51,061 nucleotides of DNA, taken from positions 29,127 to 80,187 of the forward strand of contig JASEFR010000005.1 in NCBI GenBank assembly GCA_030019025.1. The letters run 5' to 3'. Positions 1 to 51,061 of the stretch are shown here, piece by piece (positions within the stretch are counted from its first letter, which is position 1; each line of letters opens with the position of its first letter). A model generated the notes under the pieces. It saw only the letters and a list, made by a program, of their open reading frames with translations, was not told the origin of the DNA and searched no databases. The translations under genes were made by a program, and so were the position numbers. Source of the DNA: a bacterium. Its GTDB lineage: Bacteria > Hydrothermota > Hydrothermia > UBA1063.

Positions 1-307
1 CGAAAGTGAGAGAGGACAACATCCCGGACCCCGGCGTCCTGCTCCCCATAAGGCATCTCTGGCTCAGAACGAGAAGACAGTGGGCAATAATGAGAATAAG
101 ACATACAATAGAAAAGGCGATACACGACTACTTTGATAACCTCGGATTTATAAGGATTGACTCCCCCATTCTCACACCCGCCGCCTGCGAAGGGACCACG
201 ACCCTTTTTGAAACCGACTATTTCGGAGAAAAAGCCTATCTATCACAATCAGGCCAGCTCTATCAGGAAGCTGCCTGTATGGCACACGGTAAAACTTACT
301 GCTTTGG
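1..307 (+). pseudogene. 3'-truncated asnS fragment (direct repeat copy 1)
   Basis: This stretch encodes residues 107 to about 208 of asparaginyl-tRNA synthetase and matches 15184-15490 at 305 of 307 bases. The two differences, at 227 and 251, are both synonymous third-position changes. Homology stops abruptly after the Cys-Phe-Gly codons at 307, and the frame runs into a stop at 324-326. Class II motifs 2 and 3 are therefore missing and this copy cannot make an active enzyme. The 5' part lies outside the window. It may be one arm of a tandem duplication, a scar of island insertion, or an assembly junction. Confidence 0.9.
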
Positions 308-516
308 TACAATCGTAGTGCGTTAGCGCAAATTCTTCTTGAATGCTTTTACAGATCAATTAGAGATTGCAATCTGCCTTTCCAGGTAAAAAATATCACA
401 ATTCTAAAAATTAGGGTCTAACATGACCGATTGATGTACTCCTTTATAAGCAAAAATGCTATAGGAATAGCAAATTTATCAAATAGTCCTTAAAATTCGC
501 AAAAATGGAGGTGCAA
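308..516. other. Non-coding left margin of the island
   Basis: No convincing gene is visible between the asnS junction and the decayed gene that starts at 517. The stretch is AT-rich. It holds an imperfect 21-bp sequence at 413-433 that recurs at 14427-14447, close to the other margin. A GGAGG Shine-Dalgarno sequence just before 517 belongs to the following pseudogene. Confidence 0.5.
413..433 (+). repeat. Imperfect 21-bp repeat, left copy
   Basis: The sequence from A413 to G433 matches 14427-14447 at 18 of 21 positions in the same orientation. The shared core is TCTAAC-N-TGACCGAT. The two copies lie about 105 bp after the truncated asnS and about 420 bp before the intact asnS. They could be remnants of attachment sites or of an element end, or chance similarity. 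Confidence 0.4.
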
Positions 517-1702
517 ATGAGAATTACTGCTTGGTTACTATGTGCGGCTTTGACCTTGCCAGCTACATTATTGGCTCAAGAGGCATTATAAAAACGGAGC
601 CAGCACCTGAAGACATAAGAGAGTCTATAAGCAAACAGCTTTCCAAAGAGGCAAAGAACATCCTGATTGTGAAAGAAGATGATAAAACGCAGCCCAGATT
701 AGTAATTGTAACTTTCGAAGACGGAACCGTTGAAGTGTATAATATGCCTAAAGGCACAGTTTCAGAAGCTGGTACTTCGGGAAGAACCTTCCACACAATC
801 AGCCAGACACTGCTGGGGTTTTCTCTGTACAGCTGGTCATTCCCTTCACTATTTGAACTCAAGGGCAATGCTGCGGGGCAGTAGGACTTTTGACACCTGT
901 GGCGTGGTTTGGCTATTCACTATACTCAGCGAAAAACATCTCGTATCCCGAGGCTCTCGCGGGCTTTCTTGGTGGAATATCAGGCGCAGTGCAAGGTTAT
1001 TATGTGGTAAGTGATGTAAAAGGTGTTTTCCCGTTATCTATGACGTCAAATTTTCTTGACCGCTATATTGTGAGGAAAACTGGAATCTAACCGGGCATCA
1101 TATTTAGAAAATCTGTAAATAGCTATAACTCTTTTTATGAAGCCAACATGCTCAACTTGATAATTACAGGTAGAGGTCTTTCTGAAAATGGAATGAGGGG
1201 AGCCGCACTTTATTCTCTGCTTAAGAGTTATGGAACCTTTTTGCTTTTCAGAAATTCTAAGAATGTTACGGAAGGAGACGCACTATTTGAAGCTAAGCTT
1301 CAAATTCTAGGGGCAGAGTTTTTGCCTCTAATACTTCACAATGTTCAAATGGAAGGACAGGTTAGGGCTTTAACATCGTTCCTAGGATATGCCGCTGGAT
1401 ATGGCGTTGGATTGAAGCTCTCAGAAGACAGAGACCTTTCCTTTGGCAATGCTTTAATAATTGCCTTTTCCCCTGCTCTTGCATCATACCTCGTGGGTGG
1501 ACTTACGTTACTTTTTACTGAAGATATTCCAGACGAAATGCTAAGCATCTATCCTGTCGTTGATTTGGGTCTAACTTATTTACTGTATCGGAACTTCTCA
1601 AGAAGAGAATATCTATCACCTTCCTCGATGCGGATCAATATATCATCTATGGTGGATGTTTTTGTTAAAAACTATGGGATAAGTTTTAATTTTAAGTTTT
1701 AA
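517..1702 (+). pseudogene. Frameshifted exported or membrane protein of unknown function
   Basis: A GGAGG Shine-Dalgarno precedes ATG 517, which opens a clear signal peptide ending in a Leu-Leu-Ala-Gln region, but that frame stops at 589-591. The coding signal continues in another frame from about 580 to 870, shifts again at a GGGG run near 875, and continues in the frame that holds 890-1702, with an in-frame TAA at 1088-1090. Joined together, the pieces give a protein of roughly 390 residues with several hydrophobic Gly/Ala/Leu-rich segments in its second half. I do not recognise the family. Two frameshifts plus a stop make this a decayed gene rather than one sequencing error. Its position beside the truncated asnS marks the degenerate left margin of the island. 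Confidence 0.65.
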
Positions 1703-1738
1703 GGAAAAATCAGAACGGTATTGCCTGTTTTCAACTTT

Positions 1739-2180
1739 TTATCCACCTAATTTTCGCAACTCGTTCGTCGGGCGTATTTTTTCCATTTGGTGCTCTAAGG
1801 GTTTGTTGTAAATGGCTTTCTCTAAAACTGTCTTTAGCTTCTCAATCTTATCAGGATTCTTGCTTCTCGGGATACTTCTTAGATCGTATTTTACAGACGA
1901 TGCTATGCAGGGAATAAGGTTGCCGTCGGCTGTGAGTCTTACGCGGTTGCAAGAACTACAGAATTTGTGAGATAAAGCAGAGATAAGGCCTACGTTCACC
2001 TCGCCTTGAGGTAATTTTATGATAAAATATCTTGCAGGTCCATCACCGAAAGTGCCACTTAGAGGTCTTATTTCTCCCAGTGCTTTCATTCTGTCGTAGA
2101 ATACCTCTTCCCTGACGTAGTCTTCTTTCCATTTTCATCAAAGGGCATTAGTTCGATAAATCCACAGCGGATTTTCTGCA
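1739..2180 (-). pseudogene. Remnant of a second moaA-like radical SAM gene
   Basis: The frame at 1739-2089 encodes the C-terminal part of a MoaA-type GTP 3',8-cyclase. It shows the second iron-sulfur cluster cysteines in the FCSSCNR region, followed by a CIAS segment and a C-terminal Gly-Gly. Further upstream on the same strand, near 2130-2165, a FIELMPF motif typical of MoaA appears in a different frame, so at least one frameshift separates the parts. The N-terminal radical SAM CxxxCxxC half is absent. The intact moaA at 19773-20753 is clearly related but divergent, so this is not a recent copy of it. It is a broken gene within the left margin of the island. Confidence 0.75.
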
Positions 2181-2371
2181 AGTCAACAAATTAGAGGACA
2201 TATATTGAATTGCGAGTTTGAGCGCACCGATACCTTCGCTAGACATTTCAACCCTCATAAGAGACACATAGAAGAAATTCTTTAAATTATTTTTGTTTTT
2301 CCTCAACGCGGGGAAGCAAAAGTGCATTAAGGGTTGGACGTCTATGTCTATTTATTTTAACAAATATAATA

Positions 2372-2400
2372 TTGACAAATCCCGGGAGAAGATATACACT
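2372..2400 (+). promoter_or_regulatory. Sigma-70-type promoter of the first secernin gene
   Basis: A perfect TTGACA -35 box at 2372-2377 is followed after 17 nt by TACACT at 2395-2400, which fits the -10 consensus at four of six positions. The expected start site lies shortly before the AAGGAGGG ribosome-binding site that precedes ATG 2425. Confidence 0.6.
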
Positions 2401-2424
2401 TTAAAAATCTACAAGGAGGGTGCT

Positions 2425-3903
2425 ATGTTAAAAGTACTAAGAAGCACAGGAGTAGTAGTGACTTTAGCAGCTATCCTCTCAGCGCAGGCATCTGCGTGTG
2501 ATACTTGGGTAGCCATGAAAGATGCTACCGCTGATGGCTCAATTATATTAGCAAAGAACAGCGACAGACCTCCTATGGAAGCGCAACCTCTTGTCCACTT
2601 CCCTCGTCAGACATGGAAACCAGGATCCACTGTGAAATGCACATACATTGAAATCCCTCAAGTTAAAGAGACATATGAACATATTGGGTCAAAAATATGG
2701 TGGACGTACGGCTACGAGATGGGAATGAATGAGTTCGGAGTCGCAATTGGGAATGAGGCTGTGTGGTCAAAAGAGCCTTATCAATGGGGTGAGGGTCTTT
2801 TGGGAATGGATTTGTTGCGCCTTGGTTTGGAGAGAGGAAAAACAGCTTATGAGGCAATGCATGTCATAATTGACCTCCTCGAAAAATATGGTCAATGTGG
2901 AGATTGCGAGTATAAGGGAGAATGGGGAAATGCAAATTATCACAACTCATTTATAATTGCGGACCCTAACGAAGCATGGGTTTTGGAAACGGCTGGTAAA
3001 TATTGGGTTGCCAAGAAGATTACGAGCGGCGTATATTCAATTTCCAATATCTACACAATTGAAAATGACTGGGATGAGGCACACCCTAGGTTAATAGACC
3101 ATGCGATCGAAATGGGTTGGACAAAAAGCAGAGCTGACTTCAATTTTGCACGCGACTATGGAGCATACTGGACAAAGGAAGGCGCGAATCCTGGGGACAT
3201 GCAAATAAGACGGAATGCCAGCTTAAGGCGTATGATGGAACAATATGGCAGGATTACAGTGGAAACAATGATGAATATCTGCAGAGATCACCATGAAGGT
3301 ACTGTTGTGGAACCACGTTGGGGTGCAGCTGAAACGTTCTGGGCAACATTATGCATGCATGATAATCCAAAATCTGGATATCACACCGCGGCTTCAATGG
3401 TTGCTCATCTCAGATCCAACATGCCGCCACTCTTGAGGCAGGTATACTGGGCAAGTTTTTCAAACCCCTGTGTAAATGTCTTTAAACCATTCTACTTCCA
3501 AGGCGTGAAAGTACCTGCAAATTACGCAACAGGTACAAGCGATTACAACGCAAACTCACCATGGTGGTGGGCTAACCGCGTAAAACTTCTCTGCGACCTC
3601 AACTACGAGGCACTCGCCCCAGTAGCCCAATCGGTATTCAAGCAGACAGAAAAGTGGGAGCTGAATCGGATTCAGACAGTTGAAGCTACAGCACTCGATC
3701 TAGTTAGGAAAGGGAAGAATGCTGACGCGGTAAACCTTTTACAATCCTTTGTAAACGAGAACTGCACACGAGTCGAAAGTGAATACAAACTCTTAAACGA
3801 AATTCTTGAAAAAATGGTCAAATCATTAGGAATAAAATATCTCTATCTTGATTACTTGAAGAGCTGGACGAAACAAAAGAAAGTTCCTCTTCCAATAGAA
3901 TAA
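2425..3903 (+). CDS. Exported secernin-family (peptidase C69) Ntn hydrolase, copy 1
   Basis: The product has 492 residues. It starts at ATG 2425 because an AAGGAGGG ribosome-binding site lies just upstream; a longer open frame back to 2293 has no such support. Residues 1-24 form a signal peptide ending Ala-Ser-Ala, directly followed by Cys25-Asp-Thr. That is the conserved N-terminal nucleophile block of secernins and C69 dipeptidases, followed by the KNSDRP motif. Further family blocks are the MGMNEFGVAIGNEA region, a GMDLLRLGLER helix and the WVLETAGK region. Removing the signal peptide would itself expose the catalytic Cys. The likely role is amide or peptide hydrolysis outside the cytoplasm. 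It is paralogous to 6806-8314, with a glycerate kinase/GntP pair between them on the other strand. The exact substrate is unknown. Confidence 0.88.
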   Translation: MLKVLRSTGVVVTLAAILSAQASACDTWVAMKDATADGSIILAKNSDRPPMEAQPLVHFPRQTWKPGSTVKCTYIEIPQVKETYEHIGSKIWWTYGYEMGMNEFGVAIGNEAVWSKEPYQWGEGLLGMDLLRLGLERGKTAYEAMHVIIDLLEKYGQCGDCEYKGEWGNANYHNSFIIADPNEAWVLETAGKYWVAKKITSGVYSISNIYTIENDWDEAHPRLIDHAIEMGWTKSRADFNFARDYGAYWTKEGANPGDMQIRRNASLRRMMEQYGRITVETMMNICRDHHEGTVVEPRWGAAETFWATLCMHDNPKSGYHTAASMVAHLRSNMPPLLRQVYWASFSNPCVNVFKPFYFQGVKVPANYATGTSDYNANSPWWWANRVKLLCDLNYEALAPVAQSVFKQTEKWELNRIQTVEATALDLVRKGKNADAVNLLQSFVNENCTRVESEYKLLNEILEKMVKSLGIKYLYLDYLKSWTKQKKVPLPIE

Positions 3904-3920
3904 CACAACTGCAAGGCGAA

Positions 3921-3954
3921 ACAATGGGCCCGCAGGAACTTGCGGGCCCATTGT
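3921..3954. terminator. Bidirectional hairpin between convergent genes
   Basis: A perfect 14-bp stem (ACAATGGGCCCGCA at 3921-3934 with its complement at 3941-3954) encloses a 6-nt loop. It lies between the convergent stops of the secernin gene and the glycerate kinase gene. The following T-tracts are short, but the position and stem strength fit a shared terminator. Confidence 0.8.
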
Positions 3955-3970
3955 TTCTCACAGCTCCTCT

Positions 3971-5326
3971 CTATTTTGTCTGAGCTACTAGAACAATCTG
4001 AACATCCATTACATTCGTGTTGGTTGGACCAGTAATATATAAGTCTCCAACTTTTTTGAAGAAATTATACGAGTCATTATTTTTTAAATATTCTTGTGGA
4101 TTTAATCCTAACTTCCGTGCTCGAACCACGGTAGTGCCGTCTACAATAGCACCAGCAGCATCCGTGGGGCCATCTGTCCCATCGGTACCTGCGCTCATAA
4201 GTACAATGTTGTTTTCGCCTTCGAGTAAAATAGCTGCTGAAAGACACAACTCCTGATTCCTTCCACCGAGACCATTCCCACTGACCGTAACTGTAGTTTC
4301 GCCTCCGCATATTATGCAAGCAGGAGGAGATATCGGGTTACCTGATTTCATTGCCTCTTTTGCAACCGCACACAACACTTTTGCAACTTCTCTAGCTTCC
4401 CCCTCGACCATCGAAGAGAGAATAATTGCATTATATCCTAGATCCTTTGCTTTTTCTTTTATCGCTTGCAGAGCAATGTAATTATTCCCAACAATAAAAT
4501 TATAAGTCTTACGGAATACATCCTCTCCTGGTTTTGGAGTCTCCGGAATTTTCCCTTGAAGGCCCATTTCGATCCTTGCAACCACCGATTTCGGAACTTT
4601 ATCCTTAATATTATATTTCTCCAGTACATTAAAAGCATCAGCGAAAGTAGTCTCATCCGGAACTGTAGGCCCTGAAGCAATTGTATCAAGACGGTCACCA
4701 ATCACGTCTGAAAGTATGAGGCTTACTACTGTCGCAGGATAAGCGAGCCTGGATAACTGTCCGCCTTTAATTTCCGAAATATGTTTTCGCACTGCATTCA
4801 TATCCCGAATATTAGCCCCACAGGCTAAAAGAATCTTAGTTGTGAAAATCTTTTCATCCAGAGTAATACCATCTGCGGGATAAGGCAGTAAAGCTGACCC
4901 TCCTCCTGATATTAGAAAGAAAACAAGATCATCTTCTGTTGCACTTTTAAGGAAATTTAGTATTTCCTTAGCAGCTTTAAATCCATTTTCATCGGGAACA
5001 GGATGTCCGGCCTCAACAATCCTTATTTTATTTAGTTTTGCTGTATACCCGTATTTTACAACTATCAGGCCATCTGTTATCTTGTCCCCCAGTAATTCTT
5101 CAAGTGCTTTTGCCATAAAGGCAGTCGCTTTCCCCATGCCAAAAACATAAATTCTTTTAAATTGCCGAAGATCAAATGACTGTGAATCGCTGGTCCCATT
5201 TTTTATAAAAATAGAATCGTCTGATATCCTCACTGTATTTTTAATTATGTGATACGGATCGACGGCGAGTAATCCGTATCGAAACAGCTCTTTAATATCC
5301 CTACGTAAATCTACTATTGACTTCAT
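3971..5326 (-). CDS. Glycerate 2-kinase (GckA/TtuD, MOFRL family)
   Basis: The product has 451 residues, normal for the GckA-type glycerate kinases that convert D-glycerate to 2-phosphoglycerate. The N-terminal DUF4147 half contains VFGMGKA and the nucleotide-binding ISGGGSALLP region. The C-terminal MOFRL half contains GGETTVTVSGNGLGGRNQE and SAGTDGTDGPTDAAGA. Its start codon overlaps the stop of the upstream GntP permease by 4 nt (ATGA), so the two are translationally coupled. This suggests that the permease brings in glycerate or a related sugar acid that this enzyme phosphorylates. Family assignment is firm; the physiological substrate is inferred from the pairing. Confidence 0.92.
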   Translation of the reverse strand: MKSIVDLRRDIKELFRYGLLAVDPYHIIKNTVRISDDSIFIKNGTSDSQSFDLRQFKRIYVFGMGKATAFMAKALEELLGDKITDGLIVVKYGYTAKLNKIRIVEAGHPVPDENGFKAAKEILNFLKSATEDDLVFFLISGGGSALLPYPADGITLDEKIFTTKILLACGANIRDMNAVRKHISEIKGGQLSRLAYPATVVSLILSDVIGDRLDTIASGPTVPDETTFADAFNVLEKYNIKDKVPKSVVARIEMGLQGKIPETPKPGEDVFRKTYNFIVGNNYIALQAIKEKAKDLGYNAIILSSMVEGEAREVAKVLCAVAKEAMKSGNPISPPACIICGGETTVTVSGNGLGGRNQELCLSAAILLEGENNIVLMSAGTDGTDGPTDAAGAIVDGTTVVRARKLGLNPQEYLKNNDSYNFFKKVGDLYITGPTNTNVMDVQIVLVAQTK

Positions 5327-6666
5327 AGCAATATAAGTGATATTATAAATATTACAATCATTGATGTGATCCCCATAACTATCGTCGCTGTAGTATATAC
5401 CTTCAGAGCAATTGGAACATCGAGATTGGAGAATCTCGAAACAACCCAGAAATAACTGTCATTCGCATGGGACGCAACCATTGAGCCAGAACCCATTGCC
5501 AACAGAGCTAGCACTGGACCCCACCCAGCCGCCAAACCTAAACTATGCAACATAGGAGCAACAATTGCTGCAGTGGTAATAATAGCAACTGTAGAAGAAC
5601 CCTGCGCTGTTTTCAGAGCCGAAGCTATGAGAAACGGAAGGAAAATTCCCAAGTGCAGATTTGTAAGCACCCCGCCGATGTAATCACCGATATGGGTAAC
5701 TTTCAAAATATTCCCAAATACGCCACCCGCAGCCGTAATAGCCAAGATAGAACCTGCTTTTTCAACACCATCAAACAACCATTTATCTAATACATTTTTA
5801 TTCCACGACTTGACCAGTGTAAGTGAAAAAAAGACCCCAATTAACAAAGCGAGCTGCGGTTCGCCCGCAAATATCACAAAATTTTTAAAAAAGCCACTTC
5901 CGATCGAGATACCTGGCATTAATATAATTGATTTTGTCGCAATGAGGATCACTGGTAATATTATTGGTATAAATGAATGCAGAGGGCTTGGTAATTTCTT
6001 ATATTGCTCTTGAAGTTGTTCATACCTAACTTCGGATTCAGCAGGTACAAAATATTTTCTTCCCACTGTTACCGCCCAAATGTATCCAACAGCGGCAGGA
6101 AACAGCGTAACAGGCAAGCCCAAGAGCATTACACGACCAAGGTCCTCACCTACTATTCCAGCCGCGGCTGTTGCACCAGGATGAGGGGGTATTAAACAAT
6201 GAACTGAATATAAAGCTGAACCAAGTGCCACCGCCATCACACTCATGCTGACTTTCGCTCTTTCTGCCAGAGCCTTATTCAGAGTGCTCAAAACCACAAA
6301 TCCTGAGTCACAAAATATAGGTATTCCCACAATGTAACCGCTTATGCTCATCACTAAAGGTATTAACCGGGTCCCTACAATCTTTAAAATAAAATTAGCC
6401 ATACTAAAAGCAGCTCCCGTTCTCTCAAGAATTACGCCGATTGTTGTGCCGCATATTATCACGATTCCGATAGATGCCATAGTGTTTCCAAACCCTTCTT
6501 TGATGGCTTCTAGGATTTTTTCGGCCGGTAAACCAGCAGCAATACCCACTCCAAGGGCAGTAATGAGCAAAACATAAAATGCATTCATCCTCACTACTGC
6601 CGTCATTATTATTATAAACAAAATTGCCACGAGGAAAATTATGAACAACCAGATACCATCAACCAT
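5323..6666 (-). CDS. GntP-family sugar-acid:proton symporter, copy 1
   Basis: The product has 447 residues, the normal length for GntP/GluP transporters, and is almost entirely hydrophobic with about 12 membrane segments. Family blocks include IPIFCDSGFVVLS, LIPPHPGATAAA, LKTAQGSSTVA and SHANDSYFWVVS. Known family members carry gluconate, glycerate and other hydroxy-acids. Translation starts at ATG 6666 behind a GAGGAGG Shine-Dalgarno and a consensus promoter on the minus strand. The next gene is a glycerate kinase overlapping by 4 nt, which makes glycerate the best guess for the substrate. A paralogue is encoded at 9398-10741. Confidence 0.93.
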   Translation of the reverse strand: MVDGIWLFIIFLVAILFIIIMTAVVRMNAFYVLLITALGVGIAAGLPAEKILEAIKEGFGNTMASIGIVIICGTTIGVILERTGAAFSMANFILKIVGTRLIPLVMSISGYIVGIPIFCDSGFVVLSTLNKALAERAKVSMSVMAVALGSALYSVHCLIPPHPGATAAAGIVGEDLGRVMLLGLPVTLFPAAVGYIWAVTVGRKYFVPAESEVRYEQLQEQYKKLPSPLHSFIPIILPVILIATKSIILMPGISIGSGFFKNFVIFAGEPQLALLIGVFFSLTLVKSWNKNVLDKWLFDGVEKAGSILAITAAGGVFGNILKVTHIGDYIGGVLTNLHLGIFLPFLIASALKTAQGSSTVAIITTAAIVAPMLHSLGLAAGWGPVLALLAMGSGSMVASHANDSYFWVVSRFSNLDVPIALKVYTTATIVMGITSMIVIFIISLILL

Positions 6667-6684
6667 TATCTCCTCCTCGCTAAA

Positions 6685-6713
6685 ATTATAAACATATCCA
6701 ACAGATGTGTCAA
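6685..6713 (-). promoter_or_regulatory. Perfect consensus sigma-70 promoter of the GntP-glycerate kinase operon
   Basis: Read on the minus strand, TTGACA (6713-6708) is followed by exactly 17 nt and TATAAT (6690-6685). The start codon of the GntP gene lies at 6666, with a Shine-Dalgarno between. Confidence 0.85.
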
Positions 6714-6714
6714 G

Positions 6715-6724
6715 TTGTTAACAA
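6715..6724. promoter_or_regulatory. Candidate operator palindrome between divergent promoters
   Basis: TTGTTAACAA is a perfect 10-bp palindrome that directly abuts the -35 box of the minus-strand promoter. It lies in the 37-bp segment between the two divergent -35 boxes, a natural place for a regulator to control both operons. Regulation by the nearby two-component system is possible but unproven, and a short AT-rich palindrome can arise by chance. Confidence 0.35.
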
Positions 6725-6750
6725 ATTTATACATTTTTTTTATAAATAAC

Positions 6751-6779
6751 TTGACATAACATCCCCATTATCTTATAAT
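6751..6779 (+). promoter_or_regulatory. Perfect consensus sigma-70 promoter of the second secernin operon
   Basis: TTGACA at 6751-6756, a 17-nt spacer and TATAAT at 6774-6779 match the consensus at all 12 positions. The AAAGGAGGT ribosome-binding site and ATG 6806 follow at a suitable distance. Confidence 0.87.
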
Positions 6780-6805
6780 TTATCTACCTTAAAAGGAGGT
6801 TTCAA

Positions 6806-8314
6806 ATGCTTAAATCAGCAAAAACCGTAGGAGCGGTGATACTAGCCACAATCGCAAGCATTGCAATTGTGGCTGCCTGTGACACCGGTGTGGCTCTCCC
6901 AGATGCGACAAAATCCGGATATACTATCCTAGGGAAAAACAGCGACAGACCGATATTTGACTGCCAGCCACTTGAGTTTCACCCCAGACAAAAGTGGCCT
7001 AAGGGAACAATGCTGAACCTTGAATACATTTCTATCCCACAAGTAGAAGAAACGTATGCTACCATTGGGTCAAGCCCATATTGGTGCTGGGGGTACGAAG
7101 AGGGAATAAACGAGTATGGGGTTGCGATAGGGAATGAGGCAATCTTCACAAAAACATTCAGGGAAGCCGCAAAGGCTTATAAAGAATCTGGCAAGGGAGA
7201 ACTTGGCCTACTTGGAATGGACATCCTTCGCCTCGCACTTGAAAGGTCTAAAACCGCAAGGGAAGCAGTAGAATGGATCGGAAAACTAGTGGAAACCTAC
7301 GGACAATTTGGTTCAGGTGTACCAACAGCCGATCACGCTAGCGGAGGTTACGATAATTCATATATTGTAGCAGATTGGAAAGAAGCATGGGTAGTTGAAA
7401 CCTATGGTAAACGCTGGGTAGCCAAAAGGATTACTCACGGAACGTATGCAATCTCAAACGAGCCAAGCATTACTACACAATGGGATCTGGCCAGCTCAGA
7501 CCTGGTGGATTATGCAGTCAAAAAGGGATGGTGGCCTAAGGATAGAACAGATGAATTCAATGTTGCACTTGCATATGTTGATTTCTATACCCCGGCTCAG
7601 GTATCACATATAAGAGCCATGAGATACAGACAACTATTAAAAGAGAGAGAAGGCACTATTGATGAAAATTGGTTCAAGAGAATCTTGAGAGACCATTATG
7701 AAACTACATTCCTCGAGGGGCCGCAATTTAACCCAGCGCTTCCTGATTTCCTCACAATTTGTATGCATTCCTCACCAGCAAACTTCACATGGGGAAATAC
7801 TGCAAGTTCAGCAATATTCATACTCCCACCCCCTGGAAGCAATCACCTTGCTGTAATGTGGTGGGCACCTGTGGCACCCTGTAACAGCGTATATATACCT
7901 GTGTTTGCAAATATCACAAGACTTCCGGATTTTGCCACGAATGCTGGAGAGGCAGGAACAAAAGTTACTCCACCAAATGAAGCCAAACCAGATAAATACT
8001 CACCGAACTCACTTTGGTGGGAAGTCAGAAAATTGCTTGATCTAACTAAAGGAGATGAAATAGGTAGCACATGGCACATAAGACATCCTATAGTTAGAAA
8101 GGCTTTTGATGACCTAGAGGCCGAATTCGCAGCGGGCTTAAAGGTTGTTGAAGCAAAAGCGGTAAAACTTTACGCACAAGGGAAAAAGAAAGAAGCGGAT
8201 GAACTACTAACAAAATATACAGAGGAATGCTTCAAAAAGGCACTGGATACAGTTAGAGAACTTCAAAAAGAAGTCGTGAAATATGGAAAACCTTTATCAC
8301 CAAACATGGAGTAA
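6806..8314 (+). CDS. Exported secernin-family (peptidase C69) Ntn hydrolase, copy 2
   Basis: The product has 502 residues and starts at ATG 6806 behind AAAGGAGGT. Residues 1-24 are a signal peptide ending Ile-Val-Ala-Ala, followed by Cys25-Asp-Thr, the N-terminal nucleophile block of secernins, and KNSDRP. Other family blocks are the GYEEGINEYGVAIGNEA region, GLLGMDILRLALER and WVVETYGK. The sequence before the Cys also fits a lipoprotein lipobox (V-A-A-C). Lipidation of that Cys would conflict with its catalytic role, so secretion by signal peptidase I or lipid anchoring must be tested. The porin-like gene downstream is probably in the same transcript, because the next terminator lies after it. 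Substrate unknown. Confidence 0.88.
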   Translation: MLKSAKTVGAVILATIASIAIVAACDTGVALPDATKSGYTILGKNSDRPIFDCQPLEFHPRQKWPKGTMLNLEYISIPQVEETYATIGSSPYWCWGYEEGINEYGVAIGNEAIFTKTFREAAKAYKESGKGELGLLGMDILRLALERSKTAREAVEWIGKLVETYGQFGSGVPTADHASGGYDNSYIVADWKEAWVVETYGKRWVAKRITHGTYAISNEPSITTQWDLASSDLVDYAVKKGWWPKDRTDEFNVALAYVDFYTPAQVSHIRAMRYRQLLKEREGTIDENWFKRILRDHYETTFLEGPQFNPALPDFLTICMHSSPANFTWGNTASSAIFILPPPGSNHLAVMWWAPVAPCNSVYIPVFANITRLPDFATNAGEAGTKVTPPNEAKPDKYSPNSLWWEVRKLLDLTKGDEIGSTWHIRHPIVRKAFDDLEAEFAAGLKVVEAKAVKLYAQGKKKEADELLTKYTEECFKKALDTVRELQKEVVKYGKPLSPNME

Positions 8315-8325
8315 AATGTTAATCT

Positions 8326-8352
8326 GCGCGGAGGCGAGAGTCGCCTCCGCGC
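8326..8352. other. Perfect 12-bp GC-rich hairpin between secernin 2 and porin genes
   Basis: GCGCGGAGGCGA (8326-8337) and its exact complement (8341-8352) are separated by GAG. No T-tract follows, so it is not a typical intrinsic terminator. It may stabilise the upstream mRNA or partly attenuate transcription into the porin gene. It is much more GC-rich than its surroundings. Confidence 0.65.
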
Positions 8353-8372
8353 ACTCCAAAATGGGAGGAACC

Positions 8373-9320
8373 ATGAAAAAGTTTTTGATGTTTACATTAT
8401 TTTTATTGATAATCCCCGCAAAAAGGATTAGCGCAAAAGTAAGCGGTTTCGTAATATCAAACTACGAATATACAATCGATGGTCCAAAAACAGGTAAATT
8501 TTACATGCCCTTTGTATGGTTAATATTCAGTGATAACTTTGACGAACAATTCGGTTTCAATGTATGGTATGACTTTCAAAATTCCGGATTCCTAATGGGC
8601 TGGGTAGATATCAAATTAGCGAACTATTTCAATGTTAGTGCAGGAAAATTAGTAGCACCTTCAAATCAGGAATGGTACACATACCCACCTGACCAGCTAA
8701 CCCCATTTTTCTCAGAAGTCTCTGGATTAGTTGGTGTGCTTGGAAAGGGCATGGATTATGGTTTAGGAATTTCCGGAAATGTCTCAAAGATTACTTATAA
8801 TTTGGCTGTTTTACAGGGAGATGATAATGACTACAAAGATTTCTGTGGAAGAATCACTCTGAATTTATTCGACGGATTTTACCTTTCAGGGCATACATAT
8901 CAAATAAGGGCTTATGCAAGTGGAGAGAAAAGGGCTTTTTCAGGTATAGACATCAATTACACCGGTTTCAACTTTGACTTACGCGCAGAATATGACTTTG
9001 GAATGGCAGATACCTTATTCACCATGGGTCCCAATAATATTAACCCCCAAAAGTTTAATGGATATTATGTGATGATCGGCTATTCAAAGCAGATTTCAAG
9101 TAAAATTTCCCTTCAACCTGTGGTGAAGTATAGTGTCTTTGAACCAAAAGTTAGTGGGTTCAGCCCAGTCAAAAACCTTATCGGGGGATTGAATTTGATT
9201 GTTGGCAACAAACTGAAAGTTATGATTGCCTATAGAAACATATCTGATGACTCAAGTGTATGCTACACCGATGCACAGAAAAAGGGATCAGTCGTTGTAA
9301 GAACACAGCTCTCTTTCTGA
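8373..9320 (+). CDS. Outer-membrane porin-like beta-barrel protein
   Basis: The product has 315 residues. I chose ATG 8373 because GGGAGG precedes it and it opens a signal peptide (MKKFLMFTLFLL...). The longer frame from 8283 overlaps the secernin gene and lacks a leader. The mature part alternates short amphipathic strands and ends in Phe, typical of outer-membrane barrels. It resembles the protein at 31715-32629: both have an early SGF/SGY-x-YEYT-x-DG segment and a later F-x-x-x-NNITPY or QLTPFF segment. It is best called a phosphate-selective-porin-like (OprP/O) protein. Co-transcription with the secernin hydrolase suggests uptake of its substrate or product. Specificity is unknown. Confidence 0.7.
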   Translation: MKKFLMFTLFLLIIPAKRISAKVSGFVISNYEYTIDGPKTGKFYMPFVWLIFSDNFDEQFGFNVWYDFQNSGFLMGWVDIKLANYFNVSAGKLVAPSNQEWYTYPPDQLTPFFSEVSGLVGVLGKGMDYGLGISGNVSKITYNLAVLQGDDNDYKDFCGRITLNLFDGFYLSGHTYQIRAYASGEKRAFSGIDINYTGFNFDLRAEYDFGMADTLFTMGPNNINPQKFNGYYVMIGYSKQISSKISLQPVVKYSVFEPKVSGFSPVKNLIGGLNLIVGNKLKVMIAYRNISDDSSVCYTDAQKKGSVVVRTQLSF

Positions 9321-9341
9321 GGTAGATCCTTATTAGTATTC

Positions 9342-9381
9342 AAAGCTTAAGGGGAGAACGCTTGTTCTCCCCTTAAGCTTT
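9342..9381 (+). terminator. Strong intrinsic terminator after the porin gene
   Basis: An 18-bp perfect stem (9342-9359 with 9364-9381) surrounds a 4-nt GCTT loop, and its right arm ends in TTT followed by an AT-rich stretch. It closes the secernin 2-porin operon just before the next promoter. Confidence 0.87.
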
Positions 9382-9390
9382 TATTATAAT
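9362..9390 (+). promoter_or_regulatory. Candidate promoter for a leaderless GntP2-kinase-regulator operon
   Basis: TATAAT lies at 9385-9390, only 7 nt before ATG 9398, and a weak TTGTTC -35 lies 17 nt upstream at 9362-9367, inside the right arm of the preceding terminator. No Shine-Dalgarno precedes 9398. Transcription would therefore begin at or next to the start codon. Confidence 0.5.
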
Positions 9391-9397
9391 TATAGCG

Positions 9398-10741
9398 ATG
9401 CTATATATACCCTTATCGTTGATTGCAATTGCCGTTGCGATGCTCCTTATTATACTATCAATAGTAAAATTTCGATTGCATACATTTCTGATTTTAATTT
9501 TTTCAGCATACATATTCGGGATTATAAGCGGGATGCCGTTAAGAGAAGTCGTTGATAGAATTTGTGAAGGATTTAGCTCCACTCTTGCAGCCATTGGGAT
9601 TGTGATTGCATTCGGTTCAGTAATTGGTGTATTTTTGGAAAAATCTGGTGGGGCGGTTTCTATAGCACAAACTATTATTAAAGTTGTTGGAAAATCAAGA
9701 AGCCCTCTCGCAATGGCAATTTCTGGCTTCATAATTTCCATTGGAGTTTTTTGTGACTCAGGTTTTATTATTTTGGCCCCTCTGAATAGGGCATTGGCAA
9801 AAGAAACGAAAATAAGCTTAGCAACATATGCTACAGCATTAAGTTTGGGGTTATATTCCAGTCACACCCTCATACCACCTACTCCTGGTCCTTTAGCTTC
9901 ATCAGAAATACTTGGAGCAGATGTAGGAACGGTAATTCTTATAGGTTTTTTAGTGGCTCTTCCCACAACAATTGTAGGATATCTCTTCGCAAAATATTTT
10001 GCATCAAGATACGACATTTCTATTGATACCAGAAAACACCACGAAAATACTAAATCTTCAAACTACACTCTACCAAACCCACTACTAGCGATATTGCCTA
10101 TAATAGTTCCTATACTCTTAATTCTTCTTAGATCATTTTCAACTATGTCACCTTGGATAGGAACCATACCCCAGCTGTCAAATATAGTAGACTTCTTAGG
10201 ACATCCTGTAACAGCTATGATGACTGGAATGCTTATTTCTTTCACATTAGAAAAAAATCCCAAACAATTAGGCCAGAAAGGGTGGATTGCAGAAGGTTTT
10301 TCGAATTCCGCGATGATTATTTTAATCACAGGTGCAGGTGGTAGCCTTGGAAACGTCCTGCGCTACAGCAAATTGCTTGATATCGTGACACATTTCCTCC
10401 TCGGATCTCAATTATCGTTGTTATTACCCTTCCTGATTTCGTTGATTTTAAAAACTGCTCAGGGATCGTCTACAGTTGCAATGATAACAACTGCCTCGAT
10501 CATGCAGCCGATCTTAGGTACTCTTGGACTTTCGTCTCCCATTGGAAGAGTATTAACTGTGTGTTCCATCGCTACTGGTAGCATGATCGTGTCACATGTA
10601 AATGATAGCTACTTCTGGGTGGTTTCCCAGTTTTCAAACATGGATTTCCCGACAGCCTATAAAACCCATACCCTTGGCACTTTGCTGACAGGATTGTTCT
10701 CATTTTGTCTTGTCCTAATATTGGGATTAATACTCTTATAA
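9398..10741 (+). CDS. GntP-family permease, copy 2
   Basis: The product has 447 residues, the same length as the first GntP protein, with about 12 membrane segments. Shared family blocks are CDSGFIILAPLNRALAKE, LIPPTPGPLA, LKTAQGSSTVAMITTA and SHVNDSYFWVVSQFSNMD. The replacement of HPGATAAA by TPGPLASS suggests a different substrate preference from copy 1. No Shine-Dalgarno is visible; a TATAAT lies 7 nt before the ATG. A histidine kinase gene follows after 10 nt, so transporter and sensor are probably co-expressed, and the transported compound may be the signal. Confidence 0.92.
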   Translation: MLYIPLSLIAIAVAMLLIILSIVKFRLHTFLILIFSAYIFGIISGMPLREVVDRICEGFSSTLAAIGIVIAFGSVIGVFLEKSGGAVSIAQTIIKVVGKSRSPLAMAISGFIISIGVFCDSGFIILAPLNRALAKETKISLATYATALSLGLYSSHTLIPPTPGPLASSEILGADVGTVILIGFLVALPTTIVGYLFAKYFASRYDISIDTRKHHENTKSSNYTLPNPLLAILPIIVPILLILLRSFSTMSPWIGTIPQLSNIVDFLGHPVTAMMTGMLISFTLEKNPKQLGQKGWIAEGFSNSAMIILITGAGGSLGNVLRYSKLLDIVTHFLLGSQLSLLLPFLISLILKTAQGSSTVAMITTASIMQPILGTLGLSSPIGRVLTVCSIATGSMIVSHVNDSYFWVVSQFSNMDFPTAYKTHTLGTLLTGLFSFCLVLILGLILL

Positions 10742-10751
10742 GCGCATAGGT

Positions 10752-13040
10752 ATGCATATTTTAACCCTCCTGATTTTGGTGCTTTGTTCGAATGTACCAA
10801 GCCGGAACAGCCTGTTCGACGTCAAAGTTGAAATGGAATTTAATGGGCCATATTACTCCTTAACGTGTAACATTATAGGGAATGCTGATCCGGAATTGAT
10901 AATAATTGACAGTAGTCAAAACAAGTTAACAATATTGAGTAGTACGCTTAAAACAATAACTACCGTTATTCCTGCAGAAAATCCAGATCATGAACGCCTA
11001 TTTCTTGCATCCGCTACGTCGACTGACGAGACTTTTCAGACTTCGAATTTAAAGTATTTAATCATGTTTTCAAAAGATAGGAAAAAATTATACTACCTCA
11101 ACCATAATCTCACGCTACAAGCATTGAACCTTCAAGAATTTGCTATTAAAACGGATAGCACGTTATACTGTTTTGTCCAAAACGAAAACAACCCTAATAA
11201 AATAATTTTTTTATTCATTTCTACAGAAGGAAATTATACAATCCTAACAACACTCACCTCAAAAGAGATGGAGAAGCACGAATTATTACCAGGAAAAGTT
11301 ATACACGCAGCTTCATCTAAGGGTAAAATTTACTTTTGCTTAAAAACTGACACAGAACTAGTGTTTTATTCAAGAGACTCGACTTCCTCTCAAGAAATAT
11401 TCAGGATGCCTGCAGATTCTGTTCTACATGCAATTATTGTTGACACTTCTGCAATAATTTTCACTAAGAGCGCAAAAAAACAGATTATTGCAACAATTAC
11501 CGGCCTTGGCTCCCGCGTGTCTCAGCAAATACTTTTTACAGTCACCGGGTCAAAACTTAATACAATTGGGCTGGTAGAGGGTAAACCCTTTAAATTAGCG
11601 ATTGTTTATGACGATTCTTGTTTTGCACTGTTTTATAACTCAAATCTTTTTCTTCGCAATTTCAGCGAGGAAATTTCTAGCGTTTCTTTAGTTTCAAATG
11701 CTCTCGGAGAAAAAAGTATATATTCAATTATAAGGTTTAAAAATTCACCAGATTTGACAATGTTCGACCTTTTCGGAAACGAAATTGTGAGATTTAAAAA
11801 TACAAACTCTGTTTACGCTTTTCATGGCAAGGGAAAAAATGGCCTCATATTGAATAGACCCAATGGGGTTCAGATAGTTTCAGTGATACCTAACATCCTG
11901 CTTATCAAAAAGAAACTTCTAATCGCCGTCATCGTGCTTGGTTCATTAATTCTACTACCATCAATTGCTTATGTTATATCCCGAATTGATTTTGATATTT
12001 TTGTACACAAAACTTTTCTTTCGTTCTCGGACGAGCTTGTAATTGTGATCGACAAAAAAAAACTTGTTCGGTACATTAATGGCAAAATGAAAGCATTCCT
12101 GATTCCATTTATAAGTCCAAATACACATTTTCAAGTGCATATAAAATACCTCCTCGAAGATCCACGATTAAAAGATATCCTTGATTTGATTCTTCTTTCG
12201 ATCAAAGAAAATCGAACCCTGGAGAAATTAATTGAAATAAACGTGGGAGAGAAGCATCTTTTTATTTTCAGGTGCATACCACTTAGAAGACATTTAAAGA
12301 CGGGGGCCTATCTGTGCATTATGAAAGATGTAACTAAAATAATGGAGGAGCGACACATTATCTCTTGGGCGCAACTCACCAGAAATATCCTTCATGAGGT
12401 CAAAAATCCCTTATCTTCAATATTAATTGCCGTTGAAAGGATCAAAAAGAAATTAAGCCAAGAAAATGTAAAGACAAGAGAAAACCTAGATAACTACCTA
12501 AAAATCATAAAAATGGAAGCAGAAAGAATTAACAACCACCTTCGAAATCTAATCAAGTTATACTTAAATAAACAGCTAGATTTAAGTAAATATGATATAT
12601 GTAAATTGATCACCGAGGTTCTCGAATCTGCAAAAATCAACTATCCTAATGTCTCCTTTCGGTCTTATTGCCCAGATAAGATCATTCTCCCCTTGGATGC
12701 AGAATTATTCAAAATGGCGATATCCAACTTGATCAACAACTCTATAGAGGCAGTTAACCCTCATAATGGCTATGTTGAAATTAAAGTCGAAAGAACGACT
12801 ACAAGTCTTGTAACCATCATAATAAAAGACAACGGCATTGGAATAGACGAATCAGAGCTCAACAAAATATTTGAGCCTGGCTACAGTACCAAGACCACAG
12901 GGTTTGGTCTTGGACTTACAATTACTAAGGAAATTATAGAAAGTCTCGGGGGCTCCATAAATGTTGAGAGCAAGAAAAACAAGGGAACAACTGTAATATT
13001 GAAATTAAAATACGAGGAGGAAATTGATGCGCAAGTATAA
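10752..13040 (+). CDS. Membrane sensor histidine kinase with a large extracytoplasmic domain
   Basis: The product has 762 residues. It begins with a hydrophobic signal or anchor. An extracytoplasmic region of about 360 residues follows, rich in short repeated beta-strand-like segments (possibly a propeller, inferred), and then a membrane segment at about 388-410. A PAS-like cytoplasmic region (about 420-535) precedes the HisKA helix with His548 in an LHEVKNPL H-box. The ATPase domain shows NLINNSIEA, DNGIGIDE and GFGLGLTI motifs. The gene lies 10 nt after GntP2 and overlaps the response regulator by 14 nt. This is a complete kinase, probably autophosphorylating at His548 and signalling to the next gene product. 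The ligand is unknown. Confidence 0.9.
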   Translation: MHILTLLILVLCSNVPSRNSLFDVKVEMEFNGPYYSLTCNIIGNADPELIIIDSSQNKLTILSSTLKTITTVIPAENPDHERLFLASATSTDETFQTSNLKYLIMFSKDRKKLYYLNHNLTLQALNLQEFAIKTDSTLYCFVQNENNPNKIIFLFISTEGNYTILTTLTSKEMEKHELLPGKVIHAASSKGKIYFCLKTDTELVFYSRDSTSSQEIFRMPADSVLHAIIVDTSAIIFTKSAKKQIIATITGLGSRVSQQILFTVTGSKLNTIGLVEGKPFKLAIVYDDSCFALFYNSNLFLRNFSEEISSVSLVSNALGEKSIYSIIRFKNSPDLTMFDLFGNEIVRFKNTNSVYAFHGKGKNGLILNRPNGVQIVSVIPNILLIKKKLLIAVIVLGSLILLPSIAYVISRIDFDIFVHKTFLSFSDELVIVIDKKKLVRYINGKMKAFLIPFISPNTHFQVHIKYLLEDPRLKDILDLILLSIKENRTLEKLIEINVGEKHLFIFRCIPLRRHLKTGAYLCIMKDVTKIMEERHIISWAQLTRNILHEVKNPLSSILIAVERIKKKLSQENVKTRENLDNYLKIIKMEAERINNHLRNLIKLYLNKQLDLSKYDICKLITEVLESAKINYPNVSFRSYCPDKIILPLDAELFKMAISNLINNSIEAVNPHNGYVEIKVERTTTSLVTIIIKDNGIGIDESELNKIFEPGYSTKTTGFGLGLTITKEIIESLGGSINVESKKNKGTTVILKLKYEEEIDAQV

Positions 13041-14337
13041 TATTTTAATTGTCGACGACGAAGAACATATCCGAACCTTACTTAAAGAAAGTTTAGAAGA
13101 TGAGGGGTATGAAGTTTCAACAGCTAATAACGCCGTAATAGCACTTGATTTAGTAAAGGACAATAATTTTGACCTGATCCTATTAGATCTGCGTATGCCT
13201 ATAATAGATGGAGTAGAATTTCTTACAAAAATAAGGGAAATAAATAGTATCCTCCCCGTAATTGTAATTACGGGACACGGTACTATAAAAGACGCAATAG
13301 CAACTGCACGCTTAGGGATTTTCGATTTTATAGAAAAACCCTTAGATTTCGAAAGGCTTCTGTCTACTATTAAAAATTGCCTAAAAGACTATGAACTCAA
13401 AACCCAGCGAGTGCTATTTCTCTGGGAACGCGAAAATGAGGTATTTGAATCAAAATCGATGCAGCGTGTGAAACTCTACCTTGAGAAAGAGTGTGATTCT
13501 CCTAAGATAAACCTGATTTTCTCCCAGAAAGGAGGGGACAGGCTAACTCCTGCTCGATTTCTTCACGAAATTTCAGGCAGGAAAAGCGGGACTTTCAAAT
13601 ATCTTAATTTAGCACTTATCCCCCCTAAACAACATAACTCAGCTGTTTTTGGACCCTATGGTGTTGTTTCAAATATTACTACAGGAACGATTCTTCTCGA
13701 TATGATAGAAGAGTCCTCTGACGAACTTCAAGAAGAAATCCTAAACTTATTTGCAAAAAATATGCTTGAAGAAAACAAGGGCGTTTCAAACTCTCTCAAA
13801 ATAGTCTGTGGTACCGTATCAGATATAAAGATACTTGCAAGGGAGGGAAAATTCAACAATGCATTATCCAACATACTTGAAGACTCTAAAATCGTTATAC
13901 CACCCCTAAGTATGCGAAAAGATGATATTCCTTATATTTTCAATCAATACGTAAAGTACTACACAAATCTGTACAACATACCGCTAAAAACTATTCAAAA
14001 AGACGTAATTACGCAAATTAAAAAATATCCCTGGCCTGGAGACATTCAAGAATTGAAGAACTTTGTGCGTAACCTATGCCTAACCTTCCCGGAAAAAACC
14101 ACTATTGACCTGGAAGATCTAATGGAAGTATGGACCGAACATAAGCACAAATTTCAATTTGAGCTATCAGGACAGATTCCATTGAAAGAAGCCAAAGAGC
14201 AGTTTGAGAAAGAATATATAACCTATATATTAAACGAAAACAATTGGGGTATAAGAGCCACCGCCAAAATTTTAAAAATCGAACGGACTTATCTATATTC
14301 AAAAATCAAGAGATACAACCTCCAAAAGTTCAAATAG
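13027..14337 (+). CDS. NtrC-like response regulator with a degenerate AAA domain
   Basis: The product has 436 residues from ATG 13027, which sits behind GAGGAGG; a TTG one codon earlier is also possible. Residues 1-120 form a receiver with DD at 10-11, phospho-acceptor Asp54 and the conserved Lys in FIEKP. Residues 140-360 align with the sigma-54 AAA+ domain, but the Walker A motif is replaced by a segment without GxxGxGKE, and the GAFTGA loop is missing between AVFGPYG and TTGTILLD. Later blocks (PPLSMRKDDIPY and WPGDIQELKNFVR) remain. A C-terminal Fis-type helix-turn-helix is intact. It probably cannot hydrolyse ATP or activate sigma-54 and more likely acts at sigma-70 promoters. It overlaps its kinase gene. 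Confidence 0.88.
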   Translation: MRKYNILIVDDEEHIRTLLKESLEDEGYEVSTANNAVIALDLVKDNNFDLILLDLRMPIIDGVEFLTKIREINSILPVIVITGHGTIKDAIATARLGIFDFIEKPLDFERLLSTIKNCLKDYELKTQRVLFLWERENEVFESKSMQRVKLYLEKECDSPKINLIFSQKGGDRLTPARFLHEISGRKSGTFKYLNLALIPPKQHNSAVFGPYGVVSNITTGTILLDMIEESSDELQEEILNLFAKNMLEENKGVSNSLKIVCGTVSDIKILAREGKFNNALSNILEDSKIVIPPLSMRKDDIPYIFNQYVKYYTNLYNIPLKTIQKDVITQIKKYPWPGDIQELKNFVRNLCLTFPEKTTIDLEDLMEVWTEHKHKFQFELSGQIPLKEAKEQFEKEYITYILNENNWGIRATAKILKIERTYLYSKIKRYNLQKFK

Positions 14338-14561
14338 AAGTATAGGCCTCAATGAGAATTTACAATTTTTAAAATCACTGGTTATTTGCAGACCACTTTA
14401 GACAAGTAAAACGCATAGGATCTAATAGGATCTAACCTGACCGATGGTTAATCTCAAATCAACTGTGAATCCTACCATTCCAGAAAATCTTAACCTAAAA
14501 CATTTAATCAACCCAACTTTCTCGTTATTTTCACAAATAGCTTATATCTTATGAGGTTATT
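14338..14561. other. Non-coding right margin of the island
   Basis: No gene is visible. The stretch contains a 10-bp tandem duplication of TAGGATCTAA at 14416-14435, which runs into the right copy of the 21-bp imperfect repeat. No clear terminator follows the response regulator gene. Confidence 0.5.
14427..14447 (+). repeat. Imperfect 21-bp repeat, right copy
   Basis: This copy matches 413-433 at 18 of 21 bases in the same orientation. Its first bases are part of a tandem pair of TAGGATCTAA. It may mark the right boundary of the inserted segment. Confidence 0.4.
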
Positions 14562-14756
14562 TCATATCGTAGGGTCAACACCAAATTCTATACCCAGTTC
14601 CTTTGCAAATCTTCCCGTTCCCACACCTACCTCAAGACCGATTCCATCAGGCACAACTTTCTTTAAGGCCTTCACCTCTGACTGAAAGAGATAATAATTC
14701 CTTTCATACCACTGGTCACAATCATCCGCAAATAGATCAAAGACTTCAATTTCCAT
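14562..14756 (-). pseudogene. N-terminal fragment of a class I SAM-dependent methyltransferase
   Basis: The 64-residue frame has a typical small-methyltransferase start and reaches SAM-binding motif I (LEVGVGTGRFA) and the following GVDP. It then stops at 14562-14564. Normal family members are about 200 residues or longer, so the catalytic remainder is missing. No continuation is evident downstream. It lies between the response regulator and asnS, at the right margin of the island. It is best treated as a truncated remnant. Confidence 0.6.
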
Positions 14757-14832
14757 ATTTGAATTATGGTGCTTTTATTGTGGATTTTCAGCTCAAGCCC
14801 TTAAATAACCTGATTTTTAAAACACTCATCCA

Positions 14833-14861
14833 TTGAACAGACGCCCATTCCATCGTAAAAT
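14833..14861 (+). promoter_or_regulatory. Promoter of intact asnS, probably leaderless
   Basis: TTGAAC at 14833-14838, a 17-nt spacer and TAAAAT at 14856-14861 are followed by only 6 nt before ATG 14868. No Shine-Dalgarno sequence is present. The geometry predicts transcription starting at or beside the start codon. Confidence 0.6.
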
Positions 14862-14867
14862 TAAATC

Positions 14868-16175
14868 ATGGGAAAGTTTATTTATATCAGCGACTTAAAA
14901 CACCACATCGGTGAAGACGTAGAGATCCGGGGATGGATTTACAACAAACGTTCCTCGGGTAAGGTCAGATTTGTCATAGTAAGAGATGGTAGCGGATTCC
15001 TCCAATGCGTAATGGTCAAGGGTCAGATTGATGACAAATATTTTGACCTTTTTGACGAACTTACTCTTGAAACATCTACTATCGTTCGGGGAAAGGTGAG
15101 GGCTGACGAGAGAGCACCGGGCGGAGTGGAATTAGACCTCAACTACATTGAAATTGTGAGCAAATCTGTAAATTTCCCCATTTCGAAAGTGAGAGAGGAC
15201 AACATCCCGGACCCCGGCGTCCTGCTCCCCATAAGGCATCTCTGGCTCAGAACGAGAAGACAGTGGGCAATAATGAGAATAAGACATACAATAGAAAAGG
15301 CGATACACGACTACTTTGATAACCTCGGATTTATAAGGATTGACTCCCCCATTCTCACACCCGCCGCCTGCGAAGGGACCACGACCCTTTTTGAAACCGA
15401 CTATTTCGGTGAAAAAGCCTATCTATCACAATCGGGCCAGCTCTATCAGGAAGCTGCCTGTATGGCACACGGTAAAACTTACTGCTTTGGACCCACTTTC
15501 AGGGCTGAAAAATCAAAAACCAGAAGGCATTTAATGGAATTCTGGATGGTGGAACCGGAAATAGCCTATGCGGAATTGCCCGATGTCATGGAAAACGCCG
15601 AAGGTTTGATTACCTATATTGTGGAAAAAGTTCTGGAGACAAGGCAAGAAGAGTTAAAAATATTAGAGAGGGATATTTCCAAACTTGAAAGGATTAAAAA
15701 GCCTTTCCCGAGAATCACTTATACCGAAGCTATTGAACTTTTGCAGAAGAAAGGATTTGATATAAAATGGGGAGATGATTTTGGTGGCGACGAGGAGACC
15801 GCCATTTCTGAAGAATTTGATAAACCCGTCATCGTTCACCGCTATCCAGCCAATATCAAGGCCTTCTATATGAAACGAGACCCCGAAAATCCGGATCTTG
15901 CTCTGGCAATGGACATCCTCGCTCCGGAAGGCTACGGGGAAATTGTGGGTGGCTCGCAGAGGGAGGATGACCTTGAAACACTCATTCAGAGAATTAAAGA
16001 ATACAATCTACCACAGGAAGCTTTTGAGTGGTATTTGGACTTGCGGAGGTATGGAAGCGTACCCCACGGTGGTTATGGGCTCGGGCTCGAAAGGACGGTG
16101 GCCTGGATCTGCGGGCTAAGGCATGTCCGCGAAACGATCCCATTCCCGAGGATGCTGGAAAAGATCTATCCATGA
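14868..16175 (+). CDS. asnS: Asparaginyl-tRNA synthetase
   Basis: The product has 435 residues, normal for bacterial AsnRS. An N-terminal OB-fold anticodon-binding domain occupies about residues 1-105. The class II catalytic domain follows, with motif 2 around [21 protein letters not shown], which is characteristic of AsnRS, and motif 3 around [14 protein letters not shown] near the C-terminus. It charges tRNA-Asn in the cytoplasm. The start lacks a Shine-Dalgarno and follows a -10-like box by 6 nt. The stop overlaps the folK-ogt start by 4 nt. Residues 107-208 are duplicated at the very start of the window as a truncated copy. Confidence 0.97.
15184..15490 (+). repeat. Direct repeat copy 2, inside intact asnS
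   Basis: These 307 bases match window positions 1-307 in the same orientation with two synonymous differences (15410 and 15434). The distance between equivalent positions is 15,183 bp. The repeat continues upstream of the window by an unknown length, so the true repeat may be longer than 307 bp. Confidence 0.95.
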
Positions 16176-17089
16176 GCTTAGCTTTTCTTTCTCTTGGCTC
16201 CAACTTAGGGGATCGAAAGGAAAATTTAGAAAGGGCAATAAAAGAGTTATCTAAGCTGGGAAAGGTCTTAAAAGTTTCTCAATTTTTCGAAACGAAACCC
16301 TACGGTTACTTCAACCAGCCCGACTTTCTAAACTCTGCCCTCATTCTGGAAACGGACCTTAAACCTTTAGCCCTCCTTGAAAAAGTTAAGGACATAGAAA
16401 AAAAGATGGGGCGCGAAGAGAGAGGACGTTGGAGGGAAAGGCCCATTGATATCGACATTATCTTTTACGATGACCTTGTGCTGGACACACCGAATCTTAG
16501 AATTCCTCACCCTGACATGCAATATCGGGAATTTGTTTTAAAACCATTAAACGAAATTGCCCCCGACAAAAGACACCCTCTGCTCAAAAAAAATGTCAGA
16601 GAACTTCTTGAAGACCTTGCGTCAATCCCCTTCGTGGACTTTGTTTCGGCCCCTCCCGGAAATTTTTACTTCTCGGTTCTGGGCAATCAGGTTTACGAAA
16701 CTTCCTTTAAAGAACTGAAGGGTAAAAGGGAAGAAAATCCCCTCCTTATGAATCTGAAAAAAGCCTTTGAGCATTATTTTAACGGAGAAAAGATAGATTT
16801 TTCAGAATTTGAGCTGGATTTTGAAAGGCTAACTCCATTTCAAAAGAAGATTTACACCTATCTCAGGGAAAATGTTACCCATGGCAAAACTATTACTTAC
16901 GGGAAGCTGGCAGAAAAGGTTGGCCTTAGTGGTGGGGCAAGGGCCATAGGTAATGCCATGGCTAAAAATCCCTTTCCCATAATTGTGCCCTGCCACAGGG
17001 TTTTGAAAAGTGGAAACAAAATAGGAGGTTTTGGCGGTGGTATTGAATGGAAGAAATACTTACTACGCCTTGAAGGCGTTACTGTTTAG
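16172..17089 (+). CDS. FolK-MGMT fusion: HPPK plus methylated-DNA-protein cysteine methyltransferase
   Basis: The product has 305 residues, starting at ATG 16172, which overlaps the asnS stop (ATGA). Residues 1 to about 150 form 6-hydroxymethyl-7,8-dihydropterin pyrophosphokinase, with SLGSNLGDR, a [15 protein letters not shown]-type catalytic block and RIPHPDM. Residues about 165-305 form an Ogt-type O6-alkylguanine-DNA alkyltransferase, with an N-terminal beta region, the RAIGNAM helix-turn-helix, and the suicide acceptor Cys274 in PCHRV, followed by GGFGGG. There is no stop or frameshift between them. FolK acts in folate synthesis and MGMT repairs alkylated guanine, both in the cytoplasm. 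Both domains look intact. Fusion of these two activities is unusual and has no obvious pathway logic. Confidence 0.9.
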
Positions 17090-17519
17090 TCTGCTGATTT
17101 TTAGCTCTGCCTGTGCAGTGAAAACTTCTCGAGGGACACAACCAACAATTTCCTTCAAGCCCATTTCCTGCGAACTTGCTAATATTGAACTGAAGAAAAT
17201 TGATTTTCTTTACCAGCTTTCGGTAATAAACAAAGGGCATCACGACGTTCAAATTGATAAGATGACTTACGAATTTTACATAAACGACGAAAAAGTGTCT
17301 GAAGGAGACTACATAAACCAGCCTGTCAGGGTAAGGGCACAAAGCATAAGAAACCTTCAGAAGTTTATTCCCGTACCAGAAGAACTGCAGTCACCATCGG
17401 TAAAAGAGGCAATTAGAGAAAGAAAGGGTACGTACACGCTAAAACTCTACGCTGTGATAACTACCATCACTGGAGAAAAGTTGGAAATTGACGAAACCCT
17501 CAAATTGAAAATAAGATAA
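17070..17519 (+). CDS. LEA14-like lipoprotein
   Basis: I place the start at TTG 17070, giving 149 residues, because it opens directly into a lipoprotein signal ([14 protein letters not shown]) with a lipobox Cys. Earlier in-frame starts (17031, 17043) only add polar residues. It overlaps the end of folK-ogt by 20 nt. The mature part resembles the LEA14/WHy domain: a paired-strand pattern with SVINKGHHDVQIDKMTYEFYIN, typical of single-domain LEA14-like proteins. It is likely anchored in the outer or inner membrane facing the periplasm. The role is unknown; stress protection is only a family-level guess. Confidence 0.65.
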   Translation: MKALLFSLLIFSSACAVKTSRGTQPTISFKPISCELANIELKKIDFLYQLSVINKGHHDVQIDKMTYEFYINDEKVSEGDYINQPVRVRAQSIRNLQKFIPVPEELQSPSVKEAIRERKGTYTLKLYAVITTITGEKLEIDETLKLKIR

Positions 17520-17582
17520 AAAAATAGCATTATTGAAAAAATCACGCAGATCTTAAGCAGCAGAGAGACTCCTAAATTTTGC

Positions 17583-17704
17583 AAAACCGTTGCCCCTTGT
17601 CATTAAAGTGTAGTAGGCAACATTGTCGGTTTTTATCGAATGCATTCGACAAAATCGCACGCTTTTACCGAATAGATTCTGCAAATTCCGACAACATATG
17701 TTGT
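17583..17704. promoter_or_regulatory. Inverted repeats upstream of the AAA/DUF4143 gene
   Basis: Three elements lie in this 222-bp intergenic gap. AAAACCG-TTGCC at 17583-17594 pairs with GGCAA-...-CGGTTTT at 17616-17633, with a bulge, and may terminate the upstream operon. CGAATGCATTCG at 17637-17648 is a perfect 12-bp palindrome. ACAACATATGTTGT at 17691-17704 is a perfect 14-bp palindrome located 38 nt before the start codon. The two palindromes could be operator sites; no regulator has been linked to them. Confidence 0.4.
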
Positions 17705-17741
17705 AATATTTCCTGGTGGAAAAATAAAAAGGGGGAAATCA

Positions 17742-19127
17742 ATGCAAATTGACGAACTCTACCTGTTAAATCCCTGGTGGAAGGAGAGATCAGCAATAAA
17801 TTCTGACAGTAACATTTTAAAATACCAGAACAGCTCTTTCCGCTATTTTCCCGAAAAAATTTTCAGGGAAATCAACCCTGACAAGCCTGGAATTTATACG
17901 ATACGCGGGCCAAGACAGGTAGGGAAGACAACTTTTTTAAAACTATACATCAAAGAACTCCTCGAAAATGGCGTCAATCCTACCAGCATATTTTACTTAA
18001 CCTGCGATGGGGTCAGGGATAGGTTTGAACTCAATGAGGTTCTTAAACTCTACTTTGAAACCTTTGGCAAAAATTTGCACAGCAAAAAGTACGTTTTTAT
18101 TGATGAAATAACACTCATTAGGGAGTGGCCACTAACGATAAAATTTATGGCAGATGCAGGTGTCCTGGATGACACCATAGTCGTTCTCAGCGGCTCTTCT
18201 GCATATGACCTTAAACAATCAAGTGAAAAACTGCCCGGAAGAAATGGATTTGGAAAAGATCTGGTTTACATGCCCATAACCTTCAGAGAATATCTCAAGA
18301 ATGTAGGCGAAGAAACCGACCAAATACCTCTGATGAATATTTTCTCTCTAACAGAGAGTGACCTTAAGGCGCTCGAATTCAAAAATGGAAAAATCAAAGA
18401 ATATTTCTACAGGTACTTGAATTCTGGAGGATTCCCATTGGCAATAGATGAGTTTACAAGAGAGAATTCCCTTAAGACAAGTGTGAGTATATATAAAGAT
18501 TTCGTGCTAAGTGATGCTGAAAAATATATAGGTTCCAGAATCAAAGTGTTAGAAATTTTAAGAAAACTACCGGATATAGTAGGGCAGAGGTTCTCATGGA
18601 ACTCCCTGGTGAAGGTCTTCTCTGGCAGGATTGAGAGCCTGGAAACCATCGAAAAATACATGGAATACTTAGCTTATAGCTTCATCATATTTAATCTATT
18701 TTTTGTCGATTATTCGTCGAAAACCATAAGGCCAAAGAAGCATAAAAAAGTCTACCCCATCGATAAAATCATTGCCGATGTCGTTGCTGAAATAGGTGGG
18801 AAAAATATAGGAATCCCACAAATTATAGAAATGATAACCTTAAGACATATTTTACGAGATGAAGATATAACACTCTATGGACTAAATCTCTTCAAGGGAC
18901 CATACTTCTGGTACTCTGAAAGGGGAAACGAAATCGATTTCGTATGTGAACGTGAGGGCAAACTGATTCCCATTGAAGTCAAATACCTGAATAATGTCAG
19001 CAAGTCCGATTACATAGGAATGAAAAGGGTCTACGGAAGAGGAGTTAACGTAACAAAAGATATAGCATTTAAAGACGGAGACATCGTGGGAATCCCAGTT
19101 TGGTTATTCTCAGGGATTGTCGTGTAA
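17742..19127 (+). CDS. AAA ATPase with DUF4143 domain
   Basis: The product has 461 residues, typical of the widespread AAA_14/DUF4143 ATPases, and starts behind a GGGGG ribosome-binding site. Walker A is GPRQVGKTT near residue 63 and Walker B is KKYVFIDE near residue 120. The ordinary ATPase fold is followed by a helical middle region. A C-terminal nuclease-like DUF4143 block has NEIDFVCE and IPIEVKYL, the pattern of PD-(D/E)xK residues. Family members are often mobile and poorly characterised. The gene stands alone, with palindromes upstream, so self-regulation is possible. The cellular role is unknown. Confidence 0.85.
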   Translation: MQIDELYLLNPWWKERSAINSDSNILKYQNSSFRYFPEKIFREINPDKPGIYTIRGPRQVGKTTFLKLYIKELLENGVNPTSIFYLTCDGVRDRFELNEVLKLYFETFGKNLHSKKYVFIDEITLIREWPLTIKFMADAGVLDDTIVVLSGSSAYDLKQSSEKLPGRNGFGKDLVYMPITFREYLKNVGEETDQIPLMNIFSLTESDLKALEFKNGKIKEYFYRYLNSGGFPLAIDEFTRENSLKTSVSIYKDFVLSDAEKYIGSRIKVLEILRKLPDIVGQRFSWNSLVKVFSGRIESLETIEKYMEYLAYSFIIFNLFFVDYSSKTIRPKKHKKVYPIDKIIADVVAEIGGKNIGIPQIIEMITLRHILRDEDITLYGLNLFKGPYFWYSERGNEIDFVCEREGKLIPIEVKYLNNVSKSDYIGMKRVYGRGVNVTKDIAFKDGDIVGIPVWLFSGIVV

Positions 19128-19261
19128 ATTTACGCTTTGAAGAAGCTATTGACCCAGTTTCAGACGCAAGTTAAATCCTATTAAGCTCTGTGATACAAAG
19201 AAGCGAAACATATAAAAGGCTCAAATTTTCAAAATTCCATATTGCATTTTAGTGCAAATTT

Positions 19262-19771
19262 TTACTTTATTGTGACTTCGCTACCTACTATTTCTTCGCC
19301 GTTCTTTTCCAGATAAATGTAGAATTTGCCCTTGGAGAATGCTCTGAGGTCTCTGAGGGTAAAATCTGAGTCTAAAAGAGAGCCGAAAAACTCCTTTAAG
19401 TTCGCTTTTATGTCCTCTTTTGTAAGAAGAGAACGAACCCTTAAGGCAAAGAAGTCTGCTTTGGGATCGTCATTTTCTATTTTATCAGGAAATATCGCTG
19501 CGGTTTCTCTTTCCCCGTTATCCTCTATTTTGATGGCTTTAAGGTTGATTTCACCAAGAGGGAGATTTCCCCTTATCATTAAAACAAAGTACCTCCCCAG
19601 TTCATCTTCATCAAATTCTTCGTATGTAAGGCTTATTTTAGAACTCCTCCAGCTCTCTACCGCGTTTCCTCTCCATTTTTCAGTGAAGCGCATGCGGGGT
19701 TTTTGGCTGCAACTGCTCGCAAGTAGCAAGCCAAAAATTATTAGTTTTAACACACTATTTTTTATGTCCAT
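19262..19771 (-). CDS. Hypothetical lipoprotein at the end of the cofactor operon
   Basis: The product has 169 residues. It begins with a lipoprotein signal whose lipobox (LLASSC) places the lipidated Cys near residue 21. A GGGGGG-rich leader precedes ATG 19771. The mature part is charged and predicted mostly beta, with no family I recognise. It begins 1 nt after the moaA stop, so it is probably the last gene of the molybdenum-cofactor operon. A link to metal handling is only contextual. Confidence 0.7.
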   Translation of the reverse strand: MDIKNSVLKLIIFGLLLASSCSQKPRMRFTEKWRGNAVESWRSSKISLTYEEFDEDELGRYFVLMIRGNLPLGEINLKAIKIEDNGERETAAIFPDKIENDDPKADFFALRVRSLLTKEDIKANLKEFFGSLLDSDFTLRDLRAFSKGKFYIYLEKNGEEIVGSEVTIK

Positions 19772-19772
19772 C

Positions 19773-20753
19773 TTACCCCCCCATCCTTCTCATTTCGTTG
19801 GGTGCCTCCTTCCGGAGGTTGTGACCTAAAGGCTTGTAATAAATTGCCCATCTTATTGTTTCCCTAAGCTTTTCCTCATCACCGTTTCGAAGAATTTCCT
19901 TAAGATCGTAGTTTAAACGGGAGGCCATACAGGGCAAGAGTTTGCCGTCCGCAGTAATTCTTATTCGGTTACAATAATCACAGAACTTGTGTGACATTGC
20001 TGCGATAAGGCCAATTACGACATCTTCCCCACCCAAATTTAATTTAATATACCTGGCAGGGCCGTCTCCCAGCCTTTTCCCCATTTCTTCCATCGGCCCC
20101 AACTTGCCGAGCCTTTCAATGAGTTCTGCCTCGGGTACGTAATAGTTTTCCCAGCCACTCCCAAAGGGCATAAGTTCAATAAATCTTAAGGGAATCTGCA
20201 TCTTTAAAGCAAAATGAACCAGCTCTTCAACTTCATCGATATTCAGGGCGGTGTAAACCGTGTTCATTTTTACCTGGATACCTCTGGCCTTTAAAGCCTT
20301 TATTCCTTCGACGACAACCGGTAATCTTGGAAGACCCGTAATTTTCGCAAAAGTATTCTCCTTTAAACTATCAAGACTAACGTTTACACTGTCAACCTTT
20401 GCCTCACTTATGTCATCTATATACCTTGTAAGTAAAGTGCCGTTCGTCGTGAGTGTAAGCCTTTCCACCCCTCCTATCTTCTTAATCTCCTTCAGAAATT
20501 CACCCACGCCCTTCCTGACAAGAGGCTCACCACCGGTAATCCGTACCTTCTTTATGCCAAATTCAGTCAAAATCTGAATTAGCCTGAGAATTTCCTCGTA
20601 AGTAAGGATTTCCGAGTGCTTCAAGGGAACAAACTGCCTGAAATTTGAGCAGTAGAAACACTTAAGGTTGCACCTATCTGTAATGGAGATTCTCACGTAC
20701 TCAATTTCCCTACCGTATCTATCCTTCAAGCTTCGGAACCTCCGAAAAGACAT
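19773..20753 (-). CDS. moaA: GTP 3',8-cyclase MoaA
   Basis: The product has about 326 residues from ATG 20753; a TTG start at 20768 would add five. The N-terminal radical SAM cluster is in CNLKCFYC, preceded by VRISITDR. The second iron-sulfur cluster is in FCDYCNR with CMAS downstream. FIELMPFG and the C-terminal Gly-Gly are also present. It converts GTP to the precursor of cyclic pyranopterin monophosphate in the first step of molybdopterin synthesis, with MoaC, which is encoded divergently at 26790. It overlaps the end of the upstream MoeA gene by 35 nt. Confidence 0.96.
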   Translation of the reverse strand: MSFRRFRSLKDRYGREIEYVRISITDRCNLKCFYCSNFRQFVPLKHSEILTYEEILRLIQILTEFGIKKVRITGGEPLVRKGVGEFLKEIKKIGGVERLTLTTNGTLLTRYIDDISEAKVDSVNVSLDSLKENTFAKITGLPRLPVVVEGIKALKARGIQVKMNTVYTALNIDEVEELVHFALKMQIPLRFIELMPFGSGWENYYVPEAELIERLGKLGPMEEMGKRLGDGPARYIKLNLGGEDVVIGLIAAMSHKFCDYCNRIRITADGKLLPCMASRLNYDLKEILRNGDEEKLRETIRWAIYYKPLGHNLRKEAPNEMRRMGG

Positions 20754-22623
20754 GTTTGTATCCGCCAAGGATGGTAATTTCCTCCATGAACTCTTTGCTC
20801 CTTATGGCAAGTGAGAGGTAATGAAAGCGGTCATCTCTTAAAAAATCCTTGAAAATTAAAAGATCATACTCCTCTTCAGCAATGGGAATAAAGGAAAGGC
20901 CAAGAAGTTTTGCAATAGGCTTTATTCCAACGCCTACATCCGCAATGCCCATTTTAACGTAGTGCCCAACCTCCAAATGGTTCAGAACGTCGTTTCCATA
21001 ACCCTTTATTTCCGATGGGTCTATTCCCTCTAATTTCAAAAGGTAATCGGTCAGAATTCTCGTCCCCGAGCCCCGCTGGCGGGTGACAAAGGTCAACTCC
21101 ATCTCTCTGATATCTTTGAAACTCTTTATTTTACCTTCAAATTCCTCCCTTACGAGAAATCCCTGCTCCCGCTTTAAGAATGGCAATAAAGTGAAGTTTT
21201 TAAGTTCAAGAGCCTTCGCAAAACTTATATTATAAGTTCCATCCTTTTCATCTAAGAGATGAACACCAGCGATATGAGCGGCACCCTTTCTAATAGCGTT
21301 CATACCTCCCAAACTTCCAGCGTTTACAATATTGAGAGGAACTCTCCACTCTCTCCAGAGGATTTCTTTCAAGATGTCCACGGAGAGGTCGTGACTCCCA
21401 ACAAAAAGGATACTTTTGTCAACCAGGTCTTTTCTAACAGTAAGGTAAACTTTCTTGAAGGTGTTCTCTTCTAATCCCTCAAGGCCCTTTTCTACAACCA
21501 CGTATCCGCTTCGCCTTATAAAGGGCGAAAGGGGTCCGGAGCCTTGCTTGATCGGATAAAAGCAATAATCAGATTCCACCTTTGAAACGACGACACTAAA
21601 TAGATGGTCTTCACCTTCACTGGCTGAAATTTTTCTACCAGCCTTAGCCTGCAGAGTAGCCGAACCCTCAATATATCCAAGAAAATCCTTCAAAACGGGT
21701 AATACAACGTACTCATAGGAAAAAAGAGCCGCGCCGGGATACCCCGGAACGCCAAAGAATGGAGTGTGGTCAAGGACACCGAAAACAAAAGGTTTGCCGG
21801 GCCTCAAATTGAGACCATGAATTAAAAGTTCCCCTTTTTCTTTCAAAATCTGGGCGGTAAAGTCATATTCACCCGCGGAAGTGCCACCGCAGACAAAGAC
21901 CATATGGTAATACTTAGAAGCCTCTTCAAAAACCCTTTCCAGCTCCGTAGGCTTGTCGGGAACAACGTCGTGGACCTTCACAATTATCCCCAATTTTTTC
22001 AAGATATCTGCAAAAATGAAGGAGTTGGTTTCGTAAACCTTGCCTCTTTGATATTCACTTCCCGGTTTCAACAACTCATTACCTGTGGGAATAAAGAGAG
22101 CCACCAGTGGTCTTAAAACTTCAACCTCTTCAACACCTGCCTGGAGGGCAAGGGCAATGATCTTACCATCAATAATACGCCAGTTTTCTGCAATAAGGTC
22201 GAAGGGAAGGACGTCCTCCCCCGGGATTCTTACATTCTGATACCTCTGGTGGGGAGTTCTTACGATTACCGAAGAACCTTCCTCCCAGTAATCTTCTCTT
22301 CGAATGACGCAATCAAAACCTTCAGGGATCAAATTTCCAGTGTTTATAGGGACATAATCACCTTCTTTAATTACAATCGGATTTGAAGGCGATGCACCTT
22401 TAGTCAGATCCGCCCTCGTTGCAATTCCATCCATGGCGGAAAGGTATTCCCTCGGTACGGGAAACTTTGCTCTCAGACTTTTCGCCAGAATCCGACCAGA
22501 ACCATTTACCACAGGGATGTGTTCGGTACCAATCCTGCCCGGTGTTAAAAGTTTTTTTAAAGTTTCAAATATTACCTTTTTGGCTTCTTCAGGCTCTGTG
22601 CGTTTTAAAAAATACTTTCTCAT
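20719..22623 (-). CDS. MoeA-like molybdopterin protein with C-terminal periplasmic-binding-protein-like domain
   Basis: The product has 634 residues, much longer than a plain MoeA (about 400). Residues 1 to about 400 form the MoeA fold, with YLSAMDGIA, PTGNEL, CGGTSAGEYDFT and FGVPGYPGAA blocks. Residues about 410-634 form a PBP-like domain seen in some molybdopterin proteins, containing VGSHDLSVDIL, RQRGSGTRILTDYLL and GIADVGVGI. Its start overlaps the stop of the upstream MoeA by 4 nt. The pairing of two MoeA proteins is common where both molybdenum and tungsten are used. The PBP domain may bind the oxyanion or a cofactor in the cytoplasm, since no signal peptide is present; this function is inferred. 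Confidence 0.88.
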   Translation of the reverse strand: MRKYFLKRTEPEEAKKVIFETLKKLLTPGRIGTEHIPVVNGSGRILAKSLRAKFPVPREYLSAMDGIATRADLTKGASPSNPIVIKEGDYVPINTGNLIPEGFDCVIRREDYWEEGSSVIVRTPHQRYQNVRIPGEDVLPFDLIAENWRIIDGKIIALALQAGVEEVEVLRPLVALFIPTGNELLKPGSEYQRGKVYETNSFIFADILKKLGIIVKVHDVVPDKPTELERVFEEASKYYHMVFVCGGTSAGEYDFTAQILKEKGELLIHGLNLRPGKPFVFGVLDHTPFFGVPGYPGAALFSYEYVVLPVLKDFLGYIEGSATLQAKAGRKISASEGEDHLFSVVVSKVESDYCFYPIKQGSGPLSPFIRRSGYVVVEKGLEGLEENTFKKVYLTVRKDLVDKSILFVGSHDLSVDILKEILWREWRVPLNIVNAGSLGGMNAIRKGAAHIAGVHLLDEKDGTYNISFAKALELKNFTLLPFLKREQGFLVREEFEGKIKSFKDIREMELTFVTRQRGSGTRILTDYLLKLEGIDPSEIKGYGNDVLNHLEVGHYVKMGIADVGVGIKPIAKLLGLSFIPIAEEEYDLLIFKDFLRDDRFHYLSLAIRSKEFMEEITILGGYKHVFSEVPKLEG

Positions 22624-23831
22624 AGCGGATAAAACTCCACTTTTGAATCTTTGTGAATGCCTTCCATTTCCTCTGGTATCCTCACAAGTCCATCGGATTT
22701 TACAAGACTTGAAAGGATGCCCGATTCAGAAAATAGGGGATAAAGGTAATCACCATCCCTTCTAACCCTTATCCACTCCTCCCTCCCGGCCTTTGAGGGT
22801 ATATCCCGCCCTGCGGTCAGGTACCCCGCAGGCTTCGGGGAAAAATCCTTATCTCCTTGCAAATACTTAAGGAAAGGAATGACAAATAAATAGGTTGAAA
22901 CAAAGGAAGATACCGGGTGTCCAGGAAGTCCGATTATGGGTTTTTCCATAACTCTTGCAAAAATAGTAGGCTTACCTGGGCTTATGTAAACTCCGTGGTA
23001 GAGGATTTCAGAACCTTCAAACTCTTCAATCGCACTTACCGCAAAATCACCGCTTCCTTTAGAACTCCCACCAGAAATCAGAATTAAGTCATAATCCGCC
23101 ATGCTTCTTCTTAAAACTTCATAGAGTTCGCCTTTGCTATCTCTAATTATGGGGTGTCTTTTCACTAATTCACAATACTCCTTTATTAATGCAATTACCG
23201 TGCTTGAATTGGTCTCCCTTATCTTTCCATCCTTTGGTTCCTGCCACGGTTCTACCAGTTCATTACCTGTGGGGATAAGAAGTACCCTGGGTTTACGACG
23301 GACTTTAACTTCAAGAAGTCCAAAGGTTTGTAAAATGCCTACTTCCTGAGGTCTTAGCCTCTTCCCTTTCAGGATAATAACCTCACCCTTTTTCACATCA
23401 TCACCCACCTTAATGACATTCTCGCCGGCTCCCACTGGTCTGTAAACTTCTACAAATTCTCCCGTTAGCGAGGCATTTTCCAGCATCACTACCGCATTAG
23501 CGCCCTCCGGCAGCCATCCACCCGTCCATATCTTCACTGCTGTGCCTGGCTCGATTAGAATTTCAGGTTTTTCTGCCATCGGTATTTCACCTTTGATTTT
23601 CAGTAAAACCGGATTTTCTGCGGAGGCGCCAATGGTATCCTCAGCCCTTACGGCGTATCCATCGACGGTGCTTCTGGGGAAATAGGGAACGTTTTCAGGT
23701 GCAATGATATCCTCAGCCAAAAAGTATCCAGCAGAGTCAAAGATGGAAACCTGTTTTGTTCCAAGGGATTTAAAAATCGGAAAGTATTTCCTGTAAATTT
23801 CCTCTCTTCTTGCGAGCTTAAGGAACTCCAT
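22620..23831 (-). CDS. moeA: Molybdopterin molybdenumtransferase MoeA
   Basis: The product has 403 residues, normal for MoeA. Motifs include FPRSTVDGYAVRA near the start, IPTGNELVEP, ISGGSSKGSGDF and IGLPGHPVSS. It inserts molybdate (or tungstate) into adenylated molybdopterin. The start at 23831 lacks a Shine-Dalgarno and follows TAAAAT by 6 nt, so a leaderless transcript is possible. It is followed by the second MoeA with a 4-nt overlap. Confidence 0.94.
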   Translation of the reverse strand: MEFLKLARREEIYRKYFPIFKSLGTKQVSIFDSAGYFLAEDIIAPENVPYFPRSTVDGYAVRAEDTIGASAENPVLLKIKGEIPMAEKPEILIEPGTAVKIWTGGWLPEGANAVVMLENASLTGEFVEVYRPVGAGENVIKVGDDVKKGEVIILKGKRLRPQEVGILQTFGLLEVKVRRKPRVLLIPTGNELVEPWQEPKDGKIRETNSSTVIALIKEYCELVKRHPIIRDSKGELYEVLRRSMADYDLILISGGSSKGSGDFAVSAIEEFEGSEILYHGVYISPGKPTIFARVMEKPIIGLPGHPVSSFVSTYLFVIPFLKYLQGDKDFSPKPAGYLTAGRDIPSKAGREEWIRVRRDGDYLYPLFSESGILSSLVKSDGLVRIPEEMEGIHKDSKVEFYPL

Positions 23832-23837
23832 GTGTGA

Positions 23838-23843
23838 ATTTTA
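23838..23843 (-). promoter_or_regulatory. -10-like box 6 nt before moeA start
   Basis: On the minus strand, TAAAAT is followed by six nucleotides and then the ATG at 23831. No good -35 is visible at the standard distance. It is listed because it shares the spacing seen before asnS, amrS and the HAD gene. Confidence 0.35.
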
Positions 23844-23860
23844 AAGTTTCTATGAAAGAT

Positions 23861-24871
23861 TTAAAAAATACCATGAACTCTTGAACCACAGTATTCACAG
23901 ATCCCGCCCCGAGCGTGATTCTCCACAACCCAGAACCCTTTCCTCCGTATCACAACCCTTTTACAATTGGGACAGTAAGTGTCGTTTCCTTCATCACCGG
24001 GAATATTTCCGGCGTAAACGTAAAGAAGGCCCTCTTTAAGGCCTATCTCCCTTGCTCTTAGTACCTTTTTCACTGGCGTAGGGGGAACGTTTGACATTTT
24101 GTAATGAGGGTAAAAGCGAGAAACGTGCCAAGGGACATATTGTGCAAGTTCCTTTTTAATAAACCTCGCAATATCTCTGAGTTCCTCTTCGCTATCGTTA
24201 TAACCTGGGATGATAAGGGTTGTAAGCTCAATCCATATGCCCATTTTGAAGTAAAGTTTAATGCTTTCAAGAACCTGATCAAGCCGGGCTCCCACAATCT
24301 TCGCATAAAATTCTTTACGAAAACTCTTCAGATCGATATTCGCACTATCCAAAAAGGGTGCTATCTCTTTTAGAGGATCCTCCTCAATATAACCGTTAGT
24401 AACAAAGGTATTCTTAATCCCCTTACTCTTCGCAAGAACCGCGATATCATAAGCATATTCGTAAAAGATTGTGGGTTCTGTATAGGTATAAGAAATCGAT
24501 TCGCATCTGTATTTTTCAGCGAGCGCAACCACCGTTTCTCGTGGAACATGTTCACCAAAGATTTCACCATATTTAGGTGCCTGAGCAATATCATAATTCT
24601 GGCAGAATTTACAACTGAAATTGCAACCCACTGTGGCTATGGAGAGAGCCCTTGAGCCTGGCAAGAAGTGATAAAGGGGTTTTTTTTCAATAGGGTCAAC
24701 GTTGATGGCAACGGGATAGTTGTAAACGAGAGTATAAAGAGTGCCTTTCTCGTTCTTTCTAACCCCGCAAATACCAAATCTCCCTTCACTTATTATGCAA
24801 TTGTGCCTACAAAGGTGGCATTGAACTTTGTTATTTTCCAATTTGGTGTAAAACCGTGCCTCTCTCATCAT
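23861..24871 (-). CDS. amrS: AmmeMemoRadiSam-system radical SAM enzyme (AmrS-like)
   Basis: I start at ATG 24871 (336 residues); a frame from TTG 24889 is longer but begins directly after the upstream stop. An N-terminal Cys-rich segment (CHLCRHNCIISEG...) precedes the radical SAM motif CNFSCKFC near residue 92, then the TYTEPTIFYEY block. The C-terminus has zinc-ribbon-like Cys pairs (CPNC and CEYC). This architecture is that of AmrS, a PflA-related protein of unsettled function. It has its own near-consensus promoter, with the -10 only 6 nt upstream of the start. The gene lies between the ABC transporter and moeA, an unexpected site; its role in the cofactor locus is unclear. Confidence 0.9.
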   Translation of the reverse strand: MMREARFYTKLENNKVQCHLCRHNCIISEGRFGICGVRKNEKGTLYTLVYNYPVAINVDPIEKKPLYHFLPGSRALSIATVGCNFSCKFCQNYDIAQAPKYGEIFGEHVPRETVVALAEKYRCESISYTYTEPTIFYEYAYDIAVLAKSKGIKNTFVTNGYIEEDPLKEIAPFLDSANIDLKSFRKEFYAKIVGARLDQVLESIKLYFKMGIWIELTTLIIPGYNDSEEELRDIARFIKKELAQYVPWHVSRFYPHYKMSNVPPTPVKKVLRAREIGLKEGLLYVYAGNIPGDEGNDTYCPNCKRVVIRRKGFWVVENHARGGICEYCGSRVHGIF

Positions 24872-24877
24872 GAAATT

Positions 24878-24906
24878 ATTATATTCCAATTAGTCAAAAA
24901 TGTGAA
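24878..24906 (-). promoter_or_regulatory. Internal promoter of amrS giving a leaderless transcript
   Basis: On the minus strand, TTCACA (24906-24901), 17 nt and TATAAT (24883-24878) match consensus at 11 of 12 positions. Six nucleotides separate TATAAT from ATG 24871. This promoter sits across the last codons and stop of the upstream ATPase gene. Confidence 0.7.
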
Positions 24907-25912
24907 GGGCTGTTGCTTTAAAAATCGCGTAAACTTCCTTTCCTGGTGCGAGCTGAAGTTCCTCTTTTGAAGCATCGGTAACATATGCAGAAATCTGAAT
25001 GTTTCCTACCTCCAGTTTTACTTCATTTACCTTACTTCCTGCAACAACCTCCACCACCCTCGCCTTAAAGTGGTTTCTCGCACTGGAATGGGCTGGTTCG
25101 GTTTCGCTTAAAATTATGTCTTGGGGCCTCAACATCACCACAAAGCTCTCCCTCTCCACCTCCCTTGGAAGAAAAATCTCATTACCATTAGCAAAGTACC
25201 TCTCGCCCTTTCTTTTCACAGGTATGAAATTTGCCTTCCCCAAAAAACTCGCCACGAAATCGTTGGGTGGAGATTTAATGAGTTCGTAAGGCTTTGAATA
25301 GCCTATCAGCCTTCCATTCTCAAGGATACCGATACGGTCAGAATAATAGATTGCTTCCTCCAGGTCATGGGTGACAAGAATGATGGGTAAAAGGAAAATT
25401 TCCCTGATTTCTTTAATTAAAATTCGAAGATCTTCTTTGTTTGTCGGATCAAGGAAGTTAAAAGGTTCATCCATTAAAAGGAGAAGAGGTCTTGTGGCTA
25501 TAGCCCTTATTATGGAAATTCTCTGCCTCTGCCCCGCAGAAAGCTGGTGGGGATAGCGGTCAAGGAGGTCGGAAATCTTAAGACGCTCCGCCAGATTGTT
25601 TACGAACATTTCACAGGCTTTTAAGCCAAAGAGAAGATTTTCCTTAACAGTGAGGTGTGGAAAAAGGTAAGGGGATTGATAAACGATGGCGATATCTCTT
25701 TCCCAAGGTGGCAGCTTGGTAATATCGTTTCCATAGAGGTAGATTTTTCCAGTCTGAAGTTTCGTAAATCCCATTAACGCCTCAAGAAAAGTTGTCTTCC
25801 CGCTCCCCGAAGGTCCGAGAATGCTAACCATTTCATGGGTTTCCATTTCAAATTCGGGGATATCGAGGAAAAAGTCCCCCTTTTTAACCTTCAAATCCTT
25901 TACTTTCAGCAT
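24890..25912 (-). CDS. Molybdate/tungstate ABC transporter ATP-binding protein
   Basis: The product has 340 residues. Walker A is GPSGSGKTT near residue 33, the ABC signature is LSAGQRQR and Walker B is LLLMDEPF. A C-terminal TOBE-like domain (about 235-340) resembles those of ModC/WtpC oxyanion importers. It overlaps the permease gene by 29 nt and energises transport across the inner membrane. Context with moeA, moaA and moaC supports molybdate or tungstate; the sequence alone cannot separate these from sulfate. Confidence 0.85.
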   Translation of the reverse strand: MLKVKDLKVKKGDFFLDIPEFEMETHEMVSILGPSGSGKTTFLEALMGFTKLQTGKIYLYGNDITKLPPWERDIAIVYQSPYLFPHLTVKENLLFGLKACEMFVNNLAERLKISDLLDRYPHQLSAGQRQRISIIRAIATRPLLLLMDEPFNFLDPTNKEDLRILIKEIREIFLLPIILVTHDLEEAIYYSDRIGILENGRLIGYSKPYELIKSPPNDFVASFLGKANFIPVKRKGERYFANGNEIFLPREVERESFVVMLRPQDIILSETEPAHSSARNHFKARVVEVVAGSKVNEVKLEVGNIQISAYVTDASKEELQLAPGKEVYAIFKATALHIFD

Positions 25913-26675
25913 ATCTTCCCCAAAACACCCTCAAAAGCAAAAATAAGGCGCCTGTCATCAAAAAGAGCAAAACCGCATAGGGCAAAGTTGCCTTAAGCCC
26001 GAGGCTTTCCAGTCTCTCGTAAACGAAAACGGTAGAGGTCATAGGAAAATAAGCGACCACCATAACCGCCCCAAATTCCGACACCGCCCTTCCCCAGGAG
26101 AGGATGATCCCCTTAAAAAGGTGGCCCCTCGTCATGGGCAAAAGTACTCTAAAAAAGGTGTAAAATCTTCCCCGCCCAAGAGAATAGGAAATCTTTTCAT
26201 ACTCTTCCGGCAACTGCTTCAATCCCTCTTTCAAACTCCCTAAAAAATAAGGGGCGCTTACAAAGGCCATCGCCACAACTATTCCGGTAACGGTCCCGTA
26301 AACCTCAAGCCCCAAAAAACTTAAAAATTTCCCCATAAAAGTTGCTCTTCCAAAGAAGTTTAGAATTGCAATACCTGCAACAGAATGTGGGATCGCCACG
26401 GGGAGTTCTAAAAGATTTTCAAGGATTCCCTTTAGGGGAAAACTTCTCCTCGAAAGAAGATAGGCAAGGGGAGTGCCCACAACAAGGATCAAGAGTATTG
26501 AAAGGGTAGCAGAAAGAAAAGAAACCTTTACGGAATTTAAAAACTCTGGATCTTTAAGAGCATTAAAAACGGAAACGGGGCTGGCCGAAAAAAGTAGAAA
26601 AAGCCCAGGAATAGCAAAAACAACTATTCCTATGAGGGAAAATATTCCGATAAAAACATCAAACCCTTTTTTCAC
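25884..26675 (-). CDS. Molybdate/tungstate ABC transporter permease
   Basis: The product has 263 residues with about six membrane segments and the binding-protein-dependent transport motif near EEYEKISYSLGRGRFYTFFRVLLP. It starts at GTG 26675 with no Shine-Dalgarno; TAAAAT lies 6 nt upstream. It heads the minus-strand operon and overlaps the ATPase gene. No separate substrate-binding protein gene (ModA/WtpA) is present in the cluster, so it must be encoded elsewhere or be missing. ModB/WtpB is the best assignment from context. Confidence 0.82.
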   Translation of the reverse strand: MKKGFDVFIGIFSLIGIVVFAIPGLFLLFSASPVSVFNALKDPEFLNSVKVSFLSATLSILLILVVGTPLAYLLSRRSFPLKGILENLLELPVAIPHSVAGIAILNFFGRATFMGKFLSFLGLEVYGTVTGIVVAMAFVSAPYFLGSLKEGLKQLPEEYEKISYSLGRGRFYTFFRVLLPMTRGHLFKGIILSWGRAVSEFGAVMVVAYFPMTSTVFVYERLESLGLKATLPYAVLLFLMTGALFLLLRVFWGRYAESKGFEG

Positions 26676-26681
26676 AATAAA

Positions 26682-26687
26682 ATTTTA
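26682..26687 (-). promoter_or_regulatory. -10-like box 6 nt before the ABC permease start
   Basis: On the minus strand, TAAAAT is followed by TTTATT and then the GTG at 26675. The -35 region is weak. It is another example of the -10-to-start spacing found for several genes in this window. Confidence 0.35.
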
Positions 26688-26789
26688 AGCCAAACCCAAC
26701 GTTTATTTGGAATGATTAAAGTGAAGTAAGGGTGAGAGTTTTCTTTTCTTCGCCCTTAAAATTTTACAATACGAGAAAAGGGGGAAACT

Positions 26790-27644
26790 ATGAAGATGGT
26801 CAATGTTTCTGAAAAGCAGGAAACTCACAGAAAGGCCAGGGCAATGGCCAGGTTAATGGTAGAAAAAGAAACGATCAGGCTCATAAAAGAAGGTAGAATT
26901 GAAAAGGGTGACCCCGTTGAGGCTTCAAAACTTGTTGGACTTTCAGGAACAAAATTTACTGCACAAATCCTTCCTTTTTGTCATCCGATAAGAGTTACGT
27001 CTGCGAAGTTAGAGACCAAACTCTACGAAGAAGGTATTATTGAGATTTACTCCCAAGTAGAGTGCGTTGACAGAACAGGGGCCGAGATGGAGGCTCTGAT
27101 GGCCTGCGGAATGGCAGCCCTTAACTTTTACGATATGCTTAAAAGGTATGACCGTAGGATGAAGATAACCGATTTAAGACTTTTAGAAAAAGAAGGTGGT
27201 AAATCGGGTCATGTAAAACTGGATTTTGAATTCAAAGGTAAGGTGGTTTACCTTGGTAAATCGGACAAAAAGGGATTAAAGGATAAAGTTGAAAGCATAA
27301 GACTCGTAGAAAATTTTGGGGTTGAGGGTGACGTTCACGCAGGAACACAAAGGGAGGTATCGATTTTTCCTATGGAAGCCCTATCCAAAGTCCCAAAGGA
27401 AAAATTCACCTTTCCTATTGACGAACTAACTGAGAATATCACCATTATCGGCATTCCTGAATATATTCTACTCCCCGGAAAGCACCTTCGCATTGGCGAA
27501 GCAGAGCTGGAAATTCTCCAAATTGGTAAGGAAGAATTTGTAGATGAGGGTAAGCCCTACGCAGTTTCAAGGTGGGGTAGATTTTGCAGAGTGATAAAGG
27601 GTGGCAATGTGAAACTCTACGATGATGTTCTTTTGACAATTTAA
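26790..27644 (+). CDS. MoaC-MOSC fusion protein
   Basis: The product has 284 residues from ATG 26790 behind GGGGG. Residues 1 to about 150 form MoaC (cyclic pyranopterin monophosphate synthase), with QILPFCHPI and the VECVDRTGAEMEAL block. Residues about 155-284 form a MOSC domain, with GVEGDVHAG, ENITIIGI and a late SRWGRFCRVIKGG block whose Cys could carry sulfur. MoaC follows MoaA in molybdopterin synthesis; MOSC domains act in sulfur or metal transfer to the cofactor. Fusion couples early synthesis with a late step. It is transcribed divergently from the ABC-moeA-moaA operon. Confidence 0.9.
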   Translation: MKMVNVSEKQETHRKARAMARLMVEKETIRLIKEGRIEKGDPVEASKLVGLSGTKFTAQILPFCHPIRVTSAKLETKLYEEGIIEIYSQVECVDRTGAEMEALMACGMAALNFYDMLKRYDRRMKITDLRLLEKEGGKSGHVKLDFEFKGKVVYLGKSDKKGLKDKVESIRLVENFGVEGDVHAGTQREVSIFPMEALSKVPKEKFTFPIDELTENITIIGIPEYILLPGKHLRIGEAELEILQIGKEEFVDEGKPYAVSRWGRFCRVIKGGNVKLYDDVLLTI

Positions 27645-28155
27645 AATTTTATAACCAAGATGTAGCCGAAACGGAAATATCCTGAGGGCGGAGGTATTAC
27701 CCCCCAAGAAGTGAGAAGTTTTAAGGAATTCAAAGAGTTAAAGGAGATAGTTGGAGGTTAAAATTTATTGCTGTTGACAGGCTCAATATGTTACAAAAAT
27801 TGGAATTTATGCAAAATGCTCGTTCTCTTATTCATTTGAACTCAGTAGACCAGGTAGGAAAACCTTTTGGAAAAATCCTGCTAAGCTTTCTCCCGTTTCT
27901 CTAATGGAACTAAAGAGGATATACAACTCTGCATATCGGAAAAAATCGGCGTAACGAGGTCTATCCCATTTAAATAAGCAGTGACGATGATCCTAAGGGC
28001 TTTGAATAAAATTTTAAAATTTAACACCGTAAGGAGGAAAAACTGACAAAATAAGTTATAAAGTTTATCCCCATATCCACTTTCAGGTTATAGGTATCAG
28101 TGATTTCCTCGAAATAGTTGCCACTTAATGCTTTAAAATAATATTACTGGCAGAG
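27645..28155. other. 511-bp stretch without a convincing gene
   Basis: Short open pieces occur, including about 50 codons ending near 27904 and another ending near 27761 with an EFKELKEIVGG-like tail, but none has a clear start, ribosome-binding site and family. The stretch could hold decayed genes. I see no tRNA, hairpin terminator or transposase in it. The last 40 bases are AT-rich and probably carry the promoter of the next operon. Confidence 0.45.
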
Positions 28156-28371
28156 ATGAAGTTTATGGGAAAATTTCTAATTCAAGTAGGTATTCTTTTC
28201 ATCATACTTGGCCTTGTTCTGGCTTTAGTTGAAAATCTAAAGTTTCGGATTCCCGGTGACATCATCATAAGGAAACCTAACCTCACCGTTTTCATCCCCA
28301 TCGGAACCAGCATACTTTTGTCTATCCTTCTCACACTCCTTTTAAACCTTTTCATTGGTCTGAAAAAGTGA
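28156..28371 (+). CDS. Small two-helix membrane protein (DUF2905)
   Basis: The product has 71 residues (68 if it starts at ATG 28165). Two membrane helices flank a KFRIPGDIIIRKPN segment, which is characteristic of DUF2905 proteins. The family is widespread and has no known function. It overlaps the next gene by 4 nt and heads the operon with the LptF/G-like permease, barrel protein and Era. Confidence 0.85.
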   Translation: MKFMGKFLIQVGILFIILGLVLALVENLKFRIPGDIIIRKPNLTVFIPIGTSILLSILLTLLLNLFIGLKK

Positions 28372-29507
28372 AAAAGATTGACTCTTACCTCATAAAAAAC
28401 TTGCTCCTTTCCTTCGCTGGTTCGGTCTTTGCTCTTACCCTAATACTTTTGGTAAACACCGTCTTCCAGCTTATGGACCTTCTCATTAGAAAAGGTGTTC
28501 CCTTCCCAACGGTAGTGAAACTAATTGCCTATACCCTGCCCTTCATTATGAATATGACAATACCCATGTCTTTCCTCGTTGCAGGCCTTCTAACTTTCGG
28601 TAGAAGTGCAGGGAACAATGAGATATTATGTCTTAGGAGTTCGGGGATAGATCTCAAAGTGGTGCTAAATAAATTGGGGCTCATTATGGTAATCATTGCT
28701 TTTTTAAATCTCATCTTCAATTTGTTTATCTTGCCTGAAACTAATTACCGCATGAAGAAGACACTATACGAGATAAGGATTAAAAAACCTGCAATAGAGA
28801 TAGAACCTGGGTACTTCAACAAAATTGAAAATTATTTGATTTACGCGGCCTCAAAGGATGAAAAAACAAGTATATTGAAAGACGTAAAAATACAAGAAAT
28901 TAAGAGGGATGGGGTTCGTTTTATTTCTGCCAAGGAAGGAAAGATTCGCTCAACCACGGGGGGAAGCCTGATTTTAGAACTCTTGAATGGAGAGTTTCTT
29001 GAGGTTAAGGGGGAAAAGAAGGAGCAACTAAGAAGGGCAAGCTTTAAGAAAGATGTACTGGTGTTGAAAGTTGAGGAGGGAAGCTTTTACAGAGACGTGG
29101 TTTACAGATCCGACAGGGAAAAGAATTACTTCACCCTCCTTAAAGAAATCCGCGACGCCAGGAAGGAGTTAGTAAACTACCCGAAAAACGACAAAATCTC
29201 TCGAAATTTTGTTAGAAGACGTATAAATACCATTTTGGCTGAAATAAATACAAGATTTGCCCTATCCTTTGCCTCCATCGTCTTTGTATTCCTTGCTTTC
29301 CCCATTGCTCTGAGGTTTAAATTCTCCGGGTATGGTTCAGCCCTTGGTGTCTCTTTCTTTTTCTTTATCATCTACTACATTCTTCTTTTGGCAGGTCAGC
29401 AGACTGCCCGTAGGAGCCTCTTCAATCCCTATATAGCCCTCTGGACTCCAAACCTGATCTTCGGGATGTTCTCATTTGTTTTAACTAAAAAAGAACTGGA
29501 AAAATGA
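28368..29507 (+). CDS. LptF/LptG (YjgP/YjgQ) family permease
   Basis: The product has 379 residues and starts at GTG 28368, overlapping the DUF2905 stop. Three membrane segments near the N-terminus and three near the C-terminus enclose a periplasmic beta-jellyroll region (about 130-270), which is the LptF/G architecture. NNEILCLRSSGI is a typical cytoplasmic loop. It would extract lipopolysaccharide or a similar lipid from the inner membrane with LptB. Only one such gene is seen here; the partner must be elsewhere. This supports a two-membrane cell. Confidence 0.88.
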   Translation: MKKIDSYLIKNLLLSFAGSVFALTLILLVNTVFQLMDLLIRKGVPFPTVVKLIAYTLPFIMNMTIPMSFLVAGLLTFGRSAGNNEILCLRSSGIDLKVVLNKLGLIMVIIAFLNLIFNLFILPETNYRMKKTLYEIRIKKPAIEIEPGYFNKIENYLIYAASKDEKTSILKDVKIQEIKRDGVRFISAKEGKIRSTTGGSLILELLNGEFLEVKGEKKEQLRRASFKKDVLVLKVEEGSFYRDVVYRSDREKNYFTLLKEIRDARKELVNYPKNDKISRNFVRRRINTILAEINTRFALSFASIVFVFLAFPIALRFKFSGYGSALGVSFFFFIIYYILLLAGQQTARRSLFNPYIALWTPNLIFGMFSFVLTKKELEK

Positions 29508-30691
29508 AACTTCTGCTAATACCCTTTCTCTTATTAGAGATACCCTTTGAAATTCCAGAATCGCTCATCTATAGGCCACCAGAATCCCTTTTTACTCAAA
29601 GAAAAGAAATTACTCAACTAAAAGAACCTAAAACTTACCATCTCTTTCTCTCAAACACCACCCTTGAGATTAAATTTCCATGGGGAAACATTAAGAGAAC
29701 ACTCTTGCCTGCTAAAGGGCCCGATGGAAAGCTGGTTAAAACTGTGATGGATTTTAGCCTGGAAAAAGGCTACTTTAACCTTATAGCAGGGGTAAAGGAG
29801 CTGGAGTACGGAAAATTCATCAGCATCGAGGACTCCCTGGAAGCATCTCTTATATCTGAATATTTCTTTTTCTCTTATAAAGTAAAAAACTGGACTGATT
29901 ACTTTCCCTTGTTGAGAGAGGCGAAGTTTAAGTTTTATGCAACTTCTTACGCAACCTTGGGTTTTAAAATAAAAGACGCTATAGTACCCTACCTGCTCAT
30001 AAGTCGTGTGGACAGAAAGCAAAAGGTGTGTTTTGGAATCACCTGGCTCATGCCACATGGATACATAGGGATGCAGGTTAAAGAGAATACCCTCAATGCC
30101 CTTTTTTTGAATTTTGCCCTTAAAGACGCATCGGTAGAATTGAAGTTGGACAGGAGTGATTATTATTACGGTCTATGGGCACATTCAGAGTACGTGCCCT
30201 TCGACAGTTTACTCCTCAGCAGAAAGCTATCAAAATTTACAGCGTTTAAAACGGCACTCACCCTTAATCCCTTTTATTTTAGCTACGAGAGGCGCCAATT
30301 CAGCCACGCATCCGTTCAAAATCCTTCCACCTTGTTACCCTTGGAAGCGGGAGATTTCACGGAAAATATTTACAACTTTGGTTTTGGCAGCGACAATTTT
30401 AACCTCTTTTACACCCACTTTCAGAGCCCTTATTCGGTGATTAAAGATACCCTCACCGCTGTTCTCTATCTTAGGGAAAAGTACTATGACCTGGCCTTAT
30501 GCTTTAACATAAGAAACCACCAGGAAGTGTTCAATATGCTTAACTTAGAGGTTCTTTTCAAAATCTTTAAAAACTTTAACCCTTATTTAAAGGTTGTAAA
30601 CCTTTTTGACGTTCAGGGGAATTACTTACCAAGCATAAAAGCGAAAAGGAGGTATGTAGAAGTTGGATGCCAGTTCCAGAGAGAAATTTAA
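29504..30691 (+). CDS. Hypothetical outer-membrane-type beta-barrel protein
   Basis: The product has 395 residues, starting at ATG 29504, which overlaps the LptF/G stop by 4 nt. A short N-terminal signal-like segment is followed by many amphipathic strands rich in Tyr and Phe, with a repeating pattern of about 9-12 residues, typical of an outer-membrane barrel. I recognise no family. Coupling to an LptF/G-like permease suggests a role in envelope or lipid export, which is inferred. It overlaps era by 29 nt. Confidence 0.6.
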   Translation: MKLLLIPFLLLEIPFEIPESLIYRPPESLFTQRKEITQLKEPKTYHLFLSNTTLEIKFPWGNIKRTLLPAKGPDGKLVKTVMDFSLEKGYFNLIAGVKELEYGKFISIEDSLEASLISEYFFFSYKVKNWTDYFPLLREAKFKFYATSYATLGFKIKDAIVPYLLISRVDRKQKVCFGITWLMPHGYIGMQVKENTLNALFLNFALKDASVELKLDRSDYYYGLWAHSEYVPFDSLLLSRKLSKFTAFKTALTLNPFYFSYERRQFSHASVQNPSTLLPLEAGDFTENIYNFGFGSDNFNLFYTHFQSPYSVIKDTLTAVLYLREKYYDLALCFNIRNHQEVFNMLNLEVLFKIFKNFNPYLKVVNLFDVQGNYLPSIKAKRRYVEVGCQFQREI

Positions 30692-31571
30692 GGCAGGTTA
30701 TGTTGCCGTGGTGGGTAAACCCAACGTGGGGAAATCCACCTTTCTCAACACGATGATCCGGTTCAAACTTTCAGCCATCAGTCCAAAACCGCAGACAACG
30801 AGACACAAAATTCTCGGAATCTTAAACGGAGAGAACTACCAGATTCTTTTCTTGGATACACCGGGAATTATGGAAAAGCCAAGGCACGAACTGGATAAAT
30901 GGTTATTAAAAAGGGCCTTCGAAGCCATTGAGGATGCGGATGTGATAGTTATGATAGCCGAGCCTGAAAAGCCCGATGAATTGGATATGCAGATTGTTAA
31001 CAAGATAAAGGAGTCAGGTAAACCTGCGATACTCCTTATCAACAAGATTGACACTATTGATAAAAAACTGGTTCTTCCCGTTATTGATGCCTACGCAAAG
31101 ACAGAAACCTTCAGGGAAATCATCCCTGTAAGCGTTTTGAAAAATGTAAACTTGGACGTAACCCTCGAGAAGATTGTAGATCTATTACCTGAATCTCCAC
31201 CCTTTTACCCTGAAGACGCGATAACCGACAGAAACGAAAGATTTTTAGTACAGGAGATTATAAGGGAAAAATTGTTTCTTTTGTATGGGGAAGAAATACC
31301 ATATTCAGCAGCGGTGGAAATTGAGGAATTCCAGGAACAGGATGAAAAGCACGGCGGTAAGGACTACATCAGGGCAATTATCCACGTAGAAAAGGATAGC
31401 CAGAAGAAAATTATAATTGGGAAAAATGGCGAAAAAATAAAGAAACTGGGGACGGTAAGCCGAAAGGAGATTGAAGCTTTTCTCGGGCGTCCGGTCTATT
31501 TAGAACTTTGGGTTAAAGTAAGTGAAAAGTGGAGACACAAATCCGGATTCATTAAAGAGATTGGATACTGA
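30663..31571 (+). CDS. era: GTPase Era
   Basis: The product has 302 residues and starts at TTG 30663 behind AAAAGGAGGT. The GTPase domain shows G1 GKPNVGKS, the QTTR switch, G3 DTPG and G4 NKID. The C-terminal KH domain carries IIIGKNGEKIKKLG. Era assists 16S rRNA maturation and 30S assembly in the cytoplasm. It is the last gene of the DUF2905-LptF/G-barrel operon. Confidence 0.96.
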   Translation: MDASSREKFKAGYVAVVGKPNVGKSTFLNTMIRFKLSAISPKPQTTRHKILGILNGENYQILFLDTPGIMEKPRHELDKWLLKRAFEAIEDADVIVMIAEPEKPDELDMQIVNKIKESGKPAILLINKIDTIDKKLVLPVIDAYAKTETFREIIPVSVLKNVNLDVTLEKIVDLLPESPPFYPEDAITDRNERFLVQEIIREKLFLLYGEEIPYSAAVEIEEFQEQDEKHGGKDYIRAIIHVEKDSQKKIIIGKNGEKIKKLGTVSRKEIEAFLGRPVYLELWVKVSEKWRHKSGFIKEIGY

Positions 31572-31659
31572 GCCAGCGAGAATTGGTATGCTCTAAGTTG
31601 CCCACCCTATACTCGCAATTGGGGGAGAATAGGAGTTCAAATCGAATAGCCTGCAAAAC

Positions 31660-31688
31660 TTGACTGCCTCTAATCTAAAGTTTATAAA
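31660..31688 (+). promoter_or_regulatory. Promoter of the second porin-like gene
   Basis: TTGACT (31660-31665), a 17-nt spacer and TATAAA (31683-31688) match consensus at 10 of 12 positions. An AAAAAGGAGGT ribosome-binding site and ATG 31715 follow. Confidence 0.75.
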
Positions 31689-31714
31689 ATTATAGCACTA
31701 AAAAGGAGGTTTTT

Positions 31715-32629
31715 ATGCACCTATTATCTATGTTACTCCTTATCGCCCAGATGGGCGGAACAGATTGTAAATGCGGAAAAATTGATATCTCCGGATATGC
31801 CCACATGGTGTATGAGTACACAATGGACGGCACATCTGGGAACTACGGTCTCTTGACTCTTCCTTACGTAAGGGTAAAATTCACAGGAAAACTAACCGAT
31901 AAACTCTTCTTTAGAATTGAGCCAGATCTCGTCACGGGGAAGGTACGCTATGCTTACGCTGACTTAAAACACATCCCCCATGTTATCCTACGACTGGGGC
32001 TCTTTAAGGTACCATTCAGTCATGAATTCCAGCCCTTCCCGGCAAACAACATAACCCCATATCTTACCGGTGCCACAAAACTCTTTACAGGTCTCGGAGT
32101 AGGAGCAGATGGTGGGGTGATGGCAATCGTAAAAATACCTTACACTGAGTTAAAGGCTGCCCTCCTTGAAAACGATCCCACATTAAATAAAGGTTATGTC
32201 GGAAACATTTCCATCAAACCAATTGAGATGCTTTCGGTCGGAGGAAGTTACTATAAGGGATACATCGGTGGATGGTACAAACTCTATGAAGGGTATCTTG
32301 CCCTCAAACACCCAGTCTTAAATATTGAAGGGAATTACATTGCCCGTGAAAAAGAGGGTGACAACTTCAAGTCTTATGGGTTTTATGTACAAGCCTACAA
32401 GAAGTTCGACCTCCCCATGAAAGGCCACTACCTTTGCCCAGCAGTAAAGTACGGAATGCTTGAGCCCAACGACACAACCGCCGATGACAAAACGCAGGAA
32501 CTTTGGGTAGGATTTAATGTCGGCTTTAGCAAGTACATAAGGCTATTGACTTACTTCAACCTGAACCTGGAAGAAGGTACCCCAGTTGACAATAACAAGC
32601 TGGTTATGGACTTACATTTTAGCTTCTAA
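31715..32629 (+). CDS. Outer-membrane porin-like beta-barrel protein
   Basis: The product has 304 residues with an N-terminal signal peptide behind AAAAAGGAGGT. A CKCGKID segment follows, then a barrel with repeated amphipathic strands and a terminal Phe. It shares the YEYT-x-DG early segment and the NNITPYL block with the island protein at 8373-9320. A strong promoter, strong ribosome-binding site and own terminator predict high expression, as expected for a major porin. OprP/O-type is the best comparison; substrate unknown. Confidence 0.75.
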   Translation: MHLLSMLLLIAQMGGTDCKCGKIDISGYAHMVYEYTMDGTSGNYGLLTLPYVRVKFTGKLTDKLFFRIEPDLVTGKVRYAYADLKHIPHVILRLGLFKVPFSHEFQPFPANNITPYLTGATKLFTGLGVGADGGVMAIVKIPYTELKAALLENDPTLNKGYVGNISIKPIEMLSVGGSYYKGYIGGWYKLYEGYLALKHPVLNIEGNYIAREKEGDNFKSYGFYVQAYKKFDLPMKGHYLCPAVKYGMLEPNDTTADDKTQELWVGFNVGFSKYIRLLTYFNLNLEEGTPVDNNKLVMDLHFSF

Positions 32630-32649
32630 AACCTGTGATCTGAAATCTA

Positions 32650-32677
32650 AAGGGGGCCCCGTGAGGGGCCCCTTTTT
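32650..32677 (+). terminator. Intrinsic terminator after the porin gene
   Basis: A GC-rich stem (AAGGGGGCCCC at 32650-32660 with GGGGCCCCTT at 32664-32673) has a short GTGA-type loop and one bulged G, and is followed by a T-run. It ends the single-gene transcript. Confidence 0.88.
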
Positions 32678-32697
32678 ATTTTCCAAAGGAGTAAAAC

Positions 32698-32703
32698 TAT
32701 AAT
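32698..32703 (+). promoter_or_regulatory. TATAAT box 6 nt before the HAD gene start
   Basis: A perfect TATAAT at 32698-32703 is followed by six nucleotides and then GTG 32710. An AAAGGAG upstream lies too far away (about 18 nt) to be the ribosome-binding site. The -35 region is weak. A leaderless start is the simplest reading. Confidence 0.5.
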
Positions 32704-32709
32704 AAAGTC

Positions 32710-33492
32710 GTGAAAAAATTCAACTATTTTTTAATAGACCTTGACGGAACTCTGATCTTGGGCAAAAGGGTCCTGGATGGAGCGATTGAACTACTCCAAG
32801 AATTGAAAAGTCACGGGAAAAAATTTCTCATCCTTACCAATAATTCTTCTAAAAGCAGTTTTGCTTACCTCAGGTTTCTCAGACAACTTGGGTTACCCGT
32901 TGGTTCCGAAAACATCTTCACATCTGGCAAAGCCACTGCGATGTATCTAAAGGAAATGGGCATAAAGGAGGCATACATCATTGGTACGAAAAGCACCATA
33001 AGGGAATTTGAAACCTACGGGATCAAATTTAACTTAAAGAGCAGGAATCTGGTCTTGGCCTTTGATACCACACTGAATTTTAAAAAACTTGAAAAGGCTA
33101 CAGAAATCCTTAAAAATAAAAAGGGGGTTTACATTGCCACACACCCTGATAACATCTGTCCCATTGAAAATGGTTTCATCCCCGATGTGGGTTCCTTTAT
33201 AGCGCTTCTTAAAGAAGCAACGGGACAAATTCCCGACTTCATACCTGGAAAACCCAGTAGATACTTCTTTACCAAGGCTATGGATTTGATGAATGCATTT
33301 CCAGAAGAGACCGCAATCATAGGAGACAGGCTTACAACGGATATCAAAACAGGGAAAGACTTTGGAATAACTTCCATGCTCGTCCTCACAGGAGAGACGA
33401 AAAGAGAGGATTTGGAGAGATCGGAAATAAAACCCGATTTCATTTTTGAAAATCTCACCGATTTATTAAAATTTTTAGGAAGATACTTATGA
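32710..33492 (+). CDS. HAD-IIA family phosphatase (NagD/PNPase-like)
   Basis: The product has 260 residues and starts at GTG 32710. Motif I is DLDGTL near residue 8, motif II is LTNNSSKS and motif IV is GDRLTTDIKTG near residue 205. A cap with a NGFIPDVGSFI block places it in subclass IIA, with NagD and nitrophenylphosphatases. It hydrolyses small phosphate esters in the cytoplasm. It heads an operon with the DRTGG gene and the kinase-helicase, overlapping the next gene by 4 nt. Confidence 0.88.
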   Translation: MKKFNYFLIDLDGTLILGKRVLDGAIELLQELKSHGKKFLILTNNSSKSSFAYLRFLRQLGLPVGSENIFTSGKATAMYLKEMGIKEAYIIGTKSTIREFETYGIKFNLKSRNLVLAFDTTLNFKKLEKATEILKNKKGVYIATHPDNICPIENGFIPDVGSFIALLKEATGQIPDFIPGKPSRYFFTKAMDLMNAFPEETAIIGDRLTTDIKTGKDFGITSMLVLTGETKREDLERSEIKPDFIFENLTDLLKFLGRYL

Positions 33493-34630
33493 GAAAGACC
33501 GTTCTCTTCATTGCTTCATCGGGAAGGAATGTGGGTAAAACTTCAGTTTCCATAGGGCTTTTCAACTACTTCAAAGAGAGAAATAAAAAAGTAGCCTTCA
33601 TAAAGCCCGTAGCTCAGCACTATACTGAAACATCGGGCTTCAAAATATCAAGAGACGTAATTTTGCTCAACAAAATATACAACTATCTGGATGAAGGGAG
33701 ATTGCACCTTGCAAGCCCCTTTGTTATTGAATCTGGATTCACAAAATCTTAAGAGCATTCGAAAAAATTTTAGAAGAGTTTGACGTAGTAATTGTAGAAG
33801 GAACCGGACACCCGGGTGTCGGTTCCTGTATTAACCTCTCCAATGCAGCTGTTGCCAGAATGCTTAACGCAAATACCCTTCTCGTTCTGGAAGGTGGAAT
33901 AGGTAACACTATTGACAATTATAACCTTGCTAAATCGGTCTTTAAGAGTGCTGGCTGGCCTATAGATGCGGTTATTATTAACAAAGTGAGGAAAGAAAAA
34001 TACGCTGAGGTAGATAGAACGCTGAAGAAATTTTTCCGAGGAGAGGATGTATATTACTTAGGAACGATTCCATTTGTGCAGGAACTCTCAATGCCCTCCC
34101 TAAGACTTATATGCGATACTATTGAAGGCGATATACTCCAAAGAGAGGATCTTTTAAAGGGAAAGGTGAGCAACCTTTTAATGGCAATAAACGAACCCCA
34201 CATTTTCTTAGAGGAAATTGAAAAGAGCAAAGAGGAGAACCTGATTCTTACAACGGGAGACAGAGAAGACATCTTGATGGCCATTTACGCCATTTACAAC
34301 CAAATGAAAACAAAAATTAAAGCCCTCATCGTCTCTTCCATACCTCCCCACGAAAGGATTATAAACCTTTACAAGGAACTACCTTTACCCATCGTATTCA
34401 CCAGAAACAGCATATTTAAAACCGCGAGTCTAATTTCGGGTATAACTGTGAAGATAGACCCATACGAGAGTGAAAAAATCAAAACCCTACAGAGTCTCTT
34501 TGATGAATTCATTGAAGATAGCCAGCTCAAACGTTTTGTTAACCTTGCCACAAGAAAGGTAGAAAGGCGAGGCTTCAAGGAAAGCGTTGGTAAATTCTTC
34601 GGGTTCCTTAGGGACATTTTCAAAGGATGA
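33489..34630 (+). pseudogene. P-loop/DRTGG-domain protein gene with a single frameshift
   Basis: The first frame (33489-33752) encodes a BioD-like P-loop start (IASSGRNVGKTS). The rest continues in another frame, open from about 33740 and including 33860-34630. At ACAAAATC near 33738-33743 one base appears missing from an A-run: adding it joins GFTK directly to ILRAFEKILEEF and VVIVEGTGHPGVG, a typical AAA_26 block. The C-terminal half carries a DRTGG domain (TTGDREDILMAIYAI). The total would be about 381 residues, the size of the standalone AAA_26-DRTGG proteins related to the N-terminal region of large phosphotransacetylases. Good conservation on both sides suggests a sequencing error or a very recent mutation. 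It overlaps both neighbours by 4 nt. Confidence 0.8.
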
Positions 34631-37278
34631 TAATTCCTGAAAGACTTGGAAAATACCGGATTATTGAATTTCTCGGTTCTGGTTCCTTTGGCTCTGTTTA
34701 CTACGCCGAAGATACGCTATTAAAAAAACCCGTAGCAATCAAAGTTCAAACAGCAAGAGCAGAAAAAAGCAAAGAATTAATTGAAGAAGCAAGGACACTA
34801 TTTGAGTTAAACCACGAGAACATAGTAAGATTTTTCAACATAGAAATCATTGATGACAAGATTGTCCTCGTAATGGAGCCGGTGCGTGGACAGACTCTCA
34901 GAGATGTAATCGAAGGGCAAGCACCCTTAAAGGTCGAAGATGCGTTAAATATGATAAAAGAAGTCCTTAAAGCGTTAGATTATGCCCACAATAAGGGTCT
35001 CGTTCATGGAGACATAAAACCAGAAAACATACTTATAAGCGAAGAAGGAAAAATCAAACTGGCCGACTTCGGCTTGGCAAGGATCCTTGGCAAAGGCGAA
35101 CTCAAGCCCACTATCGCAGGCACCCCTTTTTATATGGCTCCAGAGGCGTGGAAAGGAGAAATCACAAGTTTTTCTGATATTTACAGTCTTGGTTGCATCC
35201 TATTCGAACTCCTTACAAAAAAGCCTCCATTTTATGCAGAAAATATAGAGGAGTTGAGAAATAAAGTCTTCAACGCCCGTATAGATAAGATACCTGGCGT
35301 CTCCTTCGAAGTTAACGGACTGGTTAAAAAAATGCTGAATAAAATTCCCGCAAAGAGACCTTCGGCAGGGCAAATCCTTTCGGAGATCGATAGGATTATG
35401 AAAAGTCCGGAGATAAATTTCTTTACCATTGAAAGCAAAAAGAAAGGAACATTCTTTGGAAATCTCACGGAAGAACAAATAGACTTCGTAAAGGATTCCA
35501 ATGATGTGATCATTTTAAGAGGGGTTGTAGGTAGTGGAAAAACAACTTCCTTAGGTTATAAAGTAGTATATGAAATCAAAGTAAAACAGGAAGAGCCCCA
35601 AAAATTTCTCTTTCTAACCTTTACAGGAAAGGCTGTAAACCTTTTCCGAGCAATTCTCGAAAAACTACTGGAAGAAGAGGTTGCAAGGGAAACAACTGCG
35701 GTCACCTTTCATCAATTTGGCCAAATGGTATTGAGGTACGGAATCGAAAGATTGGGATTCTCCGAGGACTTTCGCGTGATTACAGACAAAGAAGCCCAAG
35801 ATATTTTGAAAGCCTTTGTTGGCAATGCCGTTCAGGCAAAAGCCTATCTCAGGGAAATCAAACTGGCAAAGGCAAACCTTTTAACGCCAGATAAACTGGA
35901 GGCTTTGGCAGAATCAGATTGGATGCGAGAGGTCGCCTACTTTTACAAAAAATACCAGGAAGAACTTACAAGAATGAATTCCCTTGACTTTGAAGATTTA
36001 ATTTTTAAAACCGTTTTTCTCCTCCAAACACACCCAGATATCAGAGGAGATGTACAGGAACGCTTCAGATTTATAATCGTCGACGAATTCCAAGACGTTA
36101 ACAAAGCGCTCTATGAATTGATTTTACTATTAAAAGGTCCCAAAAACAAACTATGGGTCGCAGGAGATGAAACCCAATCTATCTACGGCTTCCGCGGTGC
36201 ATCCCCAATATTCTTGAAAAACCTCGAATCAAAATACCCCGAAGCATCAAAACACTTCCTGTCAAAAAACTTCAGAACCGCGAGAAAAATCGTAGAGGCG
36301 GGATTAAACCTTTTAAGCCACAGCAGAGAAATCAGGCAGGTACAACCAACTACCTTTCTTATTGAGGAAGAGGGTAACGTTTCAATCTCTTATTTTGAAA
36401 ATGAAATAAAGGAGGCTTATTACGTTGCTGAAAGGATCAAAGACCTCAAAGAAGAGGGTATCGATTACACAGATATGGCAATAATCTACCGCACAAACGA
36501 CTATTCCAGAAGTATAGAAGATGCTCTTAAAAAATACGAGATACCTTATACCATCCTGGAAGGGGAAAGTTTTTACGATCTCCCCGAAATAAAGGTCGCT
36601 CTCGGGATAATAAATCACTGCTTAGGGAATTTTGAAGGCAAAAACATCGAATATCTTTTGAAATATTTTTTAAAAATACCTGCAAATATTGCAGCAAAGG
36701 CAATAAGAAAATATGAAGGCAGTGGGCGTGTGGATGTCTCAGGAAAAAGAGAAGAAATTTCAAGTGAGCTAAAAACACTAAATGCCTTCCTTTTGAAGTT
36801 AAAAAAAGAAATAGATGAGGAAACATCACCAAAAGAACCTTATGAAATTACTGAGGAAATAGTAAACTTTGGGCAAAGTCAGGGATGGTTTTCTTCAAAA
36901 TCCATAGAAATTTTGCAGGAATTCTTGACTTCGCTTCACGAGACGGGAATAAAAAATCCAAAAGATGTCTTCAACTATGTTTCTTTGATGCGAGAGGTGG
37001 GAATATCCACTACAAGACATTTCGGAGTGCTTTTGCTCACTGCCCACAAGGCAAAAGGCCTCGAATTCAACACAGTCTTCCTGGTTGGCCTCGTTGAAGG
37101 ACTTTTCCCACTCGGAAAGAAAATCCTGAAAAGAGAACATTTGGAAGAGGAAAGAAGGCTTTTGTACGTAGCATTGACAAGGGCGCAGAAGAACCTTTTT
37201 CTGACTTATCCTTTATACTATAGAAATGAGAAAAAGGAACCTTCTAGATTTATTCTTGAACTTATGAAAAGGAGATAA
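34627..37278 (+). CDS. Hanks-type Ser/Thr protein kinase fused to a UvrD/PcrA-like SF1 helicase
   Basis: The product has 883 residues in one uninterrupted frame. Residues 8-262 are a full protein kinase: glycine loop GSGSFGSVYYAED, VAIK with Lys39, HGDIKPEN with catalytic Asp129 (the usual HRD is HGD), Asp147 of DFG and APE at 171-173. Residues about 280-883 are an SF1A helicase: Q-motif-like LTEEQ, Walker A GSGKTT with Lys305, VDEFQD with Asp486-Glu487, GDETQSIYGFRGA near 515, HKAKGLEF near 807 and YVALTRAQ near 847. All key residues of both parts are present. No transmembrane segment or PASTA domain is seen. The protein probably couples ATP-driven DNA unwinding with phosphorylation. Repair regulation or phage defence are both possible. 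It starts at ATG 34627, overlapping the upstream gene by 4 nt. Confidence 0.93.
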   Translation: MIIPERLGKYRIIEFLGSGSFGSVYYAEDTLLKKPVAIKVQTARAEKSKELIEEARTLFELNHENIVRFFNIEIIDDKIVLVMEPVRGQTLRDVIEGQAPLKVEDALNMIKEVLKALDYAHNKGLVHGDIKPENILISEEGKIKLADFGLARILGKGELKPTIAGTPFYMAPEAWKGEITSFSDIYSLGCILFELLTKKPPFYAENIEELRNKVFNARIDKIPGVSFEVNGLVKKMLNKIPAKRPSAGQILSEIDRIMKSPEINFFTIESKKKGTFFGNLTEEQIDFVKDSNDVIILRGVVGSGKTTSLGYKVVYEIKVKQEEPQKFLFLTFTGKAVNLFRAILEKLLEEEVARETTAVTFHQFGQMVLRYGIERLGFSEDFRVITDKEAQDILKAFVGNAVQAKAYLREIKLAKANLLTPDKLEALAESDWMREVAYFYKKYQEELTRMNSLDFEDLIFKTVFLLQTHPDIRGDVQERFRFIIVDEFQDVNKALYELILLLKGPKNKLWVAGDETQSIYGFRGASPIFLKNLESKYPEASKHFLSKNFRTARKIVEAGLNLLSHSREIRQVQPTTFLIEEEGNVSISYFENEIKEAYYVAERIKDLKEEGIDYTDMAIIYRTNDYSRSIEDALKKYEIPYTILEGESFYDLPEIKVALGIINHCLGNFEGKNIEYLLKYFLKIPANIAAKAIRKYEGSGRVDVSGKREEISSELKTLNAFLLKLKKEIDEETSPKEPYEITEEIVNFGQSQGWFSSKSIEILQEFLTSLHETGIKNPKDVFNYVSLMREVGISTTRHFGVLLLTAHKAKGLEFNTVFLVGLVEGLFPLGKKILKREHLEEERRLLYVALTRAQKNLFLTYPLYYRNEKKEPSRFILELMKRR

Positions 37279-37279
37279 A

Positions 37280-37978
37280 ATGATACCCCTTAAAGACCTT
37301 AACCCATCCAGGAGATTTCCGATACTGAATTTTATTTTGATTTTCGTTAACGTTATCGTTTTCTTTTATGAACTTTCCCTGGGAAGGGGAATTGTTAAAT
37401 TTTTTTACGAATTCGGTTTTGTTCCCTATAACTTTACCTTATACTTAACTGGCAGGACTGATACCCCCTATATTACGCCGATTTTCACATCTATGTTTCT
37501 CCATGGTGGGTGGGCCCACATTATCGGAAATATGCTCTACCTTTACGTATTTGGAGATAACATTGAGGATACTCTCGGGAAAGTGGGATATCTCCTCCTA
37601 TACACCCTGTCAGGAATCTCTGCAATCTTTGCTCAGTACATTATCTCGCCTCTTTCAAGAATTCCGATGATTGGTGCCTCTGGTGCGATTTCAGGAGTTC
37701 TTGGGGCATATTTAGTGTTTTTCCCACAGGCGAAGATTATCTCTTTGGTACCTGATCCCTTTACTTTTGGCCTCTTTTTTAGAATAGTTCCGATCAGCGC
37801 ATTTTACTATCTCTTCATATGGTTTTTACTTCAGTTAATGCAGGGTGTGGCAACACTTCCCTTCGCCGGAAAGATCGGTGGAACCGCCTTCTGGGCCCAC
37901 ATAGGAGGCTTTATCTTTGGTGTAGTTTACGCCATTATATACCGCTCATTCAAGACTTACAGGCATAAGAAGGTATAA
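37280..37978 (+). CDS. Rhomboid-family intramembrane serine protease
   Basis: The product has 232 residues, starting behind AAGGAGA that lies inside the end of the kinase-helicase gene. Six or seven membrane segments carry HGGWAHIIGNML, the nucleophile motif GASGAISG and the late AHIGGF His. The catalytic Ser-His dyad is thus present. It cleaves membrane proteins within the bilayer; substrate unknown. It follows the kinase-helicase by 1 nt. Its 3' end overlaps the convergent dnaN by 33 bp. Confidence 0.92.
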   Translation: MIPLKDLNPSRRFPILNFILIFVNVIVFFYELSLGRGIVKFFYEFGFVPYNFTLYLTGRTDTPYITPIFTSMFLHGGWAHIIGNMLYLYVFGDNIEDTLGKVGYLLLYTLSGISAIFAQYIISPLSRIPMIGASGAISGVLGAYLVFFPQAKIISLVPDPFTFGLFFRIVPISAFYYLFIWFLLQLMQGVATLPFAGKIGGTAFWAHIGGFIFGVVYAIIYRSFKTYRHKKV

Positions 37979-39037
37979 GAGTCTAAATTCTGATTGATCA
38001 GCAGGGCTGATCTTGCAAGCCATCTTCGGTCCATAGAAATTAAATACCACTTCGTCCCCAGGAATATGTCGAACGACTTCATGTAGAAATTTCACATTGA
38101 ATCCTATCCTGAGATCCTCTCCTTTGTAATCTCCCGAGAGGAATTCCTTAGCCTTCCCACTCTCTGAGATACCGCTTAGATAGGAGCCATTAGAGGTTAA
38201 GTTCCATTCAACAACGGGGCTCCCAGAAGCTACGATTTCCTGGATCCTCTTAAGACTACCTTCCATTTCTTTTACGGAAGTTCGAAACGTAAATCCCTCT
38301 TCCTTAGGTATTACGTCCCTATAAGGCGCATATGGTCCTTCTATAACTCTCGTCACGAGCTTCGATCTCTTGAAAGTAAAGGAAAAGAGTCCTTTATCAT
38401 GTGACAGGACTACCTCTTCTTCGTCTGTATTTTCAATAAAATCAAACACGTCTTTACTCAGAATTGCCTCGAACTTCGCTTCACTTGGTTCTACTTTTCT
38501 AACATAAAGACCAAGTTTGTGTGCATCCGACGCCACCATCCTCAATTCACCTTCGTCAACTTCAACTAAAATACCGTTCAAAAAAGGCCTTGGATCGTCC
38601 TTTGCCGCACAAAAACTAACGAAGGAATATCCCGTCAGAAGAGTGTCGGTGCTTACGGTGACACTCTTCTGCTCAACGAATTCCTTCATTCTTGGAAACT
38701 CTTCCGGCGGCAGGCTCGGAAAAGTGTACTCACTTTTGTCCCATTTAATTGAAGACACTCTGTCTGCATAAGCTATTTTTACAACGGGAACATCAAGGGT
38801 AGAGAGAATTCTCAATATAGATCTTCCAGGAACAGTAAAAGATGCGTTTTCCACACTTTCCACAGGTAGGTATCCCTTTATGGAAAAATCCATATTAGAC
38901 GCATAAAGAAAGAGTTTACCATCCTTAACTTCAAAAAGGATATTACTCAAAATCGGGAGAGAAGCCCTTGAAGGTATCGCCGTAGAAACTTGTTGAATTA
39001 ACTTGCGCAGATTTTCTTTATCCACAGCAATCTCCAT
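37946..39037 (-). CDS. dnaN: DNA polymerase III beta subunit (sliding clamp)
   Basis: The product has 363 residues, the normal length for DnaN, with three successive clamp domains and a typical C-terminal LLMPVSLE-type end. It starts at ATG 39037 behind AGGAGGT. It tethers polymerase III to DNA. dnaA lies upstream in the usual order, separated by 132 bp that contain DnaA-box-like sites. The 3' end overlaps the convergent rhomboid gene. Confidence 0.96.
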   Translation of the reverse strand: MEIAVDKENLRKLIQQVSTAIPSRASLPILSNILFEVKDGKLFLYASNMDFSIKGYLPVESVENASFTVPGRSILRILSTLDVPVVKIAYADRVSSIKWDKSEYTFPSLPPEEFPRMKEFVEQKSVTVSTDTLLTGYSFVSFCAAKDDPRPFLNGILVEVDEGELRMVASDAHKLGLYVRKVEPSEAKFEAILSKDVFDFIENTDEEEVVLSHDKGLFSFTFKRSKLVTRVIEGPYAPYRDVIPKEEGFTFRTSVKEMEGSLKRIQEIVASGSPVVEWNLTSNGSYLSGISESGKAKEFLSGDYKGEDLRIGFNVKFLHEVVRHIPGDEVVFNFYGPKMACKISPADQSEFRLLYLLMPVSLE

Positions 39038-39169
39038 AACTACCTCCTATTTTTAAAATCTTTTTTAAATATAAGTAACATTAGTAGCCACACCACAGAG
39101 CTGTGCAAAATTATAAAACCTCCTACTCTAATAATAAAAATGGTTGTGGAAAAGGGTGTGGAAAACATG
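39038..39169. promoter_or_regulatory. dnaA-dnaN intergenic region with two DnaA-box-like sites
   Basis: TGTGGAAAA occurs at 39145-39153 and again at 39157-39165, a 12-bp spacing, and reads as TTTTCCACA on the minus strand (one mismatch to TTATCCACA). They lie just downstream of the dnaA stop. The AGGAGGT of dnaN is at the other end. The sites may bind DnaA as part of a split origin or as regulatory boxes. Confidence 0.5.
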
Positions 39170-40516
39170 TTAAATCAGCTTAAGTTTTCTGTTTATTTCA
39201 CTGAGTAAAACTTCGATTTGTGGATCGTCTTTCATTTGCTCTATTTTTTGAATGCTGTGGAGAACAGTAGTGTGATCCTTTCCCCCAAAGTAACTACCAA
39301 TTGCGCTCAGGGACAAGCCAATAATATTTCTTGCTACATACATAGCAATCTGCCTCGCAAGAACTACTTCTTTTTTTCTCGTTCTTGATTTCAGGTCGTA
39401 AGGTGTTAACTTGAATTCTTGGGCGACTACCCGCAATACCTCTTGCATGGTTACGTTTGGTGTTGGTTTTATGAAATTTGCAAGCAGTTCCTTAGCCTTA
39501 TCCAGCGATACGAGGCTTTTTGTCAATGACATGTAGGCTTTCAATATTTTTATCGCCCCTTCAATGGACCTCACATTGTCCCTTATATTCTCAGCAATGA
39601 AGATTATAACATCTTCTGGTAAAAAGGTTTTTTCCTCCTCCAGTTTTTTCTTAGTGATGGCCACCCTCGTTTCGAAATCGGGTCTTCCTATCTCTGTTAC
39701 CAATCCCCATTGAAAGCGAGAAACCAGTCTCTCCTCCAGTGCATAGATTTGCTGAGGAGACCTATCGGATGTCATTACTATTTGTTTCTGTTTTTCAAAG
39801 AGGTAGTTGAAGGTGTGAAACAATTCTTCCTGTAAGATGTTTTTATCCTGCAGAAATTGTATGTCATCAATAAGGAGGATATCAACGTTTCTATACTTTT
39901 CGCGAAATTCTTTCATCCTTTTCCGCTGAAGAGAGTCAATAAGATCATTCATCAGGTCTTCGCACCTTATCAAAGCAGCCCGAATCTTTGAACCTTTTGA
40001 GTATATGTAATTTCCTATTGCATTGAGAAGATGGGTCTTTCCGAGTCCAACTCCACCGTATATGAAAAGGGGGTTATATTCCTTTCCTGGATTTTGTGCA
40101 ACCCTTGTAGCGGCATGGTAAGCCATCTCATTGGACTTTCCGACAATGAAGGTGTCAAAAGTGAAACGTGGGTTCAGAGGGTAGCGTGGAGAAAACATAT
40201 CCCTTCTGGTGGGAGAAATCTTTTCTTCGGTGTCCTCTATTTCTCGGGCTTTTGGAGTAAAAATTACGGAAAAATTTTTCCCAAGCTCCTTCAGAATGTC
40301 ATTGATAACTTTACGGTAGTTGGACTCTATCCACTCAATCCAGAAACTGTTTGGTGCCTCTACAATAAGCCTGTCTCCTGTAAACCCGACACCAGCGGTT
40401 TTTACGAACCAGGTATTATAGGAACTTTCAGGTAGTCGGGTTCTTAATATTTCAAGAATATCAGACCATATCTCTTTTGCTTTACCCTCATTCTCTCTAA
40501 CCGAAATATTCTCCAT
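39170..40516 (-). CDS. dnaA: Chromosomal replication initiator DnaA
   Basis: The product has 448 residues. Domain I spans about 1-85. The AAA+ domain has Walker A GGVGLGKTHL near residue 155 and Walker B LLIDDIQFL near residue 220. The C-terminal DNA-binding domain has GGKDHTTVLHSI, the DnaA signature. It melts the origin and loads the replisome. ATG 40516 follows GGAG. A TATAAT at 40559-40554 upstream, with a DnaA-box-like site over its -35 region, suggests autoregulation. Confidence 0.97.
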   Translation of the reverse strand: MENISVRENEGKAKEIWSDILEILRTRLPESSYNTWFVKTAGVGFTGDRLIVEAPNSFWIEWIESNYRKVINDILKELGKNFSVIFTPKAREIEDTEEKISPTRRDMFSPRYPLNPRFTFDTFIVGKSNEMAYHAATRVAQNPGKEYNPLFIYGGVGLGKTHLLNAIGNYIYSKGSKIRAALIRCEDLMNDLIDSLQRKRMKEFREKYRNVDILLIDDIQFLQDKNILQEELFHTFNYLFEKQKQIVMTSDRSPQQIYALEERLVSRFQWGLVTEIGRPDFETRVAITKKKLEEEKTFLPEDVIIFIAENIRDNVRSIEGAIKILKAYMSLTKSLVSLDKAKELLANFIKPTPNVTMQEVLRVVAQEFKLTPYDLKSRTRKKEVVLARQIAMYVARNIIGLSLSAIGSYFGGKDHTTVLHSIQKIEQMKDDPQIEVLLSEINRKLKLI

Positions 40517-40750
40517 ACACTACTCCTTTTCACAAATATTCTAAATTTAAGTAATTATATCAGAGCAACTTATAAAGTTTTCCACAACCCCTGTGTGGAT
40601 TTTTTGTAGATAACTTTGCAAATTGTTGATATATGGAAGGTTATGTAAGTCCTTGTTGTCCAATGACTTATGAGGAAGTAATCCTTTCATCCTAATGTGA
40701 ATATAAGGGGTCGGTTTCAAATGGTCAAGTGCCTTCATTTTTCCCGTTTT
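40517..40750. other. Candidate origin region upstream of dnaA
   Basis: An AT-rich stretch (about 40530-40560) adjoins TTTTCCACA at 40578-40586 and an inverted TGTGGATTT at 40594-40602. These resemble DnaA boxes facing each other. A minus-strand TATAAT at 40554-40559 would serve dnaA. With the boxes at 39145-39165, the dnaA gene is bracketed by candidate sites. The number of boxes is small, so origin function is only a proposal. Confidence 0.45.
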
Positions 40751-41122
40751 TTAATGGTTTTTCCATTGTTTATATTTCTCAAGATCATCTTTCACTGATG
40801 CCACAACAAAACCAAGAACCGCAAGATCGTCGAGCATTCCAAGGGGTAAGGAAAGGTCCGGAATGAGGTCGAGGGGGTTAAGGAGGTAAAGGAGTGCAAA
40901 AACAGTTAAAGTTATAGTTCTCCACGGTACAACTTTGTACTCGTCTTTCCAGTAGTCTTTAATTAGAGATAATAAAAGGCTTAGGTCTTCTTTAAGGTCT
41001 TTTTGAATCTTTCCTTCCAGCTCTTTAAATCGGTTTTTAATTGATTCTTCATTCTTTACCACTTTTTCTACGTCTTCTTTTCTTACTTTCTCGCTTCCTT
41101 TCTTTATTAAGTCTTCAACCAT
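40751..41122 (-). CDS. DUF1232 (YkvA-like) membrane protein
   Basis: The product has 123 residues. A charged, helical N-terminal half, possibly coiled-coil, precedes the hydrophobic DUF1232 core with LLYLLNPLDLIPD and a GMLDDLAVLG segment. The family is a common small membrane protein without known function. It begins 1 nt after the ComEC stop, behind GGGGGAT, and is likely co-transcribed with it. Confidence 0.85.
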   Translation of the reverse strand: MVEDLIKKGSEKVRKEDVEKVVKNEESIKNRFKELEGKIQKDLKEDLSLLLSLIKDYWKDEYKVVPWRTITLTVFALLYLLNPLDLIPDLSLPLGMLDDLAVLGFVVASVKDDLEKYKQWKNH

Positions 41123-41123
41123 A

Positions 41124-42452
41124 CTAATCCCCCTTCTGCCTTAACTTGATGCGAACATATGCGATTAGGATAATGTAAAGAAGGGAAAATAGCAAAAAGT
41201 GAGTGGGAGAACCAATTTTTAAACTGCTGCCAGGTAGTTGGCTTAAATACCCCAAAGTATACAGCATGAAACGCGATAAAAACAAGGCGCAATTTCTGAA
41301 TGGTATCCAGACAGGCAGTCCGATTATGTGAAAAAGGATAGCGAAGAAGGATTCAAAAATTAATAAAAAGGTTATAGGAACGAGAATAAAATTGGAGATT
41401 ATAGAGAGGAAGGAAACTCTTTTGAAGAAAACAGATTGGATGGGTAAGGTAAAAAGAAGAGGCACAAGAACTGAAATAAGGTAACTCTCAATCTTCCCTC
41501 CCCATTTTTTCCTTTCTATTTTGATGGGAAAAACTTCCGAAAGGAAAAGATAACCGAGGATAGCTAAGTAGGACATCAGAAAAGAGGGGTCCCTAAGCCA
41601 TGAAGGTTTGAAAAATATGGAGAAGGAAAAGGTGATGCCCCAGATGTTCAGCGCCCTTACCTTTCTGCCAAACAGATGGCTCAGATTGAGAAGGATAAGG
41701 AACCAGAAGGCTCTTAGACAGGGAGCCAAGGGACCAAGGGAAAAGGCGTAAAATCCTCCAAGGATAGAGGCCAAAAGTTTTGATATTAAGTCACTGCGGA
41801 AGATAAACATGAAGATGGTACTAAGTAATAGGAAAAGGAAGCCAATATGGAGTCCCGAAATAGCTAATAGATGTGCAACACCCGCTTTTCTGAACTTCTC
41901 AACGGTTTCTCTGTTTAGACCCTTTCTATCTCCTATTAATAATGCCTTTATAAGGATACTCTCTTCATATAAACCAAAAGTCTGCAAAAGGTGAAAATTA
42001 AAACGATTGTGAATATTATCAAAAAGGTTTTTGCTTTCCCCTACGACTTCAACTTGGTTAGGGATAAGCATGTTAATGTCTTTTTTGTAAACACCTTTTA
42101 ATTTCAGAAGTGCACCCTGTTTGAATCCTGGCATTGAGGATCTCAGCTCAATGTGAGTTCCATTCAGTCTTAGTACCCCTTCGTTGTATATCCTGAAATC
42201 AGAGTTTATCTGGGTGTTGTCCAGTTCTGCCAGCATTTTTTGGGTTTTATTAAGAGGCAATCCCCTTAGAAATCCGATTACAGAAAAAAGTGCGAGAATT
42301 AAAAAATCGGGATTCCTTAAAAATGTTGAAAGTAGCAAAGAAAGGGACAAAAAGGCAATAAATAATGCGATATAAGGGGAAAATAGCATCCCCAGCCCCA
42401 TGGCCACTGCTATGTAAAACCATGGGGCTTGGGATGGTTTTACACTACTCAA
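41124..42452 (-). CDS. ComEC/Rec2-type DNA uptake channel protein without nuclease domain
   Basis: The product has 442 residues with about ten membrane segments. The Competence domain is shown by GDRKGLNRETVEKFRKAGVAHLLAISGLHIG near residues 180-215, and the N-terminal part resembles DUF4131. The C-terminal metallo-beta-lactamase domain of full-length ComEC (about 700-800 residues) is absent. It may import single-stranded DNA with the nuclease supplied elsewhere. It starts at TTG 42452, overlapping the end of the M14 gene by 8 nt. Confidence 0.85.
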   Translation of the reverse strand: MSSVKPSQAPWFYIAVAMGLGMLFSPYIALFIAFLSLSLLLSTFLRNPDFLILALFSVIGFLRGLPLNKTQKMLAELDNTQINSDFRIYNEGVLRLNGTHIELRSSMPGFKQGALLKLKGVYKKDINMLIPNQVEVVGESKNLFDNIHNRFNFHLLQTFGLYEESILIKALLIGDRKGLNRETVEKFRKAGVAHLLAISGLHIGFLFLLLSTIFMFIFRSDLISKLLASILGGFYAFSLGPLAPCLRAFWFLILLNLSHLFGRKVRALNIWGITFSFSIFFKPSWLRDPSFLMSYLAILGYLFLSEVFPIKIERKKWGGKIESYLISVLVPLLFTLPIQSVFFKRVSFLSIISNFILVPITFLLIFESFFAILFHIIGLPVWIPFRNCALFLSRFMLYTLGYLSQLPGSSLKIGSPTHFLLFSLLYIILIAYVRIKLRQKGD

Positions 42453-45400
42453 TTTTTATGATTCTATAGGAATTTGAGTAATTTTCCTTGCCAGAGTCTA
42501 TCTTGACTATGTAAACTCCCGACCGCAGTGAGGAAAGGTTTAATGTTAATTTTTGTTCGCCGGGTTTAAACATTTCTTGATACACAACCCTCCCTGTGGG
42601 ATCATAGATTGTTACATTTCCGCCTGATGTGAAGTTTATTGCCTCTAAGTATAGGACATTCCTCGTAATGTTGTTTTTCAAGAAGACTGTAGGCCTTACC
42701 GCCTCTTCTATAGGGGTTATTTCTGGACTGTCAGTGGTGAATTTGATGAACTGGCTGGAAGCTAAAGGAGCGATGGAAGGATCATATTCACCGTTGAAAT
42801 AGCACAATAGGCCAGTTGCGTGATTGGGTGATTCAATTCCTACCGTTGCATTTAGGTTCTGAGGTATGGTGTTGTAAAGGAAAATTATCTCACCGTCGCC
42901 AGTCTGGGTTTGATAGTAAGAGGGGTCTCTTAAAATGACCTCAAAGGTTGCTCTATCAGCCTGCCCCCATATTTTAACATCTTTCCACATGATAATAAAT
43001 TCATGGACCTGTGGGTCGTAATAATAATAAATATCTCCGTTTGATGAAGGATCAAGATCAGGAAAGAAGGGTGCAATCGTTGCAGGAGGGTTGTTAGGAT
43101 CGGGAATGGGTCTGTTTTCGTAAGCATTATTGCTTGTAGATCCCATTGCTATCCATCCGTTGGTGCACACTGATACCATGCTGTAATCCATACCATAGTA
43201 TTTGAAAGTAAAGGGAAGGGTTAGCTGAGTGGTGGCGTCGTCCGAGTTGGTAATCTGAGAGATAATGGTTCCATAAGATGATACATCACGAAAAGTTAAA
43301 TTTTCAAACTCACTATAAACGCTGTCCATAATGTCATATGCGTAGTACCCGTAGTCGTCTGGTCCAAGATAGACGTAAACGGTTCGTTCGTTTATTTTTA
43401 GGGGCAGATCGTAGGAAAAGGTTTGGTTATCGGCGTTAAGATGAATTGTCACGTTAAAGGAGTAGTCGTAGGGTAAGTTTGTTGTGGTGTTAAAGGTGAG
43501 ATGAGTAGGTATTGTTGCATTTGGTGCAACATTTGTCAGAATTACGCTGTCTTCTATAAAGCTTACGTAAGAATCTTGTAGCTCTGGTTTGATGATTAAA
43601 TTAACAACGGTGCTGGGGGAGTTGTTTTTAAGGGTTATATTAAGTTTTCCTACTTCTCCCGGGTTTACAATACCGTTACCATTGCCGGTCAGCTCCGTTA
43701 CGTTATAAGAAAGGATGGCAATTTCCGGTAGGGTTTTTACTACAATGGCATCAAGGTCGTAACCGCACTTTTTGACGCTTGTGGAACCGTCGCCATCATC
43801 AACTATTTTCAAATATCTGAAAGAGTTTCCACCGGCGTATATAACTGCGTTGCCGTAATGGATGTTTCCAATCTGAGTCCATGGGCCGTAAGGTGATTCT
43901 GAATAGTAGATTTTGAAACCTTCGTTGGGGGTGTTATCTGTACCCTCATAAACGTATAGTGTGTCCGCTTTTATGCTCTTACCCAGGTCAAAAATGGCGT
44001 ATCCACTATCTCCCAGGCTATAGTAACTCCCGTCGGGTTCGCCAAGGGCGTAGTGGGTCATAAAAGTGTCGGTTGTTATTACACTATTATCGGCGCTTAT
44101 GTAAATAACTTCCGGTTTGAAAAGGGAAATTTTGCCGTCGTTTCTTGGCTTAAGTTCCACATTTACCCAAGTCAAAGTATCCTGCTGGACGGAGATTCCT
44201 GAAACAGTTTTCGTCACATAACCTGGAGCTTCTACTTTTATGGAGTAAGTTCCTGGCAAAAGGGGCCTTATAAAGTTTCCTGTATATTGGTCCGTCCAGA
44301 TGGGCCAGTCGACGGGATAAATTGTAATTCTTGCCTGTTTTATTGTATCACCACTTAGTGAATCAATGACAATCCCGCCAATCCCCTGTCCCATTTTGCG
44401 CACAAAGAGGTTCATTGCAGGCTTATTGTTGTTAAAGATAGGATCTATCTGGCTGGGATCAGGAATATATTCATCGGAAAGCTCAATGGTCCAGTCAATA
44501 TCACCGTTTATTCCATAAGAATAGTCGTTAAGGTCTCCCAAGGTCTGGTACCAGTCATACCCTTCGGTAATGGGGTATCCTGTTAGATTTCCATACTGCG
44601 TGGAGTAATTTTCAACCATTCCGTTAAATCTGTCGTCAGCGCATCTTATAGGAGTATAGTTCCATATGTAGTTGACATAGGTTGCCCCCGAGTGGAAAGA
44701 GATGCTAAGGTTGAAGTTTCTTGCTTTTGAAAACTCGTGCACCGCTCTTGTCTCGGGTTGGTCGTATGGTGAGCTACCACTGTAGTTTTTTATATAGCCG
44801 AAGTTTCTGTTGAGGTCGACTCCATTGGCGTTGTACCTTGACTGATTTACATGTCCATCAGGGTTCAAAATGGGGATTATGTATATCTCCCGATTGTTAA
44901 CGAGGCTTAGAACGGTATTGTCAGAAGCATAATTTTCAAGTAGGTACTTAGCGTAAAGGAAGGAAACTTCAGCACCGATCCATTCGTTCCCGTGAATTGC
45001 ACCTACAATTCTGGACTTAGGCTCTATTTCGTTAACCTGTGGATTGTCAGAGATTTTAAGACAAAGAATGGGCCTTCCAAGGGTGCTGAATCCTATGGTA
45101 TCAAGCTTCGCTATACTGGAATAGGTACTTGCAAGGTTTTCGAGTTCCGTTTTCATTTGGTCAAAGGTGTGGTATTGGGATTTTCCCGTATAGTATAGTT
45201 TTTTCTTAAGCGTGAGGTCTTCAATTATTGTATATGGAAGATTGAGGGATTCTATCCTTTCCATTTCTTCGTCTTCAATTAGGATAGCGATACCTTTTTC
45301 TGTCGGCCTTACGAACTCAGCGGTTTTGAAGTTTTTCTCCAGCCCTCTCCACTCCTCCTTGGATATAGGTAGCTCTACCACCTTCTCAGCGTGGATCAGA

Positions 45401-45456
45401 GCTGGAAGAACCAGCATTAGGCCAGCAATACACATATTTTTTATTGTGTCACACAT
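42445..45456 (-). CDS. Secreted M14-family zinc carboxypeptidase with C-terminal sorting domain
   Basis: The product has 1003 residues from ATG 45456, chosen because AAAGGAG precedes it and a signal peptide follows. The peptidase domain (about 90-370) has zinc ligands His155, Glu158 (HGNE) and His255 (SFHSG), and the catalytic Glu325 (TIELSDE). After it come a carboxypeptidase-regulatory-like beta domain (about 375-440), further beta-rich modules (about 450-900) and a C-terminal Por/T9SS-type tail (about 925-1003) with GRVVYQ and LRSGVYIVKI segments. It probably acts outside the cell on peptides. Confidence 0.9.
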   Translation of the reverse strand: MCDTIKNMCIAGLMLVLPALIHAEKVVELPISKEEWRGLEKNFKTAEFVRPTEKGIAILIEDEEMERIESLNLPYTIIEDLTLKKKLYYTGKSQYHTFDQMKTELENLASTYSSIAKLDTIGFSTLGRPILCLKISDNPQVNEIEPKSRIVGAIHGNEWIGAEVSFLYAKYLLENYASDNTVLSLVNNREIYIIPILNPDGHVNQSRYNANGVDLNRNFGYIKNYSGSSPYDQPETRAVHEFSKARNFNLSISFHSGATYVNYIWNYTPIRCADDRFNGMVENYSTQYGNLTGYPITEGYDWYQTLGDLNDYSYGINGDIDWTIELSDEYIPDPSQIDPIFNNNKPAMNLFVRKMGQGIGGIVIDSLSGDTIKQARITIYPVDWPIWTDQYTGNFIRPLLPGTYSIKVEAPGYVTKTVSGISVQQDTLTWVNVELKPRNDGKISLFKPEVIYISADNSVITTDTFMTHYALGEPDGSYYSLGDSGYAIFDLGKSIKADTLYVYEGTDNTPNEGFKIYYSESPYGPWTQIGNIHYGNAVIYAGGNSFRYLKIVDDGDGSTSVKKCGYDLDAIVVKTLPEIAILSYNVTELTGNGNGIVNPGEVGKLNITLKNNSPSTVVNLIIKPELQDSYVSFIEDSVILTNVAPNATIPTHLTFNTTTNLPYDYSFNVTIHLNADNQTFSYDLPLKINERTVYVYLGPDDYGYYAYDIMDSVYSEFENLTFRDVSSYGTIISQITNSDDATTQLTLPFTFKYYGMDYSMVSVCTNGWIAMGSTSNNAYENRPIPDPNNPPATIAPFFPDLDPSSNGDIYYYYDPQVHEFIIMWKDVKIWGQADRATFEVILRDPSYYQTQTGDGEIIFLYNTIPQNLNATVGIESPNHATGLLCYFNGEYDPSIAPLASSQFIKFTTDSPEITPIEEAVRPTVFLKNNITRNVLYLEAINFTSGGNVTIYDPTGRVVYQEMFKPGEQKLTLNLSSLRSGVYIVKIDSGKENYSNSYRIIKIE

Positions 45457-45585
45457 TTTGTAAACTCCTTTTGTATAATTATAAAACAAGAGGAGTGTTA
45501 GATTAAGCTTTTAGTTGTGCGAAATTTTTTTCCGAAGCGGGTACCCCTTGAATAAAAACTGGATTGATTTTATCATTTTAGCGCT

Positions 45586-46881
45586 ATGAGAGAAGTTGAA
45601 GTAAGTTATAGTATTTTTATTTTAAACAAGTTTCTGGAGCAGTTGCTCCCTCCCATCCCATTGGAAGTTGCGTTGGATCAAGCCTTTCTTGAAAAAGTGA
45701 AAGACAAACTCGACCCTCTCCTCATCCGTTCGGGCCTTAGTAATTTAATCAGAGAATTTTCCTTATGCGAAAGAAATCAGAATGAAGCGGTAGGCGCCCT
45801 TTCTTTCGGTAGTGGAATAGTCAATTTTAGAGTACCGGTTGCAAACTCTAACAAATATTTGAGAGTCGATTTTGAGTGCGACCCCTCAGACCTTCCCAAT
45901 CTTTCCATCCTTTCCATTTCTCTGACTTTAGCTTTAAAGGAGGTTCATAAGGAGGTAGAAAAATTGAAGGAAGGCGGGATCGTAGGAATACCCGAAGACA
46001 TCGTTATGAAAATTAAAAAAGCGGCGGCATCAAATCTACCTTGTCTTATTTTAGGAGAGACTGGTGTGGGTAAAGAGGTTGTTGCGGAGCTCATTCACAG
46101 GTGGTCAGGCCGCAGGGGCCCCTTTGTTGTGGTTAACTGTGGAGCAATACCCCATGGACTCTTTGAGAATGAACTTTTTGGGCATGAACCTAACTCCTTC
46201 ACGGGTTCATCCAAAACGGGGCTAAAAGGTAAAATAGAAATAGCCGACGGAGGTACCCTTTTTCTTGACGAAATTGGTGAAATTTCACTATACTCCCAGG
46301 CAAAACTTTTGCGGGTAATAGAGAGGGGCGAGTTCTGGAAGCTTGGTGCTATGAAACCCACAAGGGTTGATGTTAGGTTTATCGCTGCAACCAACAGACC
46401 TCTTAGAGAATTTGTTAATGTGGGCAGATTTAGGAAGGATCTTTACTTTAGATTGAAAGGAATGGAGATTGTAATTCCCCCCTTAAGAGAGAGAAGGGAA
46501 TTGATAGAGGCCCTCGTCAACAGTTTTCTCCGAGAGTTTTCCGGAGGCAGGGTCTATTTCACCGGCGATGCGATTGGAATTTTGAGGGCATATCATTGGC
46601 CAGGAAATGTAAGAGAACTCAAATACCTTGTCCAATACGTAGTGGATGAGATTAAAGAAGGACCTGTTTCTGCAACCAAAGTTAAGTCCATCTTGGGAAT
46701 GGAAAGGTCCGTATGTCCTTATGAAGAGGCCAAGAGGCAATTTGACAGAAGTTACATTTTAAGTGCGCTGGAATTAAATGCAGGGAATATAACGAAAACT
46801 GCCCAGCAGTTGGGTATGTCGAGGCGCTGGCTTCAGTTGAAAATGAACGAACTTGGTCTTAAGAATCAAAGGGAATTTTAA
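45586..46881 (+). CDS. Sigma-54-dependent enhancer-binding regulator (NtrC family, no receiver)
   Basis: The product has 431 residues. Residues 1-130 form an unrecognised sensory domain. The AAA+ domain has Walker A GETGVGKE at 157-164, a variant sigma-54 contact loop NSFTGS at 203-208 (normally GAFTGA), the Walker B region GGTLFLDEIGE, and RFRKDLYFRL with PPLRERRE. A Fis-type helix-turn-helix ends the protein (ITKTAQQLGMSRRWLQLK). The ATPase is intact. The next gene is preceded by a sigma-54 promoter and two palindromic sites, so it very likely controls that protease gene. Confidence 0.92.
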   Translation: MREVEVSYSIFILNKFLEQLLPPIPLEVALDQAFLEKVKDKLDPLLIRSGLSNLIREFSLCERNQNEAVGALSFGSGIVNFRVPVANSNKYLRVDFECDPSDLPNLSILSISLTLALKEVHKEVEKLKEGGIVGIPEDIVMKIKKAAASNLPCLILGETGVGKEVVAELIHRWSGRRGPFVVVNCGAIPHGLFENELFGHEPNSFTGSSKTGLKGKIEIADGGTLFLDEIGEISLYSQAKLLRVIERGEFWKLGAMKPTRVDVRFIAATNRPLREFVNVGRFRKDLYFRLKGMEIVIPPLRERRELIEALVNSFLREFSGGRVYFTGDAIGILRAYHWPGNVRELKYLVQYVVDEIKEGPVSATKVKSILGMERSVCPYEEAKRQFDRSYILSALELNAGNITKTAQQLGMSRRWLQLKMNELGLKNQREF

Positions 46882-46891
46882 GGAGACATAG

Positions 46892-46910
46892 GTGTCAAAA
46901 ATCTTGACAC
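46892..46910. promoter_or_regulatory. Palindromic upstream activating site 1
   Basis: GTGTCAA (46892-46898) and TTGACAC (46904-46910) are perfect inverted repeats with a 5-nt spacer. The site lies 11 bp after the regulator gene and about 130-150 bp before the sigma-54 promoter. That is a typical enhancer position for the adjacent regulator. Confidence 0.75.
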
Positions 46911-46957
46911 GCTGTCTTCTTTGATTTAAGCCAGTTTTGGCCATTAGTGGTTTTTAA

Positions 46958-46976
46958 CTGTTAAGTTTTTTGACAC
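46958..46976. promoter_or_regulatory. Palindromic upstream activating site 2 (imperfect)
   Basis: CTGTTAA (46958-46964) and TTGACAC (46970-46976) have the same 5-nt spacer as site 1, with two mismatches in the left arm. The centres of the two sites are 66 bp apart, close to six helical turns. Confidence 0.6.
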
Positions 46977-47039
46977 CTTCTCTACCCCCATTACTTTGAA
47001 AATTGCCTTCCTATCGAGGTTTCAAGCATCGGAAGATTT

Positions 47040-47055
47040 TGGCACAAAATTCGCA
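47040..47055 (+). promoter_or_regulatory. Sigma-54 (-24/-12) promoter of the clostripain-type protease
   Basis: TGGCACAAAATTCGCA matches the consensus TGGCAC-N5-TTGCW with one mismatch (C for T). GG at 47041-47042 and GC at 47053-47054 have the required 10 nt between them. A start near 47066 leaves a short leader with AAAGGGGGT before ATG 47081. Confidence 0.8.
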
Positions 47056-47080
47056 GTATTTATACCAAAAGGGGGTTAAA

Positions 47081-49048
47081 ATGGTCAAAAGGATTGCTGT
47101 GGTACTTGGGATCTTGATAGCGACGGCCCTGATGGCCCAAACCACTATAATTTCCGATAATATGACCAACTTCCCAACGGGGTGGAGCACTTATTCAAGT
47201 TCTTCATCTCACCAGTGGACGAAGGTCTCATCAAACTATAATTCGGCCTCCTATTCAGCAAAAAATACGAAGTACGCTAGATATGGAAATAGTGTGGATG
47301 AGTATTTCTATCGCACCATCAATCTTTCAGGTTACACCTCTGCAACACTAACCTTTTACTATTGGATGGATACCGAAGCTAATTACGATTTCTTTGAAGT
47401 CTGGTATTATACGGGTTCATGGAATCGTGCGTGGTACAAAAGCGGAAGGTACAGATATTGGCAGAAAGCCAGTGTCAGCATCCCTACCAATGCCACATAT
47501 ATTCTTTTTAGATTCCTTTCTGATGGGAGTGTAACTGATACAGGGGTCTATGTTGACGATATTGTTTTGACCGCCACTTCAGATGGTGGAAGTGGTGGTG
47601 ACGACGGTGGAACAACCCCCACCACCAAAGAGTGGACCATCATGGTTTACATGAATGGTGACAACGACCTTGAGACTTACGCCATTAAAGATTTAAACGA
47701 AATGGAATACGGTGGCGGTTCAAATTCCTACAGGAATGTTGTTGTCCAGGTTGACAGAATTTCTGGCTATGACACTTCTAATGGCAACTGGACAACCTGC
47801 AGAAGATACTATGTTACCAATGACGCCAGTAACTCTTCCACTATAGTTTCCACCCTCATTCAGGACATTGGCGAAGTAAACATGGGTGATCCTAACACCT
47901 TAGCGACTTTCGCGAAGTGGGCAATTCAGAATTACCCAGCCAAAAAGTACTTCTTAATTCTTTGGGATCATGGTGATGGATGGTACAAGGGTGAGGACGA
48001 GTCGCCTATTTTCAAAGGTGTTAGTGTTGACATGTCTTCATCCAATGCTCAGATAAATGTGTATAATGGCGAGCTTGCTAACGCCTTATCCTCGATAAAG
48101 AGCTATCTTGGAAGGAATATTGACATTGTTGGTTTTGATGCCTGCCTTATGGGTATGCTTGAAGTAATGGATATTGTTAGAAATTACGCTAATTATTTTG
48201 TCGGTTCAGAGGAAACAGAGGCTGCGGATGGCTGGTATTACACGGGCTTCCTTAGCACAATGAACAGCAATCCCACTATTTCCCCTGCTGACCTCGCCAA
48301 GGCAGTAGTTAACTCGGCCACAGGTCTTTCTACCCTTGCATCCGTTGATCTTTCTAAGGTAGGAACATTGGTCTCCTACCTCAATACTTTCGCTCAAGAA
48401 CTCATCAACGCAAGAAATGCTGGTTATGGCAGTGCAATAAATACAGCTAGAACAAATGCAAAAAGCTTCTATATTAGTGATCACAAAGATCTTTACATGT
48501 TTGCAAACAATATCTACAGCAACACGAGCCTACCTTCTACGCTTAGAAATGCTGCTTACAATGTGATGAGTGCCATTACTAATGCTGTGATGAATTACAA
48601 GAACTCTTCAACCTATTCTTCCTGCCGTGGTGTTGCAATTTATTACCCTGCATCTTCTTCCAGCTACAACACCAATTACAATTATCTGCCTATTGCTTCT
48701 TCAACTAAGTGGGATGACTTTATTAAAGGTGCTACTGCGGTTTCACCTGAACCTGACGACAACGATGTCACTCAGGAGAGGATTAGTGGCGTCACATTCT
48801 TTGAGGTTGTTTCCAATGTGGCTTCTGGTCCTGTTTACTTCAAATACGCCATATCTAAACCTACAAGGGTGTCTCTAAAAGTATACAACTCTCTTGGTCA
48901 GCTTGTTAATGTCGTTGTCTCTGATTATCAGGAACCCGGCGAGTACAAGGTGAAAGTTGATTCCGGACTCGAGAGAGGCGGAGTCTACTACTACCAGTTC
49001 TCCACTGATAGTGAAACAAGATCTGGGAAGTTCATTGTGACAAAATAA
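47081..49048 (+). CDS. Secreted clostripain-family (C11) cysteine protease with sorting tail
   Basis: The product has 655 residues from ATG 47081 behind AAAGGGGGT; the longer frame from 47003 has no ribosome-binding site and covers the promoter. A signal peptide ends near LMAQ. Residues about 22-170 form a beta-rich adhesion-like domain (MAM or similar), followed by a Gly/Asp/Thr linker. The C11 protease domain (about 185-555) has catalytic His297 (DHGDGW) and Cys355 (DACLMG). The C-terminal 80 residues form a T9SS-like tail (LKVYNSLGQLV and GKFIVTK). It cleaves proteins outside the cell. Its promoter is sigma-54 type. Confidence 0.92.
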   Translation: MVKRIAVVLGILIATALMAQTTIISDNMTNFPTGWSTYSSSSSHQWTKVSSNYNSASYSAKNTKYARYGNSVDEYFYRTINLSGYTSATLTFYYWMDTEANYDFFEVWYYTGSWNRAWYKSGRYRYWQKASVSIPTNATYILFRFLSDGSVTDTGVYVDDIVLTATSDGGSGGDDGGTTPTTKEWTIMVYMNGDNDLETYAIKDLNEMEYGGGSNSYRNVVVQVDRISGYDTSNGNWTTCRRYYVTNDASNSSTIVSTLIQDIGEVNMGDPNTLATFAKWAIQNYPAKKYFLILWDHGDGWYKGEDESPIFKGVSVDMSSSNAQINVYNGELANALSSIKSYLGRNIDIVGFDACLMGMLEVMDIVRNYANYFVGSEETEAADGWYYTGFLSTMNSNPTISPADLAKAVVNSATGLSTLASVDLSKVGTLVSYLNTFAQELINARNAGYGSAINTARTNAKSFYISDHKDLYMFANNIYSNTSLPSTLRNAAYNVMSAITNAVMNYKNSSTYSSCRGVAIYYPASSSSYNTNYNYLPIASSTKWDDFIKGATAVSPEPDDNDVTQERISGVTFFEVVSNVASGPVYFKYAISKPTRVSLKVYNSLGQLVNVVVSDYQEPGEYKVKVDSGLERGGVYYYQFSTDSETRSGKFIVTK

Positions 49049-49071
49049 TGATTTGGAGAAGGAGAAGTCTA

Positions 49072-49100
49072 ACGGGCCCCTTTTGGGGCCCGTTTTTTTT
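49072..49100 (+). terminator. Intrinsic terminator after the clostripain gene
   Basis: A 9-bp perfect stem (ACGGGCCCC with GGGGCCCGT) and TTTT loop are followed by seven Ts. It separates the sigma-54-driven protease from the lipase gene. Confidence 0.93.
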
Positions 49101-49121
49101 GAAAATAAGAGGAGGTCTTTT

Positions 49122-50489
49122 ATGAGGGCTTTAAAAATTATCTTTCCATCGTTACTCCTTTTAATATTATTCTTATCCTCTTGCCAAAAAGTTGATGTAG
49201 TTGAGACACCTTCGGGTGATAAACCTGAGACCGCCACTATATTTGACGAAGGCGAAGTAATCGTTAAAGTCCCCGTAGATATTAAAAAGGAGCTGATTAA
49301 AGTTGAAAAGCAAGATAAAAACATAATTAATCTAAAATTTGTGAACGGTTTAAGAGTTTCGCCAGCATACAATATTGTTCTTCCAATGTATGTTTATGAG
49401 AAGTTAAAGAAATACAACGACATCGAGGTCGGAATTAGGGTCAAGGATTTTGTAGATGGATACGACTTTTTTTACGTTATCTTTAACGGGAATTACGAAC
49501 ACCCATGGATTGGAAAGGCGATTAAGAATGAGAAAGGGGACTTCATTTTCTTTAGGATCAGCGGAATGCTTCTTAAAGAGTACTTCAAGAATCAGAAGTT
49601 AGATAAGCTCATGCTGGAATTTAGTCTTGTTAGAAACCCCGATTATCAGAAAAAGGCCTTTGAGAGCAAATTTTACCTTTTGAAATATCAGAATGGGTTT
49701 TTCACAATGACTCAAAGTGTTACACCTCCTCCCCCGGGGCAAAGGCCTGTGATTATCATTCACGGCTGGCAACTTCCTTCTTGGAGTGAGGATTATGCAT
49801 CTTATGTGAAGGGTGTTTCTCAGGAGATTGTAAAATATCTTACTTCCTTGGGACTTGAAGGCAAATACGAGTTTTATGGCTTCGCCTACGATCCCGATTA
49901 TGATATTTACAATTATTCTGCGCCCGCTCTTGCTCAATACATTTCCCGTTTCTTTGGCTCATCTGATTCGTTAATTTTGATAGCCCATTCGATGGGAGGA
50001 ATAGTTGCACGAGTTTATGATAAATATTACCGAATAAAACCGGTAAAAAACATTATCACCCTTGGGACTCCACATCACGGTACTCCCTTTGCCAACCTAA
50101 TCTTTGGTGGATATGTGGTCCCCTTCGTGGTGCCAATAAATCCCTGGCTAAGGTGGGATAATCTCTACTGGACTTGGGCCATGTATCTACATTTTTACCT
50201 CTTCGACGGAAATCCTTACCTTGATGCCCTTAATTATAGATATCCTGACTGGTCAAAACTGCATACCTTCTCAGGCTATTCCCTTACCTCTTCCCATCCT
50301 TTCTACTATGTTACCGGCGACGATTTGTTAAGATTTATGGGGTTTGGTGATAACGATGGACTTATTCCTCTCTCCTCTGCAAGAGCAAATAATTACTCAC
50401 CTATTAGATGGTATTTCTATGACACTGATCATTCTGAATTGACCTCAAAGTCAGCAGTTCTTAATGCAATCTTTAACGTTTTGAAATAG
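49122..50489 (+). CDS. Lipase-like alpha/beta hydrolase lipoprotein
   Basis: The product has 455 residues from ATG 49122 behind GAGGAGGT. A lipoprotein signal ends at Cys21 (LFLSSC). A beta-rich N-terminal domain of about 185 residues precedes a Pro-rich linker (TPPPPGQRP) and the hydrolase domain: VIIIHGW (oxyanion region near 208), nucleophile Ser290 in AHSMGG, TLGTPHHGTPFA after it, and candidate late acid and base near DNDGLIP and DTDHSEL. This fits a triacylglycerol lipase or esterase anchored to the membrane. No promoter is obvious between the terminator and its ribosome-binding site. Confidence 0.88.
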   Translation: MRALKIIFPSLLLLILFLSSCQKVDVVETPSGDKPETATIFDEGEVIVKVPVDIKKELIKVEKQDKNIINLKFVNGLRVSPAYNIVLPMYVYEKLKKYNDIEVGIRVKDFVDGYDFFYVIFNGNYEHPWIGKAIKNEKGDFIFFRISGMLLKEYFKNQKLDKLMLEFSLVRNPDYQKKAFESKFYLLKYQNGFFTMTQSVTPPPPGQRPVIIIHGWQLPSWSEDYASYVKGVSQEIVKYLTSLGLEGKYEFYGFAYDPDYDIYNYSAPALAQYISRFFGSSDSLILIAHSMGGIVARVYDKYYRIKPVKNIITLGTPHHGTPFANLIFGGYVVPFVVPINPWLRWDNLYWTWAMYLHFYLFDGNPYLDALNYRYPDWSKLHTFSGYSLTSSHPFYYVTGDDLLRFMGFGDNDGLIPLSSARANNYSPIRWYFYDTDHSELTSKSAVLNAIFNVLK

Positions 50490-50513
50490 TCAATAGGACG
50501 GTGCAATGTTATC

Positions 50514-50538
50514 GGGGCGGGTAATTCCGCCCCTTTTT
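50514..50538 (+). terminator. Intrinsic terminator after the lipase gene
   Basis: A 7-bp GC stem (GGGGCGG with CCGCCCC) and a 6-nt loop are followed by TTTTT. It insulates the rRNA operon from the upstream gene. Confidence 0.9.
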
Positions 50539-50627
50539 ATTTACGACACTTTTAAAATAGTTATTTAAAATGTTCAAAGTGCTTAAAGCACGATTATTTC
50601 GTTTTTTGTAAACACACCATTTGAAGT

Positions 50628-50656
50628 TTGACATTTCAACCCTAACATAATATAAT
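50628..50656 (+). promoter_or_regulatory. Perfect consensus rRNA promoter
   Basis: TTGACA (50628-50633), a 17-nt spacer and TATAAT (50651-50656) match consensus at all 12 positions. The 16S gene starts about 75 bp downstream. Confidence 0.92.
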
Positions 50657-50672
50657 ATTTGAGCTTTCAAAC

Positions 50673-50684
50673 GTTCTTTGAAAA
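50673..50684 (+). promoter_or_regulatory. boxA-like antitermination element in the rRNA leader
   Basis: GTTCTTTGAAAA lies in the leader between the promoter and 16S and resembles the boxA element bound by NusB/NusE in many bacteria. Position and sequence both fit. Confidence 0.55.
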
Positions 50685-50729
50685 TAGGGCAAGAAGGTTG
50701 GGTGGTTAGCGAGCAAGTGATCAAATCTT

Positions 50730-51061
50730 CCTATGGAGGGTTTGATCCTGGCTCAGGGCTAACGCTGGCGGCGTGTCTTAGCCATGCAAGTCGAGCGGGC
50801 CTGTGGGTTTACCTACAGGTCAGCGGCGGACGGCGGAGTAACACGTAGCTAACCTACCCCCTGGACGGGGATAACCACTCGAAAGGGTGGCTAATACCCG
50901 ATGGAGTCCCTATCTGAGATGGTAGGGATGAAAGGTGGGCCTCTGCGGAAGCAAGCTCATGCCGGGGGAGGGGGCTGCGGCCTATCAGGTAGTTGGTGGG
51001 GTAATGGCCCACCAAGCCTATGACGGGTAGCCGGCCTGAGAGGGTGACCGGCCCGAGGGGC
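50730..51061 (+). rRNA. 16S ribosomal RNA, 5' part
   Basis: The conserved GGGTTTGATCCTGGCTCAG block near the start, GCCATGCAAGTCGAGCG, GGCGGACGGCGGAGTAACACG and the GATAACC region are all present in order. The start is placed by aligning TTTGATC with Escherichia coli position 12 onwards. The gene runs off the window end after about 330 nt. Helices are GC-rich compared with the genome, as in thermophiles. Several variable-region positions look unlike common phyla. Confidence 0.97.

Follow-up and report, generated by a model that had tools for sequence, protein, structure and literature searches.

A block of eight genes

The window, a stretch of 51,061 nucleotides from a genome assembly of 1.73 Mb, carries eight intact genes at 2425-14337. 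Their number, families and positions had been proposed in a first-pass annotation, and open reading frames, Pfam and NCBIfam agree with it. Together with candidate promoters and hairpins, the genes are laid out as follows.

2372-2400, + strand: sigma-70-like promoter before C69a, TTGACA-17-TACACT (10/12 matches; consensus match only)
2425-3903, + strand: C69a, exported secernin-type Ntn hydrolase, 492 aa (Pfam PF03577, E 4e-27)
3971-5326, - strand: putative glycerate 2-kinase of the MOFRL type, 451 aa (PF13660, E 2e-89; PF05161, E 3e-43)
5323-6666, - strand: GntPa, gluconate-family permease, 447 aa (PF02447, E 4e-93)
6685-6713, - strand: sigma-70 promoter for GntPa-kinase, TTGACA-17-TATAAT (12/12 consensus)
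6751-6779, + strand: sigma-70 promoter for C69b, TTGACA-17-TATAAT (12/12 consensus)
6806-8314, + strand: C69b, second exported secernin-type Ntn hydrolase, 502 aa (PF03577, E 5e-14)
8325-8353, + strand: strong GC-rich hairpin without a T run in the C69b/porin-like gap (z -6.65 for 8320-8372)
8373-9320, + strand: outer-membrane barrel-like protein, 315 aa (signal peptide, strand pattern, C-terminal Phe)
9342-9381, + strand: terminator-like 18-bp hairpin in the porin-like/GntPb gap (z -7.86)
9398-10741, + strand: GntPb, second GntP permease, 447 aa (PF02447, E 7e-101)
10752-13040, + strand: sensor histidine kinase with a large N-terminal domain (HisKA and HATPase_c)
13027-14337, + strand: NtrC-family response regulator with a degenerate AAA domain and a Fis-type HTH (Pfam, NCBIfam, alignment)

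From this layout, the eight genes fall into three or four transcription units rather than one: C69a alone; GntPa with the MOFRL kinase, divergent from C69b with the porin-like gene; and GntPb with the two regulatory genes behind a strong hairpin. GntPa overlaps the start of the kinase by 4 bases, both on the - strand, and the GntPa-kinase and C69b promoters, each a perfect sigma-70 consensus, point away from each other. The hairpin at 9342-9381 ends 16 bases upstream of the GntPb start. By eye, a possible promoter (TTGTTC-17-TATAAT, in 9342-9400) overlaps it and no ribosome-binding site is visible for GntPb; this gene may lack a leader or be under attenuation. Bordering the block on the left, a C-terminal MoaA fragment (1742-2131, - strand) shares 48% identity with the intact MoaA found at 19773-20768 and is not covered by an intact ORF; it therefore looks like a pseudogene remnant. 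On the right, a single ORF (16028-17089, + strand) joins HPPK (FolK) and O6-methylguanine-DNA methyltransferase domains in an unusual fusion.

The N-terminal part of the sensor kinase matches no family above the Pfam cut-off. Its partner, while keeping the receiver and the Fis-type HTH, has lost the ATPase and sigma-54 contact motifs of the NtrC family: in alignment with an intact relative, both Walker A (GxxxxGK) and GAFTGA are missing, so that the regulator, judged by its motifs, probably binds DNA without sigma-54 activation. rpoN, encoding sigma-54, is present in the genome. Control of the module by sigma-54 was rejected, given the missing motifs and the sigma-70 consensus promoters that flank the genes. 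A search of the three promoter regions for a shared operator motif returned nothing above shuffled controls, and there is no SdaR/CdaR regulator among the genes read around the block. Since no common operator emerged, the two-component pair is likely local to GntPb. The first-pass annotation had assigned it to the whole set; against this speak the want of a shared operator and the absence of the pair from the related block described below.

Fold and family of the encoded proteins

C69a and C69b are 38% identical to each other and GntPa and GntPb 42%, which makes both pairs true paralogues, as had been suggested. The hydrolases score 95.7 and 52.6 bits against a PF03577 cut-off of 23. A signal peptide can be read from the sequence of both, in keeping with their proposed export, and it stops directly before the catalytic Cys (before Cys25-Asp26 in C69a), so that signal peptidase alone could expose the nucleophile. 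Cys25 is invariant in 27 sequences, and an Asp follows the catalytic Cys in 98 of 99 bacterial and archaeal C69 rows, giving the N-terminal Cys-Asp dyad of the secernin type. We also considered that the Cys belongs to a lipoprotein and rejected this reading: a lipobox ('VAAC') fits C69b alone, neither C69a nor the two copies of the Kmv43 genome introduced below.

An AlphaFold model of C69a (pLDDT 86.8) superimposes on the C69 dipeptidase of Lactobacillus farciminis (PDB 5iau) over 411 aligned residues, with VIA Z 36.9, rmsd 2.8 and 19% identity. Residue 25 of the model aligns with residue 9 of 5iau, so the two share the Ntn fold with its N-terminal Cys nucleophile in place. Isopenicillin N acyltransferase, NAAA, penicillin V acylase and bile-salt hydrolase are the next structural matches, again with residue 25 at the catalytic Cys; the C69 dipeptidase and the last three of these are all amide-bond enzymes. 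In C69a the nucleophile opens a Cys-Asp-Thr motif, whereas the L. farciminis enzyme has Cys-Thr-Ser. Moreover, the WOR-3 proteins are exported and, at 105.8 and 73.8 bits, stay far below the curated cut-off of 250 for the C69 dipeptidase equivalog (NF033678).

The kinase matches the solved MOFRL glycerate 2-kinases 2b8n and 1x3l near full length (367-393 bits), with DUF4147 and MOFRL domains spanning the whole protein, whereas it falls short of two curated NCBIfam equivalog cut-offs (288 and 247 bits against 550 and 670), whose models describe other lineages. Likewise, the two permeases belong to PF02447 and score 269.7 and 288.7 bits, below the 292.75 of TIGR00791 (gluconate:H+ symporter); both weakly match the NCBIfam DsdX model. 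Because kinase and permeases score under these equivalog or subfamily cut-offs, we treat their specificity as putative. The eighth product had been called a porin. Signal peptide, strand pattern and C-terminal Phe uphold its barrel-like character, but no Pfam cut-off is reached, the best match being to Porin_O_P at a sub-threshold E of 0.048. A second barrel-like protein at 31715-32629 (+ strand) resembles it by eye, and the porin of the module may therefore be a local paralogue.

Might the hydrolases be ordinary dipeptidases? They would then free serine or D-serine from peptides, which GntP would import in the manner of DsdX; inside, serine would be converted to hydroxypyruvate and glycerate, and only then would the kinase act. 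The Pfam family is indeed a peptidase family, among solved structures a C69 dipeptidase comes closest, the permeases have their weak DsdX matches, and a serine hydroxymethyltransferase-family gene adjoins GntP in Kmv43. We nevertheless judge this unlikely: the dipeptidase cut-off is widely missed, Cys-Asp in 98 of the 99 rows stands against Cys-Thr in the L. farciminis dipeptidase, and a reading of kinase-bearing loci brought to light neither an aminotransferase nor a hydroxypyruvate reductase.

Distribution in WOR-3 and pairing with glycerate kinases

The close match of the window to L016, a WOR-3 bacterium, and searches of the phylum place it in WOR-3. Among 147 WOR-3 genomes, secernin-type C69 occurs in two only (G000 and G123), and GntP in the same two; two more weak C69 matches represent other C69 types. 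Neither family was found in three congeners and one other member of the family. Since both are confined to two genomes and missing from the congeners, the block probably arrived by horizontal transfer, which is a simpler reading than repeated loss. MOFRL kinases are commoner (35 of the 147 genomes). The genome of the window holds a second copy (C15:15627-16778), which is 44% identical to the kinase of the block, as are, approximately, the single copies of the congeners; the kinase of the block is therefore an extra copy, and its closest relative is that of G123.

This second genome, Kmv43 (G123; loci L016/L119), carries C69b, a different barrel-like protein and C69a, then the MOFRL kinase and GntPa on the opposite strand, followed by the serine hydroxymethyltransferase-family gene, which adjoins GntPa. 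Identities to the window are 73% for C69a, 71% for GntPa, 61-62% for the kinase and 61% for C69b, and the relative order C69a-MOFRL-GntPa is common to both. GntPb, the two-component genes and the porin of the window are absent from the Kmv43 block. By sequence comparison, the core conserved in a second WOR-3 lineage is thus two C69 hydrolases, a MOFRL kinase and a GntP permease, and the two-component system, the second GntP and the porin are not conserved parts. The complete module that had been proposed is accordingly smaller.

Outside WOR-3, we examined up to 10 kb on each side of 79 loci with secernin-type C69, collected by one scan of genome contigs. Whether secernin-type C69 keeps company with glycerate kinases had been named as a point on which the original proposal could fail. 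It does, in at least eight lineages from four phyla and with two unrelated kinase families. GarK (PF02595) lies beside C69 in a Clostridium MAG (L012), Thermosediminibacteraceae (L028 and L041), a Robertmurraya MAG (L046) and a member of the Dehalococcoidia (L052); the MOFRL family, unrelated to GarK, does so in Kmv43 (L016), L060 and Eubacterium callanderi (L077). Further searches added L106, a close relative of L077 that repeats its pairing. By phylum, the pairings outside WOR-3 comprise L012, L028/L041, L046 and L077/L106 in the Bacillota, L052 in the Chloroflexota, and L148 and L151/L152/L154 in the Synergistota. Among the last, L148 has a MOFRL kinase, then enolase, and C69; L151 and L152 have CdaR, GarK, a DctM-like transporter, an AstE/AspA-like amidohydrolase, DUF6305 and an exported C69; and L154 has CdaR, GarK and C69, as seen by tblastn. 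The Pfam scan covers L148 and L151 of these. A CdaR/Diacid_rec regulator is present at L012, L028, L041 and L151. In each of four genomes (G149-G152), the kinase next to C69 is the sole PF02595 gene. One further pairing, in the Dehalococcoidia (L060), was set aside as possible chance: its MOFRL gene is convergent and 530 bp away with a gene between, and its C69 belongs to the kinase-free clade.

Every kinase in the kinase-bearing loci of the 79-locus scan lies 3-530 bp from C69; multiplying the chance probabilities of such distances over this first scan gives about 10^-13, provided that the loci count as independent. When 99 C69 proteins are arranged in a tree, 14 of 45 rows on one side of the root and 1 of 54 on the other carry the label 'kinase adjacent', which changes 8 times as against 14.1 in shuffles, none of 500 being as low. 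Fisher's test gives P 8e-5 on rows and 1e-3 on lineages (8/24 against 1/40, counted by hand). C69b is placed in the kinase-associated clade. We regard these statistics as descriptive, because the rows share ancestry and motifs of the window itself served to seed the scan. ABC ATPases aside, few neighbour clusters are spread over as many phyla as the GarK-type kinases. No glycerate kinase is nearby in many same-clade C69s of Planctomycetota, Poribacteria, Methylomirabilota and Acetomicrobium, and searches for C69 relatives in 338 Bacilli, in 392 genomes from the order to which L012 belongs and in 26 from the class of Thermosediminibacter brought no kinase pairings beyond those already known. 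Within the class of E. callanderi, only G541 (L106), a close relative, shows the pairing again; the remaining 12 C69 loci of this class fall in the kinase-free clade.

Conceivably, the C69 genes merely hitch-hike with a plain D-glycerate uptake unit and have an unrelated role, given that GntP and a glycerate kinase occur by themselves in Shewanella (PMC2996990) and that the majority of C69 loci are without a kinase. The pairing with two non-homologous kinases in eight lineages, within 3-530 bp in the scanned loci, and the clustering of the label on the C69 tree (0/500 shuffles as low) make this improbable. Because the co-occurrence recurs, it supports the idea, at the level of gene content, that hydrolase, importer and glycerate kinase act as a coupled route.

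Two observations on the surroundings of C69 may be added. In L057 and L046 (11767-15088), genes near C69 resemble, by eye, those for bacterial microcompartment proteins. In L149 (Synergistota), two different C69 genes (1378-3264 and 5507-6970) have a transporter and a CdaR-type gene as neighbours, which recalls the paired hydrolases of the window.

A possible route from a bound precursor to glycolysis

How might these proteins work together? From the fit of the C69a model to amide enzymes, we infer cleavage of an amide or ester outside the cytoplasm, release of a hydroxy acid, its import by GntPa and its phosphorylation. Specifically, the two secernin-type hydrolases would be exported, and removal of the signal peptide would expose their N-terminal Cys nucleophile; they would cut an amide- or ester-linked precursor, and the small 2-hydroxy acid so released, D-glycerate most likely, would be brought in by GntPa and turned by the MOFRL kinase into 2-phosphoglycerate, which joins glycolysis at the enolase step. 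In Gram-positive relatives, the precursor may instead be imported whole and cut inside, because their C69 has no signal peptide. We therefore tentatively describe the locus as a glycerate-scavenging module with a hydrolase front end, probably acquired by transfer. The outline of hydrolysis, import and phosphorylation in the first-pass annotation is supported by the recurrent pairing; drawn to include GntPb, the sensor pair and the porin, which are not conserved, it was too wide. D-glycerate as GntP cargo and 2-phosphoglycerate as product are suggested by the protein families and their published relatives, and glycerate itself as the product of C69, like the kind of bond cut, is more conjectural.

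GntP permeases carry several sugar acids. Thus, C69 might release another hydroxy or sugar acid, such as lactate, threonate or a gluconate-like compound, with the kinase acting on that or serving a side branch. A LarA-family gene (lactate-racemase family) lies directly upstream of C69 in L081, and altronate dehydratase-family and KdgT genes lie downstream in L041. In Acetomicrobium (L057/L078, about 6400-16600), a class II aldolase, a 2-hydroxyacid dehydrogenase and an FGGY kinase precede C69, and the product of C69 may therefore differ there. For the group as a whole we consider a different acid quite unlikely, as glycerate is indicated by two unrelated kinase families that, as far as their members have been characterised, use it as substrate, and in one case by enolase. 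For the module as we propose it, a hydroxy-acyl amide, which the first-pass annotation had named alongside a glyceryl amide as a possible substrate, would fit the amide-hydrolase-family neighbours (AstE/AspA-like in L151, acetamidase in L081) and the LarA-family gene. We did not find a gene for a precursor that carries glycerate; mannosylglycerate or mannosylglyceramide, known in Rhodothermus (PMC1224877), is, speculatively, a candidate natural glycerate source in thermophiles.

Part of such a route has been described. In Shewanella, the GntP-family permease GrtP and the kinase GarK carry growth on D-glycerate, encoded in a grtP-garK operon with SdaR (PMC2996990). The window resembles this system in that GntPa and the kinase share one operon with a 4-base overlap, and the two are neighbours in Kmv43 too; the Bacillota and Synergistota loci additionally have a regulator of the CdaR/SdaR type (Diacid_rec). 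It differs in having MOFRL in place of GarK and a two-component system in place of SdaR, and in adding two C69 hydrolases and a barrel-like protein. Of the set in the window, the half made of GntP and glycerate kinase is known, and our literature search found no relevant paper joining glycerate kinase with secernin or peptidase C69. What looks new is the hydrolase front end, the new element being the recurrent pairing of secernin-type C69 with a glycerate kinase, of which we found no description. This pairing could reveal the origin of D-glycerate in the environment, a question that the Shewanella study did not settle.

More broadly, one clade of secernin-type C69 may represent hydrolases of an undescribed class whose action sets glycerate free from some common natural compound; some bacteria would export them and others keep them in the cytoplasm. 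This generalisation is rather doubtful, but if true it would supply an unknown natural source of D-glycerate and suggest a chemistry for the human secernins, which are substrate orphans. The motifs of the human proteins presumably resemble those of the other, kinase-free C69 clade, which also holds Asgard archaeal proteins. Human SCRN1-3 belong to family C69, and a 2022 review lists their substrates as unknown, including those of SCRN2 and SCRN3 (PMC9140057). SCRN3 carries a glyoxylyl group at Cys6 and requires Asp7 for it (PMC9285064), the same N-terminal Cys-Asp dyad that is found in 98 of 99 rows here. Bacterial C69 could thus be non-hydrolytic, the dyad maturing into a glyoxylyl electrophile with some other step feeding glycerate. 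We regard this as very improbable: the activity of SCRN3 itself is unknown, fold and Cys of the proteins studied here match amide hydrolases, and in exported forms the maturation would need to proceed outside the cytoplasm. As for the hydrolytic reading, the pairing offers a lead on the role of the secernin-type C69 family, and a genomic context shared by four phyla, with glycerate kinases of two unrelated families, lends itself to a specific and cheap test of secernin function.

Follow-up and report, generated by a model that had tools for sequence, protein, structure and literature searches.

Within the window (the whole 51,061-nucleotide stretch of DNA that was analyzed), one open reading frame at positions 34627 to 37278 of the forward strand encodes an 883-residue protein that joins a Hanks-type Ser/Thr kinase to a UvrD-like helicase. 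This architecture had been claimed by a first-pass annotation made from the DNA letters, and both the exact frame and strong Pfam domains were recovered. The kinase domain (residues 10-252; 34654..35382; Pfam Pkinase E 2e-60) contains K39, E54, H127-G-D129, N134, D147-F-G and E173; the G-loop, Lys, αC Glu, HxD, Asn, DFG and APE elements that define a Hanks-type kinase are all present, and its HGD motif makes it a non-RD kinase. A linker of ~27 residues (253-279; 35383..35463), which is 22-32 residues long in 36 relatives, leads to a UvrD-helicase domain (residues 281-538; 35467..36240; Pfam E 1.7e-57) with a Walker A GxxGSGKT (K305), DEFQD (486-490) and GDETQSIYGFRGA, and this is followed by a UvrD_C domain (residues 545-861; 36259..37209; Pfam E 2.2e-46) with NFR, HKAKGLEF and EERRLLYVALTRA, all on the same strand. 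Walker A, DExQD, GDxxQSIY and the motif VI arginine place this half in the SF1A PcrA/UvrD superfamily. As was also claimed, the fusion contains no receptor domain. Besides the fusion, the host genome, which is 98.9% complete at 1.73 Mb in 58 contigs, has another kinase locus and a stand-alone PcrA/UvrD-like frame of 694 residues.

The fusion gene lies between two closely spaced genes on the same strand. Upstream, a gene for an AAA_26 plus DRTGG protein (BioD or phosphotransacetylase-N-like; 33489..34630) overlaps the start of the fusion by 4 nucleotides; it is intact in three other genomes (G003, G001 and G004; 388-393 residues) and interrupted in the window, and it is a neighbor only, outside the module considered here. 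Downstream by 1 nucleotide is a rhomboid-family protease gene (37280..37978; Rhomboid E 1.9e-34), which is conserved beside the fusion only in the genus of the window. Other neighbors encode an LptF/G-like protein, a GTPase, a HAD hydrolase and a ComEC-like protein, and include dnaN and dnaA. Within the class of the window the immediate neighbors of the fusion change from family to family, and the AAA_26-DRTGG, rhomboid, dnaN and dnaA genes were rejected as partners, as none of these associations is conserved beyond a family or genus. A PP2C phosphatase was likewise rejected as a cognate phosphatase, since it was found in only 3 of 10 genomes, all three from the genus of the window, and the match in the window's own genome lies close to the locus of the other kinase.

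Both halves of the protein are conserved in their catalytic residues and under selection. In an alignment of 36 fusions, the catalytic residues that had been proposed from the single sequence (K39, D129 and D147 in the kinase; K305, D486 and E487 in the helicase) are invariant, as are E54, N134, E173, Q517, R523 and R852. Comparison among members of the genus gives low dN values, 0.07-0.22 in the kinase half, which is the better conserved of the two, and 0.15-0.36 in the helicase half, with synonymous sites near saturation in each, so that purifying selection acts on both. The invariant catalytic sets and this selection bear out the view that the protein is an intact fusion and not a decayed hybrid. 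The replacement of HRD by HGD, which had also been remarked upon, is correct for all four members of the genus; each of the remaining 32 proteins in the alignment has HRD. In the same four proteins, residues 150-164 of the activation loop contain 0-1 Ser/Thr, as compared to 1-6 in the other 32, so the genus falls outside the RD subtype, which combines HRD with a phosphorylatable activation loop. As judged from the alignment, HGD is therefore a genus-level change that is accompanied by loss of most activation-loop Ser/Thr. What is generally known of RD kinases allows these changes to be read as a loss of activation-loop control, and suggests that such control was lost in this genus and catalysis kept; its kinase is probably no longer switched on via activation-loop phosphorylation.

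The distribution of the fusion argues that it is a genuine and long-maintained gene. Each of the four species in the genus has it entire (the other three at 79, 61 and 59% identity to the protein in the window), and relatives from the same family, order and class have it at 33-41% identity. Overall, 63 of 147 genomes of this little-known phylum contain the fusion (in a few of them a contig end truncates the gene), and these represent 19 of 37 family groups, so that it has been kept intact in roughly half of the families. Where other phyla were sampled (32 genomes), the kinase and the helicase are encoded only by separate genes; the homologs are thus fused inside this phylum and separate in the other phyla sampled, which refutes the condition that the first-pass annotation had held to be fatal to its claim, namely that they are two genes in every case. 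No fusion was found in 298 and 168 genomes of two other phyla or in 47 genomes of a third, at strict thresholds and with few candidates scored per genome, so these empty results carry little weight, and plasmid and phage records contained no match covering 80% of the fusion query. An artifact of assembly or gene calling that joined two genes has a negligible probability: the interrupted upstream neighbor indicates that the assembly is not perfect, but the same intact fusion is present in 63 independent genomes, several of them in single-contig assemblies. A missing stop or mis-join, which had also been named as a way in which the fusion could prove false, is contradicted by the intact proteins of the genus and of distant relatives, and the selection on both halves likewise led us to reject decay. 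No description of a kinase-helicase protein of this kind was found in the open-access literature searched, and on that basis the architecture is apparently undescribed.

Phylogenetic analysis of the two halves indicates that the fusion arose once. In the kinase tree, all 41 fusion kinases form one clade (SH-aLRT 100), and the proteins closest to them are stand-alone kinases, about 350-400 residues long, from two families, f3 and f9, that are without the fusion. In the helicase tree, 38 of 38 fusion helicases also form one clade (SH-aLRT 100) when three long-branch rows, including one fusion (L147), are omitted; when these rows are kept, a Thermotogota plasmid helicase is pulled to the long L147 branch. 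The stand-alone PcrA/UvrD proteins of the phylum fall outside the fusion-helicase clade. Branching mostly matches family groups, which implies mainly vertical inheritance; the fusion is a chromosomal gene that has passed down roughly by family.

Structure prediction and comparison with known proteins place each half within a familiar superfamily. In the AlphaFold model (mean pLDDT 85, pTM 0.55) both domains are confidently folded, the linker is predicted to be disordered at residues 261-274 (pLDDT about 30), and there is no confident interdomain arrangement. Foldseek matched the helicase half most closely to the solved structures of PcrA, Deinococcus radiodurans UvrD and Rep, and the kinase half to those of PknB and related kinases. 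Like PcrA, UvrD and Rep, the fusion has all SF1A motifs, and PcrA is its top NCBIfam match, but it adds an N-terminal kinase, forms a clade apart from the phylum's own stand-alone PcrA and remains well short of the equivalog cut-offs (PcrA 337 vs 911 bits, Rep 302 vs 951, UvrD 281 vs 1144). It shares a complete catalytic core with PknB-type kinases, but has a C-terminal helicase in place of PASTA or other receptor domains, and reaches 221 bits against a cut-off of 450 for the NCBIfam PASTA-kinase model. Architectures that join a NERD domain to a kinase or to a helicase exist, and PglW of BREX type 2 and NERD-kinase proteins likewise combine a Ser/Thr kinase with a DNA-related domain; the fusion, however, has no recognizable NERD domain, and its score for the PglW model is 88 bits, against a cut-off of 990.

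Analysis of gene neighborhoods across the phylum revealed a strongly associated partner gene, ARPP-1 (PF20208), which lay beyond the earlier view of this sequence. Outside the class of the window 28 loci were examined, and in 25 of them ARPP-1 adjoins the fusion on the same strand, usually directly upstream and within about 200 nucleotides, often within 10 and sometimes overlapping; these loci represent nine families (f18, f25, f27, f28, f29, f30, f32, f34 and f37). Of the exceptions, one has ARPP-1 on another contig (L132, genome G112), one stops at a contig end (L148) and one has ARPP-1 about 1 kb upstream by coordinates (L150, genome G091). Within the class of the window, linkage was seen in 0 of 20 loci examined, nor was it seen in the window, yet ARPP-1 is retained alongside the fusion; the window's own genome, for example, encodes it on another stretch (G000:C6; Pfam PF20208 E 2.9e-61) with the invariant Cys and Gln of the family. 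Of the 63 fusion genomes 60 contain some form of ARPP-1, as do 21 of the 84 genomes that lack the fusion; Fisher's test gives p 2.5e-19, with no correction for relatedness.

The ARPP-1 proteins are separated by a 100/100 branch into two types. Type I proteins (about 280-330 residues, without an evident signal peptide) are predicted to be cytoplasmic, and all 30 in the tree come from fusion genomes. Type II proteins (about 315-425 residues) are predicted to be secreted, as the two inspected start with a hydrophobic, signal-like stretch; this type does not follow the fusion, and is the form present in 16 of the 21 genomes that have ARPP-1 but lack the fusion. Type I without a fusion was seen in three drafts of fusion-bearing families (G008, G024 and G103, the last with a gene that stops near a contig edge), and two genomes (G009 and G022) have short partial ARPP-1 matches only. 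Among type I proteins Q83, R85, C105, E107, R110 and Q150 are invariant (Q83, C105 and Q150 in 28 sequences), and the confident model (pLDDT 91.6) has no PDB match at E<=0.001. Evolutionary distances of the fusion helicase and ARPP-1 are correlated (Spearman 0.51), a value that is confounded by shared phylogeny. The available part of the study that first described ARPP proteins, in predicted conflict systems, reports the same family with its invariant Cys and Gln, and the pairs described there do not include a kinase-UvrD fusion (Iyer et al., 2022; PMC9503650). For ARPP-1, a family without a known function, the fusion supplies a cellular partner.

It is rare for a bacterial Ser/Thr kinase to be linked directly to a motor that acts on nucleic acid, and two precedents help to interpret one that is. 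DNA activates the Bacillus subtilis kinase YabT, which has RecA and SsbA as substrates (PMC6333020); like the fusion, YabT is a receptor-less Hanks kinase coupled to a DNA-binding element, but it uses a short basic stretch and a membrane helix where the fusion is predicted to have an ATP-driven motor. RqkA of D. radiodurans is a Ser/Thr kinase of the DNA damage response and, in the part of its description available, is not presented as a helicase fusion (PMC6052341). By analogy with these two kinases, the best reading would couple engagement of single-stranded DNA by the helicase to phosphorylation. It is proposed, with a probability of about one half, that this "motor kinase" and type I ARPP-1 function in chromosomal DNA maintenance or damage signaling, and not in phage defense. 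The helicase half would load on single-stranded DNA at gaps, 3' tails or stalled forks and, given its homology to PcrA/UvrD, translocate 3' to 5'; DNA engagement or crowding could then alter the activity of the tethered kinase in a YabT-like manner. The kinase may phosphorylate itself, ARPP-1 and/or proteins of DNA metabolism, or may gate the motor, since coupling could run in either direction. Since ARPP proteins have been proposed to act on ribose moieties (PMC9503650), ARPP-1 might, by analogy, act on a sugar moiety of DNA or of a nucleotide. This reading draws support from the invariant catalytic sets, the selection on both halves, the single origin, the association with type I ARPP-1 and the nine genomes, listed below, in which no stand-alone helicase of PcrA size was found. 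Against it count the lack of a confident interdomain arrangement in the model, the lack of an association with LexA and, within the class of the window, the unlinked ARPP-1 genes with their varied neighbors and the changing neighbors of the fusion. A fusion of single origin in 19 families, with a co-occurring gene, offers a specific system in which to ask how helicase engagement leads to phosphorylation, and hints at an undescribed way to report or handle trouble on DNA.

Among the alternatives, the first-pass annotation had suggested that foreign DNA or phage could be the trigger, which would make the fusion an anti-phage effector akin to the kinase-containing BREX and MADS systems or to GajB-type helicases. 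This is very improbable. The PADLOC models mad6, PD-T4-6 and GajB do match, and the ARPP family has the conflict-system background mentioned above, but these matches are at the superfamily level and to one domain each, the NCBIfam mad6 score is 199 against a cut-off of 460, PglW is similarly far below its own, and the helicase half scores highest with PcrA. Neither the partner genes of BREX, MADS or Gabija-type systems were found among the neighbors examined, nor was GajA in the three PADLOC-scanned, or Pfam-scanned, neighbors, so assignment to BREX type 2, MADS or Gabija is not supported. The absence of the fusion from plasmid and phage records, its presence in each of the genus's four species, its chromosomal and largely family-wise inheritance and its housekeeping neighbors argue in the same direction, and a role in phage defense or as part of a mobile element is not supported. 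It is improbable, too, that the genes form a nucleotide or alarmone module, in which ARPP-1 would act on a nucleotide signal that contains ribose, with the kinase-helicase as a DNA-linked sensor or effector. The proposed activity on ribose would fit such a module, as would the neighbors of type I ARPP-1 in the class of the window, which vary and include genes for GGDEF-AAA-TPR and NUDIX proteins (family f1), RelA/SpoT (f8 and f11) and CdaA (f4), a gene homologous to CdaA also being adjacent in f10; RelA/SpoT and CdaA are housekeeping proteins, however, each association occurs in only two families, and outside this class ARPP-1 adjoins the fusion instead.

It is also possible, though unlikely, that the kinase merely regulates the helicase, or the reverse, with no outgoing signal, and that ARPP-1 is co-inherited with a separate function. 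The flexible tether and the unlinked ARPP-1 genes in the class of the window would agree with this, as would the observation that several lineages yielded no PcrA-size SF1A helicase other than the fusion: no stand-alone helicase of that size was found in nine genomes (G004, G059, G068, G069, G070, G072, G112, G100 and G101), which are drafts and possibly incomplete, and where other UvrD-family matches remain in them these are frames of ~1050 residues, so the fusion may fill a general UvrD/PcrA role there. Most genomes in the class of the window nevertheless keep a separate PcrA/UvrD and so do not need the fusion just for such a helicase, and the near-exclusive co-occurrence of type I ARPP-1 and its adjacency in nine families argue for a joint pathway. 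A more specific form of the DNA maintenance and signaling role is a two-protein response to DNA lesions, in which the helicase motor would switch the attached kinase and, paired with ARPP-1, serve as a checkpoint independent of LexA and SOS; this is rather doubtful, as is, jointly with it, the notion that ARPP-1, with a fold that has no PDB match, would be its enzyme or lesion-capturing protein. The fusion was rejected as a substitute for LexA and the SOS response, since the two show no association (LexA in 36 of 63 fusion genomes vs 39 of 84 others, p 0.24) and the window's own genome has LexA. In the genus, a search for an upstream SOS operator showed no shared palindrome, but lexA there seems to sit directly behind another gene, so this absence carries little weight.

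No stand-alone helicase of PcrA/UvrD size was found in nine genomes (G004, G059, G068, G069, G070, G072, G112, G100 and G101), and the remaining UvrD-family matches in these genomes, if any, are frames of ~1050 residues, a size like that of AddA/RecB. In three other genomes (G041, G107 and G117) neither the kinase-helicase fusion nor a PcrA-size helicase was found, and their UvrD-family matches are mostly frames of ~955-1108 residues.

One fusion (locus L147, G076:C35) is strongly diverged, with long branches in the kinase and helicase trees alike, and is nonetheless adjoined by an ARPP-1 gene. A putative small transposase of ~214-235 residues sits between ARPP-1 and the fusion at locus L193, and another in this size range lies immediately upstream of the fusion at L150.

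Within the window's class, the genes adjoining type I ARPP-1 include RelA/SpoT in family groups f8 and f11 (L207, L208), GGDEF-AAA-TPR and NUDIX genes in f1 (L202-L204), and the diadenylate cyclase CdaA in f4, with a homologous gene in f10 (L209-L211).

Upstream of the window's fusion, the AAA_26-DRTGG gene (33489-34630) is broken around 33743-33749, where the reading frame shifts and ~11 residues of the relatives' protein are missing. Unbroken copies are present in three related genomes (G003, G001 and G004), and the break may be either a real mutation or an assembly error. The second Ser/Thr kinase of the window's genome (L003, G000:C1:98269-98724) is represented by a short frame only, which aligns to query residues 8-150, while its counterparts in the same three relatives occupy frames of ~704-726 residues. 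A PP2C match lies near this locus on the same contig.
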